Shown: piece by piece, positions 1 through 45,923 of the stretch | Position numbering within the stretch: position 1 is the stretch's first letter | How the letters are laid out: the number at the start of each line of letters is the position of its first letter | Assembly: GCA_017454485.1 (NCBI GenBank) | Contig: JAFTCX010000008.1 | Coordinates: 1-45,923 of the forward strand | DNA from: Clostridia bacterium | GTDB taxonomy: Bacteria; Bacillota; Clostridia; Oscillospirales; Acutalibacteraceae | Length of the DNA stretch: 45,923 nucleotides | Direction: 5' to 3' | The notes under the pieces: generated by a model | The model's database searches: none | What the model was told of the DNA's origin: nothing | The model's input: the letters and a program-made list of their open reading frames with translations, nothing else | Made by a program: the position numbers and the translations under genes

Positions 1-138
1 CCTTCCCGCCCCGCCCGGGCGCTCGGGTCGCTCCGCAGCGTTGCCCTATCCTCCCGACGGGTCTTCTTCAGCATATCATATTTTTTCAATTTGTCTATAC
101 ACTCAAATCAAAATTGTACTTGACTTGGGGTACACTTC

Positions 139-655
139 AGAGTGAAGAGTGAAGAGTGGAGAGTGAAGAGTGGAGAGTGGAGAGTGGATTGAGGGGAAAC
201 AGGGAGCTGGGAACAAAAAGAAAATTCGCAGGGACGTGGCCGCCGGCAACATGATTGGGTACGACCCTGTTGCGGTGGAACAATCATCATCGGCTTCGAC
301 TGTGCCCGGCCATGCGGGTTGCCACCGCGCCCCGGCGGTTTCTCTTCCTGTTCCTGATCGTACAGTACCCACTGATGAACTCGCATGCGCAAATCTTGAC
401 GGTAAATTTTCCGTCATTTTGCACAGAAATCGCTTGCAAACCGTCAGGTTGGCTGCGCGATTTCTGTTACATCTGACGAAAAATTTCCTCGCCAATCTTT
501 ACACATCGAATGAATCATCGGGTACTACACATTTACATTTCATTCACTCTTCACACTCCACTCTTCACTCATCACTCTTCACTCATCCCCTCAATCCCTC
601 AATCCCTTAACCCCTCATTTCCTTATTCCCTTATTCCCTTATTCCCTGATCCCTG
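139..655. repeat. Composite intergenic repeat R, copy 1 (occupied by a MITE)
   Basis: This gene-free stretch upstream of ypeB is a composite repeat. At 139-187 there are seven heptamers of AGAGTGA/AGAGTGG. A unique-looking body at about 237-364 follows. Then comes an inserted 161-bp MITE (365-525), and then the same heptamers in reverse complement (CACTCTT, CACTCAT; about 545-587). It ends in octamers such as TCAATCCC and TTATTCCC (about 587-650). The body matches 5655-5787 almost base for base. In both copies the heptamer arrays face each other in inverted orientation around the body. Positions 1-138 contain nothing I can name. Confidence 0.75.
365..525. mobile_element. 161-bp MITE (MITE-A), copy 1
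   Basis: A non-coding 161-bp element runs from GTACCC to GGGTAC. Its termini are imperfect inverted repeats, and its interior also folds back as a long imperfect hairpin (GACGGTAAATTTTCCGTC near one side, CAGAAATC against GATTTCTG further in). It is flanked by TACA at 361-364 and 526-529. The unoccupied version of the host repeat at about 5780-5790 reads GATCGTACACAT with a single TACA, so this is a real insertion with a 4-bp target duplication. An inverted second copy lies at 20100-20260. No transposase is present in the window, so it must have been mobilised in trans. Confidence 0.88.
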
Positions 656-712
656 TCCCCTGCTCACGCATAATTTCATCTTTTTCGGCAACGCTATGAT
701 ACAGCATACGAA

Positions 713-728
713 TTAAGCGAACATTAAA
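713..728. promoter_or_regulatory. 16-bp motif shared with the fucO upstream region
   Basis: TTAAGCGAACATTAAA is found here, just 5' of the ypeB ribosome binding site, and again at 7132-7147 between fucO and the GH29 gene. The identity is exact over 16 bp. Its role is unknown. It could be a regulator site, or a remnant of a shared repeat boundary. Confidence 0.35.
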
Positions 729-740
729 AGGAGCGATTCC

Positions 741-2087
741 ATGAACGTCAATTTTTCCCGCCGGGGCGGCATTCGCGCGCTGAGCTTTCTTTTTGCGCTG
801 GTTCTTGCGCTTTCGGCGTCCGCCATCGTCAACGGCCGCCGTGCGGCGGCGCTGCAAAACCGGTCTGCCGTCGCGTCGCAGCGGGCGCTGCGCGAGCTGG
901 GCGAACAGCTCGATTCCATCAGCACCTCCCTGCAAAAAGCGCGCTATGTCAACAGCGCGGCGATGCTCTCGCGTATGGGAAACGAGCTGTCCCGCTGTGC
1001 GTCGTGCGCCAAAATCAGCCTTTCCGCGCTCACGAACGAAAGCACAGACGGCACAAATCTGTATAAATTCCTCTCGCAGGTCGGCGATTTCACGCTTTCG
1101 CTAAACAAAACTTTGGAACGCAAGGGCACGCTCACGGAAAAACAGCGTTCGGCGATGCAGGCGCTGCTGTCTTACGCGCAATCGTTTTCCGACGCGCTGC
1201 ACGCGCTCGACAGCGACTATGACGACGGCGCGCTGCGCTTTGACGCCCAAAACGCCACGCTGACCCTCGCCGCCAAAGACGCGCCGGAAGCGTTTGACGA
1301 TCATTTGAACAGCACCGCCCAGACGCTTTCCGACACGCCGACGCTGCTGTATGACGGTCCGTTTTCCGACACCGTTTTGAACCGCAAGGCGCGTGCTGTG
1401 GCGTCGCTTGACGAAATCAGCGCACAAACGGCTCGGGAACGCGCCGCAAAATGGCTCGATTGCAAACAGACCGAGCTGCTCGCCGAAGGCGACACCGACG
1501 GTGCGCTGGCACTTTACTGCTTTTCGCGCGGCGCAAAACGCATCGGCGTCACAAAAAAAGGCGGCCTGCCGGCGTATGTGACGAACCCCGATTTTGCCGG
1601 CGAAGCGCAGATCAGCACCGAGACCGCCGTAAAGATTGCGGCAAAATATCTGGAGCATCTGGGCTACAGCGATATGAAGGCGAGCTATTACAGCACCTAT
1701 GACGGCGTATGCACCGTGGTGTTTCACTATCAGAAGGACGACGTCGTGTGGTATGCCGATCTCATCAAGGTCGGCGTTGCGCTGGACACCGCACAGGCCG
1801 TTTCCTTTGACGCGCGCGGCTATCTGATGAATCACACCCGGCGAAAGCTCCCGGAGGTTCGTCTTTCCCCCGAAGAGGCCGCTGCCGTGCGCTCACCTTT
1901 GCTGCGTCTGCTGGATAGTCAGCTTACGCTCATTCCGCTTGACGACGGCACGGAACAGCTCTGCTATGAGCTGCACTGCCGCGATGAAAACGGGCAGGAG
2001 GCGCTGGTCTATGTCTCCGCCGTAACGGGCGAGGAGACGGATGTGCAGCTTTTGCTGTATGCCGACGGCGGCGTGCTTGCAAAGTGA
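741..2087 (+). CDS. ypeB: Germination protein YpeB
   Basis: YpeB is a spore inner-membrane protein that, in Bacillus, is needed for assembly and control of the cortex-lytic enzyme SleB during germination. The 448-aa product has the usual YpeB length and plan. A short N-terminal membrane anchor (about residues 12-30) is followed by a helical domain with the family-like segment QVGDFTLSLNKTL. The C-terminal half carries PepSY-type repeats (KKGGLPAYVTNPDF, FDARGYLMNHTRRKLP). The start is supported by AAAAGGAG at 726-733, seven bases from the ATG. Bacillus ypeB follows sleB; here only repeats lie upstream, so any SleB partner is elsewhere. I saw no convincing sporulation sigma-factor promoter. 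Confidence 0.9.
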   Translation: MNVNFSRRGGIRALSFLFALVLALSASAIVNGRRAAALQNRSAVASQRALRELGEQLDSISTSLQKARYVNSAAMLSRMGNELSRCASCAKISLSALTNESTDGTNLYKFLSQVGDFTLSLNKTLERKGTLTEKQRSAMQALLSYAQSFSDALHALDSDYDDGALRFDAQNATLTLAAKDAPEAFDDHLNSTAQTLSDTPTLLYDGPFSDTVLNRKARAVASLDEISAQTARERAAKWLDCKQTELLAEGDTDGALALYCFSRGAKRIGVTKKGGLPAYVTNPDFAGEAQISTETAVKIAAKYLEHLGYSDMKASYYSTYDGVCTVVFHYQKDDVVWYADLIKVGVALDTAQAVSFDARGYLMNHTRRKLPEVRLSPEEAAAVRSPLLRLLDSQLTLIPLDDGTEQLCYELHCRDENGQEALVYVSAVTGEETDVQLLLYADGGVLAK

Positions 2088-2105
2088 AACGGACTGTGCT
2101 ATAAT
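2077..2105 (+). promoter_or_regulatory. Sigma-A promoter for the SDR gene
   Basis: TTGCAA at 2077-2082 and TATAAT at 2100-2105 are separated by exactly 17 nt. The -35 box lies inside the last codons of ypeB, so the downstream reductase can be expressed independently of the germination gene. Confidence 0.75.
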
Positions 2106-2132
2106 GGAAAAGAATGCAAAGGATGTGAGCTT

Positions 2133-2849
2133 ATGCAACGACGTGTTCTCGTCACCGGCGCTTCGGGCGGCATCGGGCAGGCGCTGTGCCGCGCGTTTGT
2201 GCAAAACGGCGACTGTGTGATCGGTCAATTTCACAAAAACGGCGCCGCCATGGCTGCGCTGAAATCTCAGCTCGGCGACGCGCTGACCACCGTTTCGGCG
2301 GATCTTTCATCGCCCTCACAGATCGAAACGCTGGCAGATTTTGTGCTGCCGCAGGGCGTGGATGTGCTCATCAACAACGCCGGGCAGGCGCTGTTCGGCG
2401 TGTTTCAATGCGTGAATGCCGCAGACGCCGACCGGCTGTTTCAGCTCAACACGCAGGCAGCGCTGCGTTTGAGTCAGCGCTTGCTGCCCCCGATGATTGC
2501 ACGCAAGCGCGGCTGCATCCTCAACGTCTCCTCCATGTGGGGGCGCGTGGGCGCGTCGTGCGAAGTCCATTACAGCGCGAGCAAGGCCGCCTTGATCGGC
2601 TTTACCAAAGCGCTCGCAAAAGAGGTCGGTCCGAGCGGTGTGCGGGTCAACTGCCTTGCCCCCGGCTTCATCGACACACCGATGAACGCCCTGCTTGACG
2701 ACGCGGCGCGGCAGGCAGTCATTGACGAAACGCCCCTTTGCCGCGCGGGAACCCCGGAAGACGTTGCGGCGGCGGCGCTGTTTTTAGCCTCCGACAGCGC
2801 AGGCTTCATCACCGGGCAGGTGCTCGGCGTGGACGGCGGGCTGGTCTGA
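2133..2849 (+). CDS. SDR-family oxidoreductase, FabG-like (possible EF-P 5-aminopentanone reductase)
   Basis: This is a 238-aa classical short-chain dehydrogenase/reductase, cytosolic and NAD(P)H-dependent. It has the TGASGGIG cofactor-binding loop at the N-terminus, NNAG in the central strand, the catalytic Ser (NVSS) and the Y-x3-K pair in HYSASKAAL. The C-terminus has the FabG-like end GFITGQVLGVDGGLV. The start ATG follows AAGGA. FabG proteins usually sit in fatty-acid operons, which this one does not. In Firmicutes, stand-alone FabG-like SDRs include YmfI, the reductase acting on the EF-P lysine modification, so that is a plausible alternative, but the sequence alone does not decide. The gene has its own promoter and is followed by repeats rather than by another gene. 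Confidence 0.82.
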   Translation: MQRRVLVTGASGGIGQALCRAFVQNGDCVIGQFHKNGAAMAALKSQLGDALTTVSADLSSPSQIETLADFVLPQGVDVLINNAGQALFGVFQCVNAADADRLFQLNTQAALRLSQRLLPPMIARKRGCILNVSSMWGRVGASCEVHYSASKAALIGFTKALAKEVGPSGVRVNCLAPGFIDTPMNALLDDAARQAVIDETPLCRAGTPEDVAAAALFLASDSAGFITGQVLGVDGGLV

Positions 2850-2898
2850 AAAAACACTTTTGCCCATTTGGACGGCTGTCTTTTTCGGGCGACGGCAA

Positions 2899-3048
2899 GG
2901 GGCTGTTGCAAAATAGAAATCCAATAGCAATTTACACAAAAAAATCAAGATAAGATCAAAGAAAAGACGCTTTTCAGCGGCGATTGGCCTCTGAAAGCGT
3001 CTTCTTTTTGTGTATGTTTTTTCGAATCGTCTATTTTGCAACAGCCCC
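2899..3048. mobile_element. 150-bp MITE (MITE-B) with internal terminator-like hairpin
   Basis: Perfect 19-bp terminal inverted repeats flank this element: GGGGCTGTTGCAAAATAGA at 2899-2917 and its reverse complement at 3030-3048. The interior holds a stem, GACGCTTTTCAG (2966-2977) against CTGAAAGCGTC (2991-3001), followed by TTCTTTTTG, which looks like a Rho-independent terminator reading rightward. It lies 49 bp after the SDR stop and may end that transcript. There is no ORF. The ends resemble terminal repeats of known IS groups, but I cannot name the family. I could not define a target duplication. Confidence 0.75.
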
Positions 3049-3049
3049 C

Positions 3050-3200
3050 TTTTTTGCGCAGCTTCGCTGCGCAAAAAAAGGCGGCGCGGGCGTCTCGCGC
3101 AATGCGCGAGACGAAGGCGCAACATTTTGCGCCTTTTCGCGCGGCATTCTGCCGCGCGATCCCGCCGCCGCCCGTCCGCGCACGGCGAACGCCGTGCGCG
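3050..3200. repeat. Five-hairpin element, copy A (variant arms)
   Basis: Five consecutive hairpins are present. H1 is 3050-3078 (core GCGCAGC/GCTGCGC). H2 is 3091-3113 (CGTCTCGCGC, loop AAT). H3 is 3114-3135 (AAGGCGCAA, loop CATT). H4 is 3138-3158 (CGCGCGGCA, loop TTC). H5 is 3177-3200 (CGCGCACGGCG, loop AA). An outer stem (3080-3090 with 3161-3169, with a 2-nt bulge) encloses H2-H4. H4 and H5 match the other copies in sequence. H2 and H3 do not, yet both are perfect stems in the same places. It begins two bases after the end of MITE-B. Confidence 0.8.
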
Positions 3201-3353
3201 AAAACGCTCCAAAAAGCGCACATGAAAAAGATAGGATTCCCGCAGAGAAAAGCCGAAACGAGGAAAGCAAAGCAAAAGCAAACGAACGAAGAAATAAAAA
3301 TCGGGCGTCTCGAAGGTGCTTTGTTTCTGCCGCAGCAAAATGGGGATCGCAAC

Positions 3354-3379
3354 AAAAAAAGCTCCACCGGAGCTTTTTT
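3354..3379. terminator. Bidirectional Rho-independent terminator
   Basis: A7 followed by GCTCC, loop ACC, GGAGC and T6. It lies between the convergent SDR gene and the MmcQ/ABC-F pair and can end transcripts from both sides. The same hairpin recurs inside a repeat at 43276-43301. The rest of 3201-3482 holds further repeat modules and no gene. Confidence 0.8.
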
Positions 3380-3482
3380 CTGCGGCCATCGGCCGCCCCT
3401 GCGGGTTCCATATACAATCGACGAACGTACCGTTTCGTCGCTGCGCTCACGCGCTTTTCACGCACACATCAACCCGCGTCTT

Positions 3483-3884
3483 CTATTCCGATTTCCGCAT
3501 TCGAAGCACCGCTGTCGCGGCAAAGCTCTGATCGATCAGCGGTGTGATGCGCGCGAGAGGCACGGAGCCGTCCAGCAGCACCGACACCCAGTTGCCGCGC
3601 GCAATGTGATAGCCCGGCAAAAAGCCCGGCTCCTGCGTGAGAAACTCCACGGCGAGCGCGCTTTCGAGCTTGAGATTCACAATGTCAATCATCCCGGCGC
3701 CGGAAAGGCCGAGCTTGGCCTTTTCAATACGCATGACCAGCGCGAACCATTTGCGGTTGTTCGCATGGCGAAACACGGCATAATCCGGATAGCGCGGCCA
3801 GGGAAAATCTGCTTCTACGCCGTAAAAATCGCGAATGTATGCGGCGATCTCGGTGCGGATGGTCTGGATATCGTTTTGCATCAT
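3483..3884 (-). CDS. MmcQ/YjbR family protein
   Basis: This 133-aa small soluble protein matches the MmcQ/YjbR fold, a CyaY-like double-wing domain often annotated as DNA-binding although its biochemical role is poorly defined. Family-type features are the central WFALVMRIEKAKLGL segment, a following DIVNLKL stretch and the late PGYHIARGNWVSVLL motif. The start ATG lies inside the stop of the upstream ABC-F gene (ATGA-type 4-bp overlap), so translation is coupled. A second in-frame ATG follows directly and could equally be the start. The gene ends shortly before a bidirectional terminator. I do not infer a specific function. Confidence 0.8.
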   Translation of the reverse strand: MMQNDIQTIRTEIAAYIRDFYGVEADFPWPRYPDYAVFRHANNRKWFALVMRIEKAKLGLSGAGMIDIVNLKLESALAVEFLTQEPGFLPGYHIARGNWVSVLLDGSVPLARITPLIDQSFAATAVLRMRKSE

Positions 3885-5482
3885 TTTGTTTCCAAAAGCT
3901 GGTTGTTTTCAAGGAATTCGTCGTACGTCTCCTTGCGGTCATAGAGTCCGTCGGCGCGGAACTCTATGATGCGGTCGGCAACGGACTGGACGAACTGGTG
4001 GTCGTGCGACGTGAACAGGATCGCGCCCTTGAACTTCATCAGCGCGTTGTTGAGCGCCGTGATGGATTCAAGGTCAAGATGGTTCGTCGGCTCGTCAAAG
4101 ATCAGCACGTTTGCGCCGGAGAGCATCATTTTGATGAACATACAGCGCACGCGCTCGCCGCCGGAGAGCACCTTGGCTTTTTTGGTCGCCTCTTCGCCGC
4201 TGAACATCAGCCGGCCGAGCCAGGCGCGCACGTCGGATTCAAACTGCAAATCGCTGTAGCGTCGCACCCAGTCGATCAGCGAATCCTCCACCCCGTCAAA
4301 AAATGCGGCGTTGTCGCTCGGAAAATAGGACTGCGAGGTGGTCACGCCCCATTTGTACGTGCCCGCATCCGGCTCCAGCTCGCCGGTGATGATCTTGAAA
4401 AACGTCGTCTTTGCCAGTGCGTCTGTGCCGACAAACGCGACCTTTTCGTTCGGCAACAGCGTAAACGAAACATTGTCCAGCACCTTGCGGCCGCCGACCG
4501 TTTTGCTCAGCCCCTCCACCTTCAGCAGATCGTTGCCGATGTCGCGGTCGGGCTTGAACTCAATGAACGGAAAACGGCGTGACGAAACGGGCAAATCTTC
4601 GATGACAATGGAATCCAGCAGCTTTTTGCGGCTGGTCGCCTGCCGGGATTTGGAGGCGTTTGCGGAAAAGCGCGCAATGAACGCCTGCAGCTCCTTGACC
4701 TTGGCCTCATTCTTCTTGTTCTGTTCGCGCATTTGCCGCTGCGCCATCTGGGTATACTCATACCAGAAATCGTAGTTGCCGACATACAGCGAGATTTTGC
4801 CGAAATCCACATCGGCAATGTGCGTACAGACCTTGTTGAGGAAGTGCCGGTCATGGCTGACAACGATAACGGTGTTTTCAAAATCGAGCAAAAACTCCTC
4901 CAGCCAGTGGATCGCCGCAACATCCAGATGGTTCGTCGGCTCGTCGAGCAGAAGGATATCGGGGTTGCCGAACAGCGCCTGCGCAAGCAGCACCTTCACC
5001 TTTTGTTCGCCGGTCAGCTCCTTCATGAGCTTGCCGTGGAATTCATTGTGGATGCCCAGCGCGTTGAGCAAAATTTCGGCGTCGCTTTCGGCGCTCCAGC
5101 CATCCAGCTCGGCAAACTCCTCTTCCAGCACGCTGATGCGCATCCCGTCCTCCTCGGTGAACTCCTCCTTGGCATACAGCGCTTCCTTTTCGTCCATGAT
5201 CTCCACAAGGTGCGCGTTGCCCATGAGCACCGTGCGGATCACGTCAAATTCGTCAAAGGCAAAGTGATCCTGCTTGAGCACGGACAGCCGCTCGCCCGGT
5301 GTGACGGTCACATAGCCCTTGTTCGGCTCAATCTCGCCGGAGAGGATCTTCAAAAAGGTGGATTTCCCCGCGCCGTTCGCGCCGATGAGCCCGTAGCAGT
5401 TCCCCTTGGTGAAGTTGATGGAAACGCTGTGAAACAGCTCGCGTCCGCCGTATTGCAGCGTGACGTTGTTGGTGCTGATCAA
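3881..5482 (-). CDS. ABC-F family ATP-binding protein (YbiT/YkpA-like)
   Basis: This is a 533-aa cytosolic protein with two tandem ATP-binding cassettes and no membrane domain, as in ABC-F proteins that act on ribosomes. NBD1 has Walker A GANGAGKST, a modified signature (LTGEQKVK) and the Walker B/D-loop LLLDEPTNHLD. A charged linker with KKNEAKVKELQ follows. NBD2 has LSGGERVR and IFDEPTNHLD, but its Walker A reads GTDALAKTT and lacks the second glycine of GxxGxGKT. Length and plan fit the YbiT/YkpA branch; I cannot assign antibiotic resistance. The start is a TTG at 5482, preceded by AAAAGGA; longer readings run into the promoter and repeats. The last bases overlap the MmcQ-type gene. Confidence 0.87.
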   Translation of the reverse strand: MISTNNVTLQYGGRELFHSVSINFTKGNCYGLIGANGAGKSTFLKILSGEIEPNKGYVTVTPGERLSVLKQDHFAFDEFDVIRTVLMGNAHLVEIMDEKEALYAKEEFTEEDGMRISVLEEEFAELDGWSAESDAEILLNALGIHNEFHGKLMKELTGEQKVKVLLAQALFGNPDILLLDEPTNHLDVAAIHWLEEFLLDFENTVIVVSHDRHFLNKVCTHIADVDFGKISLYVGNYDFWYEYTQMAQRQMREQNKKNEAKVKELQAFIARFSANASKSRQATSRKKLLDSIVIEDLPVSSRRFPFIEFKPDRDIGNDLLKVEGLSKTVGGRKVLDNVSFTLLPNEKVAFVGTDALAKTTFFKIITGELEPDAGTYKWGVTTSQSYFPSDNAAFFDGVEDSLIDWVRRYSDLQFESDVRAWLGRLMFSGEEATKKAKVLSGGERVRCMFIKMMLSGANVLIFDEPTNHLDLESITALNNALMKFKGAILFTSHDHQFVQSVADRIIEFRADGLYDRKETYDEFLENNQLLETK

Positions 5483-5515
5483 ATGATCACGTCCTTTTCG
5501 TAAAATACGCTGCCC

Positions 5516-5544
5516 ATTATAGCACAGTTTTTCGACTTTTGCAA
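5516..5544 (-). promoter_or_regulatory. Sigma-A promoter for the ABC-F/MmcQ pair
   Basis: Read on the minus strand, TTGCAA (5544-5539) and TATAAT (5521-5516) are 17 nt apart, with a short leader before the TTG start of the ABC-F gene. The heptamer repeats begin just upstream of the -35 box. Confidence 0.75.
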
Positions 5545-5561
5545 TAGGAGGGGATGCGGGA

Positions 5562-5880
5562 AGAGTGGAGAGTGGAGAGTGAAGAGGGATTAAGGGATTG
5601 AGGGATTGAGGGGATGAGTGAAGAGTGGAACATAGAATTGGAAACCGTAGGGGCGGCCAGTGGGCGCCAGCAACATGATCGGGCGCGACTCTGTTGCGGT
5701 GGAACAATCATCATCGGCTCGACTGTGCCCGGCCATGCGGGTGGCCACCGCGCCCCAGCGGTTTCTCTTCCTGTTCCTGATCGTACACATTTACATTTCG
5801 CTTCATCACTCTTCACTCTCCACTCTTCACTCTTCACTCAATCCCTCAATCCCTCATTTCCTCATTCCCTTAACCCCTCT
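5562..5880. repeat. Composite intergenic repeat R, copy 2 (empty MITE site)
   Basis: Heptamers AGTGGAG/AGTGAAG and octamers GGGATTGA/GGGATTAA occupy about 5562-5628. A body at 5655-5787 matches 237-364. The inverted arrays (CACTCTT, CACTCTC, then TCAATCCC) run from about 5808 to 5875. The MITE present in copy 1 is absent here: the sequence passes straight through a single TACA at 5784-5787. No ORF of interest was seen. Confidence 0.78.
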
Positions 5881-5891
5881 CACACTCCACG

Positions 5892-5930
5892 CAAAAAACA
5901 GCCCCGCCCAAACGGACGAGGCCTTTTTTG
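5892..5930 (-). terminator. Rho-independent terminator of fucO
   Basis: On the minus strand, GCCTCGTCC (5922-5914), loop GTTT, and GGGCGGGGC (5909-5901) pair through nine positions with some G-U pairs. TGTTTTTTGC follows. It lies six bases after the fucO stop. Confidence 0.78.
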
Positions 5931-5936
5931 CGGCAG

Positions 5937-7085
5937 TTACGCCATGATCTTTCTGTAAAGCGCCTTGAGGTCTTCCACATTCGTGTCTCTCGGGTTGCCG
6001 GGGCGGCAAGCGTCTGCAAATGCGTCTGCGGCCAGCACATCGAGGTCTTCCTCTTTCACTTTTTCGTTGACCGCCGGAATGCCAACGTCGGCGGAAAGCT
6101 GCTTGACTGCGTCAACGGCAGCCTTTCTGTATTCGTCCTGCGTCATGGCGTCCACGCCTTCCACGCCCATGGCGCGCGCAATCTCTCTGTATTTTTCGCC
6201 CGTGCATTCCTGATTGTATTCCATCACGATCGGCAGCATCATCGCACAGGCAACGCCATGCGGAGTGTCGTAGTGTGCACCGAGGGTATGCGCGATGGAA
6301 TGCGCGATTCCAAGACCCACGTTGGAAAAGCCCATGCCCGCAATATACTGCGCAAGGGCCATGCCCTCTCTGTCTTCGGGCTTGTTTTCCACCGCGCCGC
6401 GCAGGTGCTTGGCAATGAGCTTGATCGCTTCCAGATGGAACATATCGGTCATTTCCCATGCCGCCTTGGTGGTGTAGCCTTCAATCGCGTGGGTGAGCGC
6501 GTCCATACCGGTGGAAGCGGTCAGGCTCTTGGGCATGCTGCTCATCATGTCGGGGTCGACAATCGCGTAGGCGGGGATGTCATGCTCGTCTACGCACACG
6601 AACTTGCGCTCTTTTTCCACATCGGTGATCACATAGTTGATCGTGACTTCCGCCGCTGTACCCGCAGTCGTGGGAACCGCGATGGTGTCCACCGCGTGGT
6701 TTTTCGTCGGCGCAACGCCTTCCAGCGAGCGCACATCGGCGAACTCGGGGTTGTTGATGATGATACCGATCGCCTTCGCGGTGTCCATGGAGGAACCGCC
6801 GCCGATGGTGATGATGGAATCTGCGCCGCAGGCTTTGAATGCCGCAACGCCGTCCTTGACATTTTCAATCGTCGGATTCGGCTTGATGCCGGAATAAACG
6901 GTATAAGGAATCTTTGCCGCGTCCAGCAGGTCGGTGACTTTGGCTGCAACGCCGAATCTGATCAGATCCGGGTCGGAACAGACAAAAATGTGCTTCCAGC
7001 CCTTGGTCTGTGCAATGGAAACGATCTCACCGATCGCGCCTTTTCCGTGAAAAGAGACTGTGTTTAAGATGATTCTGTTGGCCAT
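5937..7085 (-). CDS. fucO: Lactaldehyde reductase / 1,2-propanediol oxidoreductase FucO
   Basis: FucO is an iron-dependent group III alcohol dehydrogenase that reduces L-lactaldehyde, made from fucose or rhamnose breakdown, to 1,2-propanediol with NADH. The 382-aa product follows E. coli FucO from the first residues (MANRIILN) and shares long stretches such as PTTAGTAAEVTINYVITD and NPEFADVRSLEG. It has the GGGSSMDTAKA nucleotide-binding loop. The metal ligands lie in GMDALTHAIEG and in the paired histidines of IAHSIAHTLGAHYDTPHG. The start at 7085 follows TTGGAGG; the in-frame codons upstream lie in the promoter. It diverges from a GH29 fucosidase, which supports a role in using host or dietary fucose. 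No fucI, fucK or fucA is in this window. Confidence 0.93.
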   Translation of the reverse strand: MANRIILNTVSFHGKGAIGEIVSIAQTKGWKHIFVCSDPDLIRFGVAAKVTDLLDAAKIPYTVYSGIKPNPTIENVKDGVAAFKACGADSIITIGGGSSMDTAKAIGIIINNPEFADVRSLEGVAPTKNHAVDTIAVPTTAGTAAEVTINYVITDVEKERKFVCVDEHDIPAYAIVDPDMMSSMPKSLTASTGMDALTHAIEGYTTKAAWEMTDMFHLEAIKLIAKHLRGAVENKPEDREGMALAQYIAGMGFSNVGLGIAHSIAHTLGAHYDTPHGVACAMMLPIVMEYNQECTGEKYREIARAMGVEGVDAMTQDEYRKAAVDAVKQLSADVGIPAVNEKVKEEDLDVLAADAFADACRPGNPRDTNVEDLKALYRKIMA

Positions 7086-7115
7086 AACAGGCACCTCCAA
7101 TTTTATTGTATTTTG

Positions 7116-7147
7116 ATTATACCCCAAAAAGTTAAGCGAACATTAAA
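7116..7147 (-). promoter_or_regulatory. fucO promoter region with shared 16-bp motif
   Basis: A consensus -10 TATAAT is read on the minus strand at 7121-7116, followed by the fucO leader. The -35 region has no good TTGACA. It is instead covered by the 16-bp motif TTAAGCGAACATTAAA (7132-7147), also seen at 713-728. A poor -35 under a conserved motif is typical of an activator-dependent promoter, but that is inference. Confidence 0.5.
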
Positions 7148-7215
7148 GAACAAAAAAATTTTTCCACCTGCAAGGTGTCCTTCATGCGCTCTCCCTGCTT
7201 TCCTCCACCCCTCCG

Positions 7216-7244
7216 TTGACTTTTTTCTGCGGGCCGGATATAAT
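7216..7244 (+). promoter_or_regulatory. Sigma-A promoter for the first GH29 gene
   Basis: TTGACT (7216-7221) and TATAAT (7239-7244) have a 17-nt spacer. It fires rightward, away from fucO, so the two fucose genes form a divergent pair with separate promoters in a 190-bp gap. Confidence 0.82.
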
Positions 7245-7279
7245 ATGGATGCAATCAAACGGAAAAGGAGCTTTTGACT

Positions 7280-8563
7280 GTGCATTATCTTTCCAAGGCT
7301 GAATATGAAGCGGCAATCGCCGCAACGCGTGACAACCGCATGAAATGGTGGCGCGAGGCACGGTTCGGGATGTTCGTTCATTTTGGATTATACGCACTGC
7401 TCGGACGGCAGGAATGGGCGATGGCGAATGAAAATATTCCCCCGGAGGAATACGAAAAGCTCGCAGACCGATTTCAACCGAAGCCCGGCGCACCCCGCGC
7501 ATGGGCAAAGCTTGCCAAAGCCGCAGGCTGCAAATATATGGTGCTGACCACCCGCCACCACGAGGGCTTTTCCCTGTGGGATTCCAAGATCAACCCGTTC
7601 AACAGCGTCAACTTCGGACCACACCGCGACCTGGTGCGGGAATTTGTGGACGCCTGCCGGGAATTTGATCTCGGCGTGGGGCTCTATTCCTCCGTGATGG
7701 ATTGGCACCACCCGGACGGCAGAGACTGCGCCACCGACCCGGACGCGCAGCGCCGCTACAACGAATATCTGACGGCGCTCAACACCGAGCTGCTGACCAA
7801 CTACGGCAAGATCGACATTCTCTGGTATGATTGCCCCATGCCGCTGGGAAGCTTTGAAGGCTGGGATTCGCTGCGCCGCAACCAATATCTGCGCTCGCTG
7901 CAGCCGGAGATCATCATCAACAACCGTTCCCGGCTGGAAGAGGATTTCGGCACGCCGGAGGAAGAGATCCGCCCCATGGATCACGATTGGGAGGCCTGTA
8001 TGACCTTCAACGATCTGAGCTGGGGATATATTGATTCCGCGCAGGCAGCGCCTTACAGTTACAACGCGCAGCGCATCCTGCGGATGCTGTGGCGCGTGAC
8101 GGGAAGCTGCGGTAATCTTCTGCTCAATATCGGTCCTGCGCCGGACGGTTCCGTTCCCGCAGAGGCGGTGGAACCGCTCACGCAGGTGGGCCGCTGGCTT
8201 TCCGCCAACGGCGACGCAGTGTACGGGCAGGTTTCCCCGGCCGTCGGCGAATTCAGCGTGCGCAGCACTACCCGCAAAGGCAATCGCGTTTTTGTGTGGA
8301 ACTGGATCTGGCCGGACAACGGAGAATTTACCGTCGGCGGCTATTACACAAAGCTGCTGTCGGCGCGGCTGCCCGCCACCGGGGAGGAGCTTCCCTTTAC
8401 GCAGGATGCGGCGCGCATCACGGTGAAAGGCCTGCCTGCCCATTCGCCCGATCCCATCTGCAACGTCGGCATTGTGGAGCTGATTTTTGAAACGGAACCG
8501 AAGCAGGATCGCGGCAACCTGTTTCCGCAGCTCCACGGCGGCGACAGACTGCTGTCGCTTTGA
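7280..8563 (+). CDS. Alpha-L-fucosidase, GH29
   Basis: This hydrolase removes L-fucose from fucosylated glycans by the retaining GH29 mechanism. The TIM-barrel begins with ARFGMFVHFGLYALLG. It continues with the substrate-binding TTRHHEGFSLWDS strand. DILWYDCPMP follows, whose Asp (about residue 184) aligns with the GH29 nucleophile. The C-terminal third contains the beta-sandwich after GNLLLNIGPAPDG. No signal peptide is seen, so it should act on imported oligosaccharides in the cytosol. I chose GTG at 7280 because AGGAG (7266-7270) is nine bases away; an in-frame TTG at 7274 sits only three bases from it. It diverges from fucO and ends at a bidirectional terminator shared with rpsI. Confidence 0.9.
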   Translation: MHYLSKAEYEAAIAATRDNRMKWWREARFGMFVHFGLYALLGRQEWAMANENIPPEEYEKLADRFQPKPGAPRAWAKLAKAAGCKYMVLTTRHHEGFSLWDSKINPFNSVNFGPHRDLVREFVDACREFDLGVGLYSSVMDWHHPDGRDCATDPDAQRRYNEYLTALNTELLTNYGKIDILWYDCPMPLGSFEGWDSLRRNQYLRSLQPEIIINNRSRLEEDFGTPEEEIRPMDHDWEACMTFNDLSWGYIDSAQAAPYSYNAQRILRMLWRVTGSCGNLLLNIGPAPDGSVPAEAVEPLTQVGRWLSANGDAVYGQVSPAVGEFSVRSTTRKGNRVFVWNWIWPDNGEFTVGGYYTKLLSARLPATGEELPFTQDAARITVKGLPAHSPDPICNVGIVELIFETEPKQDRGNLFPQLHGGDRLLSL

Positions 8564-8615
8564 TGCGAAATCATGGTCGTCGCTTCCGTTGCGTGAATCA
8601 ATGATAAACGAAAAG

Positions 8616-8651
8616 AAAAACCCCGGAAATCCTTGATTTCTCGGGGTTTTT
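8616..8651. terminator. Bidirectional terminator between GH29 and rpsI
   Basis: A5, then CCCCGGAAAT, a short loop, ATTTCTCGGGG and T5. One base is bulged. It lies between the convergent fucosidase and rpsI genes and can stop both. Confidence 0.85.
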
Positions 8652-8670
8652 GAGCATTTTGAGAGATTCT

Positions 8671-9069
8671 TTATCTCTTGGAGAACTGCGGTGCACGGCG
8701 GGCGCCTTTGAGACCGTATTTCTTTCTCTCTTTCATTCTCGGGTCGCGGGTCAGCAGGCCGGCCTTCTTGAGGGTCGGACGCAGCGCTTCGTCATATTGC
8801 AGGAGCGCTCTGGACAGACCGTGGCGGATCGCGCCTGCCTGGCCGGTCACGCCGCCGCCGGTCACGCGGCAGACGATGTCGAACTTTTCGGTCAGACCGG
8901 TCAGCGCCAGAGGCTGACGGACGATCAGTTTCAGGGTTTCCAGGCCAAAGTAATCGTCGATCTCACGATCGTTGATGATGATCTTGCCGGTGCCGGCATA
9001 AACGCGAACTCTTGCGATGGATTTTTTTCTACGGCCGGTGCCATAGAAGAACGGTGTTGTTTCATACAT
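8671..9069 (-). CDS. rpsI: 30S ribosomal protein S9
   Basis: S9 is a small-subunit head protein whose C-terminal tail reaches the P-site tRNA. The 132-aa product has the family start [20 protein letters not shown], the DYF and [20 protein letters not shown] core, and the conserved basic tail [16 protein letters not shown] ending in SKR. It lies 17 bp after rplM and forms the standard L13-S9 operon, transcribed from the promoter at 9574-9602 and ended by the terminator at 8616-8651. Confidence 0.97.
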
Positions 9070-9086
9070 GTGACGTTACCTCCCTC

Positions 9087-9515
9087 TTAAAGTTCAATCG
9101 TTTCCGGCTTCTGTGCCGCGTGGTTGTGTTCAGCGCCGGCATAAACGCGCAGTCTGGTCAGCGCCTGACGGCCGAGCGTCGTGTCGGGGATCATACCCTT
9201 GACAGCCTTGGTCATCACGAATTCCGGCTTCTTTTCCATGAGGGTGCTGTATTTGACCTTCTTCATGTTGCCGATGTAACCGGTGTGATGATAATACATT
9301 TTCTGTTCGAGCTTTTTGCCGGTCAGAACAGCTTTGTCAGCGTTGATGATGATGACATGGTCGCCGCAGTCCATATGCGGAACAAAGGTCGGCTTGTGCT
9401 TGCCTCTGAGCAGCTCGGCAGCTTTGGCAGCCACATGACCGAGACGTTTGCCTTCGGCGTCGATCACATACCATTTGCGGCTGATGTCGCCGGCTTTGGG
9501 CATTGTAGTAGACAT
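9087..9515 (-). CDS. rplM: 50S ribosomal protein L13
   Basis: L13 is an early-assembly large-subunit protein. The 142-aa product shows the conserved start [18 protein letters not shown] and the central [11 protein letters not shown], followed by [10 protein letters not shown]. The late motif is [20 protein letters not shown]. The start is the ATG at 9515, eight bases after GGAGG; an upstream in-frame ATG would place the ribosome binding site inside the gene. It is the first gene of the L13-S9 operon. Confidence 0.97.
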
Positions 9516-9573
9516 AGTGGGTTCCTCCATTACAAATTATTGCGCATAAGCGCTCTACTCAAATTGCTCGGAT

Positions 9574-9602
9574 AGTTTAGCACAAAGCGTCCGCCTTGTC
9601 AA
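9574..9602 (-). promoter_or_regulatory. Sigma-A promoter of the rplM-rpsI operon
   Basis: On the minus strand, a perfect TTGACA (9602-9597) and TAAACT (9579-9574) are spaced by 17 nt. The leader before rplM is short, and I saw no elaborate autoregulatory structure. Confidence 0.8.
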
Positions 9603-9707
9603 GAGCCTTTTGTGAATTTTTTAATTTAGATTTCACTCTCTTTGATTTTCTCTTGTTTTCTTTCTTTTTCTCTCGTTTTCTGATGTGCGATTTTCAAAAG
9701 AGCACCG

Positions 9708-10925
9708 TCAAAAGCGCGGAACATAAAAGGCGGCGGCTGCAACGGGCTTCGGTTTATCAAAAAGGAGCTCCAGCTTTCCCGTGCGGATCGCCGGGAAGGG
9801 ACAGATCGCCTTGTGGCCGACCGTTGTGCCGCGAAAGACCGTAATCGGCGCGCCGTAGGGATGCGGATAAGCACGGATTTCAAAGGCGGCGATCTCGCTG
9901 TCAGGCGTGATGGTCTCCGAAAGCACAAGGTGGTTGACAAGCTGTGTGTCGAGCGTGAGCGTCAAAACGGTTCCGTCCTGCAACTGCGCACAGGGCAAGG
10001 GCGAAGAAAAGCAGCGCTTGACGCACGCGCCGAAGTCCAGCAGCGCTTTCCTGTCGCGTTCCGGCAACCGGCCGCGCCGGTCGGGGCTGACGTTCAAAAG
10101 CAGATTCGCGCCGCGGCCGACGGCGTAGTAATACAGCCCCATCAGCTCGTCGAGCGTTTTGACCGTGTCGGCGTCGTTTTCGCTGAAAAACCAGCTTGTG
10201 TCGCGCATCCGGCAGTCGCACTCCGCCGGCAAAAACCGCGCGGTTTCCATCTCGTCCTTTTGTTCGGTGCGCACGGAAACATCCAGTGCGCTGACCGTCA
10301 GCGGGTTCGGGCTGGGCGCAACGCCGGCTTCGTTCCCCACCCAGCGCGTGTCGGGGTCCCACATGTTGAACAGCAGAATCCGCGGCTGCAAGGCACGGAT
10401 GGCGCGCACGATGCGCTGCGTGTCATAGCTGTGTCCTTCGCTGCCGCAGCCGTCAAACCAAAGGTAGTCGATCGTTCCGTACTGCGTCAGCAGCTCGGTG
10501 ATCTGCGCGATGAAATAATCGTCGTAATTCCTCGCGTCGGTCTGCGCAGAGCCGAACTGTGCCGGGGAATAATACAGCCCGATCTTTAAGCCGTATCTGC
10601 GGCACGCGTCTGTGAATTCGCGCACCACATCGCCTTTGCCGCCGCGCCACGGCGTATGTTGAACGGAATAGTCCGTGTAGGCGGACGGCCAGTTGGCGAA
10701 GCCGTCGTGATGCTTGCAAACGAGCACGGCATAGCGTGCGCCGGCGTCGCGGGCGGTTTGCAGCCACTCGTCGCAGTCGAGCTCCTTCGGGTCGAACGCG
10801 TCCGGGGACATCGGCACGCCGTCCCAGTCGGCATGGCCCTCATAAAAGGTGCGGATGCCGAAATGGAAAAACCCGCCGAATTCCCAGCGCAAAAAATCGA
10901 GTTGTTCGGGTTTGATGTTTGCCAT
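9708..10925 (-). CDS. Alpha-L-fucosidase, GH29 (second copy, divergent)
   Basis: This 405-aa GH29 enzyme lacks a signal peptide and so is probably cytosolic. Family features in order are FHFGIRTFYEG near the N-terminus, VLVCKHHDGFANWPS, and GLKIGLYYS. IDYLWFDG follows, with the nucleophile Asp at about residue 158. The barrel closes with GRGANLLLNVSPDRRGRLPE. It is only distantly similar to the fucosidase at 7280 and has a much shorter C-terminal domain, so the two probably cut different linkages. The ATG follows AAGGAGACACT. Upstream is a long heptamer array with no visible promoter, and no terminator was found after the stop. Confidence 0.88.
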   Translation of the reverse strand: MANIKPEQLDFLRWEFGGFFHFGIRTFYEGHADWDGVPMSPDAFDPKELDCDEWLQTARDAGARYAVLVCKHHDGFANWPSAYTDYSVQHTPWRGGKGDVVREFTDACRRYGLKIGLYYSPAQFGSAQTDARNYDDYFIAQITELLTQYGTIDYLWFDGCGSEGHSYDTQRIVRAIRALQPRILLFNMWDPDTRWVGNEAGVAPSPNPLTVSALDVSVRTEQKDEMETARFLPAECDCRMRDTSWFFSENDADTVKTLDELMGLYYYAVGRGANLLLNVSPDRRGRLPERDRKALLDFGACVKRCFSSPLPCAQLQDGTVLTLTLDTQLVNHLVLSETITPDSEIAAFEIRAYPHPYGAPITVFRGTTVGHKAICPFPAIRTGKLELLFDKPKPVAAAAFYVPRF

Positions 10926-10941
10926 AGTGTCTCCTTCTTTG

Positions 10942-11140
10942 AGTGGTTAGTCGTTAGTCGTTAGTCGTTAGCTGTTAGCTGCTAGCTGGTAGCTGGTAGC
11001 CGTTAGCTGTTAGTCTCCACTCTTCACTCTCCACTCTTCACTCTTCACTCTCCACTCTTCACTCTTCACTCAATCCCTTAATCCCTTACTCCCTCTCCAA
11101 TTCCACATTCCAAATTCCACATTCCAAATTTCCATTCCCA
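10942..11140. repeat. Stacked heptanucleotide arrays
   Basis: Three different heptamer families follow one another. GTTAGTC/GTTAGCT/GGTAGCT units occupy about 10945-11016. CACTCTT/CACTCTC units occupy about 11017-11075. A few octamers (AATCCCTT) follow, then ATTCCAC/ATTCCAA units to about 11133. The period is 7 bp throughout apart from the octamers. The array fills the space between the second GH29 gene and the hydrolase operon. Confidence 0.82.
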
Positions 11141-11158
11141 CCGTCCTCCAAACGCAGC

Positions 11159-11190
11159 GATCGCAACAGAAGCATTCCCCTGTTGCGATC
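11159..11190. other. Perfect hairpin downstream of the secreted hydrolase gene
   Basis: GATCGCAACAG at 11159-11169 pairs perfectly with CTGTTGCGATC at 11180-11190, with a 10-nt loop. There is no T-run on either side, so it is not a standard terminator. It lies 14 bp past the stop of the gene at 11205 and may protect the mRNA 3' end. Confidence 0.6.
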
Positions 11191-11204
11191 CGTTTGAACT
11201 ATCC

Positions 11205-13102
11205 TTACTTTTTGCGCGAAAACGGCTGCAGCAGCGCGTCGACAAAGCCGCGCGGGCCGACTGCCGCGTTGACGCGGTCGTTGCCGTCTTTCAAAAGAAG
11301 GCCGAAGCCCTCGGCAAGCGCGTTTTCCTGCGCTTCTTCCGCCGGCAGAAGACCGAGCTCCACGCACATCTGATGGAACCGCGCCATCAGCGCGTCGTCG
11401 GCGTCGGGGTCGTTCACAGTGCGCACACGCATCGCCCTGACCTCGTCATACAGCGCCTGCTGCGCTTCGGTCAGCGTGCCACCCGCTTGCAAATAGGCTT
11501 CCATCGCCGGAAGGTCGGTGCGCGTCAGCGTTTTGACATTGCGTGCGCCGTTGAACTGCGGAAAATACAGGTTCCCCGCCGGGTCGGCGCAGTCGTTCAC
11601 GGTTTTGATCTGTCCCGTGGCCAGCAAAATGGCAAGGTGCAGCGCCGTGTTGTTGTATTCCAGCTCGTGCTTTTGCTTGAAAAAGAACCAGCTCGCGTCT
11701 TTGTTCCACGTTTTGGCAATGTCCAGACTGCCGTCGGGCGAAAGCGCTCGGCCCTCTGTTTTTTCAAACCGCTGACCGGCGGGCACGAATTTCGTGCCGG
11801 GCGCGGTGGAGCTGATGTTGATGATCTCGTCGCTGTTCGTGCGTGCGGCGCTGTTCAAAAAGCCGAAGAATTCATAGCTGTCGGACGCGCCGCCGAAGGG
11901 CAGACCGTAGCCGGAGAGGAACGAGAAGGTCACCCCCTGCTCCTTCAGCGCCTGTATCCGGTCGTTCAGCGTGATCTGCGCGTCATAGTAGCGGTCGGTC
12001 TGTTCGCGCACGCGCCGCCGCGTGATCTGATCGCGCACCGCGGGATAGTTTTCCGGCGGCATCAGCGCCATCAGCGAGGGCGAGGTAAAGATCAGGTTTT
12101 TGGAGATCGAGCGCAGCGCGACGTCGATCAGCCCGCGCAGCGCCGCCTTCGGGAACAGCCGCAGCAGGATATTCACAAGATAGCCCCAGGGCTCGCCGAC
12201 GAGATCGCCGACGATGCCGTTATAAAACAGTTCGGCGGAATTGTCGGCATAGGACTGCGTCACAATGTCGGGGAGGATCGCGCTGCCCTGCCAGCAGCCG
12301 ACGATGCTCACCACACGGCGCACATGGTTGTCTGCGCGTTCGGGGTAGGCGTAAAGGTAGGCGCTGACGACCGACGCGCCCATGCTCATCGGCACAAGCA
12401 CCACCTGCGTTGCGCCGACCTTGTTGTTCCGCAGCGCAGTCTCAATGAACGAATGCAGGCTTTCCACGTTGTCGTCTGTATAGGAGAACGGGCTGTAATT
12501 GAAGCAGTAGAGGTAATCTTCAAACTGTTCGCCCAGCGCCGCTTCGCAGACTTCTCTGCAGGGGATCGCGCTGTAAAAGCGGTCCTTCGCCTCGCTGATG
12601 AATTCACCGTTCCAGCCGCGGTGTCCCGGATATTCGGAGACCGGCATGACATACTGCGGCATCACAACGCCCGGCGCAATGCTGCCGTTTTCATCGAGCA
12701 GGTTGAATTTGAACAGTTCCTGCACCAGCGCGTCCGCGTCCGGCTCCCGCACCATGTTTTTGCGGGTAAAGAGCGAGAGCAGGAGCTTGAAAACCACCTT
12801 TGCCGCCGCCTTGAGCGTGTTCGCTTCCTTCAGCCGGGCCTGCATATCGTTGAACAGGCTCCAGCTTGTGACGTATTCTCCGTTTTCGATCATCGGCGCA
12901 TAGGTGTCAAAGCCCGGCGTTTTGCCGCCCAGCACACCTTCGTCAAGCTGATAGGTCTGCGATTGGCCGATGCCGGTGACGAACACGATCAAACTGTTTT
13001 CGCCGTCTGCAAACGCGCTGCCGCTTTTGTCCGTTGCCGCAAAAGCCGGAAGGCAAAACGGCAACATCAGCGCGATGCAGAGAAAGCCGATCAGGATCCG
13101 TT

Positions 13103-13106
<4 letters not shown>
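11205..13106 (-). CDS. Secreted alpha/beta-hydrolase, LCAT-like
   Basis: The 633-aa product starts with a clear signal peptide (MKRILIGFLCIALMLPFCLP, then AFA) and is probably exported. LIVFVTGIGQSQ near residue 40 resembles the first strand and oxyanion loop of lipases. VLVPMSMGASVVSAYLY places a nucleophile-elbow Ser at about residue 241, with Pro replacing the first Gly of GxSxG. YPERADNHVRRVVSIVGCWQGS fits the following strand in LCAT/lipase-like proteins. No catalytic Asp or His can be assigned safely. Substrate unknown: lipid or ester hydrolysis is a guess. Its ATG overlaps the aspS stop by 4 bp, so it is translationally coupled to a tRNA synthetase, an odd pairing for an exported protein. 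Confidence 0.62.
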
Positions 13107-14878
<1,772 letters not shown>

Positions 14879-14892
14879 GGTTGTGCTTCCTT

Positions 14893-16236
14893 TCAGTTGT
14901 GATTAAAAATGGCATCTAAATCAATGTTCGTATCAAAACCGAGATCCTCCATCTCCTTGAGCTGCGCGCTGATGGAGATGCGCATAAAGTCGCCCTCGAA
15001 CGAATCCAGCGTCACATCGGTCTGTTCGCCGGTGTCCATATTTTTCAGCACGGCTTTGCCGCTTTCCAGTTCGCTGTCGCCGAGCACAAGGGTGAACGCC
15101 GCACCGATTTTGTTTGCAAATTTCATCTGTGCTTTCACGCTGCGGCCGACCACGTCAAATTCCGCGTGCACGCCCTCCTGCCGCAGCGCCGCGGCAATCT
15201 GCGCCGCCCTTTGCGTGGCGTTTTCGCCCATCGAAGCGATGTAAAGGCTGCACTTGTCCGCTTCCGGGAAGGGCAAAGACTGGCTTTCCATCAGCAGCAT
15301 CAGCCGTTCCAGACCGAGCCCGAAGCCGAGCGCCGGGGTGTGCGGCCCTCCGATCTCTTCCACAAGGCCGTCATAGCGGCCGCCGCCGCAGACGGTGCCC
15401 TGTGCGCCGATGGCGGTGGAGACGAATTCAAACACCGTGCGGCTGTAATAATCCAGACCGCGCACGATGGAGGGGTTGACCGAAAATGGGATGTTCATCT
15501 GCCGCAAAAAGCTTTGCACCGCTTCAAAATGTGCGCGGCAGTCGTCGCAGAGGAAGTCCGTGACCTTGGGCGCGTTTTTGGCAATTTCGCCGCAGGACGG
15601 CACCTTGCAGTCGAGGATGCGCATCGGGTTGCGGTCAAGCCGGTCCAGACAGGTCGGGCAAAGCGCGTCCTTGTGGGCGCTGAAATAATCATGCAGCGCC
15701 TTGTGGTACTCCTTGCGGCAGTCCTTGCAGCCGATGGAGTTAAGCTCCAGTTGCAGATCGTGCACGCCGAGGAAGTCGAACAGCTGCTTTGCCAGCGCAA
15801 TGACCTCCGCGTCGGCAGCCGGAGACGCGGTGCCGAAGCATTCCACGCCGAACTGGTGAAATTCGCGCAGACGGCCGGCCTGCGGCTTTTCATAGCGGTA
15901 GCACGAGGTCAGATAGCACAGCTTTTGCGGCATCGGCTCATTGAACAGACCGTGTTCCAGAAACATGCGCACCACACCGGCGGTGCCTTCCGGACGCAAA
16001 GTGACGGAGCGTTCGCCCTTGTCGAGGAAGGTGTACATCTCCTTTTGCACAACATCGGTCGTGTCGCCCACGCCGCGCTGAAACAGCTCGGTATGTTCAA
16101 ACACAGGCGTGCGCACCTCACGGAAGCCGAAGTTTTCGGCAACCTCCAGCGCACTTTGCTCGAGGAAGCGCCACTTGTGGCTCTCCTGCGGCAGCACATC
16201 CTGCGTGCCCTTAATGGCTTTGGTTAATATTGGCAT
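14893..16236 (-). CDS. hisS: Histidyl-tRNA synthetase
   Basis: HisRS charges tRNA-His. The 447-aa class II enzyme begins with the typical KAIKGTQDVLP and has motif 2 in the SCYRYEKPQAGRLREFHQFG region. The histidine-A motif is RGLDYYSRTVFEF, and the class II motif 3 is ALGFGLGLERLML. A C-terminal anticodon-binding domain follows. A cysteine-containing insert (KDCRKEYHKAL, CPTCLDRL) is present, as in many Firmicute HisRS. The ATG at 16236 is preceded by AAGGGGG, rather far away (about 12 nt). It leads the hisS-aspS-hydrolase operon. The region just upstream is repeats, and no promoter could be picked out. Confidence 0.96.
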   Translation of the reverse strand: MPILTKAIKGTQDVLPQESHKWRFLEQSALEVAENFGFREVRTPVFEHTELFQRGVGDTTDVVQKEMYTFLDKGERSVTLRPEGTAGVVRMFLEHGLFNEPMPQKLCYLTSCYRYEKPQAGRLREFHQFGVECFGTASPAADAEVIALAKQLFDFLGVHDLQLELNSIGCKDCRKEYHKALHDYFSAHKDALCPTCLDRLDRNPMRILDCKVPSCGEIAKNAPKVTDFLCDDCRAHFEAVQSFLRQMNIPFSVNPSIVRGLDYYSRTVFEFVSTAIGAQGTVCGGGRYDGLVEEIGGPHTPALGFGLGLERLMLLMESQSLPFPEADKCSLYIASMGENATQRAAQIAAALRQEGVHAEFDVVGRSVKAQMKFANKIGAAFTLVLGDSELESGKAVLKNMDTGEQTDVTLDSFEGDFMRISISAQLKEMEDLGFDTNIDLDAIFNHN

Positions 16237-16255
16237 ATAACTAAGAACCCCCTTC

Positions 16256-16576
16256 GGGAAATGTGGAATGTGAAATGCGGGATTGAATTCGCAATGCGTA
16301 ATGCGTAATGCGTAATTGAGGTCGCGAATCTATGTAGATGCAGAAACTTCGTCCGCGCCGCGACGGAAAAAGCGGTCAGCGCACCGTGCGGCGATTGTAT
16401 GATGCACGCTTCAAGGCGCACTTTTGAACAAGCGCGAACCTGACTTGGGCTGACGGGTGAGGTTTAACAATCAACGAACATGCTTTTTGTCGCGTTTTCC
16501 GGTCGCGGTGCGCACGTTCTTTTCAAACGAAGAAAAACCCGCGACCTCAATTACGCATTACGCATTACGCATTAAA
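16256..16576. repeat. Intergenic repeat block upstream of hisS
   Basis: This gap has no gene. AATGTGG/AATGCGT heptamers occupy about 16256-16316. Two divergent copies of a CCCGCGAC-ended module, inverted relative to each other, fill about 16317-16400 and 16462-16546. ATTACGC x3-4 at about 16549-16575 runs directly into the stop of the metallophosphoesterase gene. A fragment of the CTCACCCGTC repeat is seen in inverted form near 16457. Confidence 0.65.
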
Positions 16577-17998
16577 TCAAACCACGCTTCCCAACAGTTT
16601 CACGTAGGAAAACAGCATTTTCACCAACGCGGTGAGCAGGTTGAACGGATAGGATACGATTGACGAGACGAGCGTCGTGTCATAGCTTGCGGGCGTGTGC
16701 GGACGCTCCTGTGTTTTCAGCAGCGCAAAGCGGTCCACCTCCGTCACCTCGCGAGTCTCGTCGTCCACACAATAGGCTTTGTAAACGAGCTTGTTCCCGT
16801 CGGTTTCCACCGCCGCGAAGCAGCCGCCCATGTCACGGGTGGAAAACGCCGTTTCGGCAACGTCCAGAATCGGCGGCATCGCGCGCTCGTTGACCGCGTA
16901 GCGCTTCGTGCCCGCCGTGGAGGGCAAGGCATACACCGTGCCGGCCGCGTTCTTCAAAAACTCCAGCGTCTCGCCGTGAAATTCGGCTTGCACCGTCTGC
17001 GTTTCCTGCGCCTTTTCGCCGCGTACCGGCTTCGTGCGCAGATACATATGATCGTGGCCGGAAAGGATCAGATCGATCCCCAGCTTGTCCACCAGCGGCA
17101 GCAGGCTGTTGCGCAAGATGACGGTATCGGGTTTATTGATGTTCTTTCCCGCAGAATAGAGCGAGCGGTGCATCAGCACGACCTTCCACTGCGCGTTTGA
17201 CCCGGAAACGTCGTTGACAAACCAGTTGCGCTGCGCCTGACTCATCGGGTACATGTCATTGGTGTTCAAAACGGTGAAATGGATGTTGCCCCAGTCAAAG
17301 GAGTAGTAGACCCCTTCCAGGCTGCGGTTGTCGGACGTATCCAGACAGAACATTGACGGGAAAGAGAAGGTGTTGAGCTTGTTGGTGATGTTGCCGTCGT
17401 GGTTGCCGGCAACAGGCACATGGGTCAGCCGGTCGTTCGCAAAGGAAAACGCGTCAAAGTACCAGTCCCATTCCTCGTTCGTGTTGTCGTTGACATAGTC
17501 GCCGAGGTTGACGCAGAATTCCGCGTCCGGCAGCACGTTCAGCCCAGCCGCCACGGTCTGCGCCGCGCGGCGGAAATTTTCCTGCGATCCCGCCTGCACA
17601 TCGGCAAGCACGAGAAACGGCACGGCGGCGTCGCCGTCGTCCGTCACAAACGAGCACGCGCCGCTCCACACATCGGCGTTTTTGTCGCCCACACGGTAGG
17701 TGTAGCTTGTGCCCTTTTCCAGCCCCTGCACGGCGACATGGTGGCTGAAGCGGCCGCGATAGCGCGTCGCCTTGCCGCTATAGGTTTCGGCAGCGGAAAA
17801 ATCGCCGGAAAAATCGGCCGTTTTCAAAATCTGCACGTCGCTGCCGCCGTTTTCCTGCGTAAACCAGGAAAAGCCGCGCCCGTCGCTGCCGTAAACACAG
17901 CAGGACACGCGCGAAACCTCGCCGGCCGCCGCGGCGCAGACAGAACCTGCGCCAAGCAGCAGCACGGCAAAAACCAAACAAAGCAAACGTCGGAGCAT
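16577..17998 (-). CDS. Secreted metallophosphoesterase, purple acid phosphatase-like
   Basis: A 473-aa exported phosphoesterase. A signal peptide (MLRRLLCLVFAVLLLGAGSV, then CAAAA) is followed by an Fn3-like N-terminal domain (to about residue 115), as in purple acid phosphatases. The calcineurin-like domain carries LADVQAG, NLGDYVND, GNHDGN, VLMHRSLY and SGHDHMY, which together supply the dinuclear metal ligands. The C-terminus is a hydrophobic/amphipathic tail (FNLLTALVKMLFSYVKLLG) that could anchor the protein to the membrane. AAAGGA precedes the ATG. The substrate is not evident; phosphomonoesters are the usual targets. It is a single-gene unit, with repeats on both sides. Confidence 0.85.
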   Translation of the reverse strand: MLRRLLCLVFAVLLLGAGSVCAAAAGEVSRVSCCVYGSDGRGFSWFTQENGGSDVQILKTADFSGDFSAAETYSGKATRYRGRFSHHVAVQGLEKGTSYTYRVGDKNADVWSGACSFVTDDGDAAVPFLVLADVQAGSQENFRRAAQTVAAGLNVLPDAEFCVNLGDYVNDNTNEEWDWYFDAFSFANDRLTHVPVAGNHDGNITNKLNTFSFPSMFCLDTSDNRSLEGVYYSFDWGNIHFTVLNTNDMYPMSQAQRNWFVNDVSGSNAQWKVVLMHRSLYSAGKNINKPDTVILRNSLLPLVDKLGIDLILSGHDHMYLRTKPVRGEKAQETQTVQAEFHGETLEFLKNAAGTVYALPSTAGTKRYAVNERAMPPILDVAETAFSTRDMGGCFAAVETDGNKLVYKAYCVDDETREVTEVDRFALLKTQERPHTPASYDTTLVSSIVSYPFNLLTALVKMLFSYVKLLGSVV

Positions 17999-18021
17999 AG
18001 AGCAGGAGTCCTTTCCGGAGA

Positions 18022-18051
18022 AATGTGGAATTTGGAATGTGGAATGTGGAA
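18022..18051. repeat. AATGTGG/AATTTGG heptamer array
   Basis: Four heptamers lie just upstream of the metallophosphoesterase ribosome binding site. The 18052-18373 stretch after them has no gene. It holds several short inverted repeats, for example CCCCGCTTTAGCGGGG and TCTGCGCAAAGCGCAGA, and looks like further repeat debris. Confidence 0.7.
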
Positions 18052-18373
18052 TTGAGGGGATTTTATCTCATCATCAAAGCTCATTTCAAGCCGCTGTTTA
18101 TAAGCAAACGAACTTCACGGCAAGAGAGCACTTGTCTTGCCCTCCCCTTTTGGAGCAATGTCGTCAACTTAAGAAATCACTGGGTAAGCTGTCCCCGCTT
18201 TAGCGGGGCGCGGGTCTCCTGCGGAGATCTCTGCGCAGCAGAAGCGCCGACCGAGTTGCGGGTTGCCGGTGGCAACCTCTGCGCAAAGCGCAGAAGCAAC
18301 GACCGAGCCGGCAGGCGAGACCCCGGCAGGCGAGACCGAAAGTGGCAGCCGCAGGCTGACGAAAGGGGCATCA

Positions 18374-18512
18374 CGCGCAGCGTTGCTGCGCGCACGGGGC
18401 GGCGGGACGAACCGTGCGTTGCACGGTTCGAAAACGAAGCGACGCTTCGTTTTCCGCGCGGCAAATGCCGCGCGGTCCCGCCGCCGGTCTGCGCACGGCG
18501 AACGCCGTGCGC
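18374..18512. repeat. Five-hairpin element, copy B
   Basis: H1 is 18374-18392, H2 18409-18429 (GAACCGTGC, loop GTT), H3 18431-18453 (AAAACGAAGCG), H4 18455-18474 (CGCGCGGCA) and H5 18491-18512 (GCGCACGGCG, loop AA). The outer stem GGCGGCGGGAC (18398-18408) pairs perfectly with GTCCCGCCGCC (18475-18485). The closing pair of this stem is C-G here, but T-A in copies C, D and E. Confidence 0.85.
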
Positions 18513-18560
18513 AAAGCGTCCCGGAACGCGCACACTGAAATCAAATCTTTTTTACGCAGA

Positions 18561-18695
18561 GTAAAGCCGAAGCCGAAAGGGCATGAAGCGCGAACTTTTC
18601 CCAGATCACACGGTTCCACGTCAACGTCCGGGCTCAGCGTTTTCTCTTTCGCAAGAGAAAGAGAAAGAATGGACCCGCCGGAGGCACCGTTCGGC
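18561..18695. repeat. Extension module following five-hairpin copy B
   Basis: About 135 bp match 22599-22747 downstream of copy C. Shared pieces include AAAGCCGAA, GGTTCCACGTCAAC and a CTCTTTC/GAAAGAG hairpin followed by AATGGACCCGCCGGAGG. The order relative to the five-hairpin element is the same in both copies, so element and extension travelled or were copied together. Confidence 0.7.
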
Positions 18696-18778
18696 TGAGA
18701 TAAAAGATAACGAACCACACAAACCGCCGCAAAAAAGCGTATCACGCACAAAAATGCGCTCCGCCTTTTTCCGGTTCC

Positions 18779-18811
18779 GAAAAAGGGTCACAACCGATCC
18801 CGGTGCGACCC
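18779..18811 (-). terminator. Rho-independent terminator of mgsA
   Basis: On the minus strand, GGGTCGCACCG pairs with CGGTTGTGACCC (a small mismatch inside), followed by TTTTTC. It starts seven bases after the mgsA stop. Confidence 0.75.
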
Positions 18812-18818
18812 TCTCGAT

Positions 18819-19223
18819 TCAGTTTTTCGGGTTCACAATGTCGCGCCAGTCGAGGTCGCCGCGCTCCAGCGCGTGAATGAGCGCTTCGGCCGTGGCGATA
18901 TTCGTTGCAACGGGAACATTGTGGACGTCGCACAGCCGCAGGAGGTTCGCCTCGTTCGGCTGGCCGGAATCCGGCTTGAGCGGATCGCGGAAAATCAACA
19001 CAAGGTCGATTTCGTTGCAGGCGATGCGAGAGGCGACTTGTTCTTCGCCGCCCTGCGCACCCGAAAGAAAGCTGGTGATGGAAAGTCCGGTCGCTTCACT
19101 GACAATTTTGCCGGTGGTGCCGGTGGCGCACAAATTGTGGCCGCTGAGGGTGCCGCAGTAGGCGATGCAAAACTGGACCATCAATTCCTTTCTTGCATCA
19201 TGGGCAATGAGTGCAATATTCAT
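18819..19223 (-). CDS. mgsA: Methylglyoxal synthase-family protein with altered active site
   Basis: The family converts dihydroxyacetone phosphate to methylglyoxal and phosphate. The 134-aa protein has the fold's hallmarks: MNIALIAHDARKELMVQF, the phosphate-binding ATGTTGKI, and LLRLCDVHNVPVATNIATAE. However, the catalytic region normally reading GGDQQ is GGEEQ, so the general-base Asp (D71 in E. coli) is Glu. The segment normally reading PHDPD is SGQPN, so the active-site His98 and Asp101 equivalents appear to be missing. Activity is therefore uncertain. The start at 19223 follows AAAGGAG. It lies after minD, as in other Clostridia, but has its own promoter and terminator. Confidence 0.85.
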   Translation of the reverse strand: MNIALIAHDARKELMVQFCIAYCGTLSGHNLCATGTTGKIVSEATGLSITSFLSGAQGGEEQVASRIACNEIDLVLIFRDPLKPDSGQPNEANLLRLCDVHNVPVATNIATAEALIHALERGDLDWRDIVNPKN

Positions 19224-19269
19224 TCGTTTTTCTCCTTTGGGACACCGAGTGTCCAAGTTCCTTTTTGTT

Positions 19270-19298
19270 ATCATAACAAATCTTTGACAAGAAAGCAA
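19270..19298 (-). promoter_or_regulatory. Sigma-A promoter of mgsA
   Basis: On the minus strand, TTGCTT (19298-19293) and TATGAT (19275-19270) have a 17-nt spacer. The leader contains a small perfect hairpin, GGACAC/GTGTCC, at 19239-19253 before the ribosome binding site. Confidence 0.65.
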
Positions 19299-19353
19299 GA
19301 CTAATAATAGAAAAAAAGCAAATTAAACAAAAAACTATTTTCTTTTTCGGTAT

Positions 19354-20073
19354 TTAGGAGAAAATCAAAGGAATATTTTCCCCCTCCAGCCGTCCGGCGA
19401 TGCTGCTCAGCGGCAAAAACGAGATCGCGTCCGGCGAAAAAAAGCCGGGTTTCATTGCCGCATAGCGCAAAGCGCGGTCCTCCGGCACAATGCCGATGAG
19501 CTGCACCTCGCTGCGGTCGATCACGTCGTCAATGTTCAGCAGCAGCCCGCGGCGGATGTCGCGCTTGACGGCGCGGTTGAGGATCAGACGGGTTTCCTTC
19601 ACGCCCTGCGACTCCATCTCCTGCGCGGTGCGGCAGGCCGAGCGCACCGACGTCGGGTCGGGCAAAGCCACAACGATGCCCGTTCTTGCCGCGGCGCACG
19701 CAAGCGAAAAGCCGGTACCGATGCCGGCGGGCGCGTCAAAAATCAAAACGTCAAACTGCTGTGCATAGCCGCGCATCATCTCGCGCACCTGTGCGGGTGT
19801 GAACGTGCCGTAATCGGTCGGGCACGGCAGCAGAGAGATCGCGCCGGCGTCGAGCAAAGCGTCGTTCAGCTCACAGTTTTTGTTCAGCACGTCGCCCCAG
19901 TCATAGACAACGCGGTCGGCAACGCCGAGCAGCAAGTCCGCGCAGCGCAGATCGTCAAAATCAACCAGCAGCACCCGTTTGCCCCGCCGCGCAAAAGCGA
20001 GCGCGAGCGCGAGTGCAAGCGTGGTTTTTCCAACGCCGCCTTTGCCGGACGCAACAACAATGCGTTTCGCCAT
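19354..20073 (-). CDS. minD: MinD-like ParA/MinD ATPase
   Basis: MinD ATPases place the division septum by membrane cycling with MinC. The 239-aa protein has the deviant Walker A KGGVGKTT at residues 11-18, VLLVDFDD, the MinD-type DRVVYDWGDVLNKNCELNDAL, FDAPAGIGTGF, and LIGIVPEDRALR. It is shorter than typical MinD (about 265 aa). Its end, SSIAGRLEGENIPLIF, lacks the basic amphipathic helix that normally anchors MinD in the membrane. No minC or minE is adjacent. The ATG at 20073 follows GGAGG; a GTG three codons upstream overlaps that site and is unlikely. The position between mrdA and mgsA is the usual one in Clostridia. Confidence 0.83.
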   Translation of the reverse strand: MAKRIVVASGKGGVGKTTLALALALAFARRGKRVLLVDFDDLRCADLLLGVADRVVYDWGDVLNKNCELNDALLDAGAISLLPCPTDYGTFTPAQVREMMRGYAQQFDVLIFDAPAGIGTGFSLACAAARTGIVVALPDPTSVRSACRTAQEMESQGVKETRLILNRAVKRDIRRGLLLNIDDVIDRSEVQLIGIVPEDRALRYAAMKPGFFSPDAISFLPLSSIAGRLEGENIPLIFS

Positions 20074-20099
20074 AAAGAGCACCTCCGATTCCCGGTTTA

Positions 20100-20260
20100 G
20101 TACCCGCTGATTAACTCGGTGCGTGAAGATTGGCGAGGAAATTTTTCGTCAGATGTAACAGAAATCGCGCAGCAAACCTGACGGTTTGCAAGAGATTTCT
20201 GTGCAAAATGACGGAAAATTTACCGTCAATGTTTGCGAATTCGAGTTAATCAGTGGGTAC
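20100..20260. mobile_element. 161-bp MITE (MITE-A), copy 2
   Basis: This is an inverted copy of 365-525, also exactly 161 bp, with ends GTACCC and GGGTAC. The outer 20 bases (AGTACCCGCTGATTAACTCG) match the reverse complement of the other end except at one position. The flanking TTTA at 20096-20099 and 20261-20264 is the target duplication. The second TTTA contains the TAA stop codon of mrdA (minus strand), so the insertion landed on the stop without changing the protein. It now separates mrdA from minD. Confidence 0.9.
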
Positions 20261-20261
20261 T

Positions 20262-22295
20262 TTACTTGAGCAGCACTTCGTCGGATTCCTCCGCCGAAGA
20301 AGCCGGTTTATGAGAGAAATAATATTCCATGATTTTTGAGGCTGCCGGTGCGGTGGAACCGCCGGAGCCTGCGCCTTCAATCACAACCGCGATGGCGATC
20401 TCCGGGTTTTCAAACGGCGCAAAGGTCATGATCAAGCCGTTGTAGGTATCCACTTTTGCCCCGCCGATCCATTTTTCGACCGTTGTTGTACCGGTCTTTG
20501 CGGCCACATCCACGGGCACCTTGGAAAAGTCCGCGTAGCTGTATTTGCCGACATAGAGCATACCGCGGTGGACAAGATCCCAGTTTTCCTCTTCAAAATC
20601 CGCGTGCGCAAGCACCTCGGTCTGCGATTGCAGATGCGTTTCGGAAAAATCGGCCGACATCACGGATTTCACCAGATGGGCGCGGTAGCGCACGCCGCGG
20701 TTGGCGATCATGGAAACATAGGAGCAAAGCTGAATGGGCGTAAACTGGTTGTCGCCGTGGCCGATGCCGGCCTGAATCGTCAGACCCGGCGTCCACAGCT
20801 CGCCGCGCGAGGTGCGGAACTGATAGGAGTCCACGGTGCCCTCGGCCTCCGCAAGCTCCACGCCGGTCTTTTCGCCGAGACCGAAGATCGTGAAATAGCG
20901 GTTGAGCTTTTCAATGCCGAGCAGACGCGCCGTTTCATAAAAGAAGATGTTGCAGCTATGATACAGCGCGTTGACGACGTTCTGTCCGCCGTGAAAGCCG
21001 GTGCAGCCGGGCTGGTAATCGGAAAAATAGCGGTATTTGCCGCCGCAGAAGATGTAGGTATCCTTCGTGATCACACCCTCCTGCAGACCCGCCATCGCCA
21101 CACAGGGCTTGATCGTGGAACCCGGCGTGTAGGTGCTGCGCAGCGCACGGTTCCAAAGCGGCTTTGCGCTCGAAAGGTTGAGCTTTGCGGAATTTTTGTT
21201 GTAGGTTTCCAGGTTGAACGTCGGATAGCTTGCGCAGGCCAGCACATCGTTGTTCTTGGTGTCCATCACAACAATGGCGCCGGCGCGCACATTGCCGCGC
21301 ACGGCCTGCTGTTCCAGAATCAGATCCTTCAATGCATCCTGCGTCACCTTTTGCAGATCGCGGTCGATCGTGAGGATCACGGTGTCGCCCTGCTGCGGAC
21401 GGACGGTATACGTTTCGCTCGTGTTGCCGTCGCGGTCCACGGTGATGACCTTTTCGCCCGCCGTGCCGCGCAGATAATCCTCCAGCGTATATTCCAGGCC
21501 GCTCTTGCCGATCAGGTCGTTTTTGCCGTAGCCTTCGTCCTTTTTCGCCTCATACTCCGAAGGGCTGATGGCGCCCACGATGCCGAGCAGATGCGGCGCG
21601 ATGGTGCCGTCCACATACTCGCGCTGCGCTTCGATCTGCACATCCACGCCCGGGAAAATGTCGCTGCGCTCCTTCACGGCGGCAACAAGCTCCTGCGGCA
21701 CGTCATGGGCGAACACATAGGGCGTTGCGGTGTTGAAGCCCTCCTTGTGCATGGAATAATAGACCGAGGCGATGTCGCGCGCGTCGGACAGACTGTAATT
21801 GCCGAGGTCATAGCGCTCCACCAGTGCGGCGAAGCAGTCCTGCGCCGTGGCGTAGGGGTTCATATGCAAAAAGGCCTTGCTTTTCAGATAGCTGACCTCG
21901 TTGTCCTTGTCTTTGAGGAACACGGGCGTGCCGTCGCTTTTGATGCGCAGCGGCAGATTGTCGGTCCAGTCGGCGTCACCGTAGGCGGAAAACAGGCGAA
22001 TGAGCGAGAGAATGATCTCATTGCGGCGCGCGCTTTCCTTTCCGGGCGGAAACAGGTTATAGTTGAACACGATTGTGCGCACCTGACGGTTTGTGACCAG
22101 CAGATTGCCGTTGCGGTCACGAATTTCTCCGCGCAGCGCCTCCACAGGCACCGTCACAGTCTGCGCAGCGGTCTGCCGCGCCTGTTTTGCCTGCACAACC
22201 TGCACATCATAAAGGCGCACAAGAAACACCGCGATCGCCAGGGCGATGAGCGCCATGACCGCAGAGGTTCTTTTCCGGTTATACGGTTTTCGCAT
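20262..22295 (-). CDS. mrdA: Penicillin-binding protein 2 (peptidoglycan transpeptidase)
   Basis: A class B PBP that cross-links peptidoglycan with the elongation machinery. The 677-aa protein has one N-terminal membrane segment (about residues 12-32), a dimerisation domain, and a transpeptidase domain with all three motifs. These are S393 in PGSTIKP, S447-C-N in YHSCNIFF and K600-T-G in AAKTGTTT. The start ATG at 22295 has only a weak GGTGAT upstream. It follows mreD in the shape operon, but a 616-bp repeat block with five-hairpin copy C separates them. Its stop coincides with a MITE target duplication. No rodA/ftsW partner is in the window. Confidence 0.93.
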   Translation of the reverse strand: MRKPYNRKRTSAVMALIALAIAVFLVRLYDVQVVQAKQARQTAAQTVTVPVEALRGEIRDRNGNLLVTNRQVRTIVFNYNLFPPGKESARRNEIILSLIRLFSAYGDADWTDNLPLRIKSDGTPVFLKDKDNEVSYLKSKAFLHMNPYATAQDCFAALVERYDLGNYSLSDARDIASVYYSMHKEGFNTATPYVFAHDVPQELVAAVKERSDIFPGVDVQIEAQREYVDGTIAPHLLGIVGAISPSEYEAKKDEGYGKNDLIGKSGLEYTLEDYLRGTAGEKVITVDRDGNTSETYTVRPQQGDTVILTIDRDLQKVTQDALKDLILEQQAVRGNVRAGAIVVMDTKNNDVLACASYPTFNLETYNKNSAKLNLSSAKPLWNRALRSTYTPGSTIKPCVAMAGLQEGVITKDTYIFCGGKYRYFSDYQPGCTGFHGGQNVVNALYHSCNIFFYETARLLGIEKLNRYFTIFGLGEKTGVELAEAEGTVDSYQFRTSRGELWTPGLTIQAGIGHGDNQFTPIQLCSYVSMIANRGVRYRAHLVKSVMSADFSETHLQSQTEVLAHADFEEENWDLVHRGMLYVGKYSYADFSKVPVDVAAKTGTTTVEKWIGGAKVDTYNGLIMTFAPFENPEIAIAVVIEGAGSGGSTAPAASKIMEYYFSHKPASSAEESDEVLLK

Positions 22296-22315
22296 GAAAT
22301 CACCAACTTTTTTTT

Positions 22316-22348
22316 GGAATGTGGAATTTGGAATGTGGAATTTGGAAT
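22316..22348. repeat. AATGTGG/AATTTGG heptamer array
   Basis: Four to five heptamers lie immediately upstream of the mrdA start region. Confidence 0.72.
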
Positions 22349-22412
22349 TGCGGTAGAGGGGGCGTAGGGAGAAATCCGTAGGAATTGCTTTTTCGTGTGC
22401 GCCTTCCTCTTT

Positions 22413-22554
22413 TGCGCGCAGCGACGCTGCGCGCACGGGGCGGCGGGATGAACCGTGCGACGCACGGTTCAAAAACGAAGCGATGCTTCGTTTTTCGTGC
22501 GGCAATCTGCCGCACGATCCCGCCGCCGGTCTGCGCACGGCGTTCGCCGTGCGC
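22413..22554. repeat. Five-hairpin element, copy C
   Basis: H1 is 22413-22435 (TGCGCGCAGCG), H2 22450-22470 (GAACCGTGCG), H3 22471-22495 (AAAAACGAAGC, loop GAT), H4 22496-22516 (CGTGCGGCA, loop ATC) and H5 22533-22554 (GCGCACGGCG, loop TT). The outer stem GGCGGCGGGAT (22439-22449) pairs with 22517-22527. In H4 the third base pair is T-A, where all other complete copies have C-G. Both arms changed together. Confidence 0.87.
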
Positions 22555-22598
22555 AAAACGTTCCAAAAAGCGCCTGCTGAAAAACGATTTTCCGCTGG

Positions 22599-22747
22599 GA
22601 AAAGCCGAAACATCAAGGGCATGTAACGCGAACGATTCCCATATCGTTCGGTTCCACGTCAACATCTCACAAAGCGACTTTCTCTTTCTTCGTCTATTCT
22701 TTCTCTTTCACAAGAGAAAGAGAAAGAATGGACCCGCCGGAGGCTCC
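22599..22747. repeat. Extension module following five-hairpin copy C
   Basis: This matches 18561-18695. It contains a 14-bp perfect stem, ATTCTTTCTCTTTC (22696-22709) against GAAAGAGAAAGAAT (22716-22729). The rest of the gap to mreD holds a divergent module ending CCCGCGACC (about 22800-22879) and ATTCCGC/ATTCCGA heptamers (about 22880-22911). Confidence 0.7.
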
Positions 22748-22911
22748 AAAACGGACAAGCAAAAGCGGCAGAAGATGATTGCCGACCTGCGGATTCTGTT
22801 GTAATCGACGAACGTACCATATTATTGCACTGATCGACGCGGCGCACGCGTTCTTTTCTTGTCTATTTACCCCGCGACCGCAATTCCGCATTCCGAATTC
22901 CGCATTCCGAA

Positions 22912-23430
22912 TTATTCGCGCAGCGAATCTCGTGCCGCCTTTGCCGCGCCGTAGCAAAGCGGCGAGACGGCGAGCGTGAAGAGCAAGGTCGGCAGCGCAT
23001 TGTGCAGCAGCAGCGTGCCGCTGCGGTCGGCGCCGGTCAAAAAGCTCAAAAAGAACCACTGCGCAAGCAGCAGCAGCGCGAGCGCACAAAAGCACAGCAG
23101 CAAAAACGATTTGAGGTTCACGCGCAGCAAAAACGAGCACAGCGCCCCGCACACAAAACAGATCAAACACAGCGCGGCGGCGTAAAAGCCATCGGCAAAC
23201 GGGGACGCAAAATCCCACAGCGCCCCGGCAAACACGCCGAACAGCATGGCGATCACGCTGCCCTCAAACATGGCGATTGCCACACTCATCGGCAGCAAAA
23301 GCAGCAGCGACGCGCCGCCGAACACGGGCAAAAGGCCGCGTGTGTGCTGCAAAAGGGCAGCGAGCACCAGCAACAATGCGAACACTGCCCGCCGTTTTGC
23401 CAGTTGCCGGTCAAAGGTAAAGCGTCTCAT
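22912..23430 (-). CDS. mreD: Rod shape-determining protein MreD
   Basis: MreD is the polytopic membrane partner of MreC in the elongasome. The 172-aa product is very hydrophobic, with about five membrane segments starting with RRAVFALLLVLAALLQHTRG. A characteristic acidic/aromatic bend (GALWDFASPFADGFYA) lies mid-protein. Sequence conservation in this family is low, so the call rests on topology, size and position eight bases after mreC. The last codons (CTG CGC GAA TAA) form part of a short hairpin with the sequence after the stop, and ATTCCG-type heptamers follow directly. Confidence 0.88.
   Translation of the reverse strand: MRRFTFDRQLAKRRAVFALLLVLAALLQHTRGLLPVFGGASLLLLLPMSVAIAMFEGSVIAMLFGVFAGALWDFASPFADGFYAAALCLICFVCGALCSFLLRVNLKSFLLLCFCALALLLLAQWFFLSFLTGADRSGTLLLHNALPTLLFTLAVSPLCYGAAKAARDSLRE
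22914..22928. other. Hairpin overlapping the mreD stop codon
   Basis: ATTCGC (22914-22919), loop GCA, GCGAAT (22923-22928). One arm is coding, and the other begins in the stop codon. It is the shortest of the six stop-codon hairpins. Confidence 0.5.
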
Positions 23431-23438
23431 AAGGTTCC

Positions 23439-24296
23439 TCAGTCGGCAGGCTGCTCGATCCCCTGCCCTTTGAATTCGGTGATGATAAACACGTCCTCGA
23501 GCGACGCGTAATCCGCCGCGGGCTCCAGCACCGCATAAGCGGTCAGATCGACGTCGCTTTCCAAAATCTGCGACACCGTTCCGATGAGCAGGCCCTTCGG
23601 ATACAGGCCGCCCACGCCGGAGGTGACGACCAGCGCGCCGGGCATGACCTGGGTGCTGCGTTCCAGTCCGCGCAGCATACATTTGCCGTTTTCGCTCTGA
23701 TGCGTGTCGGTCGTCACAAAGCCGCTCTCGCGCGTTTTGCTTTCCAGCGCGCCGACGTTGACGGTCGGATTCAGCAGCGTATGCACAACGCAGTCGGCCG
23801 GATTGACTTTTTTGACGATGCCCACGAGGTGCCCCTCGGAGATCACCGGGTCACCGAGCGCAACGTCGTCGCTGCTGCCCTGATCGAGCACAAGCGACGT
23901 ATACCTTCCGCCCCTGTCGGTGCCGATGACGTTCGCCGGCAAAAGCGCAAAATCGCTGTGCTGCTTTTTCACCGCGAGCGCCTTCTCATACGAGCGCAGC
24001 TTCTTTTTTGTTTCGCCGTAGTCGATGAGCTGGTTCTCATAGTCGGCCAGCTTTGCGCGCAGCTCTTCGTTTTCGTTTTTCAGCGTGCTTGCCGAAGCGA
24101 AGGACGAGGAAAACCAGTGCGCCTTTTCGCTCAAAACGCTGCTCACCTTTTGCAGCGGTGTGAACACCACAGACACCGCCTTGCTCAGCGGCGAGGTTCG
24201 GGAATGTCCGACAGCGGCAAGCAAAACGCCGGCCAGCAGCGCCGCAAAGACGAACAAAAAGATCTTCACTTGTGTACTTTTCAAAAACTTTCGCAT
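23439..24296 (-). CDS. mreC: Rod shape-determining protein MreC
   Basis: MreC is a periplasm-facing scaffold of the lateral wall machinery. The 285-aa product has an N-terminal membrane anchor (IFLFVFAALLAGVLLAA) and a coiled coil (about residues 65-105, ASTLKNENEELRAKLADYEN). The beta-domain contains LPANVIGTDRGGRYTSLVLDQG, GLVVTSG-like ALVVTSGVGGLYPKGL and IGTV. The start at 24296 follows CAAGGAG. It lies between mreD (8 bp) and a 444-bp repeat block that separates it from mreB. Confidence 0.93.
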   Translation of the reverse strand: MRKFLKSTQVKIFLFVFAALLAGVLLAAVGHSRTSPLSKAVSVVFTPLQKVSSVLSEKAHWFSSSFASASTLKNENEELRAKLADYENQLIDYGETKKKLRSYEKALAVKKQHSDFALLPANVIGTDRGGRYTSLVLDQGSSDDVALGDPVISEGHLVGIVKKVNPADCVVHTLLNPTVNVGALESKTRESGFVTTDTHQSENGKCMLRGLERSTQVMPGALVVTSGVGGLYPKGLLIGTVSQILESDVDLTAYAVLEPAADYASLEDVFIITEFKGQGIEQPAD

Positions 24297-24383
24297 AAGA
24301 AAAACTCCTTGTGCAGGATTCTCCGTCTGCGTTTCGCAAACGGAGAACAATTCGGAATTCCGAATTCGGAATTCGGAATTGCG

Positions 24384-24493
24384 GTCGCGGGTTAAGTAGC
24401 TATAAAATGAGCGCTTTCTCCGCGACGAAAGGTGCGGCTTCGGTTGACAATCCGTAAATTTTATTTTTTTCAAGATAAGACAATGTTACATTT

Positions 24494-24519
<26 letters not shown>
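24384..24519 (-). repeat. AT-rich CCCGCGAC-ended element (element J), inverted copy
   Basis: Read on the minus strand it starts in a GGACGCC...GATGCGTC hairpin and continues with an AT-rich stretch (ATCTTGAAAAAAA). A conserved core follows (GGATTGTCA, then TTTCGTCGCGGAGAAAGCGCTC). It ends in AACCCGCGACC against an AATTCGG heptamer array. The copy at 32109-32242 matches it almost throughout. Confidence 0.75.
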
Positions 24520-24712
<193 letters not shown>

Positions 24713-24715
<3 letters not shown>

Positions 24716-24742
24716 CACAATGCGCATCAGCGCATTGTGAAT
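24713..24742. other. Hairpin overlapping the mreB stop codon
   Basis: ATTCACAATGCGC (24713-24725), loop ATCA, GCGCATTGTGAAT (24730-24742): a perfect 13-bp stem whose last base is the first plus-strand base of the mreB stop. No T-run follows. Confidence 0.7.
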
Positions 24743-25752
24743 CAAATCCGCTTTCCGACCTTTTCCAGACTGTCGGATTCCAGATAGATGCCCGCGCCGT
24801 CCGCAACGCAGTCCAGCGGCGCGTCGGCAACGATGACCGGCATGCCCGTCTCCTCGCGGATGCGTTTGTCCAGTCCGCGCAGCAGCGCACCGCCGCCGGT
24901 GAGGGTGATGCCGTGGTCGATGATGTCCGCCGAAAGCTCGGGCGGTGTTTTTTCCAGCGTGGCCTTGATCGCGTCGAGAATTTGCCGGATGGAATCGTCC
25001 AGCGCTTCGCGCACCTCTTCGCTGGTGAGCGTCACACTTTTCGGCAGGCCGTCGAGCAAATTGCGGCCCTTGACCTCCATCTTGCCCTCGCCTTCATACG
25101 GCACGGCGGAGCCGATCTTGATCTTGATCTCCTCGGCGGTACGTTCGCCGACGAGCAGGTTATACTTTTTCTTGACATACTGCACAATGGCGGCATCCAG
25201 CGTATCGCCCGCCACGCGCACCGAGCGCGAGGTGACGATATCGCCCAGCGCAATTACGGCAACCTCCGCCGTGCCGCCGCCGATGTCCACGACCATGGAC
25301 CCGATCGCTTCGCTCACAGGCAGTCCCGCGCCGATTGCGGCCGCCATCGGCTCTTCGATCAAACTGACATATTTTGCGCCGGCCTCCAGCGCAACGTCGT
25401 GCACGTTGCGGCGTTCGACCTCTGTGACGCCGGAGGGGATGCAGATGACGACCCGCGCCTTGGCAAACAGCGACGTGCCCATCGCTTTTTGAATGAACTT
25501 GCGCAGCATCTCGGCCGTGATGTCAAAATCGGCGATCACACCGTCGCGCAGCGGTCGCATGGCGGTGATGGAGCCGGGCGTGCGGCCGATCATCTCTTTT
25601 GCCTGGTTGCCCACGGCAACCACCTTTGCCGGTTTGCTGCTGACACTGATCGCGGCCACGGAGGGCTCGCGCATCACGATGCCCTTGCCCTTGACAAACA
25701 CGAGGGTGTTGGCGGTACCGAGATCGATGGCGATGTCTTGTGAAAATAACAT
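24742..25752 (-). CDS. mreB: Rod shape-determining protein MreB
   Basis: MreB is the actin-like filament that directs lateral wall synthesis. The 336-aa product has the phosphate-1 motif [20 protein letters not shown], the adenosine/phosphate-2 motif [18 protein letters not shown], and the C-terminal [17 protein letters not shown]. It also has the N-terminal hydrophobic MLFS typical of membrane-binding MreB. The start follows AAGGAGAACCGTT. It heads the leftward mreB-mreC-mreD-mrdA-minD cluster, with a clear promoter just upstream. Confidence 0.96.
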
Positions 25753-25812
25753 AACGGTTCTCCTTGCTGCGTTTCGCCGTGCGAAAACGCCGATGATGGT
25801 CGTTGATATTTT

Positions 25813-25841
25813 ATTATAGCGCATTGTGCAAAAAGATGCAA
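25813..25841 (-). promoter_or_regulatory. Sigma-A promoter of the mre operon
   Basis: On the minus strand, TTGCAT (25841-25836) and TATAAT (25818-25813) are 17 nt apart, about 60 bp before the mreB ATG. A heptamer array begins eight bases upstream of the -35 box. Confidence 0.78.
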
Positions 25842-25848
25842 GCCGGAA

Positions 25849-25903
25849 AATTTGGAATGTGGAATGTGGAATTTGGAATGTGGAATGTGGAATGTGGAAT
25901 TAA
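25849..25903. repeat. AATGTGG/AATTTGG heptamer array upstream of the mre promoter
   Basis: Seven to eight heptamers abut the -35 region of the mreB promoter. They are followed by a GGACGCC/GATGCGTC hairpin (about 25905-25929) and AATTCGG heptamers (about 25947-25978). Confidence 0.82.
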
Positions 25904-25946
25904 GGGACGCCGCCTGCGGCGATGCGTCGGATGCTCTAAAGCGCAT

Positions 25947-26374
<428 letters not shown>

Positions 26375-26479
26375 TTAATTCCACATTCCACATTCCAAAT
26401 TCCACATTCCAAATTATGCGCTCCGCGCATCCGCCGCAGCGCGGCGTTCAATTGCGCATTGCGAATTTCTAATTGCGCT

Positions 26480-28567
26480 TCACTCCGCGTCCTCAACAAA
26501 CCGCTGCGGGAGCGTCACAAACGTGTGGTAGCCGTTGCCGAAATAGCAAAACCGTACCCCGTCCTGCGTGCGCACCCAGGGGGATGCGTAGATCTGCTGG
26601 GCGATCGTCGCCTCGGCGTCGTTCAGCGCGGGCAGTGCGGCGGCGGCGGAGGGCGCAGTCGTCTGTGCCGAATCGCTCGGCGCGGTCACGTCCTGCGTCG
26701 CCGTCGGCGCATAGGGGTCAAAGCTGTCGGTCGCGTCCGTCGCGTCGGTCACATCGGCCGGCGGCGTGACGCTCAGGAGCGAGACGAGCTCTTCTTCGCT
26801 CGCGCCGGCAAAAATGCGGTACAGCAGCGACTGATACAGTTCATAATCGCCGCTGAACACATCGTCGCGCCGCAAAAACGCGCCCGACGCGGTGTCGATC
26901 GTTGTGCCGGAATAGGTGATCGTCGGCATCACAAAGCCGGCGGCGGAAACAGCTTCGCCTTCCGCTTCGGCCTCGGCGGTTTCGTCCGCCGTCTCCGTCT
27001 GCTGCGCCTTGCGTGCTTTGGCGGCGGCAGCGGCCTGATACTCGGTCAGCTCGTCCAAAATCGAAAGCGTGCCGTCCGCGTTGTAGGTCACGGTGGAGAC
27101 CATGTAGGTGTAGCTCGGCAGCATCCGCTTGTCATAATTGCGCTTGACAAAGGCGTTGTAGCTGTCGTTGGCCGTGGCCGCAAGGTCGTTATAGGATTTG
27201 AGCATCTGCGCATACAGCGCGTTGACCGTCTTTGCGGTCTCGTTCGTCGCGTCAGTGAAATAGGGATAGTCCAGAACGTAGTTGGCAACAACGGTTCTGT
27301 CGTCGGCCACCGCGGAAATCTCCTCGTGGCGCATCTCATAGTTCAGCATGGCCGTCTGCGAGGCGGCACGGCTGCCGTCTTCGCGGAACAGCGGTTCGGG
27401 CGAAAGCTCTGTGAGCGTCCAGCCGTTTTCTGCGGCGGCGTCGGCGTTGCGGCTGACAATGGCATAGACCACGTTGATGTCGCTCAGGTCGGCCAAAGCG
27501 ACATAATAGCTGCCGTCCTCGGTGTGCTGCGCCTTGGAGATGTGCAGATCGGGCGACGGGTCACCGGAAGGCGCCGCGTCGGCAAGGAAATAATAGGCGC
27601 CGTCATAGTAGTAATAGCGGCTGTTGTTGCCGCTGCCCGGCAGCGAAACGCCAAAGCGTTCGGCAAGGGCGTTGAGGTCTTTTTCATCAATGCGGTAATA
27701 GCTGAACGTGCCGCTCTCGTCCGCAAAGCGGTTCAGCGGATCGGGCGTTTCGGTCACCCGGGTCGGCTGGCCGAAGGAAGCGGCATAGAGGTTGTTCGTC
27801 TGATTGAGATCCAACAGCTCGAAGAACGCGCCCACGCCGAGCGTTTTCGGCGAAAAGGGCCGGTCATACAGCGGCGCATAGGCAGAAAGGAACGAGAGCA
27901 CCTCCTGCTTTTCCTCGTCGGTCAAAACGCTCAGCGACACCGGCTCTAAGCCGCTGTTGCTGCTGTCAAACAGCGTTGTGGTCAACCGCACGCCGAGCAG
28001 CGCCACCAGCGCGAGCAGACACACGCACACGATCGCCGTCAGTGCATGGCGGCTGCGGCGGGCTGCGGCGGTTTCGGCCGCACGACGCACAGGCATCGGC
28101 GCTCTGCCGGAGGAAACGTCAAGATACGGCTGCGGCACACGGCCGTCGGAAATGAACGGGCGGCGCAGCACAGCGTCGGTCGCGTCGGCCACTGCGGCCG
28201 TCTGCGGCGCGCTGTAGGAGGACACGTCCTCAAACGCATCGGACGCGGCGGTGTTCGGCTTGGCTGCAGCCGGTTCCGATGAAGCGTCCGCCGCAGGTTC
28301 ATTCGTTTCTGCCGCAAGAATCTCCGGTTCAAACGGCGCGTCCCCGTTCGTTTCGGAAAACGACGGTTCCTGCGCGGCGGCAGCGGCGTCGGATGCCGCT
28401 TTTTTGGCGTCCGCCTGCTCCAGCAGCTCGAGCAGCTCCTGCTCATGGGAGGGCAGCGTCACCTTGAAATTCTGCACGCCGAGCGCCCCGGCGTCCTTGT
28501 TTGTGCCGCAGCGCGGACACACGTTCACGCCCTCGTCCAGTTTTAATCCGCAATGTTTACAAAACAT
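26480..28567 (-). CDS. Zinc-ribbon, single-pass membrane protein of unknown function
   Basis: The 695-aa protein begins with a zinc ribbon (Cys 3, 6, 17 and 20, in FCKHCGLKL and NVCPRCGTNK). A low-complexity Ala/Glu/Ser-rich cytoplasmic linker runs to about residue 170. One membrane segment follows at about 174-194 (LTAIVCVCLLALVALLGVRL). The remaining 500 residues should be outside. They include a possible two-part domain ending in AEATIAQQIYASPWVRT and VRFCYFGNGYHTFVTLPQRF. A DVTDATDATDSFDP-type acidic linker precedes that end. Cytosolic zinc ribbon plus TM plus extracellular domain is a common plan in Clostridia, often unassigned. The start at 28567 is required to keep the ribbon. AGGGGA upstream is a plausible ribosome binding site. 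Function unknown. Confidence 0.75.
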   Translation of the reverse strand: MFCKHCGLKLDEGVNVCPRCGTNKDAGALGVQNFKVTLPSHEQELLELLEQADAKKAASDAAAAAQEPSFSETNGDAPFEPEILAAETNEPAADASSEPAAAKPNTAASDAFEDVSSYSAPQTAAVADATDAVLRRPFISDGRVPQPYLDVSSGRAPMPVRRAAETAAARRSRHALTAIVCVCLLALVALLGVRLTTTLFDSSNSGLEPVSLSVLTDEEKQEVLSFLSAYAPLYDRPFSPKTLGVGAFFELLDLNQTNNLYAASFGQPTRVTETPDPLNRFADESGTFSYYRIDEKDLNALAERFGVSLPGSGNNSRYYYYDGAYYFLADAAPSGDPSPDLHISKAQHTEDGSYYVALADLSDINVVYAIVSRNADAAAENGWTLTELSPEPLFREDGSRAASQTAMLNYEMRHEEISAVADDRTVVANYVLDYPYFTDATNETAKTVNALYAQMLKSYNDLAATANDSYNAFVKRNYDKRMLPSYTYMVSTVTYNADGTLSILDELTEYQAAAAAKARKAQQTETADETAEAEAEGEAVSAAGFVMPTITYSGTTIDTASGAFLRRDDVFSGDYELYQSLLYRIFAGASEEELVSLLSVTPPADVTDATDATDSFDPYAPTATQDVTAPSDSAQTTAPSAAAALPALNDAEATIAQQIYASPWVRTQDGVRFCYFGNGYHTFVTLPQRFVEDAE

Positions 28568-28612
28568 AATTGTCAGTCCCCTGTTATTTATTTGGAGTGA
28601 AATGCGCAAAGC

Positions 28613-28750
28613 GCAATTTGAAATTTGAAATTTGGAATTTGGAATTTGGAATTTGGAATTGAAGGGACGCCACGCTGCGCGTGATGCGTCAAAGCGCTTG
28701 CGCGCAATTCGCAATTCGCAATTCGCAATTCGCAATAAGAAATTCGCAAT
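28613..28750. repeat. Heptamer arrays and hairpin upstream of the zinc-ribbon gene
   Basis: AATTTGG/AATTTGA units occupy about 28613-28658. A GGACGCC/GATGCGTC hairpin follows (28664-28690), and then AATTCGC units (about 28705-28750). No gene was seen. Confidence 0.78.
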
Positions 28751-28850
28751 TGCGGTCGCGGGGGATTTTAATTCGCAATTTGCAATTCGCAATTCGCAAT
28801 TGCGGTCGCGGGGGATTTTAATTCGCAATTTGCAATTCGCAATTCGCAAT
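28751..28850. repeat. Perfect 50-bp tandem repeat, two units
   Basis: Unit 28751-28800 is repeated exactly at 28801-28850. Each unit joins TGCGGTCGCGGGGGATTTTA, the end of element J, to four AATTCGC/AATTTGC heptamers. A third partial start (TGCGGTCGCGGG) leads into the next element J. Confidence 0.92.
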
Positions 28851-28853
28851 TGC

Positions 28854-29016
28854 GGTCGCGGGTATAGTGAAAATAAAAAATCGGTTGTCTCCGCGACGAA
28901 AAGTGCGCTTTGGCTGATAATCCGAAAATCATATATTTTTTAATCATAGGCTATCATTGAATCTTTTTCGCATCTTTTCCGAACACATTTGACGCATCAC
29001 GCGCAGCGTGGCGTCC
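28854..29016 (-). repeat. Element J, inverted copy
   Basis: On the minus strand it runs from GGACGCCACGC to the end GGTATACCCGCGACC-like terminus. It shares the GCACTTTTCGTCGCGGAGA core, with an AT-rich part unlike the other copies. The 29017-29169 remainder is AATTCGC/AATTGCG and AATGTGG heptamers with another GACGCATC/GGCGTCC hairpin, ending at the stop of the HAD gene. Confidence 0.68.
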
Positions 29017-29169
29017 ATTCATTGCGAATTTCTCATTGCGCATTGCGAATTATGCGCCCAGCGCATCCGACGCATCGCGCTTTGTGCGGCGTCCCTTCAT
29101 TGCGAATTGCGAATTGCCAATTGCCAATTGCGAATGAATTCCACATTCCACATTCCAAATTCCAAATTA

Positions 29170-29853
29170 TTATTCTAAGTAGTCCAGCACCTCGTCGATG
29201 TGCTCGATCTCGGCAACGGTCGCCTTGCCCAGCCCCTTGCCCTTGAAATCGCCGTAGTTCATGCGGATAGCATACATCCCCGCGCCGAGCGCCCCGTCGA
29301 TGTCGTTGACCGGGTGGTCGCCCACAAACAGCACCTGCCGGTTTTCAACGCCCAGCCGCCGCGCGGCCTCGTCAAAGATGCGCCGGTCGGGCTTATACAC
29401 GCCGATGTCGCCGGAAACCACCACCACGTCAAACAGCGCGCGGATGCCGGCGGTGTCGAGCTTGATGTTTTGCAGCGAGGAAACGCCGTTGGTCACCGCG
29501 CCGAGCAAATAGCCGCGCCGCTTGAGCTCCTTGAGCGTTTCCACCGCCCCGGGCAGCAGCACGATGTATTTGCCGAAATCGAGGTTGAACGAATCGTAAA
29601 GCTCCTGCAGCGGCGGGTGGTTCTCCCAGCCCCACAGGGCGATCAGCTCCGGAAAATAGACCTCGCGGTCCTTGTAGCCGCCGTCCACGAGCGCTTCCAT
29701 CTCATCGAGCTTTTGCAGCCGCTCCTTTTCGCCGATGTTCGGGAAATAGCGGGTCAGAAACGCCTCGCAATACAGGCGGTACGCGCCCTTTCGGCTTTGC
29801 AGCGTATCGTCAAAATCAAAAAAGACGGCTTTCACATTCAGTGTTTGTTTCAT
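29170..29853 (-). CDS. HAD-superfamily hydrolase (YjjG-like)
   Basis: A 227-aa cytosolic phosphatase-type HAD protein. Motif I is VFFDFDDTLQS, motif II is the Thr/Asn in GAVTNGVSSLQ, motif III is the Lys in YKPDRRIFDEAARRLG, and motif IV is VGDHPVNDIDGALGAGM. Cap type and overall pattern resemble YjjG-like nucleotide 5'-phosphatases, but the substrate cannot be read from sequence. The start at 29853 follows AAAGGA and lies 38 bp inside the 3' end of ribF, so the genes overlap and are co-transcribed. The stop (TAA TAA) runs straight into an AATTTGG heptamer array. Confidence 0.85.
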   Translation of the reverse strand: MKQTLNVKAVFFDFDDTLQSRKGAYRLYCEAFLTRYFPNIGEKERLQKLDEMEALVDGGYKDREVYFPELIALWGWENHPPLQELYDSFNLDFGKYIVLLPGAVETLKELKRRGYLLGAVTNGVSSLQNIKLDTAGIRALFDVVVVSGDIGVYKPDRRIFDEAARRLGVENRQVLFVGDHPVNDIDGALGAGMYAIRMNYGDFKGKGLGKATVAEIEHIDEVLDYLE

Positions 29854-30733
29854 GGTCTGTCCTTTCAAAAACGTCCTTTGCCGCGCACACGTCGGCGGCA
29901 ATGCCCTCCTTCAGCGCCTGCAGCGTGCCGAAGTCTGTTTCATCGCGCAAAAACTGCAGCAGATGCACCTCAAGCGGCTGCCCGTACAGATCGCCGGAAA
30001 AGCCGAGAATGTGCGTTTCGCTGCGCAGATCGGGCGTGCCGATGGTCGGCCGCACCCCGATGTTCGTAACCGCAGGATACCACACGTGCTTTAAGCAGAC
30101 CTTTGAGGCATAAACGCCGCGCCGAAGCTGCACAAACTGCGGCGGAAAGCTCTGGTTCGCGGTCGGAAAGCCGAGCGTGCGTCCGCGCCGGTCGCCGCCG
30201 ATCACGTCAAACGCATAGGAAAACGGCCGGCCGAGCATCGCGTTTGCCGCAGGCAAGTCGCCCGCCTCCAGCAGCAGCCGGATGCGTGTGGACGACACCG
30301 GCGCGCCGTCAAACAAAACGTCGGGCGCGATGTGGACCTGCATACCGCATTGTTCGGCGAGCGTTTGCAGCGTTTGCACGGTGCCGACGGCCTGTTTGCC
30401 GAAGCGGTAGTTGTTGCCGCAGCACAGCGCCGCCGGAGAAAACGACTTTCGCAAAAAGTCCAAAAATGCCTGCGGCGAAAGCGCGCGCAGCGCCTCGAAG
30501 GAAACGATCTCCAGCGAAAAACCGAGCTGCCGCAGCCGGCGGCACTTTTCGTCCTGCGTCATCAGCAGCGGCGGGCAAACGCCGGTGAGCACCGCCTTCG
30601 GGTGCCGGTCAAACAGCAGCACCGCAGGCGTGCAGCGGTGTGCGTTCGCGCAGTCCAGCGCCGTTTGCAGCACCGCAAGATGGCCGCGGTGCAGGCCGTC
30701 AAAATTTCCGAGTGCAAGAACACGTTGAAGCAT
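29816..30733 (-). CDS. ribF: Bifunctional riboflavin kinase / FMN adenylyltransferase
   Basis: RibF makes FMN from riboflavin and FAD from FMN. The 305-aa protein has the N-terminal nucleotidyltransferase motif LALGNFDGLHRGHLAVL and the SSTRIRLLLEAGD signature. The C-terminal kinase domain contains GDRRGRTLGFPTAN and the acidic HILGFSGDLYGQ strand. The start ATG lacks a Shine-Dalgarno site: CTTCTCGCC and TTGAGGG-type repeats precede it directly. In Firmicutes ribF normally follows truB; here a repeat block and an opposite-strand gene lie between them. No FMN riboswitch was seen upstream. Confidence 0.93.
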   Translation of the reverse strand: MLQRVLALGNFDGLHRGHLAVLQTALDCANAHRCTPAVLLFDRHPKAVLTGVCPPLLMTQDEKCRRLRQLGFSLEIVSFEALRALSPQAFLDFLRKSFSPAALCCGNNYRFGKQAVGTVQTLQTLAEQCGMQVHIAPDVLFDGAPVSSTRIRLLLEAGDLPAANAMLGRPFSYAFDVIGGDRRGRTLGFPTANQSFPPQFVQLRRGVYASKVCLKHVWYPAVTNIGVRPTIGTPDLRSETHILGFSGDLYGQPLEVHLLQFLRDETDFGTLQALKEGIAADVCAAKDVFERTDHETNTECESRLF

Positions 30734-30885
30734 AGGCGAGAAGGGATTGAGGGGTTGAGGGGTTGAGGGGTTGAGGGATTGAGTGAAGAGTGAAGAGTGA
30801 AGAGTGGAGAGTGAAGAGTGGAGAGTGAAGAGTGTTGAAGGGATGCTGTTAGCTGTTAGCTGTTAGCTGTTAGCGGACAGAGAAG
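30734..30885. repeat. Octamer and heptamer arrays abutting the ribF start
   Basis: GGGGTTGA octamers (about 30742-30780), AGAGTGA/AGAGTGG heptamers (about 30784-30832) and GTTAGCT heptamers (about 30847-30875) follow in sequence. The array begins within a dozen bases of the ribF ATG, where the ribosome binding site should be. Confidence 0.82.
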
Positions 30886-30924
30886 CCCCGCCGTGGCTTT
30901 TTCAATTCGAAATTCGGAACGGAA

Positions 30925-31165
30925 GTCGCGGGTTTAAGCGTGCATGGAAAGAACGCGCGCGCCGCGACAATGCGTGCGGCGATACGGTACGATCGTTGAT
31001 GAGCTGCATTTGTTTTGAGGCGAACGCGGCGGAAAACGCGAACTGATCTTGCCCTCCCCTCTGGGGAGGGTGGCATCGCGCAGCGAACGCAGATGAAAAA
31101 CGCGCACGCAGATTGGCGCGATGACGGGTGAGGTCGTGAACCGCAAGGCGAACGTAAAAACGAAG
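30925..31165 (-). repeat. Long intergenic repeat (element I), inverted copy
   Basis: About 240 bp match 42990-43235 in reverse complement. Landmarks are CGATACGGTACGATCGTTGA, GCCCTCCCCTCTGGGGAGGG, GGCATCGCGCAGCGAACGCA and GACGGGTGAGGTCGTGAACC. Parts recur at 41069-41161 and 45759-45790. The 31166-31568 sequence beyond it has no gene on either strand that I trust. It holds a hairpin, TTTGTCGCG/CGCGACAAA, at about 31507-31531. Confidence 0.75.
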
Positions 31166-31568
31166 CATACACCGCAGCCGCACTTTTCAAAGAAAAGCAG
31201 AAAGCAACGAACCGTTGATGCCGCCGAAAAAGAGTGAAAACCGGGTCAGATCCGGCAAAATGAACCAGACTTTGCACACGAAAAAGGAGCCTCTCTCCCC
31301 TTGCGGCGCAAGGGAATTCGCAATCGCGGTCCGCGAAAAGTGCACGCATTTTTAGACCACAGCCGGACCCTTGCAGCACCGCAGTCGGTCAACGGGCGCA
31401 CACAATATAGAAAGAAGAAAGATAGAATGCATACGCAGCATTTTTGCGCGCACACGCGCGCGTGAGAGAGCAAGGAATAAAAATTAAAAATTATTAAGAT
31501 TTCCCCATTTGTCGCGTGTTTTGCGCGACAAAACGGCGTTTCCGGCCTTATTATGGAGGGATCTTTTT

Positions 31569-32075
31569 ATGGAATATCGTTGGTTCAAACTCAGCAGAGA
31601 GGTTTTCGACGACGGCGTGCTGTTTCACGACCTTGCGACGCTTGCCGTCTGGTGCTATCTCTGCGCCCATGCCGCATTCAAAGAACGCGCCGTTGTTTTT
31701 GCCGGAAAGCCGACCACCCTGCAGCCCGGACAGCTCATCACGGGGCGGCGGGAAATTGCGCGTGTCACCGGCGTTGACCCGTCCAAGGTGGAGCGTGTGC
31801 TGCATCTGTTTGAGGAAGCCGGACGCATTGAGCAGCGCACCTGCACGCAGAACCGGCTCATCACCGTCCACGACGGGCTGAACACCGGCATTCCGCAGCG
31901 CAAAAAGAGCAGTTCACCGCAAACGGAGCGCCGCAAACCGACCGTGCATACCGCGCACAAGACCGAGCAAAGCCGCCCGCGCGTGTTCTCGTCGGACGCA
32001 TCCTATGACATGCCCGATTATCTGCGGTGCGGGCTGGACAAGCTGCGTAATTATCAGCCGAAAAACGGAGATTAA
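31569..32075 (+). CDS. Replisome-organizer-like winged-helix protein
   Basis: This 168-aa protein starts with MEYRWFKLSREVFDDGVLF, resembling the N-terminal domain of phage replisome organizers and DnaD-like proteins. A winged-helix region follows (TLQPGQLITGRREIARVTGV, then DPSKVERVLHLFEEAGRIE, then RLITVHDG). The tail is basic and probably disordered (about residues 105-150). It ends with YDMPDYLRCGLDKLRNYQPK. A DNA-binding role is likely. Phage origin is possible, but no phage genes are nearby. The ATG at 31569 is eight bases after GGAGGG; upstream in-frame codons lie in a hairpin. It is alone on the plus strand inside the truB-ribF interval. Confidence 0.65.
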   Translation: MEYRWFKLSREVFDDGVLFHDLATLAVWCYLCAHAAFKERAVVFAGKPTTLQPGQLITGRREIARVTGVDPSKVERVLHLFEEAGRIEQRTCTQNRLITVHDGLNTGIPQRKKSSSPQTERRKPTVHTAHKTEQSRPRVFSSDASYDMPDYLRCGLDKLRNYQPKNGD

Positions 32076-32108
32076 TTCGGAATGCGGAATTCGGAATTCG
32101 GAATGAAG

Positions 32109-32242
32109 GGACGCCACGCTGCGCGTGATGCGTCAAATGTAACATTGTCTTATCTTGAAAAAACAAAATTTACGGATTGTCAGCCGAAGTGCACTTTTCG
32201 CCGCGGAGAAAGCGCTCGTTTCATAACTACTAAACCCGCGAC
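32109..32242 (+). repeat. Element J, direct copy
   Basis: It begins with GGACGCCACGCTGCGCGTGA and passes through CAAATGTAACATTGTCTTA, GGATTGTCA and TTTTCGCCGCGGAGAAAGCG. It ends at AACCCGCGAC before AATTCCG heptamers. It is nearly identical to 24384-24519 in reverse complement. AATTCGG heptamers (about 32075-32103) precede it. Confidence 0.78.
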
Positions 32243-32263
32243 TTTAATTCCGAATTCCGAATT

Positions 32264-32279
32264 ATGCGCGCAAGCGCAT
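32264..32279. other. Hairpin touching the truB stop codon
   Basis: ATGCGC (32264-32269), loop GCAA, GCGCAT (32274-32279). The last base is the first plus-strand base of the truB stop. Confidence 0.5.
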
Positions 32280-33163
32280 TACTTGCTCATGATCTTCTTT
32301 GGCAGCAGCTCCTGTGCCGCTTCGCCAACGCCGAGGAACGCCCCCTGCGGGGAAAAAACGCTGTAAAGCGCCGCGTCCGTCAGGCCGCCGAGCCTTGAAA
32401 GATCGAGCGCGCCGCCGTTGGAAAAGCGCACCGCCTGTTTATCGCTGACCGTGAGTGCCGGAAAGCCCAGCAGCCGCTCGATCGGCAAAACCGCCGTCGC
32501 AATCGTGCCGTTTTGCGCCATCGCTTCCAGTGCCGGAAAATCAAAGCTTTGCGCAAGCGTCAGCCCGTGCGCCGCCGTTCTGCAAAGCGCTGTCATGACC
32601 GCGCCGCAGCCGAGCGCTTCGCCGAGATCGGAGATCAGCGAACGGATATACGTCCCTGCCGAGCAGGTCACGTCAATGGTGTAGGTATGCGCGGCGTCGT
32701 CCGCCGCAGTGAGCGCAAGGCGGCTGATGGTCACCTTTCGCGGCTGACGTTCCACTTCCACGCCCTGCCGCGCAAGCGCATACAGGCGCACGCCGTCCTT
32801 TTGCAGCGCCGAATACATCGGCGGCACCTGCAAGCTATCGCCGCGAAAAACGTCCAGCGCCGCTTCCACAGCAGAGGCGTCACACGTCACGGGGCGCGTT
32901 TGCAGCGTTGTTCCCGTGATGTCCAGCGTGTCGGTCGTCTCGCCCAGACGAAACACCGCGCGATAGGATTTTTCGTGGGAGGGAATCAGTTCAATAAAGC
33001 GCGTTGCCGCGCCGAGCGCAACGGTCAGCACCCCGGTCGCCATCGGGTCCAGCGTGCCGGTGTGGCCGCTCTTTTTTGCGCCGGTCAGCCGGCGCACCTT
33101 TGCAGCCGCAACGAAGGAGGTGAGCCCTTCCGGCTTGTTTAAGCATAGAAATCCGTGTAACAT
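32279..33163 (-). CDS. truB: tRNA pseudouridine(55) synthase
   Basis: TruB converts U55 to pseudouridine in the T-loop of tRNAs. The 294-aa enzyme starts with MLHGFLCLNKPEGLTS and has the catalytic-Asp motif KSGHTGTLDPMATGVL. Later motifs are KSYRAVFRLGETTDTLDITG and CSAGTYIRSLISDLGEALGCG. A PUA-like end follows (LSDLSRLGG-type segment LDLSRLGGLTD). The start is fixed by homology, yet the bases before it (CTCTCCTTCCTTCT) are pyrimidine-rich and provide no Shine-Dalgarno site. It is preceded by a 360-bp repeat block that splits it from nrnA. Confidence 0.94.
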   Translation of the reverse strand: MLHGFLCLNKPEGLTSFVAAAKVRRLTGAKKSGHTGTLDPMATGVLTVALGAATRFIELIPSHEKSYRAVFRLGETTDTLDITGTTLQTRPVTCDASAVEAALDVFRGDSLQVPPMYSALQKDGVRLYALARQGVEVERQPRKVTISRLALTAADDAAHTYTIDVTCSAGTYIRSLISDLGEALGCGAVMTALCRTAAHGLTLAQSFDFPALEAMAQNGTIATAVLPIERLLGFPALTVSDKQAVRFSNGGALDLSRLGGLTDAALYSVFSPQGAFLGVGEAAQELLPKKIMSK

Positions 33164-33207
33164 AGAAGGAAGGAGAGAAAATAATAATTGTTCGGACGGA
33201 AAAATGA

Positions 33208-33505
33208 ATTCGGAATTTGGAATGTGGAATTTGGAATGTGGAATGATTGGACGCCGCGCTGCGCGCGATGCGTCGGATGCGCTAAAGCGCATAATTCGGA
33301 ATTCGGAATTCGGAATGAAGGGACGCCGCGCTGCGCGCGATGCGTCAAAGCGCTTGCGCGCAATTCGCAATGAGAAATTCGCAATTCGCAATGAACAGGG
33401 AAGGCTTTCCCCATTCCAAATTCCACTCTTCACTCTTCACTCTTCACTCTCCACTCGTCCCTCAATCCCTCAATTCCACATTCCAAATTCCACATTCCAA
33501 ATTCA
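33208..33505. repeat. Repeat block between nrnA and truB
   Basis: Heptamers of several families (AATGTGG, AATTCGG, AATTCGC, CACTCTT, ATTCCAC) alternate with two GGACGCCGCGC/GCGATGCGTC hairpins (about 33248-33273 and 33317-33342) and a GGGAAGGCTTTCCCC palindrome (about 33398-33412). The part from 33317 to about 33430 is repeated in inverted orientation at 34857-35006, so the nrnA-rbfA pair sits between inverted repeats. Confidence 0.8.
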
Positions 33506-33528
33506 ACTGATTCGCCCTGCGAATCAGT
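33506..33528. other. Hairpin overlapping the nrnA stop codon
   Basis: ACTGATTCGC (33506-33515), loop CCT, GCGAATCAGT (33519-33528). The stop codon and preceding Asp codon are in one arm of the perfect 10-bp stem. Confidence 0.68.
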
Positions 33529-34477
33529 CTGCAAGCGCGCATTCCAGCGCCGGCAGCATCCGCCGGAGCGCTTCGTCCTTGCCGCAGGTAAACTGGCAGC
33601 CCGCCGCGCGTTTATGGCCGCCGCCGCCGAACACGGCGCAGATGGCCGCAGCGTCAACGCCCTCATGGGTGCGCACGGAAACCTTCAGCGTGCCGTCCTT
33701 TTTTTCTTTGAAGGTCACGCCGATCTGCACGCCGGCAATCTGCCTTGACAGCGCAACAATGGCGTCGCAGTCCTCGTCCTTGCAGCCGGTTTCCTCCAGC
33801 AGCGCGCGTGTGACGGAAAGCACGCTGACGCGCCCGTCAAAATAAAGCTCCAGCGCCTCCAGACATTTTTGCTGCAGGCGTAAAAAGCTCATGTCCTTTG
33901 TTTCAAACATCGCCACATCGATCGCCGTGTGGTCTGCGCCGCGCTCGATCAGATCGGCGGCAATGCGGTGCGTACGCGCCGTGACGTTGGAATAACGGAA
34001 GCAGCCCGTATCGGTCGAAACGCCGGTATAAAGGCAGTCCGCCATCTCCGGGCAAAACGTCACGCCCAGCGACAGCAGCAGCAAATACACCGTCTCGCTC
34101 GCCGAAGCCGCGTCGGATTCCACATACGTTTCCTTCGCAAACAGGCGGTTTGTGCCGTGGTGGTCAATGGAAAGATCGACCCTGTCGCCGTAGCTTTCCT
34201 CCAGCGCGGCGCCCAGCAGCGCCTTGTCTGCCACGTCCACGCTGATAATGTAGCGTTCTTCAAACACATCGTTCTGCAGACCGCGAAACAGATATTGATA
34301 TTTTTCCGGAATCGGGTCGCTGTTGAGCAGCTTGACGCGTTTGCCGAGCTTTTTCAGCCCCCAAAACAGCGCACAGCCGCTGCCGAGGGTGTCGCCGTCC
34401 GGATTGGCGTGGGTGAGGATGAGCACATCCTCACACGTCCGCAGCCGCTGCAGCGCGGTGTGAAACTCAATCTTCAT
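33524..34477 (-). CDS. nrnA: DHH-family phosphoesterase (NrnA-like oligoribonuclease/pAp phosphatase)
   Basis: NrnA degrades short RNA oligomers and dephosphorylates pAp in bacteria lacking Orn. The 317-aa protein has motif I ILTHANPDGDTLGSGCAL and motif II in ISVDVADKALLG. The DHH motif is LSIDHHGTN, motif IV follows YTGVSTDTGCFRYSN, and the DHHA1 domain ends with AICAVFGGGGHKRAAGCQF. GAGGAAACATAC precedes the start. Its first 11 bp overlap rbfA, as is common in this operon in Firmicutes. Confidence 0.92.
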   Translation of the reverse strand: MKIEFHTALQRLRTCEDVLILTHANPDGDTLGSGCALFWGLKKLGKRVKLLNSDPIPEKYQYLFRGLQNDVFEERYIISVDVADKALLGAALEESYGDRVDLSIDHHGTNRLFAKETYVESDAASASETVYLLLLSLGVTFCPEMADCLYTGVSTDTGCFRYSNVTARTHRIAADLIERGADHTAIDVAMFETKDMSFLRLQQKCLEALELYFDGRVSVLSVTRALLEETGCKDEDCDAIVALSRQIAGVQIGVTFKEKKDGTLKVSVRTHEGVDAAAICAVFGGGGHKRAAGCQFTCGKDEALRRMLPALECALAD

Positions 34478-34826
34478 GTATGTTTCCTCTGTTGACGTCC
34501 TCTAATTTTTTGAACAGCGCCACGCCCTGCTCCACCGAATCATCGGCAAAAAACTGCAATTCGGGCGCCTTGCGCAAATGCAGCGCCGCGCCGACCTCGC
34601 GCCGGAGTCTGCCGGTGGCGGCCGTGAGCGCTTTCACAGCTTCCTTTGCGCCGTCAATGCCCTTCAGATCGCTGACAAAAACCTTGGCGAACGAAGCGTC
34701 GGCGCTGACCTCCACGCGCACGACGGTGAGCATCCGGTCTTTCACGCGCGGGTCCTTCAGCTCGCGGATGCACAGCGTGATCTCACGCCGGATGTCCTCC
34801 GCGATGCGGTTGTGTTTGTAGCTCAT
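34467..34826 (-). CDS. rbfA: 30S ribosome-binding factor A
   Basis: RbfA is a KH-fold maturation factor for the 30S subunit. The 119-aa product shows HNRIAEDIRREITLCIRELK, DPRV, the central VRVEVSADASFAKVFVSDL, and the end LRREVGAALHLRKAPELQFF with DDS. The ATG at 34826 follows ACGGAGGT with ideal spacing. It usually follows infB directly. Here D-lactate dehydrogenase and two repeat arrays come between them. Downstream it overlaps nrnA. Confidence 0.94.
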   Translation of the reverse strand: MSYKHNRIAEDIRREITLCIRELKDPRVKDRMLTVVRVEVSADASFAKVFVSDLKGIDGAKEAVKALTAATGRLRREVGAALHLRKAPELQFFADDSVEQGVALFKKLEDVNRGNIHED

Positions 34827-34856
34827 ATGTTTACCTCCGTGGGTTGCGAGAGAGTG

Positions 34857-35036
34857 GAGAGTGAAGAGTGAAGAGTGGAGAGTGGAGAGTGGAATTTGGA
34901 ATGGGGAATGGGGAAAGCCTTCCCCGTTCATTGCGAATTGCGAATTTCTCATTGCGAATTGCGCGCCGGCGCTTTGACGCATCGCGCGCAGCGCGGCGTC
35001 CATTCATTACGCATTACGCATTACGCATTACGCATT
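34857..35036. repeat. Repeat block upstream of rbfA
   Basis: AGAGTGA/AGAGTGG heptamers (about 34850-34890), the palindrome GGGGAAAGCCTTCCCC (about 34909-34924), AATTGCG heptamers, a GACGCATCGCG/GCGCGGCGTCC hairpin (about 34976-35001), and ATTACGC x4 (about 35003-35036). Most of it is the inverted partner of 33317-33430. Confidence 0.82.
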
Positions 35037-35065
35037 ATTTGCAAAGCGCACAGCGCTTTGCAAAT
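35037..35065. other. Hairpin overlapping the D-lactate dehydrogenase stop codon
   Basis: ATTTGCAAAGCGC (35037-35049), loop ACA, GCGCTTTGCAAAT (35053-35065). A perfect 13-bp stem ends in the stop codon. ATTACGC heptamers follow on the other side. Confidence 0.7.
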
Positions 35066-36099
35066 CAGAAGCACCGCTCTTTGCGTTCCTTTTTGCAGCG
35101 TTCAATGTGGCCGCAGCGATAGCAAAGCTCGTTGTCGCAGATGCCGTCGTTTTCAAAAAAGGAGCAGATGTTGCCGACCGTTGTTTCGGCAATGTTGCGC
35201 AGCGCCTCTTCGGTCAAAAACGCCTGATGCGAGGTCACGAGCACGTTCGGCATCGAGATCAGCCGCGCCAGCAGATCGTCGCTGAGGATATGGCCCGAGC
35301 GGTCCTCAAAGAACACGTCCGCCTCCTCCTCATACACATCCAGACAGGCGGCGCCGATTTTGCGCGCTTTGATGCCGTCCAGCAGCGCCTGCGCGTCGAT
35401 CAGCGCGCCGCGCGACGTGTTCAGCAGCACCACGCCTTTTTTCATTTTTTCAATCGCCGCGCCGTCGATCAGATGGCGGGTTTCGTCCGTCAGCGGGCAG
35501 TGCAGCGAGATGATGTCGCTTTGCGTAAACAGCTCGTCCAGCGAAACATACGCAAGGCCGCTGTCTGCCTTCGGAAATCGGTCATACGCCAACACGCGCA
35601 TTCCGAAGCCGCGGCAGATCTCCGCAAAGATGCAGCCGATCCGTCCGGTGCCGACCACGCCCACGGTTTTTCCGTGCAGATCGAACCCAACCAGACCGCC
35701 GAGCGAAAAATTGAACTCCCGCGTGCGGTTATAGGCCTTGTGGATGCGGCGGATGCTGGTCAGCAGCAGCGCCATCGCGTGTTCCGCAACGGCATAAGGC
35801 GAATACGCCGGCACATGCACCACATGGATTTTTCCGAACGCGTGGCGCACGTCCACATTGTTGTAGCCGGCCGAGCGCAGCGCGATCAGCTTTACGCCCT
35901 GCGCATACAGCGCGTCGATCACGGCGGCGTCCACCGTATCGTTGACGAACACACAGACCGCCTCGCACCCCTGTGCGAGCGCCGCGGTGGATGCATTCAG
36001 CTTTGTTTCAAAAAAGCGAAATTCCAGTCCGTGCGCCGTGCCGAATTCCACAAACGCCGGCTTGTCATAGGGTTTGGTGTCAAAAAATGCAACTGTCAT
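35065..36099 (-). CDS. ldhA: D-lactate dehydrogenase (D-2-hydroxyacid dehydrogenase family)
   Basis: This family reduces pyruvate to D-lactate with NADH. The 344-aa protein has an N-terminal MTVAFFDTKPYDKPAF like LdhA. It has LRSAGYNNVD, the Rossmann motif VGVVGTGRIG, the catalytic Arg in NTSRGALID, the Glu in LDVYEEEAD, and the His in VTSHQAFLTEEAL. The C-terminus carries an unusual Cys-rich tail (CDNELCYRCGHIERC, then ERCF) that could bind a metal. GGAGGCCCC precedes the start. It sits between infB and rbfA, flanked by heptamer arrays, and is probably an insertion into the ancestral operon. A fermentative role is likely. Confidence 0.88.
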   Translation of the reverse strand: MTVAFFDTKPYDKPAFVEFGTAHGLEFRFFETKLNASTAALAQGCEAVCVFVNDTVDAAVIDALYAQGVKLIALRSAGYNNVDVRHAFGKIHVVHVPAYSPYAVAEHAMALLLTSIRRIHKAYNRTREFNFSLGGLVGFDLHGKTVGVVGTGRIGCIFAEICRGFGMRVLAYDRFPKADSGLAYVSLDELFTQSDIISLHCPLTDETRHLIDGAAIEKMKKGVVLLNTSRGALIDAQALLDGIKARKIGAACLDVYEEEADVFFEDRSGHILSDDLLARLISMPNVLVTSHQAFLTEEALRNIAETTVGNICSFFENDGICDNELCYRCGHIERCKKERKERCF

Positions 36100-36111
36100 G
36101 GGGCCTCCGGG

Positions 36112-36217
36112 GGGTAGAGAAGAGTGGAGAGTGAAGAGTGAAGACTAACAGCTAACAGCTATCAGCTACCGACTAACGACTAACGACTAACAACTAACGA
36201 CTAACGACTACCAGCTC
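36112..36217. repeat. Heptamer arrays between infB and ldhA
   Basis: AGAGTGG/AGAGTGA units (about 36117-36143) are followed by CTAACAG/CTAACGA/CTATCAG units to about 36212. They are the reverse complement of the GTTAGCT/GTTAGTC family. Confidence 0.85.
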
Positions 36218-36219
36218 TC

Positions 36220-36246
36220 AGAGATTGACGCACCGCGTCAATCTCT
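36220..36246. other. Hairpin overlapping the infB stop codon
   Basis: AGAGATTGACGC (36220-36231), loop ACC, GCGTCAATCTCT (36235-36246). One arm contains the last two codons and the stop of infB. The stem is 12 bp and perfect, without a T-run. Confidence 0.7.
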
Positions 36247-38688
36247 GTACTCCTCCATCAGGAACGCTTCGAAAATGTCGCCTTCCTTGATATCGTTGAA
36301 TTTTGCAAGGCCGATGCCGCACTCAAAGCCGGCCGCGACCTCCTTCACGTCGTCCTTGAAACGGCGCAGCGAGGCGATCTCGTCCTCGGTGACAACGATG
36401 CCGTCGCGCACAACACGGATCAGCGAGCCGCGCGTGACCTTGCCCTCCAGCACATAGCTGCCGGCGATTTTGCCCGCCGAGGACAGGTTCATCACGGTGC
36501 GCACCTCAATCTTGCCCAGGGCAACCTCGCGGAACTTCGGCGCAAGCATGCCCTTCATGGCGGCTTCGATCTCTTCCATGCAGTCGTAGATCACGCGGTA
36601 CATGCGCATTTCAACGCCGTCGCGCTCCGCGGCCGCCTGCGCGCCGGAATCCGGGCGCACGTTGAAGCCGACGATGATCGCGTTCGACACACCGGCCAGC
36701 ATGACGTCGGAATCGTTGATCGCGCCCACGCCGCCGTGGATGACGCGCACACGCACCTCGTCGTTGGAGAGCTTTTCGAGGTTCTGCGTGACCGCTTCCA
36801 CCGAGCCCTGCACGTCCGCCTTGACCACGATGTTCAGTTCCTTCATCTCGCCTTCCTTCAGCGAGGAGAACAGGTTGTCGAGCGTGACCTTGTGCTGGGC
36901 GTTGAATTTGTCTTCCTTTTCCTTCTGCTTGCGCTGTTCCACAAGCTCGCGCGCCAGACGCTCATCGGACACGGCGTCAAACGCGTCGCCGGCGTTCGGC
37001 GTTTCCGCAAGACCCATGACCTCCACGGGCACGGACGGACCGGCGGTTTTCATCCGCTGGCCGCGCTCGTTGACCATCACGCGCACACGGCCGACCGCTG
37101 TGCCCGCAACGATGATATCGCCGGCGTGCAGCGTGCCGTTTTGCACCAGCAGCGTCGCAATCGGGCCGCGGCCCTTATCCAGACGCGCTTCAATGACCAC
37201 GCCCTTCGCGGCGCGGTTCGGGTTGGCTTTCAGCTCGGCGACCTCCGCCACAAGCAGGATGCTTTCCAAAAGGCTGTCGATGCCCTCGCCGGTCTTTGCC
37301 GAAACGGGCACACAGATCGTATCGCCGCCCCACTCTTCGGGAACCAGACTGTATTCCGTGAGCTGCTGCTTGATCCGTTCGGGGTTCGCGCCCTCCTTGT
37401 CCATCTTGTTGATGGCCACAATGATCTGCACGTTCGCAGCCTTGGCATGGTTGATCGCTTCAATGGTCTGCGGCATAATACCGTCGTCCGCAGCCACGAC
37501 CAGCACGGCGATGTCGGTCGCCATGGCGCCGCGCGCACGCATCGAGGTGAACGCCGCGTGACCCGGCGTGTCGAGGAAGGTGATCATCTGACCGTTCACA
37601 TCCACACGGTAGGCGCCGATGTGCTGGGTGATGCCGCCGGCCTCGGTCGCGGTGACGGCGGTGTTGCGGATCGCGTCGAGGATCGAGGTCTTGCCGTGGT
37701 CAACGTGACCCATCACGACCACAACGGGGTCGCGCTTGTCAAGGTCTTCCTCCTTGTCCTCGCTCGCGTCGATAATCTGCTCTTCGATGGACACAACGAC
37801 CTTTTTTTCCACCTTTGCGCCAAGCTCCGTGGCGACGATTTCCGCGGTGTCAAAGTCGATCACTTCGTTGACCGTGGCCATCACGCCCAGCGCGAACAGC
37901 TTTTTGATCACCTCGGCGGCCGTCATCTTCAGCATGGACGCAAGCTCGCCCACGGTGATTTCATCCGGCACCTTGATCGTCAGCGGCTTCTTGGCGCGCT
38001 CGGCGGCAATGCGTTTGAGCCGCTCCTGCTCGGTTTCGCGCTTGGCGGAGCGACCGGCGCCCTGCTTGCGATACTGCTTGCTCTTCTGGTTGAGCTTTTG
38101 CTTGCGCTGCGCGTTGTCGCTGTTCATCCGGTTCGCCGGAGCGATCTCCTCATAGCGCTCGTTGTATTTGTCGAGATCCACGTTGCTCTGGCGGGTATCC
38201 ACGCGCTTGGTTTCGCCCTTGGTACGCGCCTGCAGCGGCTTGTTTGCGTCCTTTTCCTTTTTCTTTTTCTGCTGCGGCTGCGGCGCAATCGGCTTGTCGG
38301 TCAACGGCGCGGTCTTCGGCTGCTGCGGCTTTCTGTCGGGCTTTGCCGCCTTTTCGGTCTTTTCGGTCTTTTCGGCCTTTTCGGCCTTTTCGGTCTTTCG
38401 CGGCGCGGCCGGCTTTGCCTGTTTCGCTTCGTCCTTTGGTTCTTCGGCGGCCGGTGCAGCTTCTTCCTGCTGCGGCTTTTCGTCGTCCATGGCAAAGTAA
38501 GCGTCAAACGACGCGACCTGCTTGGCCTGGGTGATCGCCTCAAAGAGGAAATCCAGCTCCGGCTCCTCGAGCACGGTGGTATGCTTGCGCTCGGCGTCGT
38601 TCAGACGGTTCAAAATCGCAATGATCGATTTGCTGCCGGTGCCGAAATCCTTGGCAAACTCACTGATTTTATATTTCACTCTCGGCAT
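36238..38688 (-). CDS. infB: Translation initiation factor IF-2
   Basis: IF-2 is the GTPase that places fMet-tRNA on the 30S subunit. The 816-aa protein has an N-terminal IF2 helix ([16 protein letters not shown]) and a long low-complexity Lys/Glu/Ala/Pro linker (about residues 70-220). This linker includes a [16 protein letters not shown] tract coded by a near-perfect DNA repeat. Then come IF2_N and the G domain with [17 protein letters not shown] and NKMDKEG, then domains II-IV. The start at 38688 follows AGGAAGAAGACT. Its first 20 bp overlap the 3' end of ylxQ. Confidence 0.97.
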
Positions 38689-39022
38689 AGTCTTCTTCCT
38701 TTCCTGTCGGTTCTTCCTGTGCAAGCAGCGTTTGCAGCCGCGCGGCAAAGCCGGGGTCGTTGACCGTGATCACGGCCGCTTTGGTTCCGATGGCTTTGGA
38801 AAGCGCCGCCATGGGAACGCAGAGGCTTGCAAAGGGGATTTGTTTTTGTTCGAACGTGCAGGCGTGGCGCAGCTCCCGCTCAAGGCGTTCGCTTGCGTCC
38901 GCGCTGCAAAGGCACAGGCACGCGCGGTTTTTGACGATGGCCTCCACAGCGGCGTCATGGCCGCAGGAAAGACGTCCGGCGCGTCTTGCCAGCCCGAGCA
39001 GAGAGAGCGCTTTTTCATTCAC
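38669..39022 (-). CDS. ylxQ: L7Ae/L30e-family RNA-binding protein YlxQ
   Basis: This small (117 aa) kink-turn-binding ribosomal-like protein is always found in the nusA-infB operon of Firmicutes. Typical features are [22 protein letters not shown] and [10 protein letters not shown] in the RNA-binding fold, then [15 protein letters not shown] at the C-terminus. It overlaps ylxR by 8 bp and infB by 20 bp, so translation of all three is coupled. Precise role unknown; Bacillus YlxQ is dispensable. Confidence 0.9.
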
Positions 39023-39305
39023 TTTGCCTCATCTCCTGCTCCATTGTATCGTAGACCGTGTCGGGAATGGCGCAGTCCAGCGCGCGGGAAATGCGCTTTG
39101 CCTTGCGCGCCATTTGCAGACACGAGAGATTTTTGCAGATGTAAGCGCCGCGTCCGGCCTTTTTGCCGGTCAGATCGAGCGAGACTTCATAATCGTCTTC
39201 CCCCTCGCCCGTTTTGGTGCGCACCACACGCACAAGCTCCTTTTTCGGAAACATCTGCATACAGCCCATGCATTTGCGCATCGGCGTCTTACGCGGCGTC
39301 TTCAT
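39015..39305 (-). CDS. rnpM: RNase P modulator RnpM (YlxR)
   Basis: The 96-aa YlxR-family protein has the conserved RKCMGCMQMFPKKELVRVVR start and the GRGAYICKNLSCL motif. In Bacillus the family member binds and modulates RNase P and affects gene expression. Basic residues dominate the C-terminal half, which fits RNA binding. It overlaps nusA by 4 bp and ylxQ by 8 bp in the standard gene order. Confidence 0.9.
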   Translation of the reverse strand: MKTPRKTPMRKCMGCMQMFPKKELVRVVRTKTGEGEDDYEVSLDLTGKKAGRGAYICKNLSCLQMARKAKRISRALDCAIPDTVYDTMEQEMRQSE

Positions 39306-40345
39306 GCGTTCCCTTCCGCCGACTGCGGCTTGATGTCGATCTTCCAGCCGGTCAGCTTGGCCGCCAGACGCACGTTCTGGCCCTTGTTGCCGATGGCGAG
39401 GGAAAGCTGGTTATCGGGCACGATGACCGCGCACGCACGCGCGCCGTCTTCGGACAGCGTGACGGAGAGCACCTGCGCCGGCGCAAGCGCTGCGGCCACA
39501 TAGGCGGCGGGGTCGTCGCTGTAGGGCACGATGTCGATCTTTTCGCCGCCGAGCGTGTCAATGATCGAATTCACGCGCTGGCCGCGCTGACCGATGCACG
39601 CGCCGACGGGATCCACGTTTTCGTCGTTGCTCTTCACGGAAATCTTCGTGCGCGAGCCCGGTTCACGGGAAACGGACATGATTTCCACCACGCCGTCAAA
39701 GATTTCGGGCACCTCGGTCTCGAACAGTCTGCGCACAAAGCCCGGATGGCGCCGGGAGATCGTCGCATAGCTCAGGCCGCCCTCCTCGCTGATGGAGGCG
39801 ACATAGACCTTGATGAGCTGGCCCGGACGGAAGTGATCCGTCGGGAGCTGGTCGGAGCGCGAAAAATGCGCGGTGGCGCGGCCGATTTCGATCGTGCAGT
39901 CGCCGGTCTCGTCGTTGACGAATTTGACCGTGGCGGTCGCAATTTCCTGATGGCGGCTCTGGAATTCCTGCGAGGCGATCTGGCGCTCTGCTTCGCGGAT
40001 GCCCTGGCGGATGACGCTCTTGGCGGTCTGCGCCACGATGCGGCCGAACTTTTTCGGGTCAAGCTCAAATTCGATGATGTCGCCGAGCTTTGCGTTCGGA
40101 TCGTAGTTGCGCGCCTGGTCAACGGTCATCTTTCCGCCCGGCTCTTCATAGGATTCCACGACCTCGGCGTGCACATAGATTCTCATCGTCTGCGCTTCGG
40201 GGTCGATTTCGCACACCACGTTTTCGCCGAACTGGCTGCGGGTGGCGGAGAGGATGGCCATTTTGATCTTCTCATAGAGATAATCGGCGGAAATGCCTTT
40301 TTCGGCCTCCATCATCTTTACCGCTTCGAAAAATTCTTTGTTCAT
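39302..40345 (-). CDS. nusA: Transcription elongation/termination factor NusA
   Basis: NusA binds RNA polymerase and nascent RNA to control pausing and termination. The 347-aa product is the short Firmicutes form. It has an N-terminal polymerase-binding domain (NKEFFEAVKMMEAEKGIS), an S1 domain (GDCTIEIGRATAHF, LPTDHFRPGQLIKVYV), and two KH domains with GACIGQRGQRVNSIIDTLGG and LSLAIGNKGQNVRLAAKLTG. It lacks the acidic repeats of E. coli NusA. It is the second gene of the rimP operon. Confidence 0.96.
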   Translation of the reverse strand: MNKEFFEAVKMMEAEKGISADYLYEKIKMAILSATRSQFGENVVCEIDPEAQTMRIYVHAEVVESYEEPGGKMTVDQARNYDPNAKLGDIIEFELDPKKFGRIVAQTAKSVIRQGIREAERQIASQEFQSRHQEIATATVKFVNDETGDCTIEIGRATAHFSRSDQLPTDHFRPGQLIKVYVASISEEGGLSYATISRRHPGFVRRLFETEVPEIFDGVVEIMSVSREPGSRTKISVKSNDENVDPVGACIGQRGQRVNSIIDTLGGEKIDIVPYSDDPAAYVAAALAPAQVLSVTLSEDGARACAVIVPDNQLSLAIGNKGQNVRLAAKLTGWKIDIKPQSAEGNA

Positions 40346-40391
40346 TTTAGTGATCAGTCCTTCCGTCTATAGTAAGTCATTGTTTCAAAAA

Positions 40392-40871
40392 TCAGTCGCC
40401 GAAGCCTTCAAAGTCATCGAGTTTTACCCACGCGGTTTCCTTTTTGTCGAGCGTCAGTGCGCCCCCGTCGGAAAAGCGCAGTGTCAGCACGCCGTCGGCG
40501 TAATCTTCCAGCACGCCGGAAAAATCGCGCGCGCCGTCAACGGGACGAATGGTGCGCAGCTTGATCTTCTGCCCCCTGCACGCTTCAAAATGCGCCGCCC
40601 GTGTGAGCTCGCGCTCGATTCCGGGGGAAGAGACCTCCAGACAGTACGCCTGTTCGATCGGGTCCGCCGCGTCCAGCACGGGGTTGATCGCATGGGTGAA
40701 ATCCACACAGTCGTCGATCGAAACGCCGCCTTGCTTGTCGATGAAGATGCGCAGCACCCAGGTTGCGCCCTCCTTGAGAAACCGCACGTCCCACAAAGAA
40801 ACGCCGAGCTCGTTGGCCACAGGCTGCGCCAGCGCGCATACGGTCTGCACAGTCGAGCCGCCCTTCGCCAT
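40392..40871 (-). CDS. rimP: Ribosome maturation factor RimP
   Basis: RimP assists 30S assembly. The 159-aa protein has the two-domain plan: an N-terminal alpha/beta domain with ELGVSLWDVRFLKEGATWVL, the DDCVDFTHAINPVLD segment, YCLEVSSPGIERELTRAAHF, and a C-terminal SH3-like domain (KIKLRTIRP). It starts the rimP-nusA-ylxR-ylxQ-infB operon under its own promoter, with a structured leader. The ribosome binding site is AAAGGAG. Confidence 0.93.
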   Translation of the reverse strand: MAKGGSTVQTVCALAQPVANELGVSLWDVRFLKEGATWVLRIFIDKQGGVSIDDCVDFTHAINPVLDAADPIEQAYCLEVSSPGIERELTRAAHFEACRGQKIKLRTIRPVDGARDFSGVLEDYADGVLTLRFSDGGALTLDKKETAWVKLDDFEGFGD

Positions 40872-40897
40872 TGCATTCGTCTCCTTTCATAAAGAAA

Positions 40898-40974
40898 CGC
40901 GGGCTTTTTGGAGCCCACGTTCAAGGTTGATCTTCGGATATCGGTATGATACCACGTTTTGCAAGGAATATCAA
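40898..40974 (-). promoter_or_regulatory. rimP operon promoter and leader hairpin
   Basis: On the minus strand, TTGATA (40974-40969) and TATCAT (40951-40946) are 17 nt apart. The leader contains CGTGGGCT/AGCCCGCG (40919-40912 with 40905-40898), followed by TTTCTTT just before the ribosome binding site, so it could act as an attenuator for the operon. The attenuator role is inference. Confidence 0.7.
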
Positions 40975-41068
40975 GTGTTTTTTGAAAAAAATGCGGAAAA
41001 ATACGCTTTTTGCGGCGGTATGTAGGTTCGTCGCCCTGCGCTTCTCTTTGAAGAATGCGGTTGCGGCG

Positions 41069-41161
41069 CAAGCTTTGCGGTTCACGACCTCACCCGTCAT
41101 CGCGCAAATCTGCGTGCGCGTTTTCCATCTGCGTTCGCTGCGCGATGCCACCCTCCCCTTT
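41069..41161 (+). repeat. Element I, partial copy
   Basis: It contains GCGGTTCACGACCTCACCCG, ATCTGCGTGCGCGTTTTCCA and TGCGTTCGCTGCGCGATGCC, as in 42990-43235. It abuts the five-hairpin copy D. Confidence 0.75.
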
Positions 41162-41172
41162 GGGGGCGCTTT

Positions 41173-41315
41173 TGCGCACGGCTTTCGCCGTGCGCAGACC
41201 GGCGGCGGGATCGCGCGGCAAATTGCCGCGCGAAAAACGAAGCGCCGCTTCGTTTTTGAACCGTGCGCCGCACGGTTCATCCCGCCGCCGCGTGCGCGCA
41301 GCGAAGCTGCGCGCA
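41173..41315. repeat. Five-hairpin element, copy D (inverted)
   Basis: On the plus strand the order is H5 41173-41196, H4 41212-41232, H3 41233-41257, H2 41258-41278 and H1 41293-41315. All stems are perfect over 10-12 bp. The outer stem GGCGGCGGGAT (41201-41211) pairs with 41279-41289. This is the only copy facing left. The 41316-41418 remainder is ATTACGC/ATTGCAC heptamers (about 41366-41414) ending at the phosphatase stop. Confidence 0.87.
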
Positions 41316-41418
41316 AAAGGGCGAAAAGCGCACATAAAAAGCGTATTGCGCTCGCAGTGAAAGGCAGCAATTACGCATTACGCATTACGAATTGCACATT
41401 GCACATTACGCATTGCTT

Positions 41419-42660
41419 TCACCCGAACAGCCATTTGAAGAAATCACAGATCCACTGCCACAGCCGCAGCAAAAAGCCGACCGGCTTTTCACCGTTTGTC
41501 TGCGGTGCTTCCGGCGCCGGCGGTGCAGCCACAAAGCCGACCGGATCTTCGATCGGGAAGCGCTCTGTCCAGCCGAGCTTTTCGGCAATGAGATTCACGA
41601 TGGCGGTGTTGTCCATTTCCGCGCCGTTTTCAAACAGATCCTGCGCCCCGTAAACGAACACGGGCACGTTTGCGCTCGTATGGGACGCGGAATGGAAGGT
41701 CATCCGGCTGTCTGCGCCGTCGGGATACAGATTGCCCGTTTCATGGTCTGCGGTGATAATGACCAGCGTGCGGCCGTCTTTTTTTGCAAAATCCACAGCG
41801 GCGCGCACCGCGTTATCGAAGGTTTTGACCGCTTCGGCAACATTGGCGCGCTTCTCCGGGTAATCCTTCAGCCCGTTTTTGGAGTCGTCGGCGTTTTTGT
41901 CGATGTGCGCACCCTCCACCATCAGGAAAAAGCCCTTGGAATTGCCGGTCGTCAGCAGCGAGACCGCCGTGGCGCACATTTCTTCAAGCGAGGGCTTCTC
42001 CGCCGGAAGGTTCAGCTTCCAGATGCTGCTGCCGAACTGCCCGAAGGCACGCGCACCGACCTGCAGTGCGGCAAGATCGGCGCGGGTTTCCAGATAGCGG
42101 AACCCGGCTTCTTCCACCGCCGACTGTTCGGCGGCGTCCTCTTTTTTGCCGAGGATGAGGTCGATGTTGCCGGAGAGCTGCTGCGCGGTGATGCTTTCGG
42201 CGTCATCGCGTGAAAGCACATGGACGCTGAACCCGGAGGGCGTTGCGCCGCTGGTGTAATCGGTGGTGACGATGCCGGTCTTCATGCCGTGCAGAATCGC
42301 GTTTTCCGTAACCGAGCGCGGCTGGAGCGCTGCACGCTTTTCCTCTTCGGGAAAAACGGCAAGCATTTTGTTGTTTGTGCGCACGCCGCAGGCAAGCGCG
42401 GTTGCGCCGGCGGCGCTGTCGGTGACTTCTTTGTTGGCGGAGCGTGTGCGCGACCAGCCGAGCAGATCGGGCTGATTGTCCATGAAGATTTCGTAGCCCT
42501 GCTCTTCGGCGAGCTTGAGATGGTTGTAGCCCATGCCGTCGCCGATCATGAAGATGACATTGCGAGCTCCGCTGTCGGCGGCAAACGCGGCCGGTGCAGC
42601 GCAAAACACCACGCAGCAAAGGCAGAGGAAAACGCAGAGCAAGCGTCGGTTCTGTTTCAT
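41419..42660 (-). CDS. Secreted alkaline phosphatase
   Basis: An exported PhoA-type phosphomonoesterase. The 413-aa protein has a signal peptide (MKQNRRLLCVFLCLCCVVFC, then AAPAAFA). Active-site motifs are NVIFMIGDGMG (metal Asp), EVTDSAAGATALACG (nucleophile Ser), MVEGAHIDKNADD, ITADHETGN, and SHTSANVPVFVYG with a metal His. The C-terminus ends in a short linker and an aromatic amphipathic helix (LLRLWQWICDFFKWLFG), probably a membrane anchor. The start follows AAAAAGGAGG. A strong promoter lies upstream, and no Pho-box was identified. It is a single-gene unit flanked by five-hairpin copies D and E. Confidence 0.92.
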   Translation of the reverse strand: MKQNRRLLCVFLCLCCVVFCAAPAAFAADSGARNVIFMIGDGMGYNHLKLAEEQGYEIFMDNQPDLLGWSRTRSANKEVTDSAAGATALACGVRTNNKMLAVFPEEEKRAALQPRSVTENAILHGMKTGIVTTDYTSGATPSGFSVHVLSRDDAESITAQQLSGNIDLILGKKEDAAEQSAVEEAGFRYLETRADLAALQVGARAFGQFGSSIWKLNLPAEKPSLEEMCATAVSLLTTGNSKGFFLMVEGAHIDKNADDSKNGLKDYPEKRANVAEAVKTFDNAVRAAVDFAKKDGRTLVIITADHETGNLYPDGADSRMTFHSASHTSANVPVFVYGAQDLFENGAEMDNTAIVNLIAEKLGWTERFPIEDPVGFVAAPPAPEAPQTNGEKPVGFLLRLWQWICDFFKWLFG

Positions 42661-42691
42661 AAAAAAAGCCTCCTTTTTCAGGTTCGGTTTC

Positions 42692-42720
42692 ATTATAGTT
42701 GGGCTTTGCAAAAAAGTCAA
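42692..42720 (-). promoter_or_regulatory. Sigma-A promoter of the alkaline phosphatase gene
   Basis: On the minus strand, TTGACT (42720-42715) and TATAAT (42697-42692) have a 17-nt spacer. Five-hairpin copy E begins 21 bp upstream of the -35 box. Confidence 0.85.
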
Positions 42721-42740
42721 GGCAAAAAAACGCACCCTTT

Positions 42741-42882
42741 GCGCACAGCTTCGCTGCGCGCACGCGGCGGCGGGATGAACCGTGCTGCAGCACGGTTCAA
42801 AAACGAAGCGGCGCTTCGTTTTTCGCGCGGCAATCTGCCGCGCGATCCCGCCGCCGGACCGCGCACGGCGAACGCTGCGCGC
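42741..42882. repeat. Five-hairpin element, copy E (H1 and H5 degraded)
   Basis: H2 (42777-42798, perfect GAACCGTGCTG palindrome), H3 (42799-42823), H4 (42824-42844) and the outer stem (42766-42776 with 42845-42855) are intact. H1 (42741-42761) and H5 (42861-42882) have unpaired positions. The closed core is thus preserved while the outer two hairpins decay. Confidence 0.85.
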
Positions 42883-42989
42883 AAGGCGTTCCGGAAAGCG
42901 CACATAAAAAAAGGCATGGTTTGCGCCGTTCATTCCAACGGAGCTGTGACGGTTTTCTCTTTTCCCCGAAAAATGCGGCTGCGACCGAC

Positions 42990-43235
42990 GCTTCGCTTTT
43001 ACGTTCGCTTAGCGGTTCACGACCTCACCCGTCATCGCGCAAATCTGCGCGCGCGTTTTCCATCTGCGTTCGCTGCGCGATGCCACCCTCTCCAGAGGAG
43101 AGGGCAAGATGGGTGCGCGTTTTCCGCCGCGTTCGCCTCAAAACAAATGCAGCTCATCAACGATCGTACCGTATCGCCGCACGCAGCGCCGCGGCGTGCA
43201 CGTTCTTTCCGCGCGCACTTCCCCCGCGTCTTTCA
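42990..43235 (+). repeat. Element I, long copy
   Basis: This is the reverse complement of 30925-31165. It contains the GCCACCCTCTCC/GGAGAGGGC hairpin (about 43082-43107) and the CGATCGTACCGTATCGCCGC core. Confidence 0.75.
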
Positions 43236-43275
43236 AGTAACTTGACGCTGCCGCGACAAAATTGGAATTGCAACG

Positions 43276-43301
43276 AAAAAAAGCTCCACCGGAGCTTTTT
43301 T
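43276..43301. terminator. Repeat-borne bidirectional terminator
   Basis: It has the same A7-GCTCC-ACC-GGAGC-T6 hairpin as at 3354-3379, with similar flanks (TACAATCGACGAACGTA follows in both). It lies between tadA and the alkaline phosphatase unit. 43302-43441 holds a divergent CCCGCGAC-type module and AATTCCG heptamers. Confidence 0.75.
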
Positions 43302-43441
43302 CTGCGACACTGCCCGCCCTGATACAATCGACGAACGTATATCGAACCGCACTTATCGCCGCGGCGCACACGTCCTTTTCGTACAAACTCAAACTCGCGA
43401 CATCCATTCCGAATTCCGAATTCCGCATTCCGAATTAGCTA

Positions 43442-43894
43442 TCAGCTAACAGCTCTCCTTCCCCGAAACATCTCCTGCAGCGGCGCGGCGCACTCCTTCG
43501 CCATATAGCCGCCCAGCAGCTTCGGCAGCACGGCGTGCGGCAGGCTTTGCAGCGAAACGGTGCTCACGCACGCGCCGGCGTCCGGATCATATGCGCCGAA
43601 AACCACCTGCCCGATCCGCGCGGCAAGAATCGCGCCGCAGCACATCACGCACGGTTCAAGCGTCACATACAGCGTGCAGTCTGTCAGCCGCCAGTCGCCA
43701 AGGACGGCGCATGCCGCCTCGATCGCCGCGATCTCCGCGTGGCCGAGCGGTGTTTTTTTTCGTTCGCGGCTGTTACAGCCGCTGCCGATGATGCTGCCGT
43801 TTTTGACGATCACAGCGCCCACCGGCACTTCGCCCTCGTCGCCGGCCTGCCTTGCCAGCGCGAGCGCGGCTTCCATGAATTTTCGATGCTCCAT
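43442..43894 (-). CDS. tadA: tRNA adenosine(34) deaminase TadA
   Basis: TadA converts A34 to inosine in tRNA-Arg(ACG). The 150-aa protein has GEVPVGAVIVKNG, the zinc/catalytic motif GHAEIAAIEAAC, and TLYVTLEPCVMCCGAI with the Cys ligands. The later segment is VVFGAYDPDAGACVS. The final residues AVS and the stop come from a GTTAGCT/GATAGCT heptamer array that runs into the gene's 3' end. It lies five bases after the CPBP gene. Confidence 0.93.
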   Translation of the reverse strand: MEHRKFMEAALALARQAGDEGEVPVGAVIVKNGSIIGSGCNSRERKKTPLGHAEIAAIEAACAVLGDWRLTDCTLYVTLEPCVMCCGAILAARIGQVVFGAYDPDAGACVSTVSLQSLPHAVLPKLLGGYMAKECAAPLQEMFRGRRAVS

Positions 43895-43899
43895 GGCGC

Positions 43900-44907
43900 T
43901 CAGCTCAGCCCGACGTAGCGCGAGGTGAAATACAGCATGGCGCAAACGGCGATGACCATGGTCGGCGCGGAAAAGAACGCCGCATATTTGCCGCGCGTCG
44001 AAAGCGCTGTTCGGTCGCCCGTCAGCTTCGCGTTCTCTCTTTTCCGATAAAGATACACCAGAAAGCAGATTGCGCCGCAGCCGAAAAGCGCGCCTTGCAC
44101 AAGCGTGTAGGCGAGGTTCAGCGTCTGCACGGGCAACACGTCGGAAAGATAGGAAAACACCAGCGAGATGCTGTTGTTGAGCGCATGGATGAGGATCGCC
44201 GGCCAGAGCGAGCCGGTCTGCAGCACAAAATAGCCCAGCGCAAGCCCCACAGTGAAGGCAAACGGCGCCTGAATAAGATTGCAGTGCATCAGACCGAAGC
44301 ACAGCGCCGAGGTGATGACCGCAAACCGGCCGCCGAAGCCGCGCAGATTTTGCATCACCACGCCGCGCAGACAGAGCTCTTCCACCACGGCGGGCATGAG
44401 CACCACGCGGATCACGCTGCTTAAAATGCCGAGCGTGCCCGTTGGCAGCGCCATGTCGGGGGAAGAAAGCTCCACGCCGAACGCGGACACGGCCGTGACG
44501 AGCAGATCGGTCAAAAGGTTCGCCGCCATGCAGAACATCAGCCCCGCCGGAATGGTCAGCAGCACATCCGCGCCGCCCTGCGGCAGTTCCAGCGGCAGCG
44601 GCACCGACCGGCCGCAGACCCTGTTCATCGGTTTGGACAACAGCAAAAACGGCGGGAGCATACTCGCCATGATTACGAGAATGTCCACCCCGTTTTGGAA
44701 CAGCGCGTCGGTCTGATATTTGCTGTGCAGCGCCGGGAGAGAGAGCGGCAGCGTGAAAAGGTTTTGCAGTAAAATATAAAGCAGGATCGCCCCGCCGATG
44801 TAAAAGCCGAGCGCACGAAGCTGCATACGCTGCTTTGCGGCAAGCGTGGAGCCGAAAGCGTCCGGCGACGGGCGTCCGGGTTGTTGTTCAAAATTGTAAC
44901 CGTCCAT
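43900..44907 (-). CDS. CPBP-family intramembrane protease
   Basis: The 335-aa polytopic membrane protein has eight or so hydrophobic segments. The CPBP (Rce1-like/Abi) signature is present: VEELCLRG gives the EExxxR motif, and CFGLMHCN gives FxxxH. HALNNSISL supplies the later His/Asn. Members include CAAX-type proteases and many uncharacterised bacterial proteins, so the substrate is unknown. AGAGGGAAAA precedes the start. It lies nine bases after the SDR gene and five before tadA, making a three-gene operon. Confidence 0.87.
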   Translation of the reverse strand: MDGYNFEQQPGRPSPDAFGSTLAAKQRMQLRALGFYIGGAILLYILLQNLFTLPLSLPALHSKYQTDALFQNGVDILVIMASMLPPFLLLSKPMNRVCGRSVPLPLELPQGGADVLLTIPAGLMFCMAANLLTDLLVTAVSAFGVELSSPDMALPTGTLGILSSVIRVVLMPAVVEELCLRGVVMQNLRGFGGRFAVITSALCFGLMHCNLIQAPFAFTVGLALGYFVLQTGSLWPAILIHALNNSISLVFSYLSDVLPVQTLNLAYTLVQGALFGCGAICFLVYLYRKRENAKLTGDRTALSTRGKYAAFFSAPTMVIAVCAMLYFTSRYVGLS

Positions 44908-44916
44908 TTTTCCCTC

Positions 44917-45708
44917 TTATTTTGCGTAGATTTCGCCGACGATGCGGTTGACCAGCGACGCCGGCAGCGCTTTTTGCAGCAGCGCAAACACATGATACTG
45001 CGCGCCGGCGGTCGAAAGCGGGCGCGGTCTTTTTTGCTGCGACAATCGCAAGATCGCTTTGGCGAGCGCACGCGGCGGCATTCCGTTTTGCTCGTCGCGC
45101 TCCATCACGGCCACGCTGTTTTGCAGCGTTTTGCCGTATACGCCGCGCGGATCCTGCGCCTTTTCCCGCACAGCGGTAAAGCCCGTTTTGACATCGCCGG
45201 GCATCAGTGCGCAGACCTTGATGCCGAAGGGCTTCACCTCGTTGGCCAGCGCGAGCGTGAGCGCGTTGATTGCGCTTTTGGACGCCGAATAAAACGACTG
45301 GAACGGAATGGACAGCGCCGCCGCCATGGAGCTGACGTTGACGATCACCCCGTGGCCGGTCTTTCGCATGAGCGGCACGGCGGCTTTGCAGCAATGGAAG
45401 CAGCCGAAAAAGTTGACGTCGAACTGCTTTTTTGCCTGCGCGTCGTCGGTGAGCTCCACCGCGACGGAGATGCCGAAGCCCGCGTTGTTGACCAGCACGT
45501 CGATCTGCCCGTGGCGCATAAAAATTTCGGCAAACACAGATTGCACCTGCGCCTCGTCCGTCACGTCGCAGACCAGGTGGCGGACATTGCCGCTGCTTTC
45601 GCCCCCGCGGCGGGAAAGCGCATAAACAAGATAGCCCTTTTCGGCAAAGAGTTCGGCGGTCGCAAGGCCAATGCCGCTGCTCCCGCCAGTGATCACTGCA
45701 ATTTTCAT
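44917..45708 (-). CDS. SDR-family oxidoreductase
   Basis: A 263-aa classical SDR with TGGSSGIG, NNAG, the NVSS serine and YSASKSAINAL (catalytic Tyr and Lys). The C-terminal half (RPLSTAGAQYHVFALLQKAL) has the longer end typical of DltE/YdfG-like SDRs rather than FabG. The substrate is unknown. GGGAGAACC precedes the ATG at 45708. It heads the operon with the CPBP protease and tadA. A small GCCGCA/TGCGGC hairpin (45727-45742) lies in the leader. Confidence 0.87.
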   Translation of the reverse strand: MKIAVITGGSSGIGLATAELFAEKGYLVYALSRRGGESSGNVRHLVCDVTDEAQVQSVFAEIFMRHGQIDVLVNNAGFGISVAVELTDDAQAKKQFDVNFFGCFHCCKAAVPLMRKTGHGVIVNVSSMAAALSIPFQSFYSASKSAINALTLALANEVKPFGIKVCALMPGDVKTGFTAVREKAQDPRGVYGKTLQNSVAVMERDEQNGMPPRALAKAILRLSQQKRPRPLSTAGAQYHVFALLQKALPASLVNRIVGEIYAK

Positions 45709-45758
45709 GATGGTTCTCCCGATGTGCCGCAAATATGCGGCTGCTTTATTTCCACGCG

Positions 45759-45790
45759 CTTTGCGGTTCACGACCTCACCCGTCAGCGAC
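45759..45790 (+). repeat. Element I fragment
   Basis: GCGGTTCACGACCTCACCCG is shared with 41069-41161 and 42990-43235, then the similarity stops. Confidence 0.6.
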
Positions 45791-45830
45791 GGCCATACTA
45801 TCAACCGAAAAGTGCGCGTTTCACCCTTTT

Positions 45831-45923
45831 GCGCGCAGCGTTGCTGCGCGCACGGGGGCGGCGGAACGAACCGTGCTGCAGCACGGTTCAAAAACGAAGC
45901 GCTGCTTCGTTTTTCGCGCGGCA
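45831..45923. repeat. Five-hairpin element, copy F (cut by the window end)
   Basis: H1 (45831-45851), H2 (45868-45889), H3 (45890-45914) and the left arm of H4 (45915-45923) are present. The left outer arm reads GGCGGCGGAAC (45857-45867), one base different from the other copies; the matching right arm lies beyond the window. Confidence 0.82.

What the first reader, a model, noticed from the sequence alone, without database searches (positions are those of the whole stretch)
18374..22554. A recurrent five-hairpin element with compensatory base changes (six copies)
Copies at 3050-3200, 18374-18512, 22413-22554, 41173-41315 (inverted), 42741-42882 and 45831-45923 (cut) share one architecture: hairpin H1, then an 11-bp GC-rich outer stem enclosing H2-H3-H4, then H5. 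Paired positions change together. The outer-stem closing pair is C-G at 18408/18475 but T-A in copies C, D and E. H4's third pair is T-A in copy C and C-G elsewhere. Nearly all substitutions are in loops or are compensated. This implies selection on a folded RNA or cruciform DNA, or copying by a hairpin-recognising enzyme (REP/BIME-RAYT systems are the known analogue). I know of no named family with this layout.
Basis: partly seen in the sequence, partly recalled or inferred. Interest (0 to 1): 0.85.

Follow-up and report, generated by a model that had tools for sequence, protein, structure and literature searches.

The report
Nested four-way hairpin DNA repeats
A small clade of rumen bacteria carries dozens of near-perfect five-hairpin repeats between its genes; their matched base changes are real, but they look more like the work of DNA copying that folds back on itself than of an RNA with a job.

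Summary
All six copies are there (one disrupted, one cut by the contig end): H1, an outer stem enclosing H2-H3-H4 at a mostly gap-free four-way junction, H5. Across 41 copies 97.3% of pair cells pair; 21 pairs and 63 cells change on both sides, 0/500 shuffles. Cores occur in dozens in three sister species, sporadically elsewhere in the genus. No Rfam match.

The inference 'therefore a selected RNA' is weakened. Core stems are 98.7% Watson-Crick; G-T and A-C oppositions are equally rare (8, 6). Between orthologs of two species, 14 of 26 stem-pair changes are compensated (unmatched controls 9 of 110), and 8 of 36 changed equal-length loops are exact reverse complements (permutation mean 1.4). 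Compensation plus loop inversion is a published footprint of template switching in DNA replication. No RAYT/REP link was found. Cores favour convergent gene gaps and turn over: copy C has no core in the matching gaps of three relatives.

Best reading: a MITE-like DNA repeat whose palindromes are re-templated at DNA level; how it spreads is unknown. New variant of a known kind, moderately interesting.

The parts
3050..3200 (+). Copy A, a diverged member: H1 3050-3078, outer stem 3080-3090/3161-3169 with a bulge, H2 3091-3113, H3 3114-3135, H4 3137-3159, H5 3177-3200
   Evidence: fold (H1 read from it), other positions, CM hit 3045-3216
18374..18513 (+). Copy B: H1 18374-18392, outer stem 18398-18408/18475-18485, H2 18409-18429, H3 18430-18454, H4 18455-18474, H5 18490-18513
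   Evidence: intact core at the orthologous site G019:C42:12746-12833
22413..22555 (+). Copy C: H1 22413-22435, outer stem 22439-22449/22517-22527, H2 22450-22470, H3 22471-22495, H4 22496-22516, H5 22532-22555; no core in the matching gaps of G019, G004 and G020
41173..41315 (-). Copy D (inverted): H5 41173-41196, outer stem 41200-41211/41279-41290, H4 41212-41232, H3 41233-41257, H2 41258-41278, H1 41293-41315
   Evidence: intact core at the orthologous site G019:C56:5777-5864
42741..42880 (+). Copy E: H1 42741-42761, outer stem 42765-42776/42845-42856, H2 42777-42798, H3 42799-42823, H4 42824-42844, H5 42861-42880
   Evidence: counterpart G019:C56:4245-4332, whose core differs by two compensated pairs plus loops
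45830..45923 (+). Copy F, cut by the contig end: H1 45830-45852, outer stem 5' arm 45857-45867, H2 45868-45889, H3 45890-45914, start of H4 45915-45923

Best explanation
It is a family of non-coding, MITE-like DNA repeats made of nested palindromes: two flanking hairpins and a cloverleaf of three hairpins on a GC-rich stem. The strand probably folds when single-stranded, as on a replication-fork template. The polymerase then switches template across the hairpin and copies one arm from the other. One such event can rewrite both sides of a stem together (compensated pairs) or flip the loop, so stems stay near-perfectly Watson-Crick while sequence drifts. Copies are also gained and lost by an unidentified route, and persist where they do not disturb promoters. 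Shown: architecture, covariation, strand symmetry of mismatches, an excess of loop inversions between orthologs, turnover of copies, enrichment in convergent gaps. Inferred: template switching as the agent, folding in vivo, and the absence of a dedicated function.
For: Covariation: 21 pairs and 63 cells with both sides changed, against shuffled means of 5.9 and 13.8, 0/500. Core of 40 pairs: 1568 Watson-Crick, 8 G-T, 6 A-C, 7 other; all 60 pairs: 2314, 22, 30, 36. Ortholog stems, 66 element hairpins aligned without length change: 14 compensated and 12 one-sided changes (4 G-T, 4 A-C, 4 other) in 648 pairs; 67 other hairpins: 9 compensated, 97 one-sided, 4 double non-paired in 594 (Fisher on 14:12 and 9:97, P 1e-6). 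Ortholog loops: 8 of 36 changed equal-length loops are exact inversions, permuted mean 1.4, P 8e-5; controls 0 of 8. In the strict set 7 of 31, with 0 exact reversals and 2 exact complements. Published: template switching in rRNA genes leaves multiple compensatory changes and loop inversions (PMC8794818, passages). Turnover: copy C has no core in the matching gaps of G019, G004 and G020.
Against: Of the 12 element hairpins with compensated changes, 10 have only one such pair, and in the rRNA study single compensatory changes, alone or with a loop inversion, were not enriched (table). The inversion signal rests on 8 events, two of them AAA/TTT, which are also exact complements; more changed loops lie nearer the complement than the direct loop too (13 against 9). 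Paralog loops show no excess of reverse-complement partners over position shuffles. The controls are whatever other hairpins lay in the stretches, many probably inside genes, and are not matched. Template switching does not obviously keep junction geometry or the conserved letters (outer stem GCGRRAC, H4 CGCGCRGC), which suggest selection or a binding partner. No clean insertion with a target duplication was found. Gene conversion between copies could mimic some compensated changes. All genomes are drafts; an assembly artefact at palindromes is not excluded.
Confidence: 0.45

Rival explanations
1. The folded form is selected as DNA: a cruciform or single-strand cloverleaf bound by a junction- or hairpin-recognising protein (nucleoid, topoisomerase, replication or repair).
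For: Strand-symmetric mismatches; junction closing pairs G-C/A-T/C-G in 45 of 62 zero-gap cores, counting either orientation; constant outer stem and H4; the site of G019:C11:44268 also holds a core in G004; most compensated changes are single pairs.
Against: Many matches only in one three-species clade; individual copies are missing at orthologous sites; no partner identified.
Confidence: 0.25
2. It is a transcribed 3'-end RNA element (mRNA stabiliser or transcription barrier) and the covariation reflects selection on RNA.
For: 38 of 86 cores lie between convergent genes, against 50 of 343 background gaps, and only 7 of 86 in divergent gaps; folding energies of -104 to -149 kcal/mol in 41 copies.
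Against: G-U is no commoner than A-C; orientation against gene direction 11, with it 18; in many copies a T-run lies 5' of H1 and an A-run 3' of H5, the reverse of a terminator. Convergent bias also follows if insertions near promoters are removed.
Confidence: 0.15
3. It is a REP/BIME- or REPIN-like element moved by a RAYT or other hairpin-recognising Y1 transposase.
For: Palindromes between genes in dozens of copies; a weak Y1_Tnp protein in the window's genome (G000:C51:6786-7088).
Against: Y1_Tnp matches in 21 of 34 genomes, 18 of them without the high-copy family; nearest pieces of the repeat about 6.7 kb from the G000 gene and about 6.8 kb from the G019 one; no GTAG-type tag seen by eye beside the hairpins; size and nesting unlike 20-40 bp REPs.
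Confidence: 0.1

Closest known systems
Bacterial MITEs and small mobile repeats (ERIC/RU, RUP, Correia type; recalled, RU types also in the listing)
   Same: 100-200 bp, non-coding, between genes, palindromic, multi-copy, lineage-restricted, present at some orthologous sites and missing at others
   Different: five hairpins with a nested four-way junction; no terminal repeat or target duplication demonstrated here
bcr1 repeat of the Bacillus cereus group (recalled; PMC2267715 passages list a 167-nt family Bcr1)
   Same: about 150 nt, structured; title of the cited original says it shows mobile-element characteristics
   Different: another lineage and another fold as recalled; no sequence comparison made here
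REP/BIME/REPIN with RAYT
   Same: dispersed extragenic palindromes
   Different: REPs are 20-40 bp with GTAG or CGTC tags (PMC3733652: abstract opening, passages); no tag seen by eye and no flanking RAYT found here
Template-switch evolution of hairpins in rRNA genes (PMC8794818, passages)
   Same: compensatory pairs and loop inversions as footprints
   Different: shown there for rRNA genes, with single compensations not enriched; here in a dispersed repeat, mostly single compensations

Membership tests
REP/BIME with RAYT | 20-40 bp palindrome with a GTAG or CGTC tag | tested here: not met
   about 140 nt in five hairpins; no such tag seen beside H1 or H5 in alignment A1, by eye only
REP/BIME with RAYT | a RAYT gene flanked by the repeat | tested here: not met
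   G000:C51 gene: no core on the contig, a fragment about 6.7 kb off at the contig start; G019:C12 gene: nearest core about 6.8 kb off. Other Y1 genes of G019 and G004 not examined one by one
MITE | short non-coding multicopy repeat with presence/absence between relatives | tested here: met
   copy C has no core in the matching gaps of three relatives; other cases
MITE | terminal inverted repeats and target-site duplication | tested here: inconclusive
   30 of 41 folds have 4 or more outermost pairs, but flank complementarity has median z 0.5 with 6 of 93 above 3; no duplication resolved
Rfam RNA family | covariance-model match | tested here: not met
   0 gathering hits in the window; for 22300-22700 at E up to 1 one hit, mir-1282, E 0.47, far below its gathering score
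Intrinsic terminator | GC hairpin followed by a T-run | tested here: not met
   read: in many copies the T-run precedes H1 and the A-run follows H5, so neither strand has hairpin then T-run there; no terminator scan was run
Template-switch footprint | loop inversions between relatives | tested here: met
   8 of 36 changed equal-length ortholog loops, P 8e-5; not seen as an excess among paralogs
Template-switch footprint | several neighbouring compensatory changes in one step | tested here: inconclusive
   14 compensated pairs in 12 hairpins, 10 of them with one pair only

The most novel reading that the evidence does not exclude
The cloverleaf is the active form of a new mobile element: it moves as a folded single strand recognised at its four-way junction by an unidentified enzyme, and each round of hairpin processing re-templates stems and flips loops independently.
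Probability: 0.12. Interest if true: 0.85.

Novelty: new variant of a known kind. Interest (0 to 1): 0.52.

Why it matters
Covariation is often taken as proof of a functional RNA. Here a repeat with near-ideal covariation carries DNA-level signatures (strand-symmetric mismatches, loop inversion), so it is a natural test case for how template switching could imitate selection on RNA. The nested four-way junction in dozens of copies also offers natural substrates for asking how replication and junction-processing enzymes treat multi-hairpin DNA.

Tried and rejected
RNA-level selection as the main cause: G-T and A-C oppositions equally rare, no clear orientation bias. RAYT mobilisation. Phage or plasmid origin: no match of copy C in phages or plasmids and none of one main-family pattern in viral contigs. 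An outermost sixth stem or long terminal repeat for all copies: not supported by shuffles. An excess of reverse-complement loops among paralogs: first looked strong, not significant against position-specific shuffles, dropped. A first count of 84 compensated to 10 one-sided ortholog changes was inflated by register shifts and by requiring paired stems in the second species; replaced by 14 to 12 against controls 9 to 97. In some searches whole contigs C90, C31, C48 and C13 were labelled element, so a few non-element hairpins are in the element set; the strict label left one inverted main-family hairpin (C90) among the 'other' 13 changed loops. Core orientation was meaningless (the outer stem is a palindrome) and was redone. 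The wide searches with R1 and R2 scored 9 and 14 candidates in nearly all the genomes I can see, and G009, with 2 matches, shows none, so their negatives are weak.
Full report
What is there. The window is one whole contig (C56) of a 2.42 Mb, 90-contig genome. The six copies fold as described: H1; an outer stem of about 11 bp; H2, H3 and H4 adjacent inside it; H5. In B, C, D and E the four helices meet with no unpaired base, and the finder sees no such cloverleaf in 20 shuffles of the window. Copy A has a bulged outer stem and other H2/H3 sequences, copy E has imperfect H1 and H5, and copy F is cut by the contig end.

How many and where. A DNA search finds the main family in the window's genome and in G019 and G004. 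Of 59 genomes searched by DNA, own included, 5 had any match and 3 had the family. A covariance model from 41 copies (R1) matches 8 of 34 genomes of the genus, with 75, 76 and 82 matches in G000, G019 and G004; a broader model (R2) matches 12 of 34. Matches count both strands and at most 85 candidates per genome were scored, so these are not copy numbers. The sequence-blind finder gives 28, 38 and 31 cores in 787 kb, 1.20 Mb and 142 kb of the three genomes, in stretches partly (G004: nearly all) chosen around hits. NusA, matched in 33 of 34 genomes, is 98% identical between G000 and G019, 91% to G004 and at most 76% to the others, apart from a short 83% fragment in G016, so the high-copy genomes look like one clade (no tree was built). 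Beyond the genus, R1 matched 2 of 295 order genomes, own included, and R2 only the own one of 200 family genomes; both are weak negatives. Thirteen contigs of G000 have a match within about 260 bases of an end.

Covariation. On the alignment of 41 copies (14 from G000, 13 from G019, 14 from G004; shorter pieces left out), 97.3% of cells pair, 21 of 60 pairs change on both sides and 63 cells do so, against shuffled means of 5.9 and 13.8; no shuffle of 500 reaches them and slid registers fall to 7-17 cells. On a wider alignment with diverged members, fitted to the model and with both strands of most elements as rows, all 59 pairs covary. Both tests share the caveat of relatedness, and the second leans towards its own structure.

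Is it RNA? Selection on an RNA should tolerate G-U more than A-C. In the 40 core pairs I count 1568 Watson-Crick, 8 G-T, 6 A-C and 7 other; in all 60 pairs 2314, 22, 30 and 36. In codirectional gaps the element lies with the genes 18 times, against them 11 times, and 12 could not be oriented. In many copies T-runs precede H1 and A-runs follow H5, the reverse of an intrinsic terminator. Convergent gaps hold 38 of 86 cores against 50 of 343 background gaps of 150 bp or more, Fisher P 2e-8; divergent gaps hold 7 of 86. Genes came from a home-made caller, the background only from stretches of 16 kb or more, 4 of 90 cores lacked a neighbour and one core lay inside a called gene. Selection against insertion near promoters would give the same bias.

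DNA-level footprints. I aligned orthologous stretches of G000 and G019 (414 kb kept, mean identity 88.6%) and compared hairpins. Where the aligned block keeps its length (66 element hairpins, 28 skipped), 648 stem pairs show 14 compensated and 12 one-sided changes (4 G-T, 4 A-C, 4 other); 67 other hairpins (10 skipped), unmatched and many probably inside genes, show 9 compensated, 97 one-sided and 4 double non-paired changes in 594 pairs (P 1e-6). Of the 12 element hairpins with compensation, 10 have a single compensated pair. Among element loops of equal length that differ, 8 of 36 are exact reverse complements, against a permuted mean of 1.4 (P 8e-5); none of 8 control loops is. In the strict set 7 of 31 are inverted, 0 exactly reversed and 2 exactly complemented (the two AAA/TTT cases); 19 lie closer to the inverted than to the direct loop and 7 the other way; for reversal the split is 3 and 12, for complement 13 and 9. 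Hairpins flip independently: at G000:C10 against G019:C54, H1 and H5 are inverted and H4 is not. Monttinen and Loytynoja attribute loop inversions and multiple compensatory changes in rRNA genes to template switching; in their table single compensatory changes are not enriched (PMC8794818, passages). Among paralogs the inversion signal is not significant.

Turnover. Flank mapping finds cores at the orthologous sites of copies B and D, and alignment shows copy E's counterpart. The G019 gap that matches copy A's holds a core of different sequence (G019:C6:124166-124291). Copy C has no core in the syntenic gaps of G019, G004 or G020, so it was probably gained in this lineage, inside a composite repeat region without clean borders; a decayed remnant would escape the finder. 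Conversely the site of a core at G019:C11:44268 also holds a core in G004, while G000 keeps a 25-nt gap there and no core is seen in the matching G001 and G020 stretches. No target duplication could be read for this repeat.

What it is not. No Rfam family; no match of copy C in phages or plasmids and none of one main-family pattern in viral contigs. Y1 transposase matches occur in 21 of 34 genomes of the genus. The weak one in G000 has no core on its contig, only a fragment about 6.7 kb away at the contig start, and the similar G019 gene has its nearest core about 6.8 kb away. Five literature searches listed no element of this layout; titles, abstract openings and passages of three papers are all that I saw.

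Remaining strangeness. Template switching explains perfect stems and flipped loops. It does not explain why the junction stays closed without spare bases, why its closing pairs are G-C, A-T and C-G in 45 of 62 zero-gap cores, or why the outer stem and H4 stay so constant (56 zero-gap cores that could be oriented by those same closing pairs, the others dropped). On rechecking, the point that most compensations are single pairs made me lower the main reading from 0.5 to 0.45 and raise selection on a DNA fold from 0.2 to 0.25.

Noticed in passing
20095-20265 and 360-530: A second repeat of about 170 nt, ends GTACCCGCTGATTAACTC / GAGTTAATCAGTGGGTAC at 20095, MITE-like: the G019 site lacks it and the flanks read as a TTTA duplication. 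A relative of it sits at the 5' edge of H1 of copy F's counterpart in G019.
   Followed up: partly
24300-35050: Many tracts of a 7-nt unit (AATTCCG, AATTTGG and variants), several beside a GACGC..GCGTC hairpin, in both orientations.
   Followed up: no
L073:6786-7088 (G000:C51): A 170-aa weak Y1_Tnp (RAYT-like) protein; similar weak matches in several species of the genus.
   Followed up: partly
L092, L100 (G002), L095, L102 (G009), L093 (G020), L094 (G025), L119 (G293): One to three cloverleaves each, with quite different stem sequences, in other genomes; whether these are homologs or independent look-alikes is open.
   Followed up: partly
42890-43220 and 3' flanks of other main-family copies: The repeat often sits in larger shared stretches (CCGAAACATCAAGGGCATGTAACGCGAAC... 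or GCGGTTCACGACCTCACCCG...), seen beside several copies.
   Followed up: no
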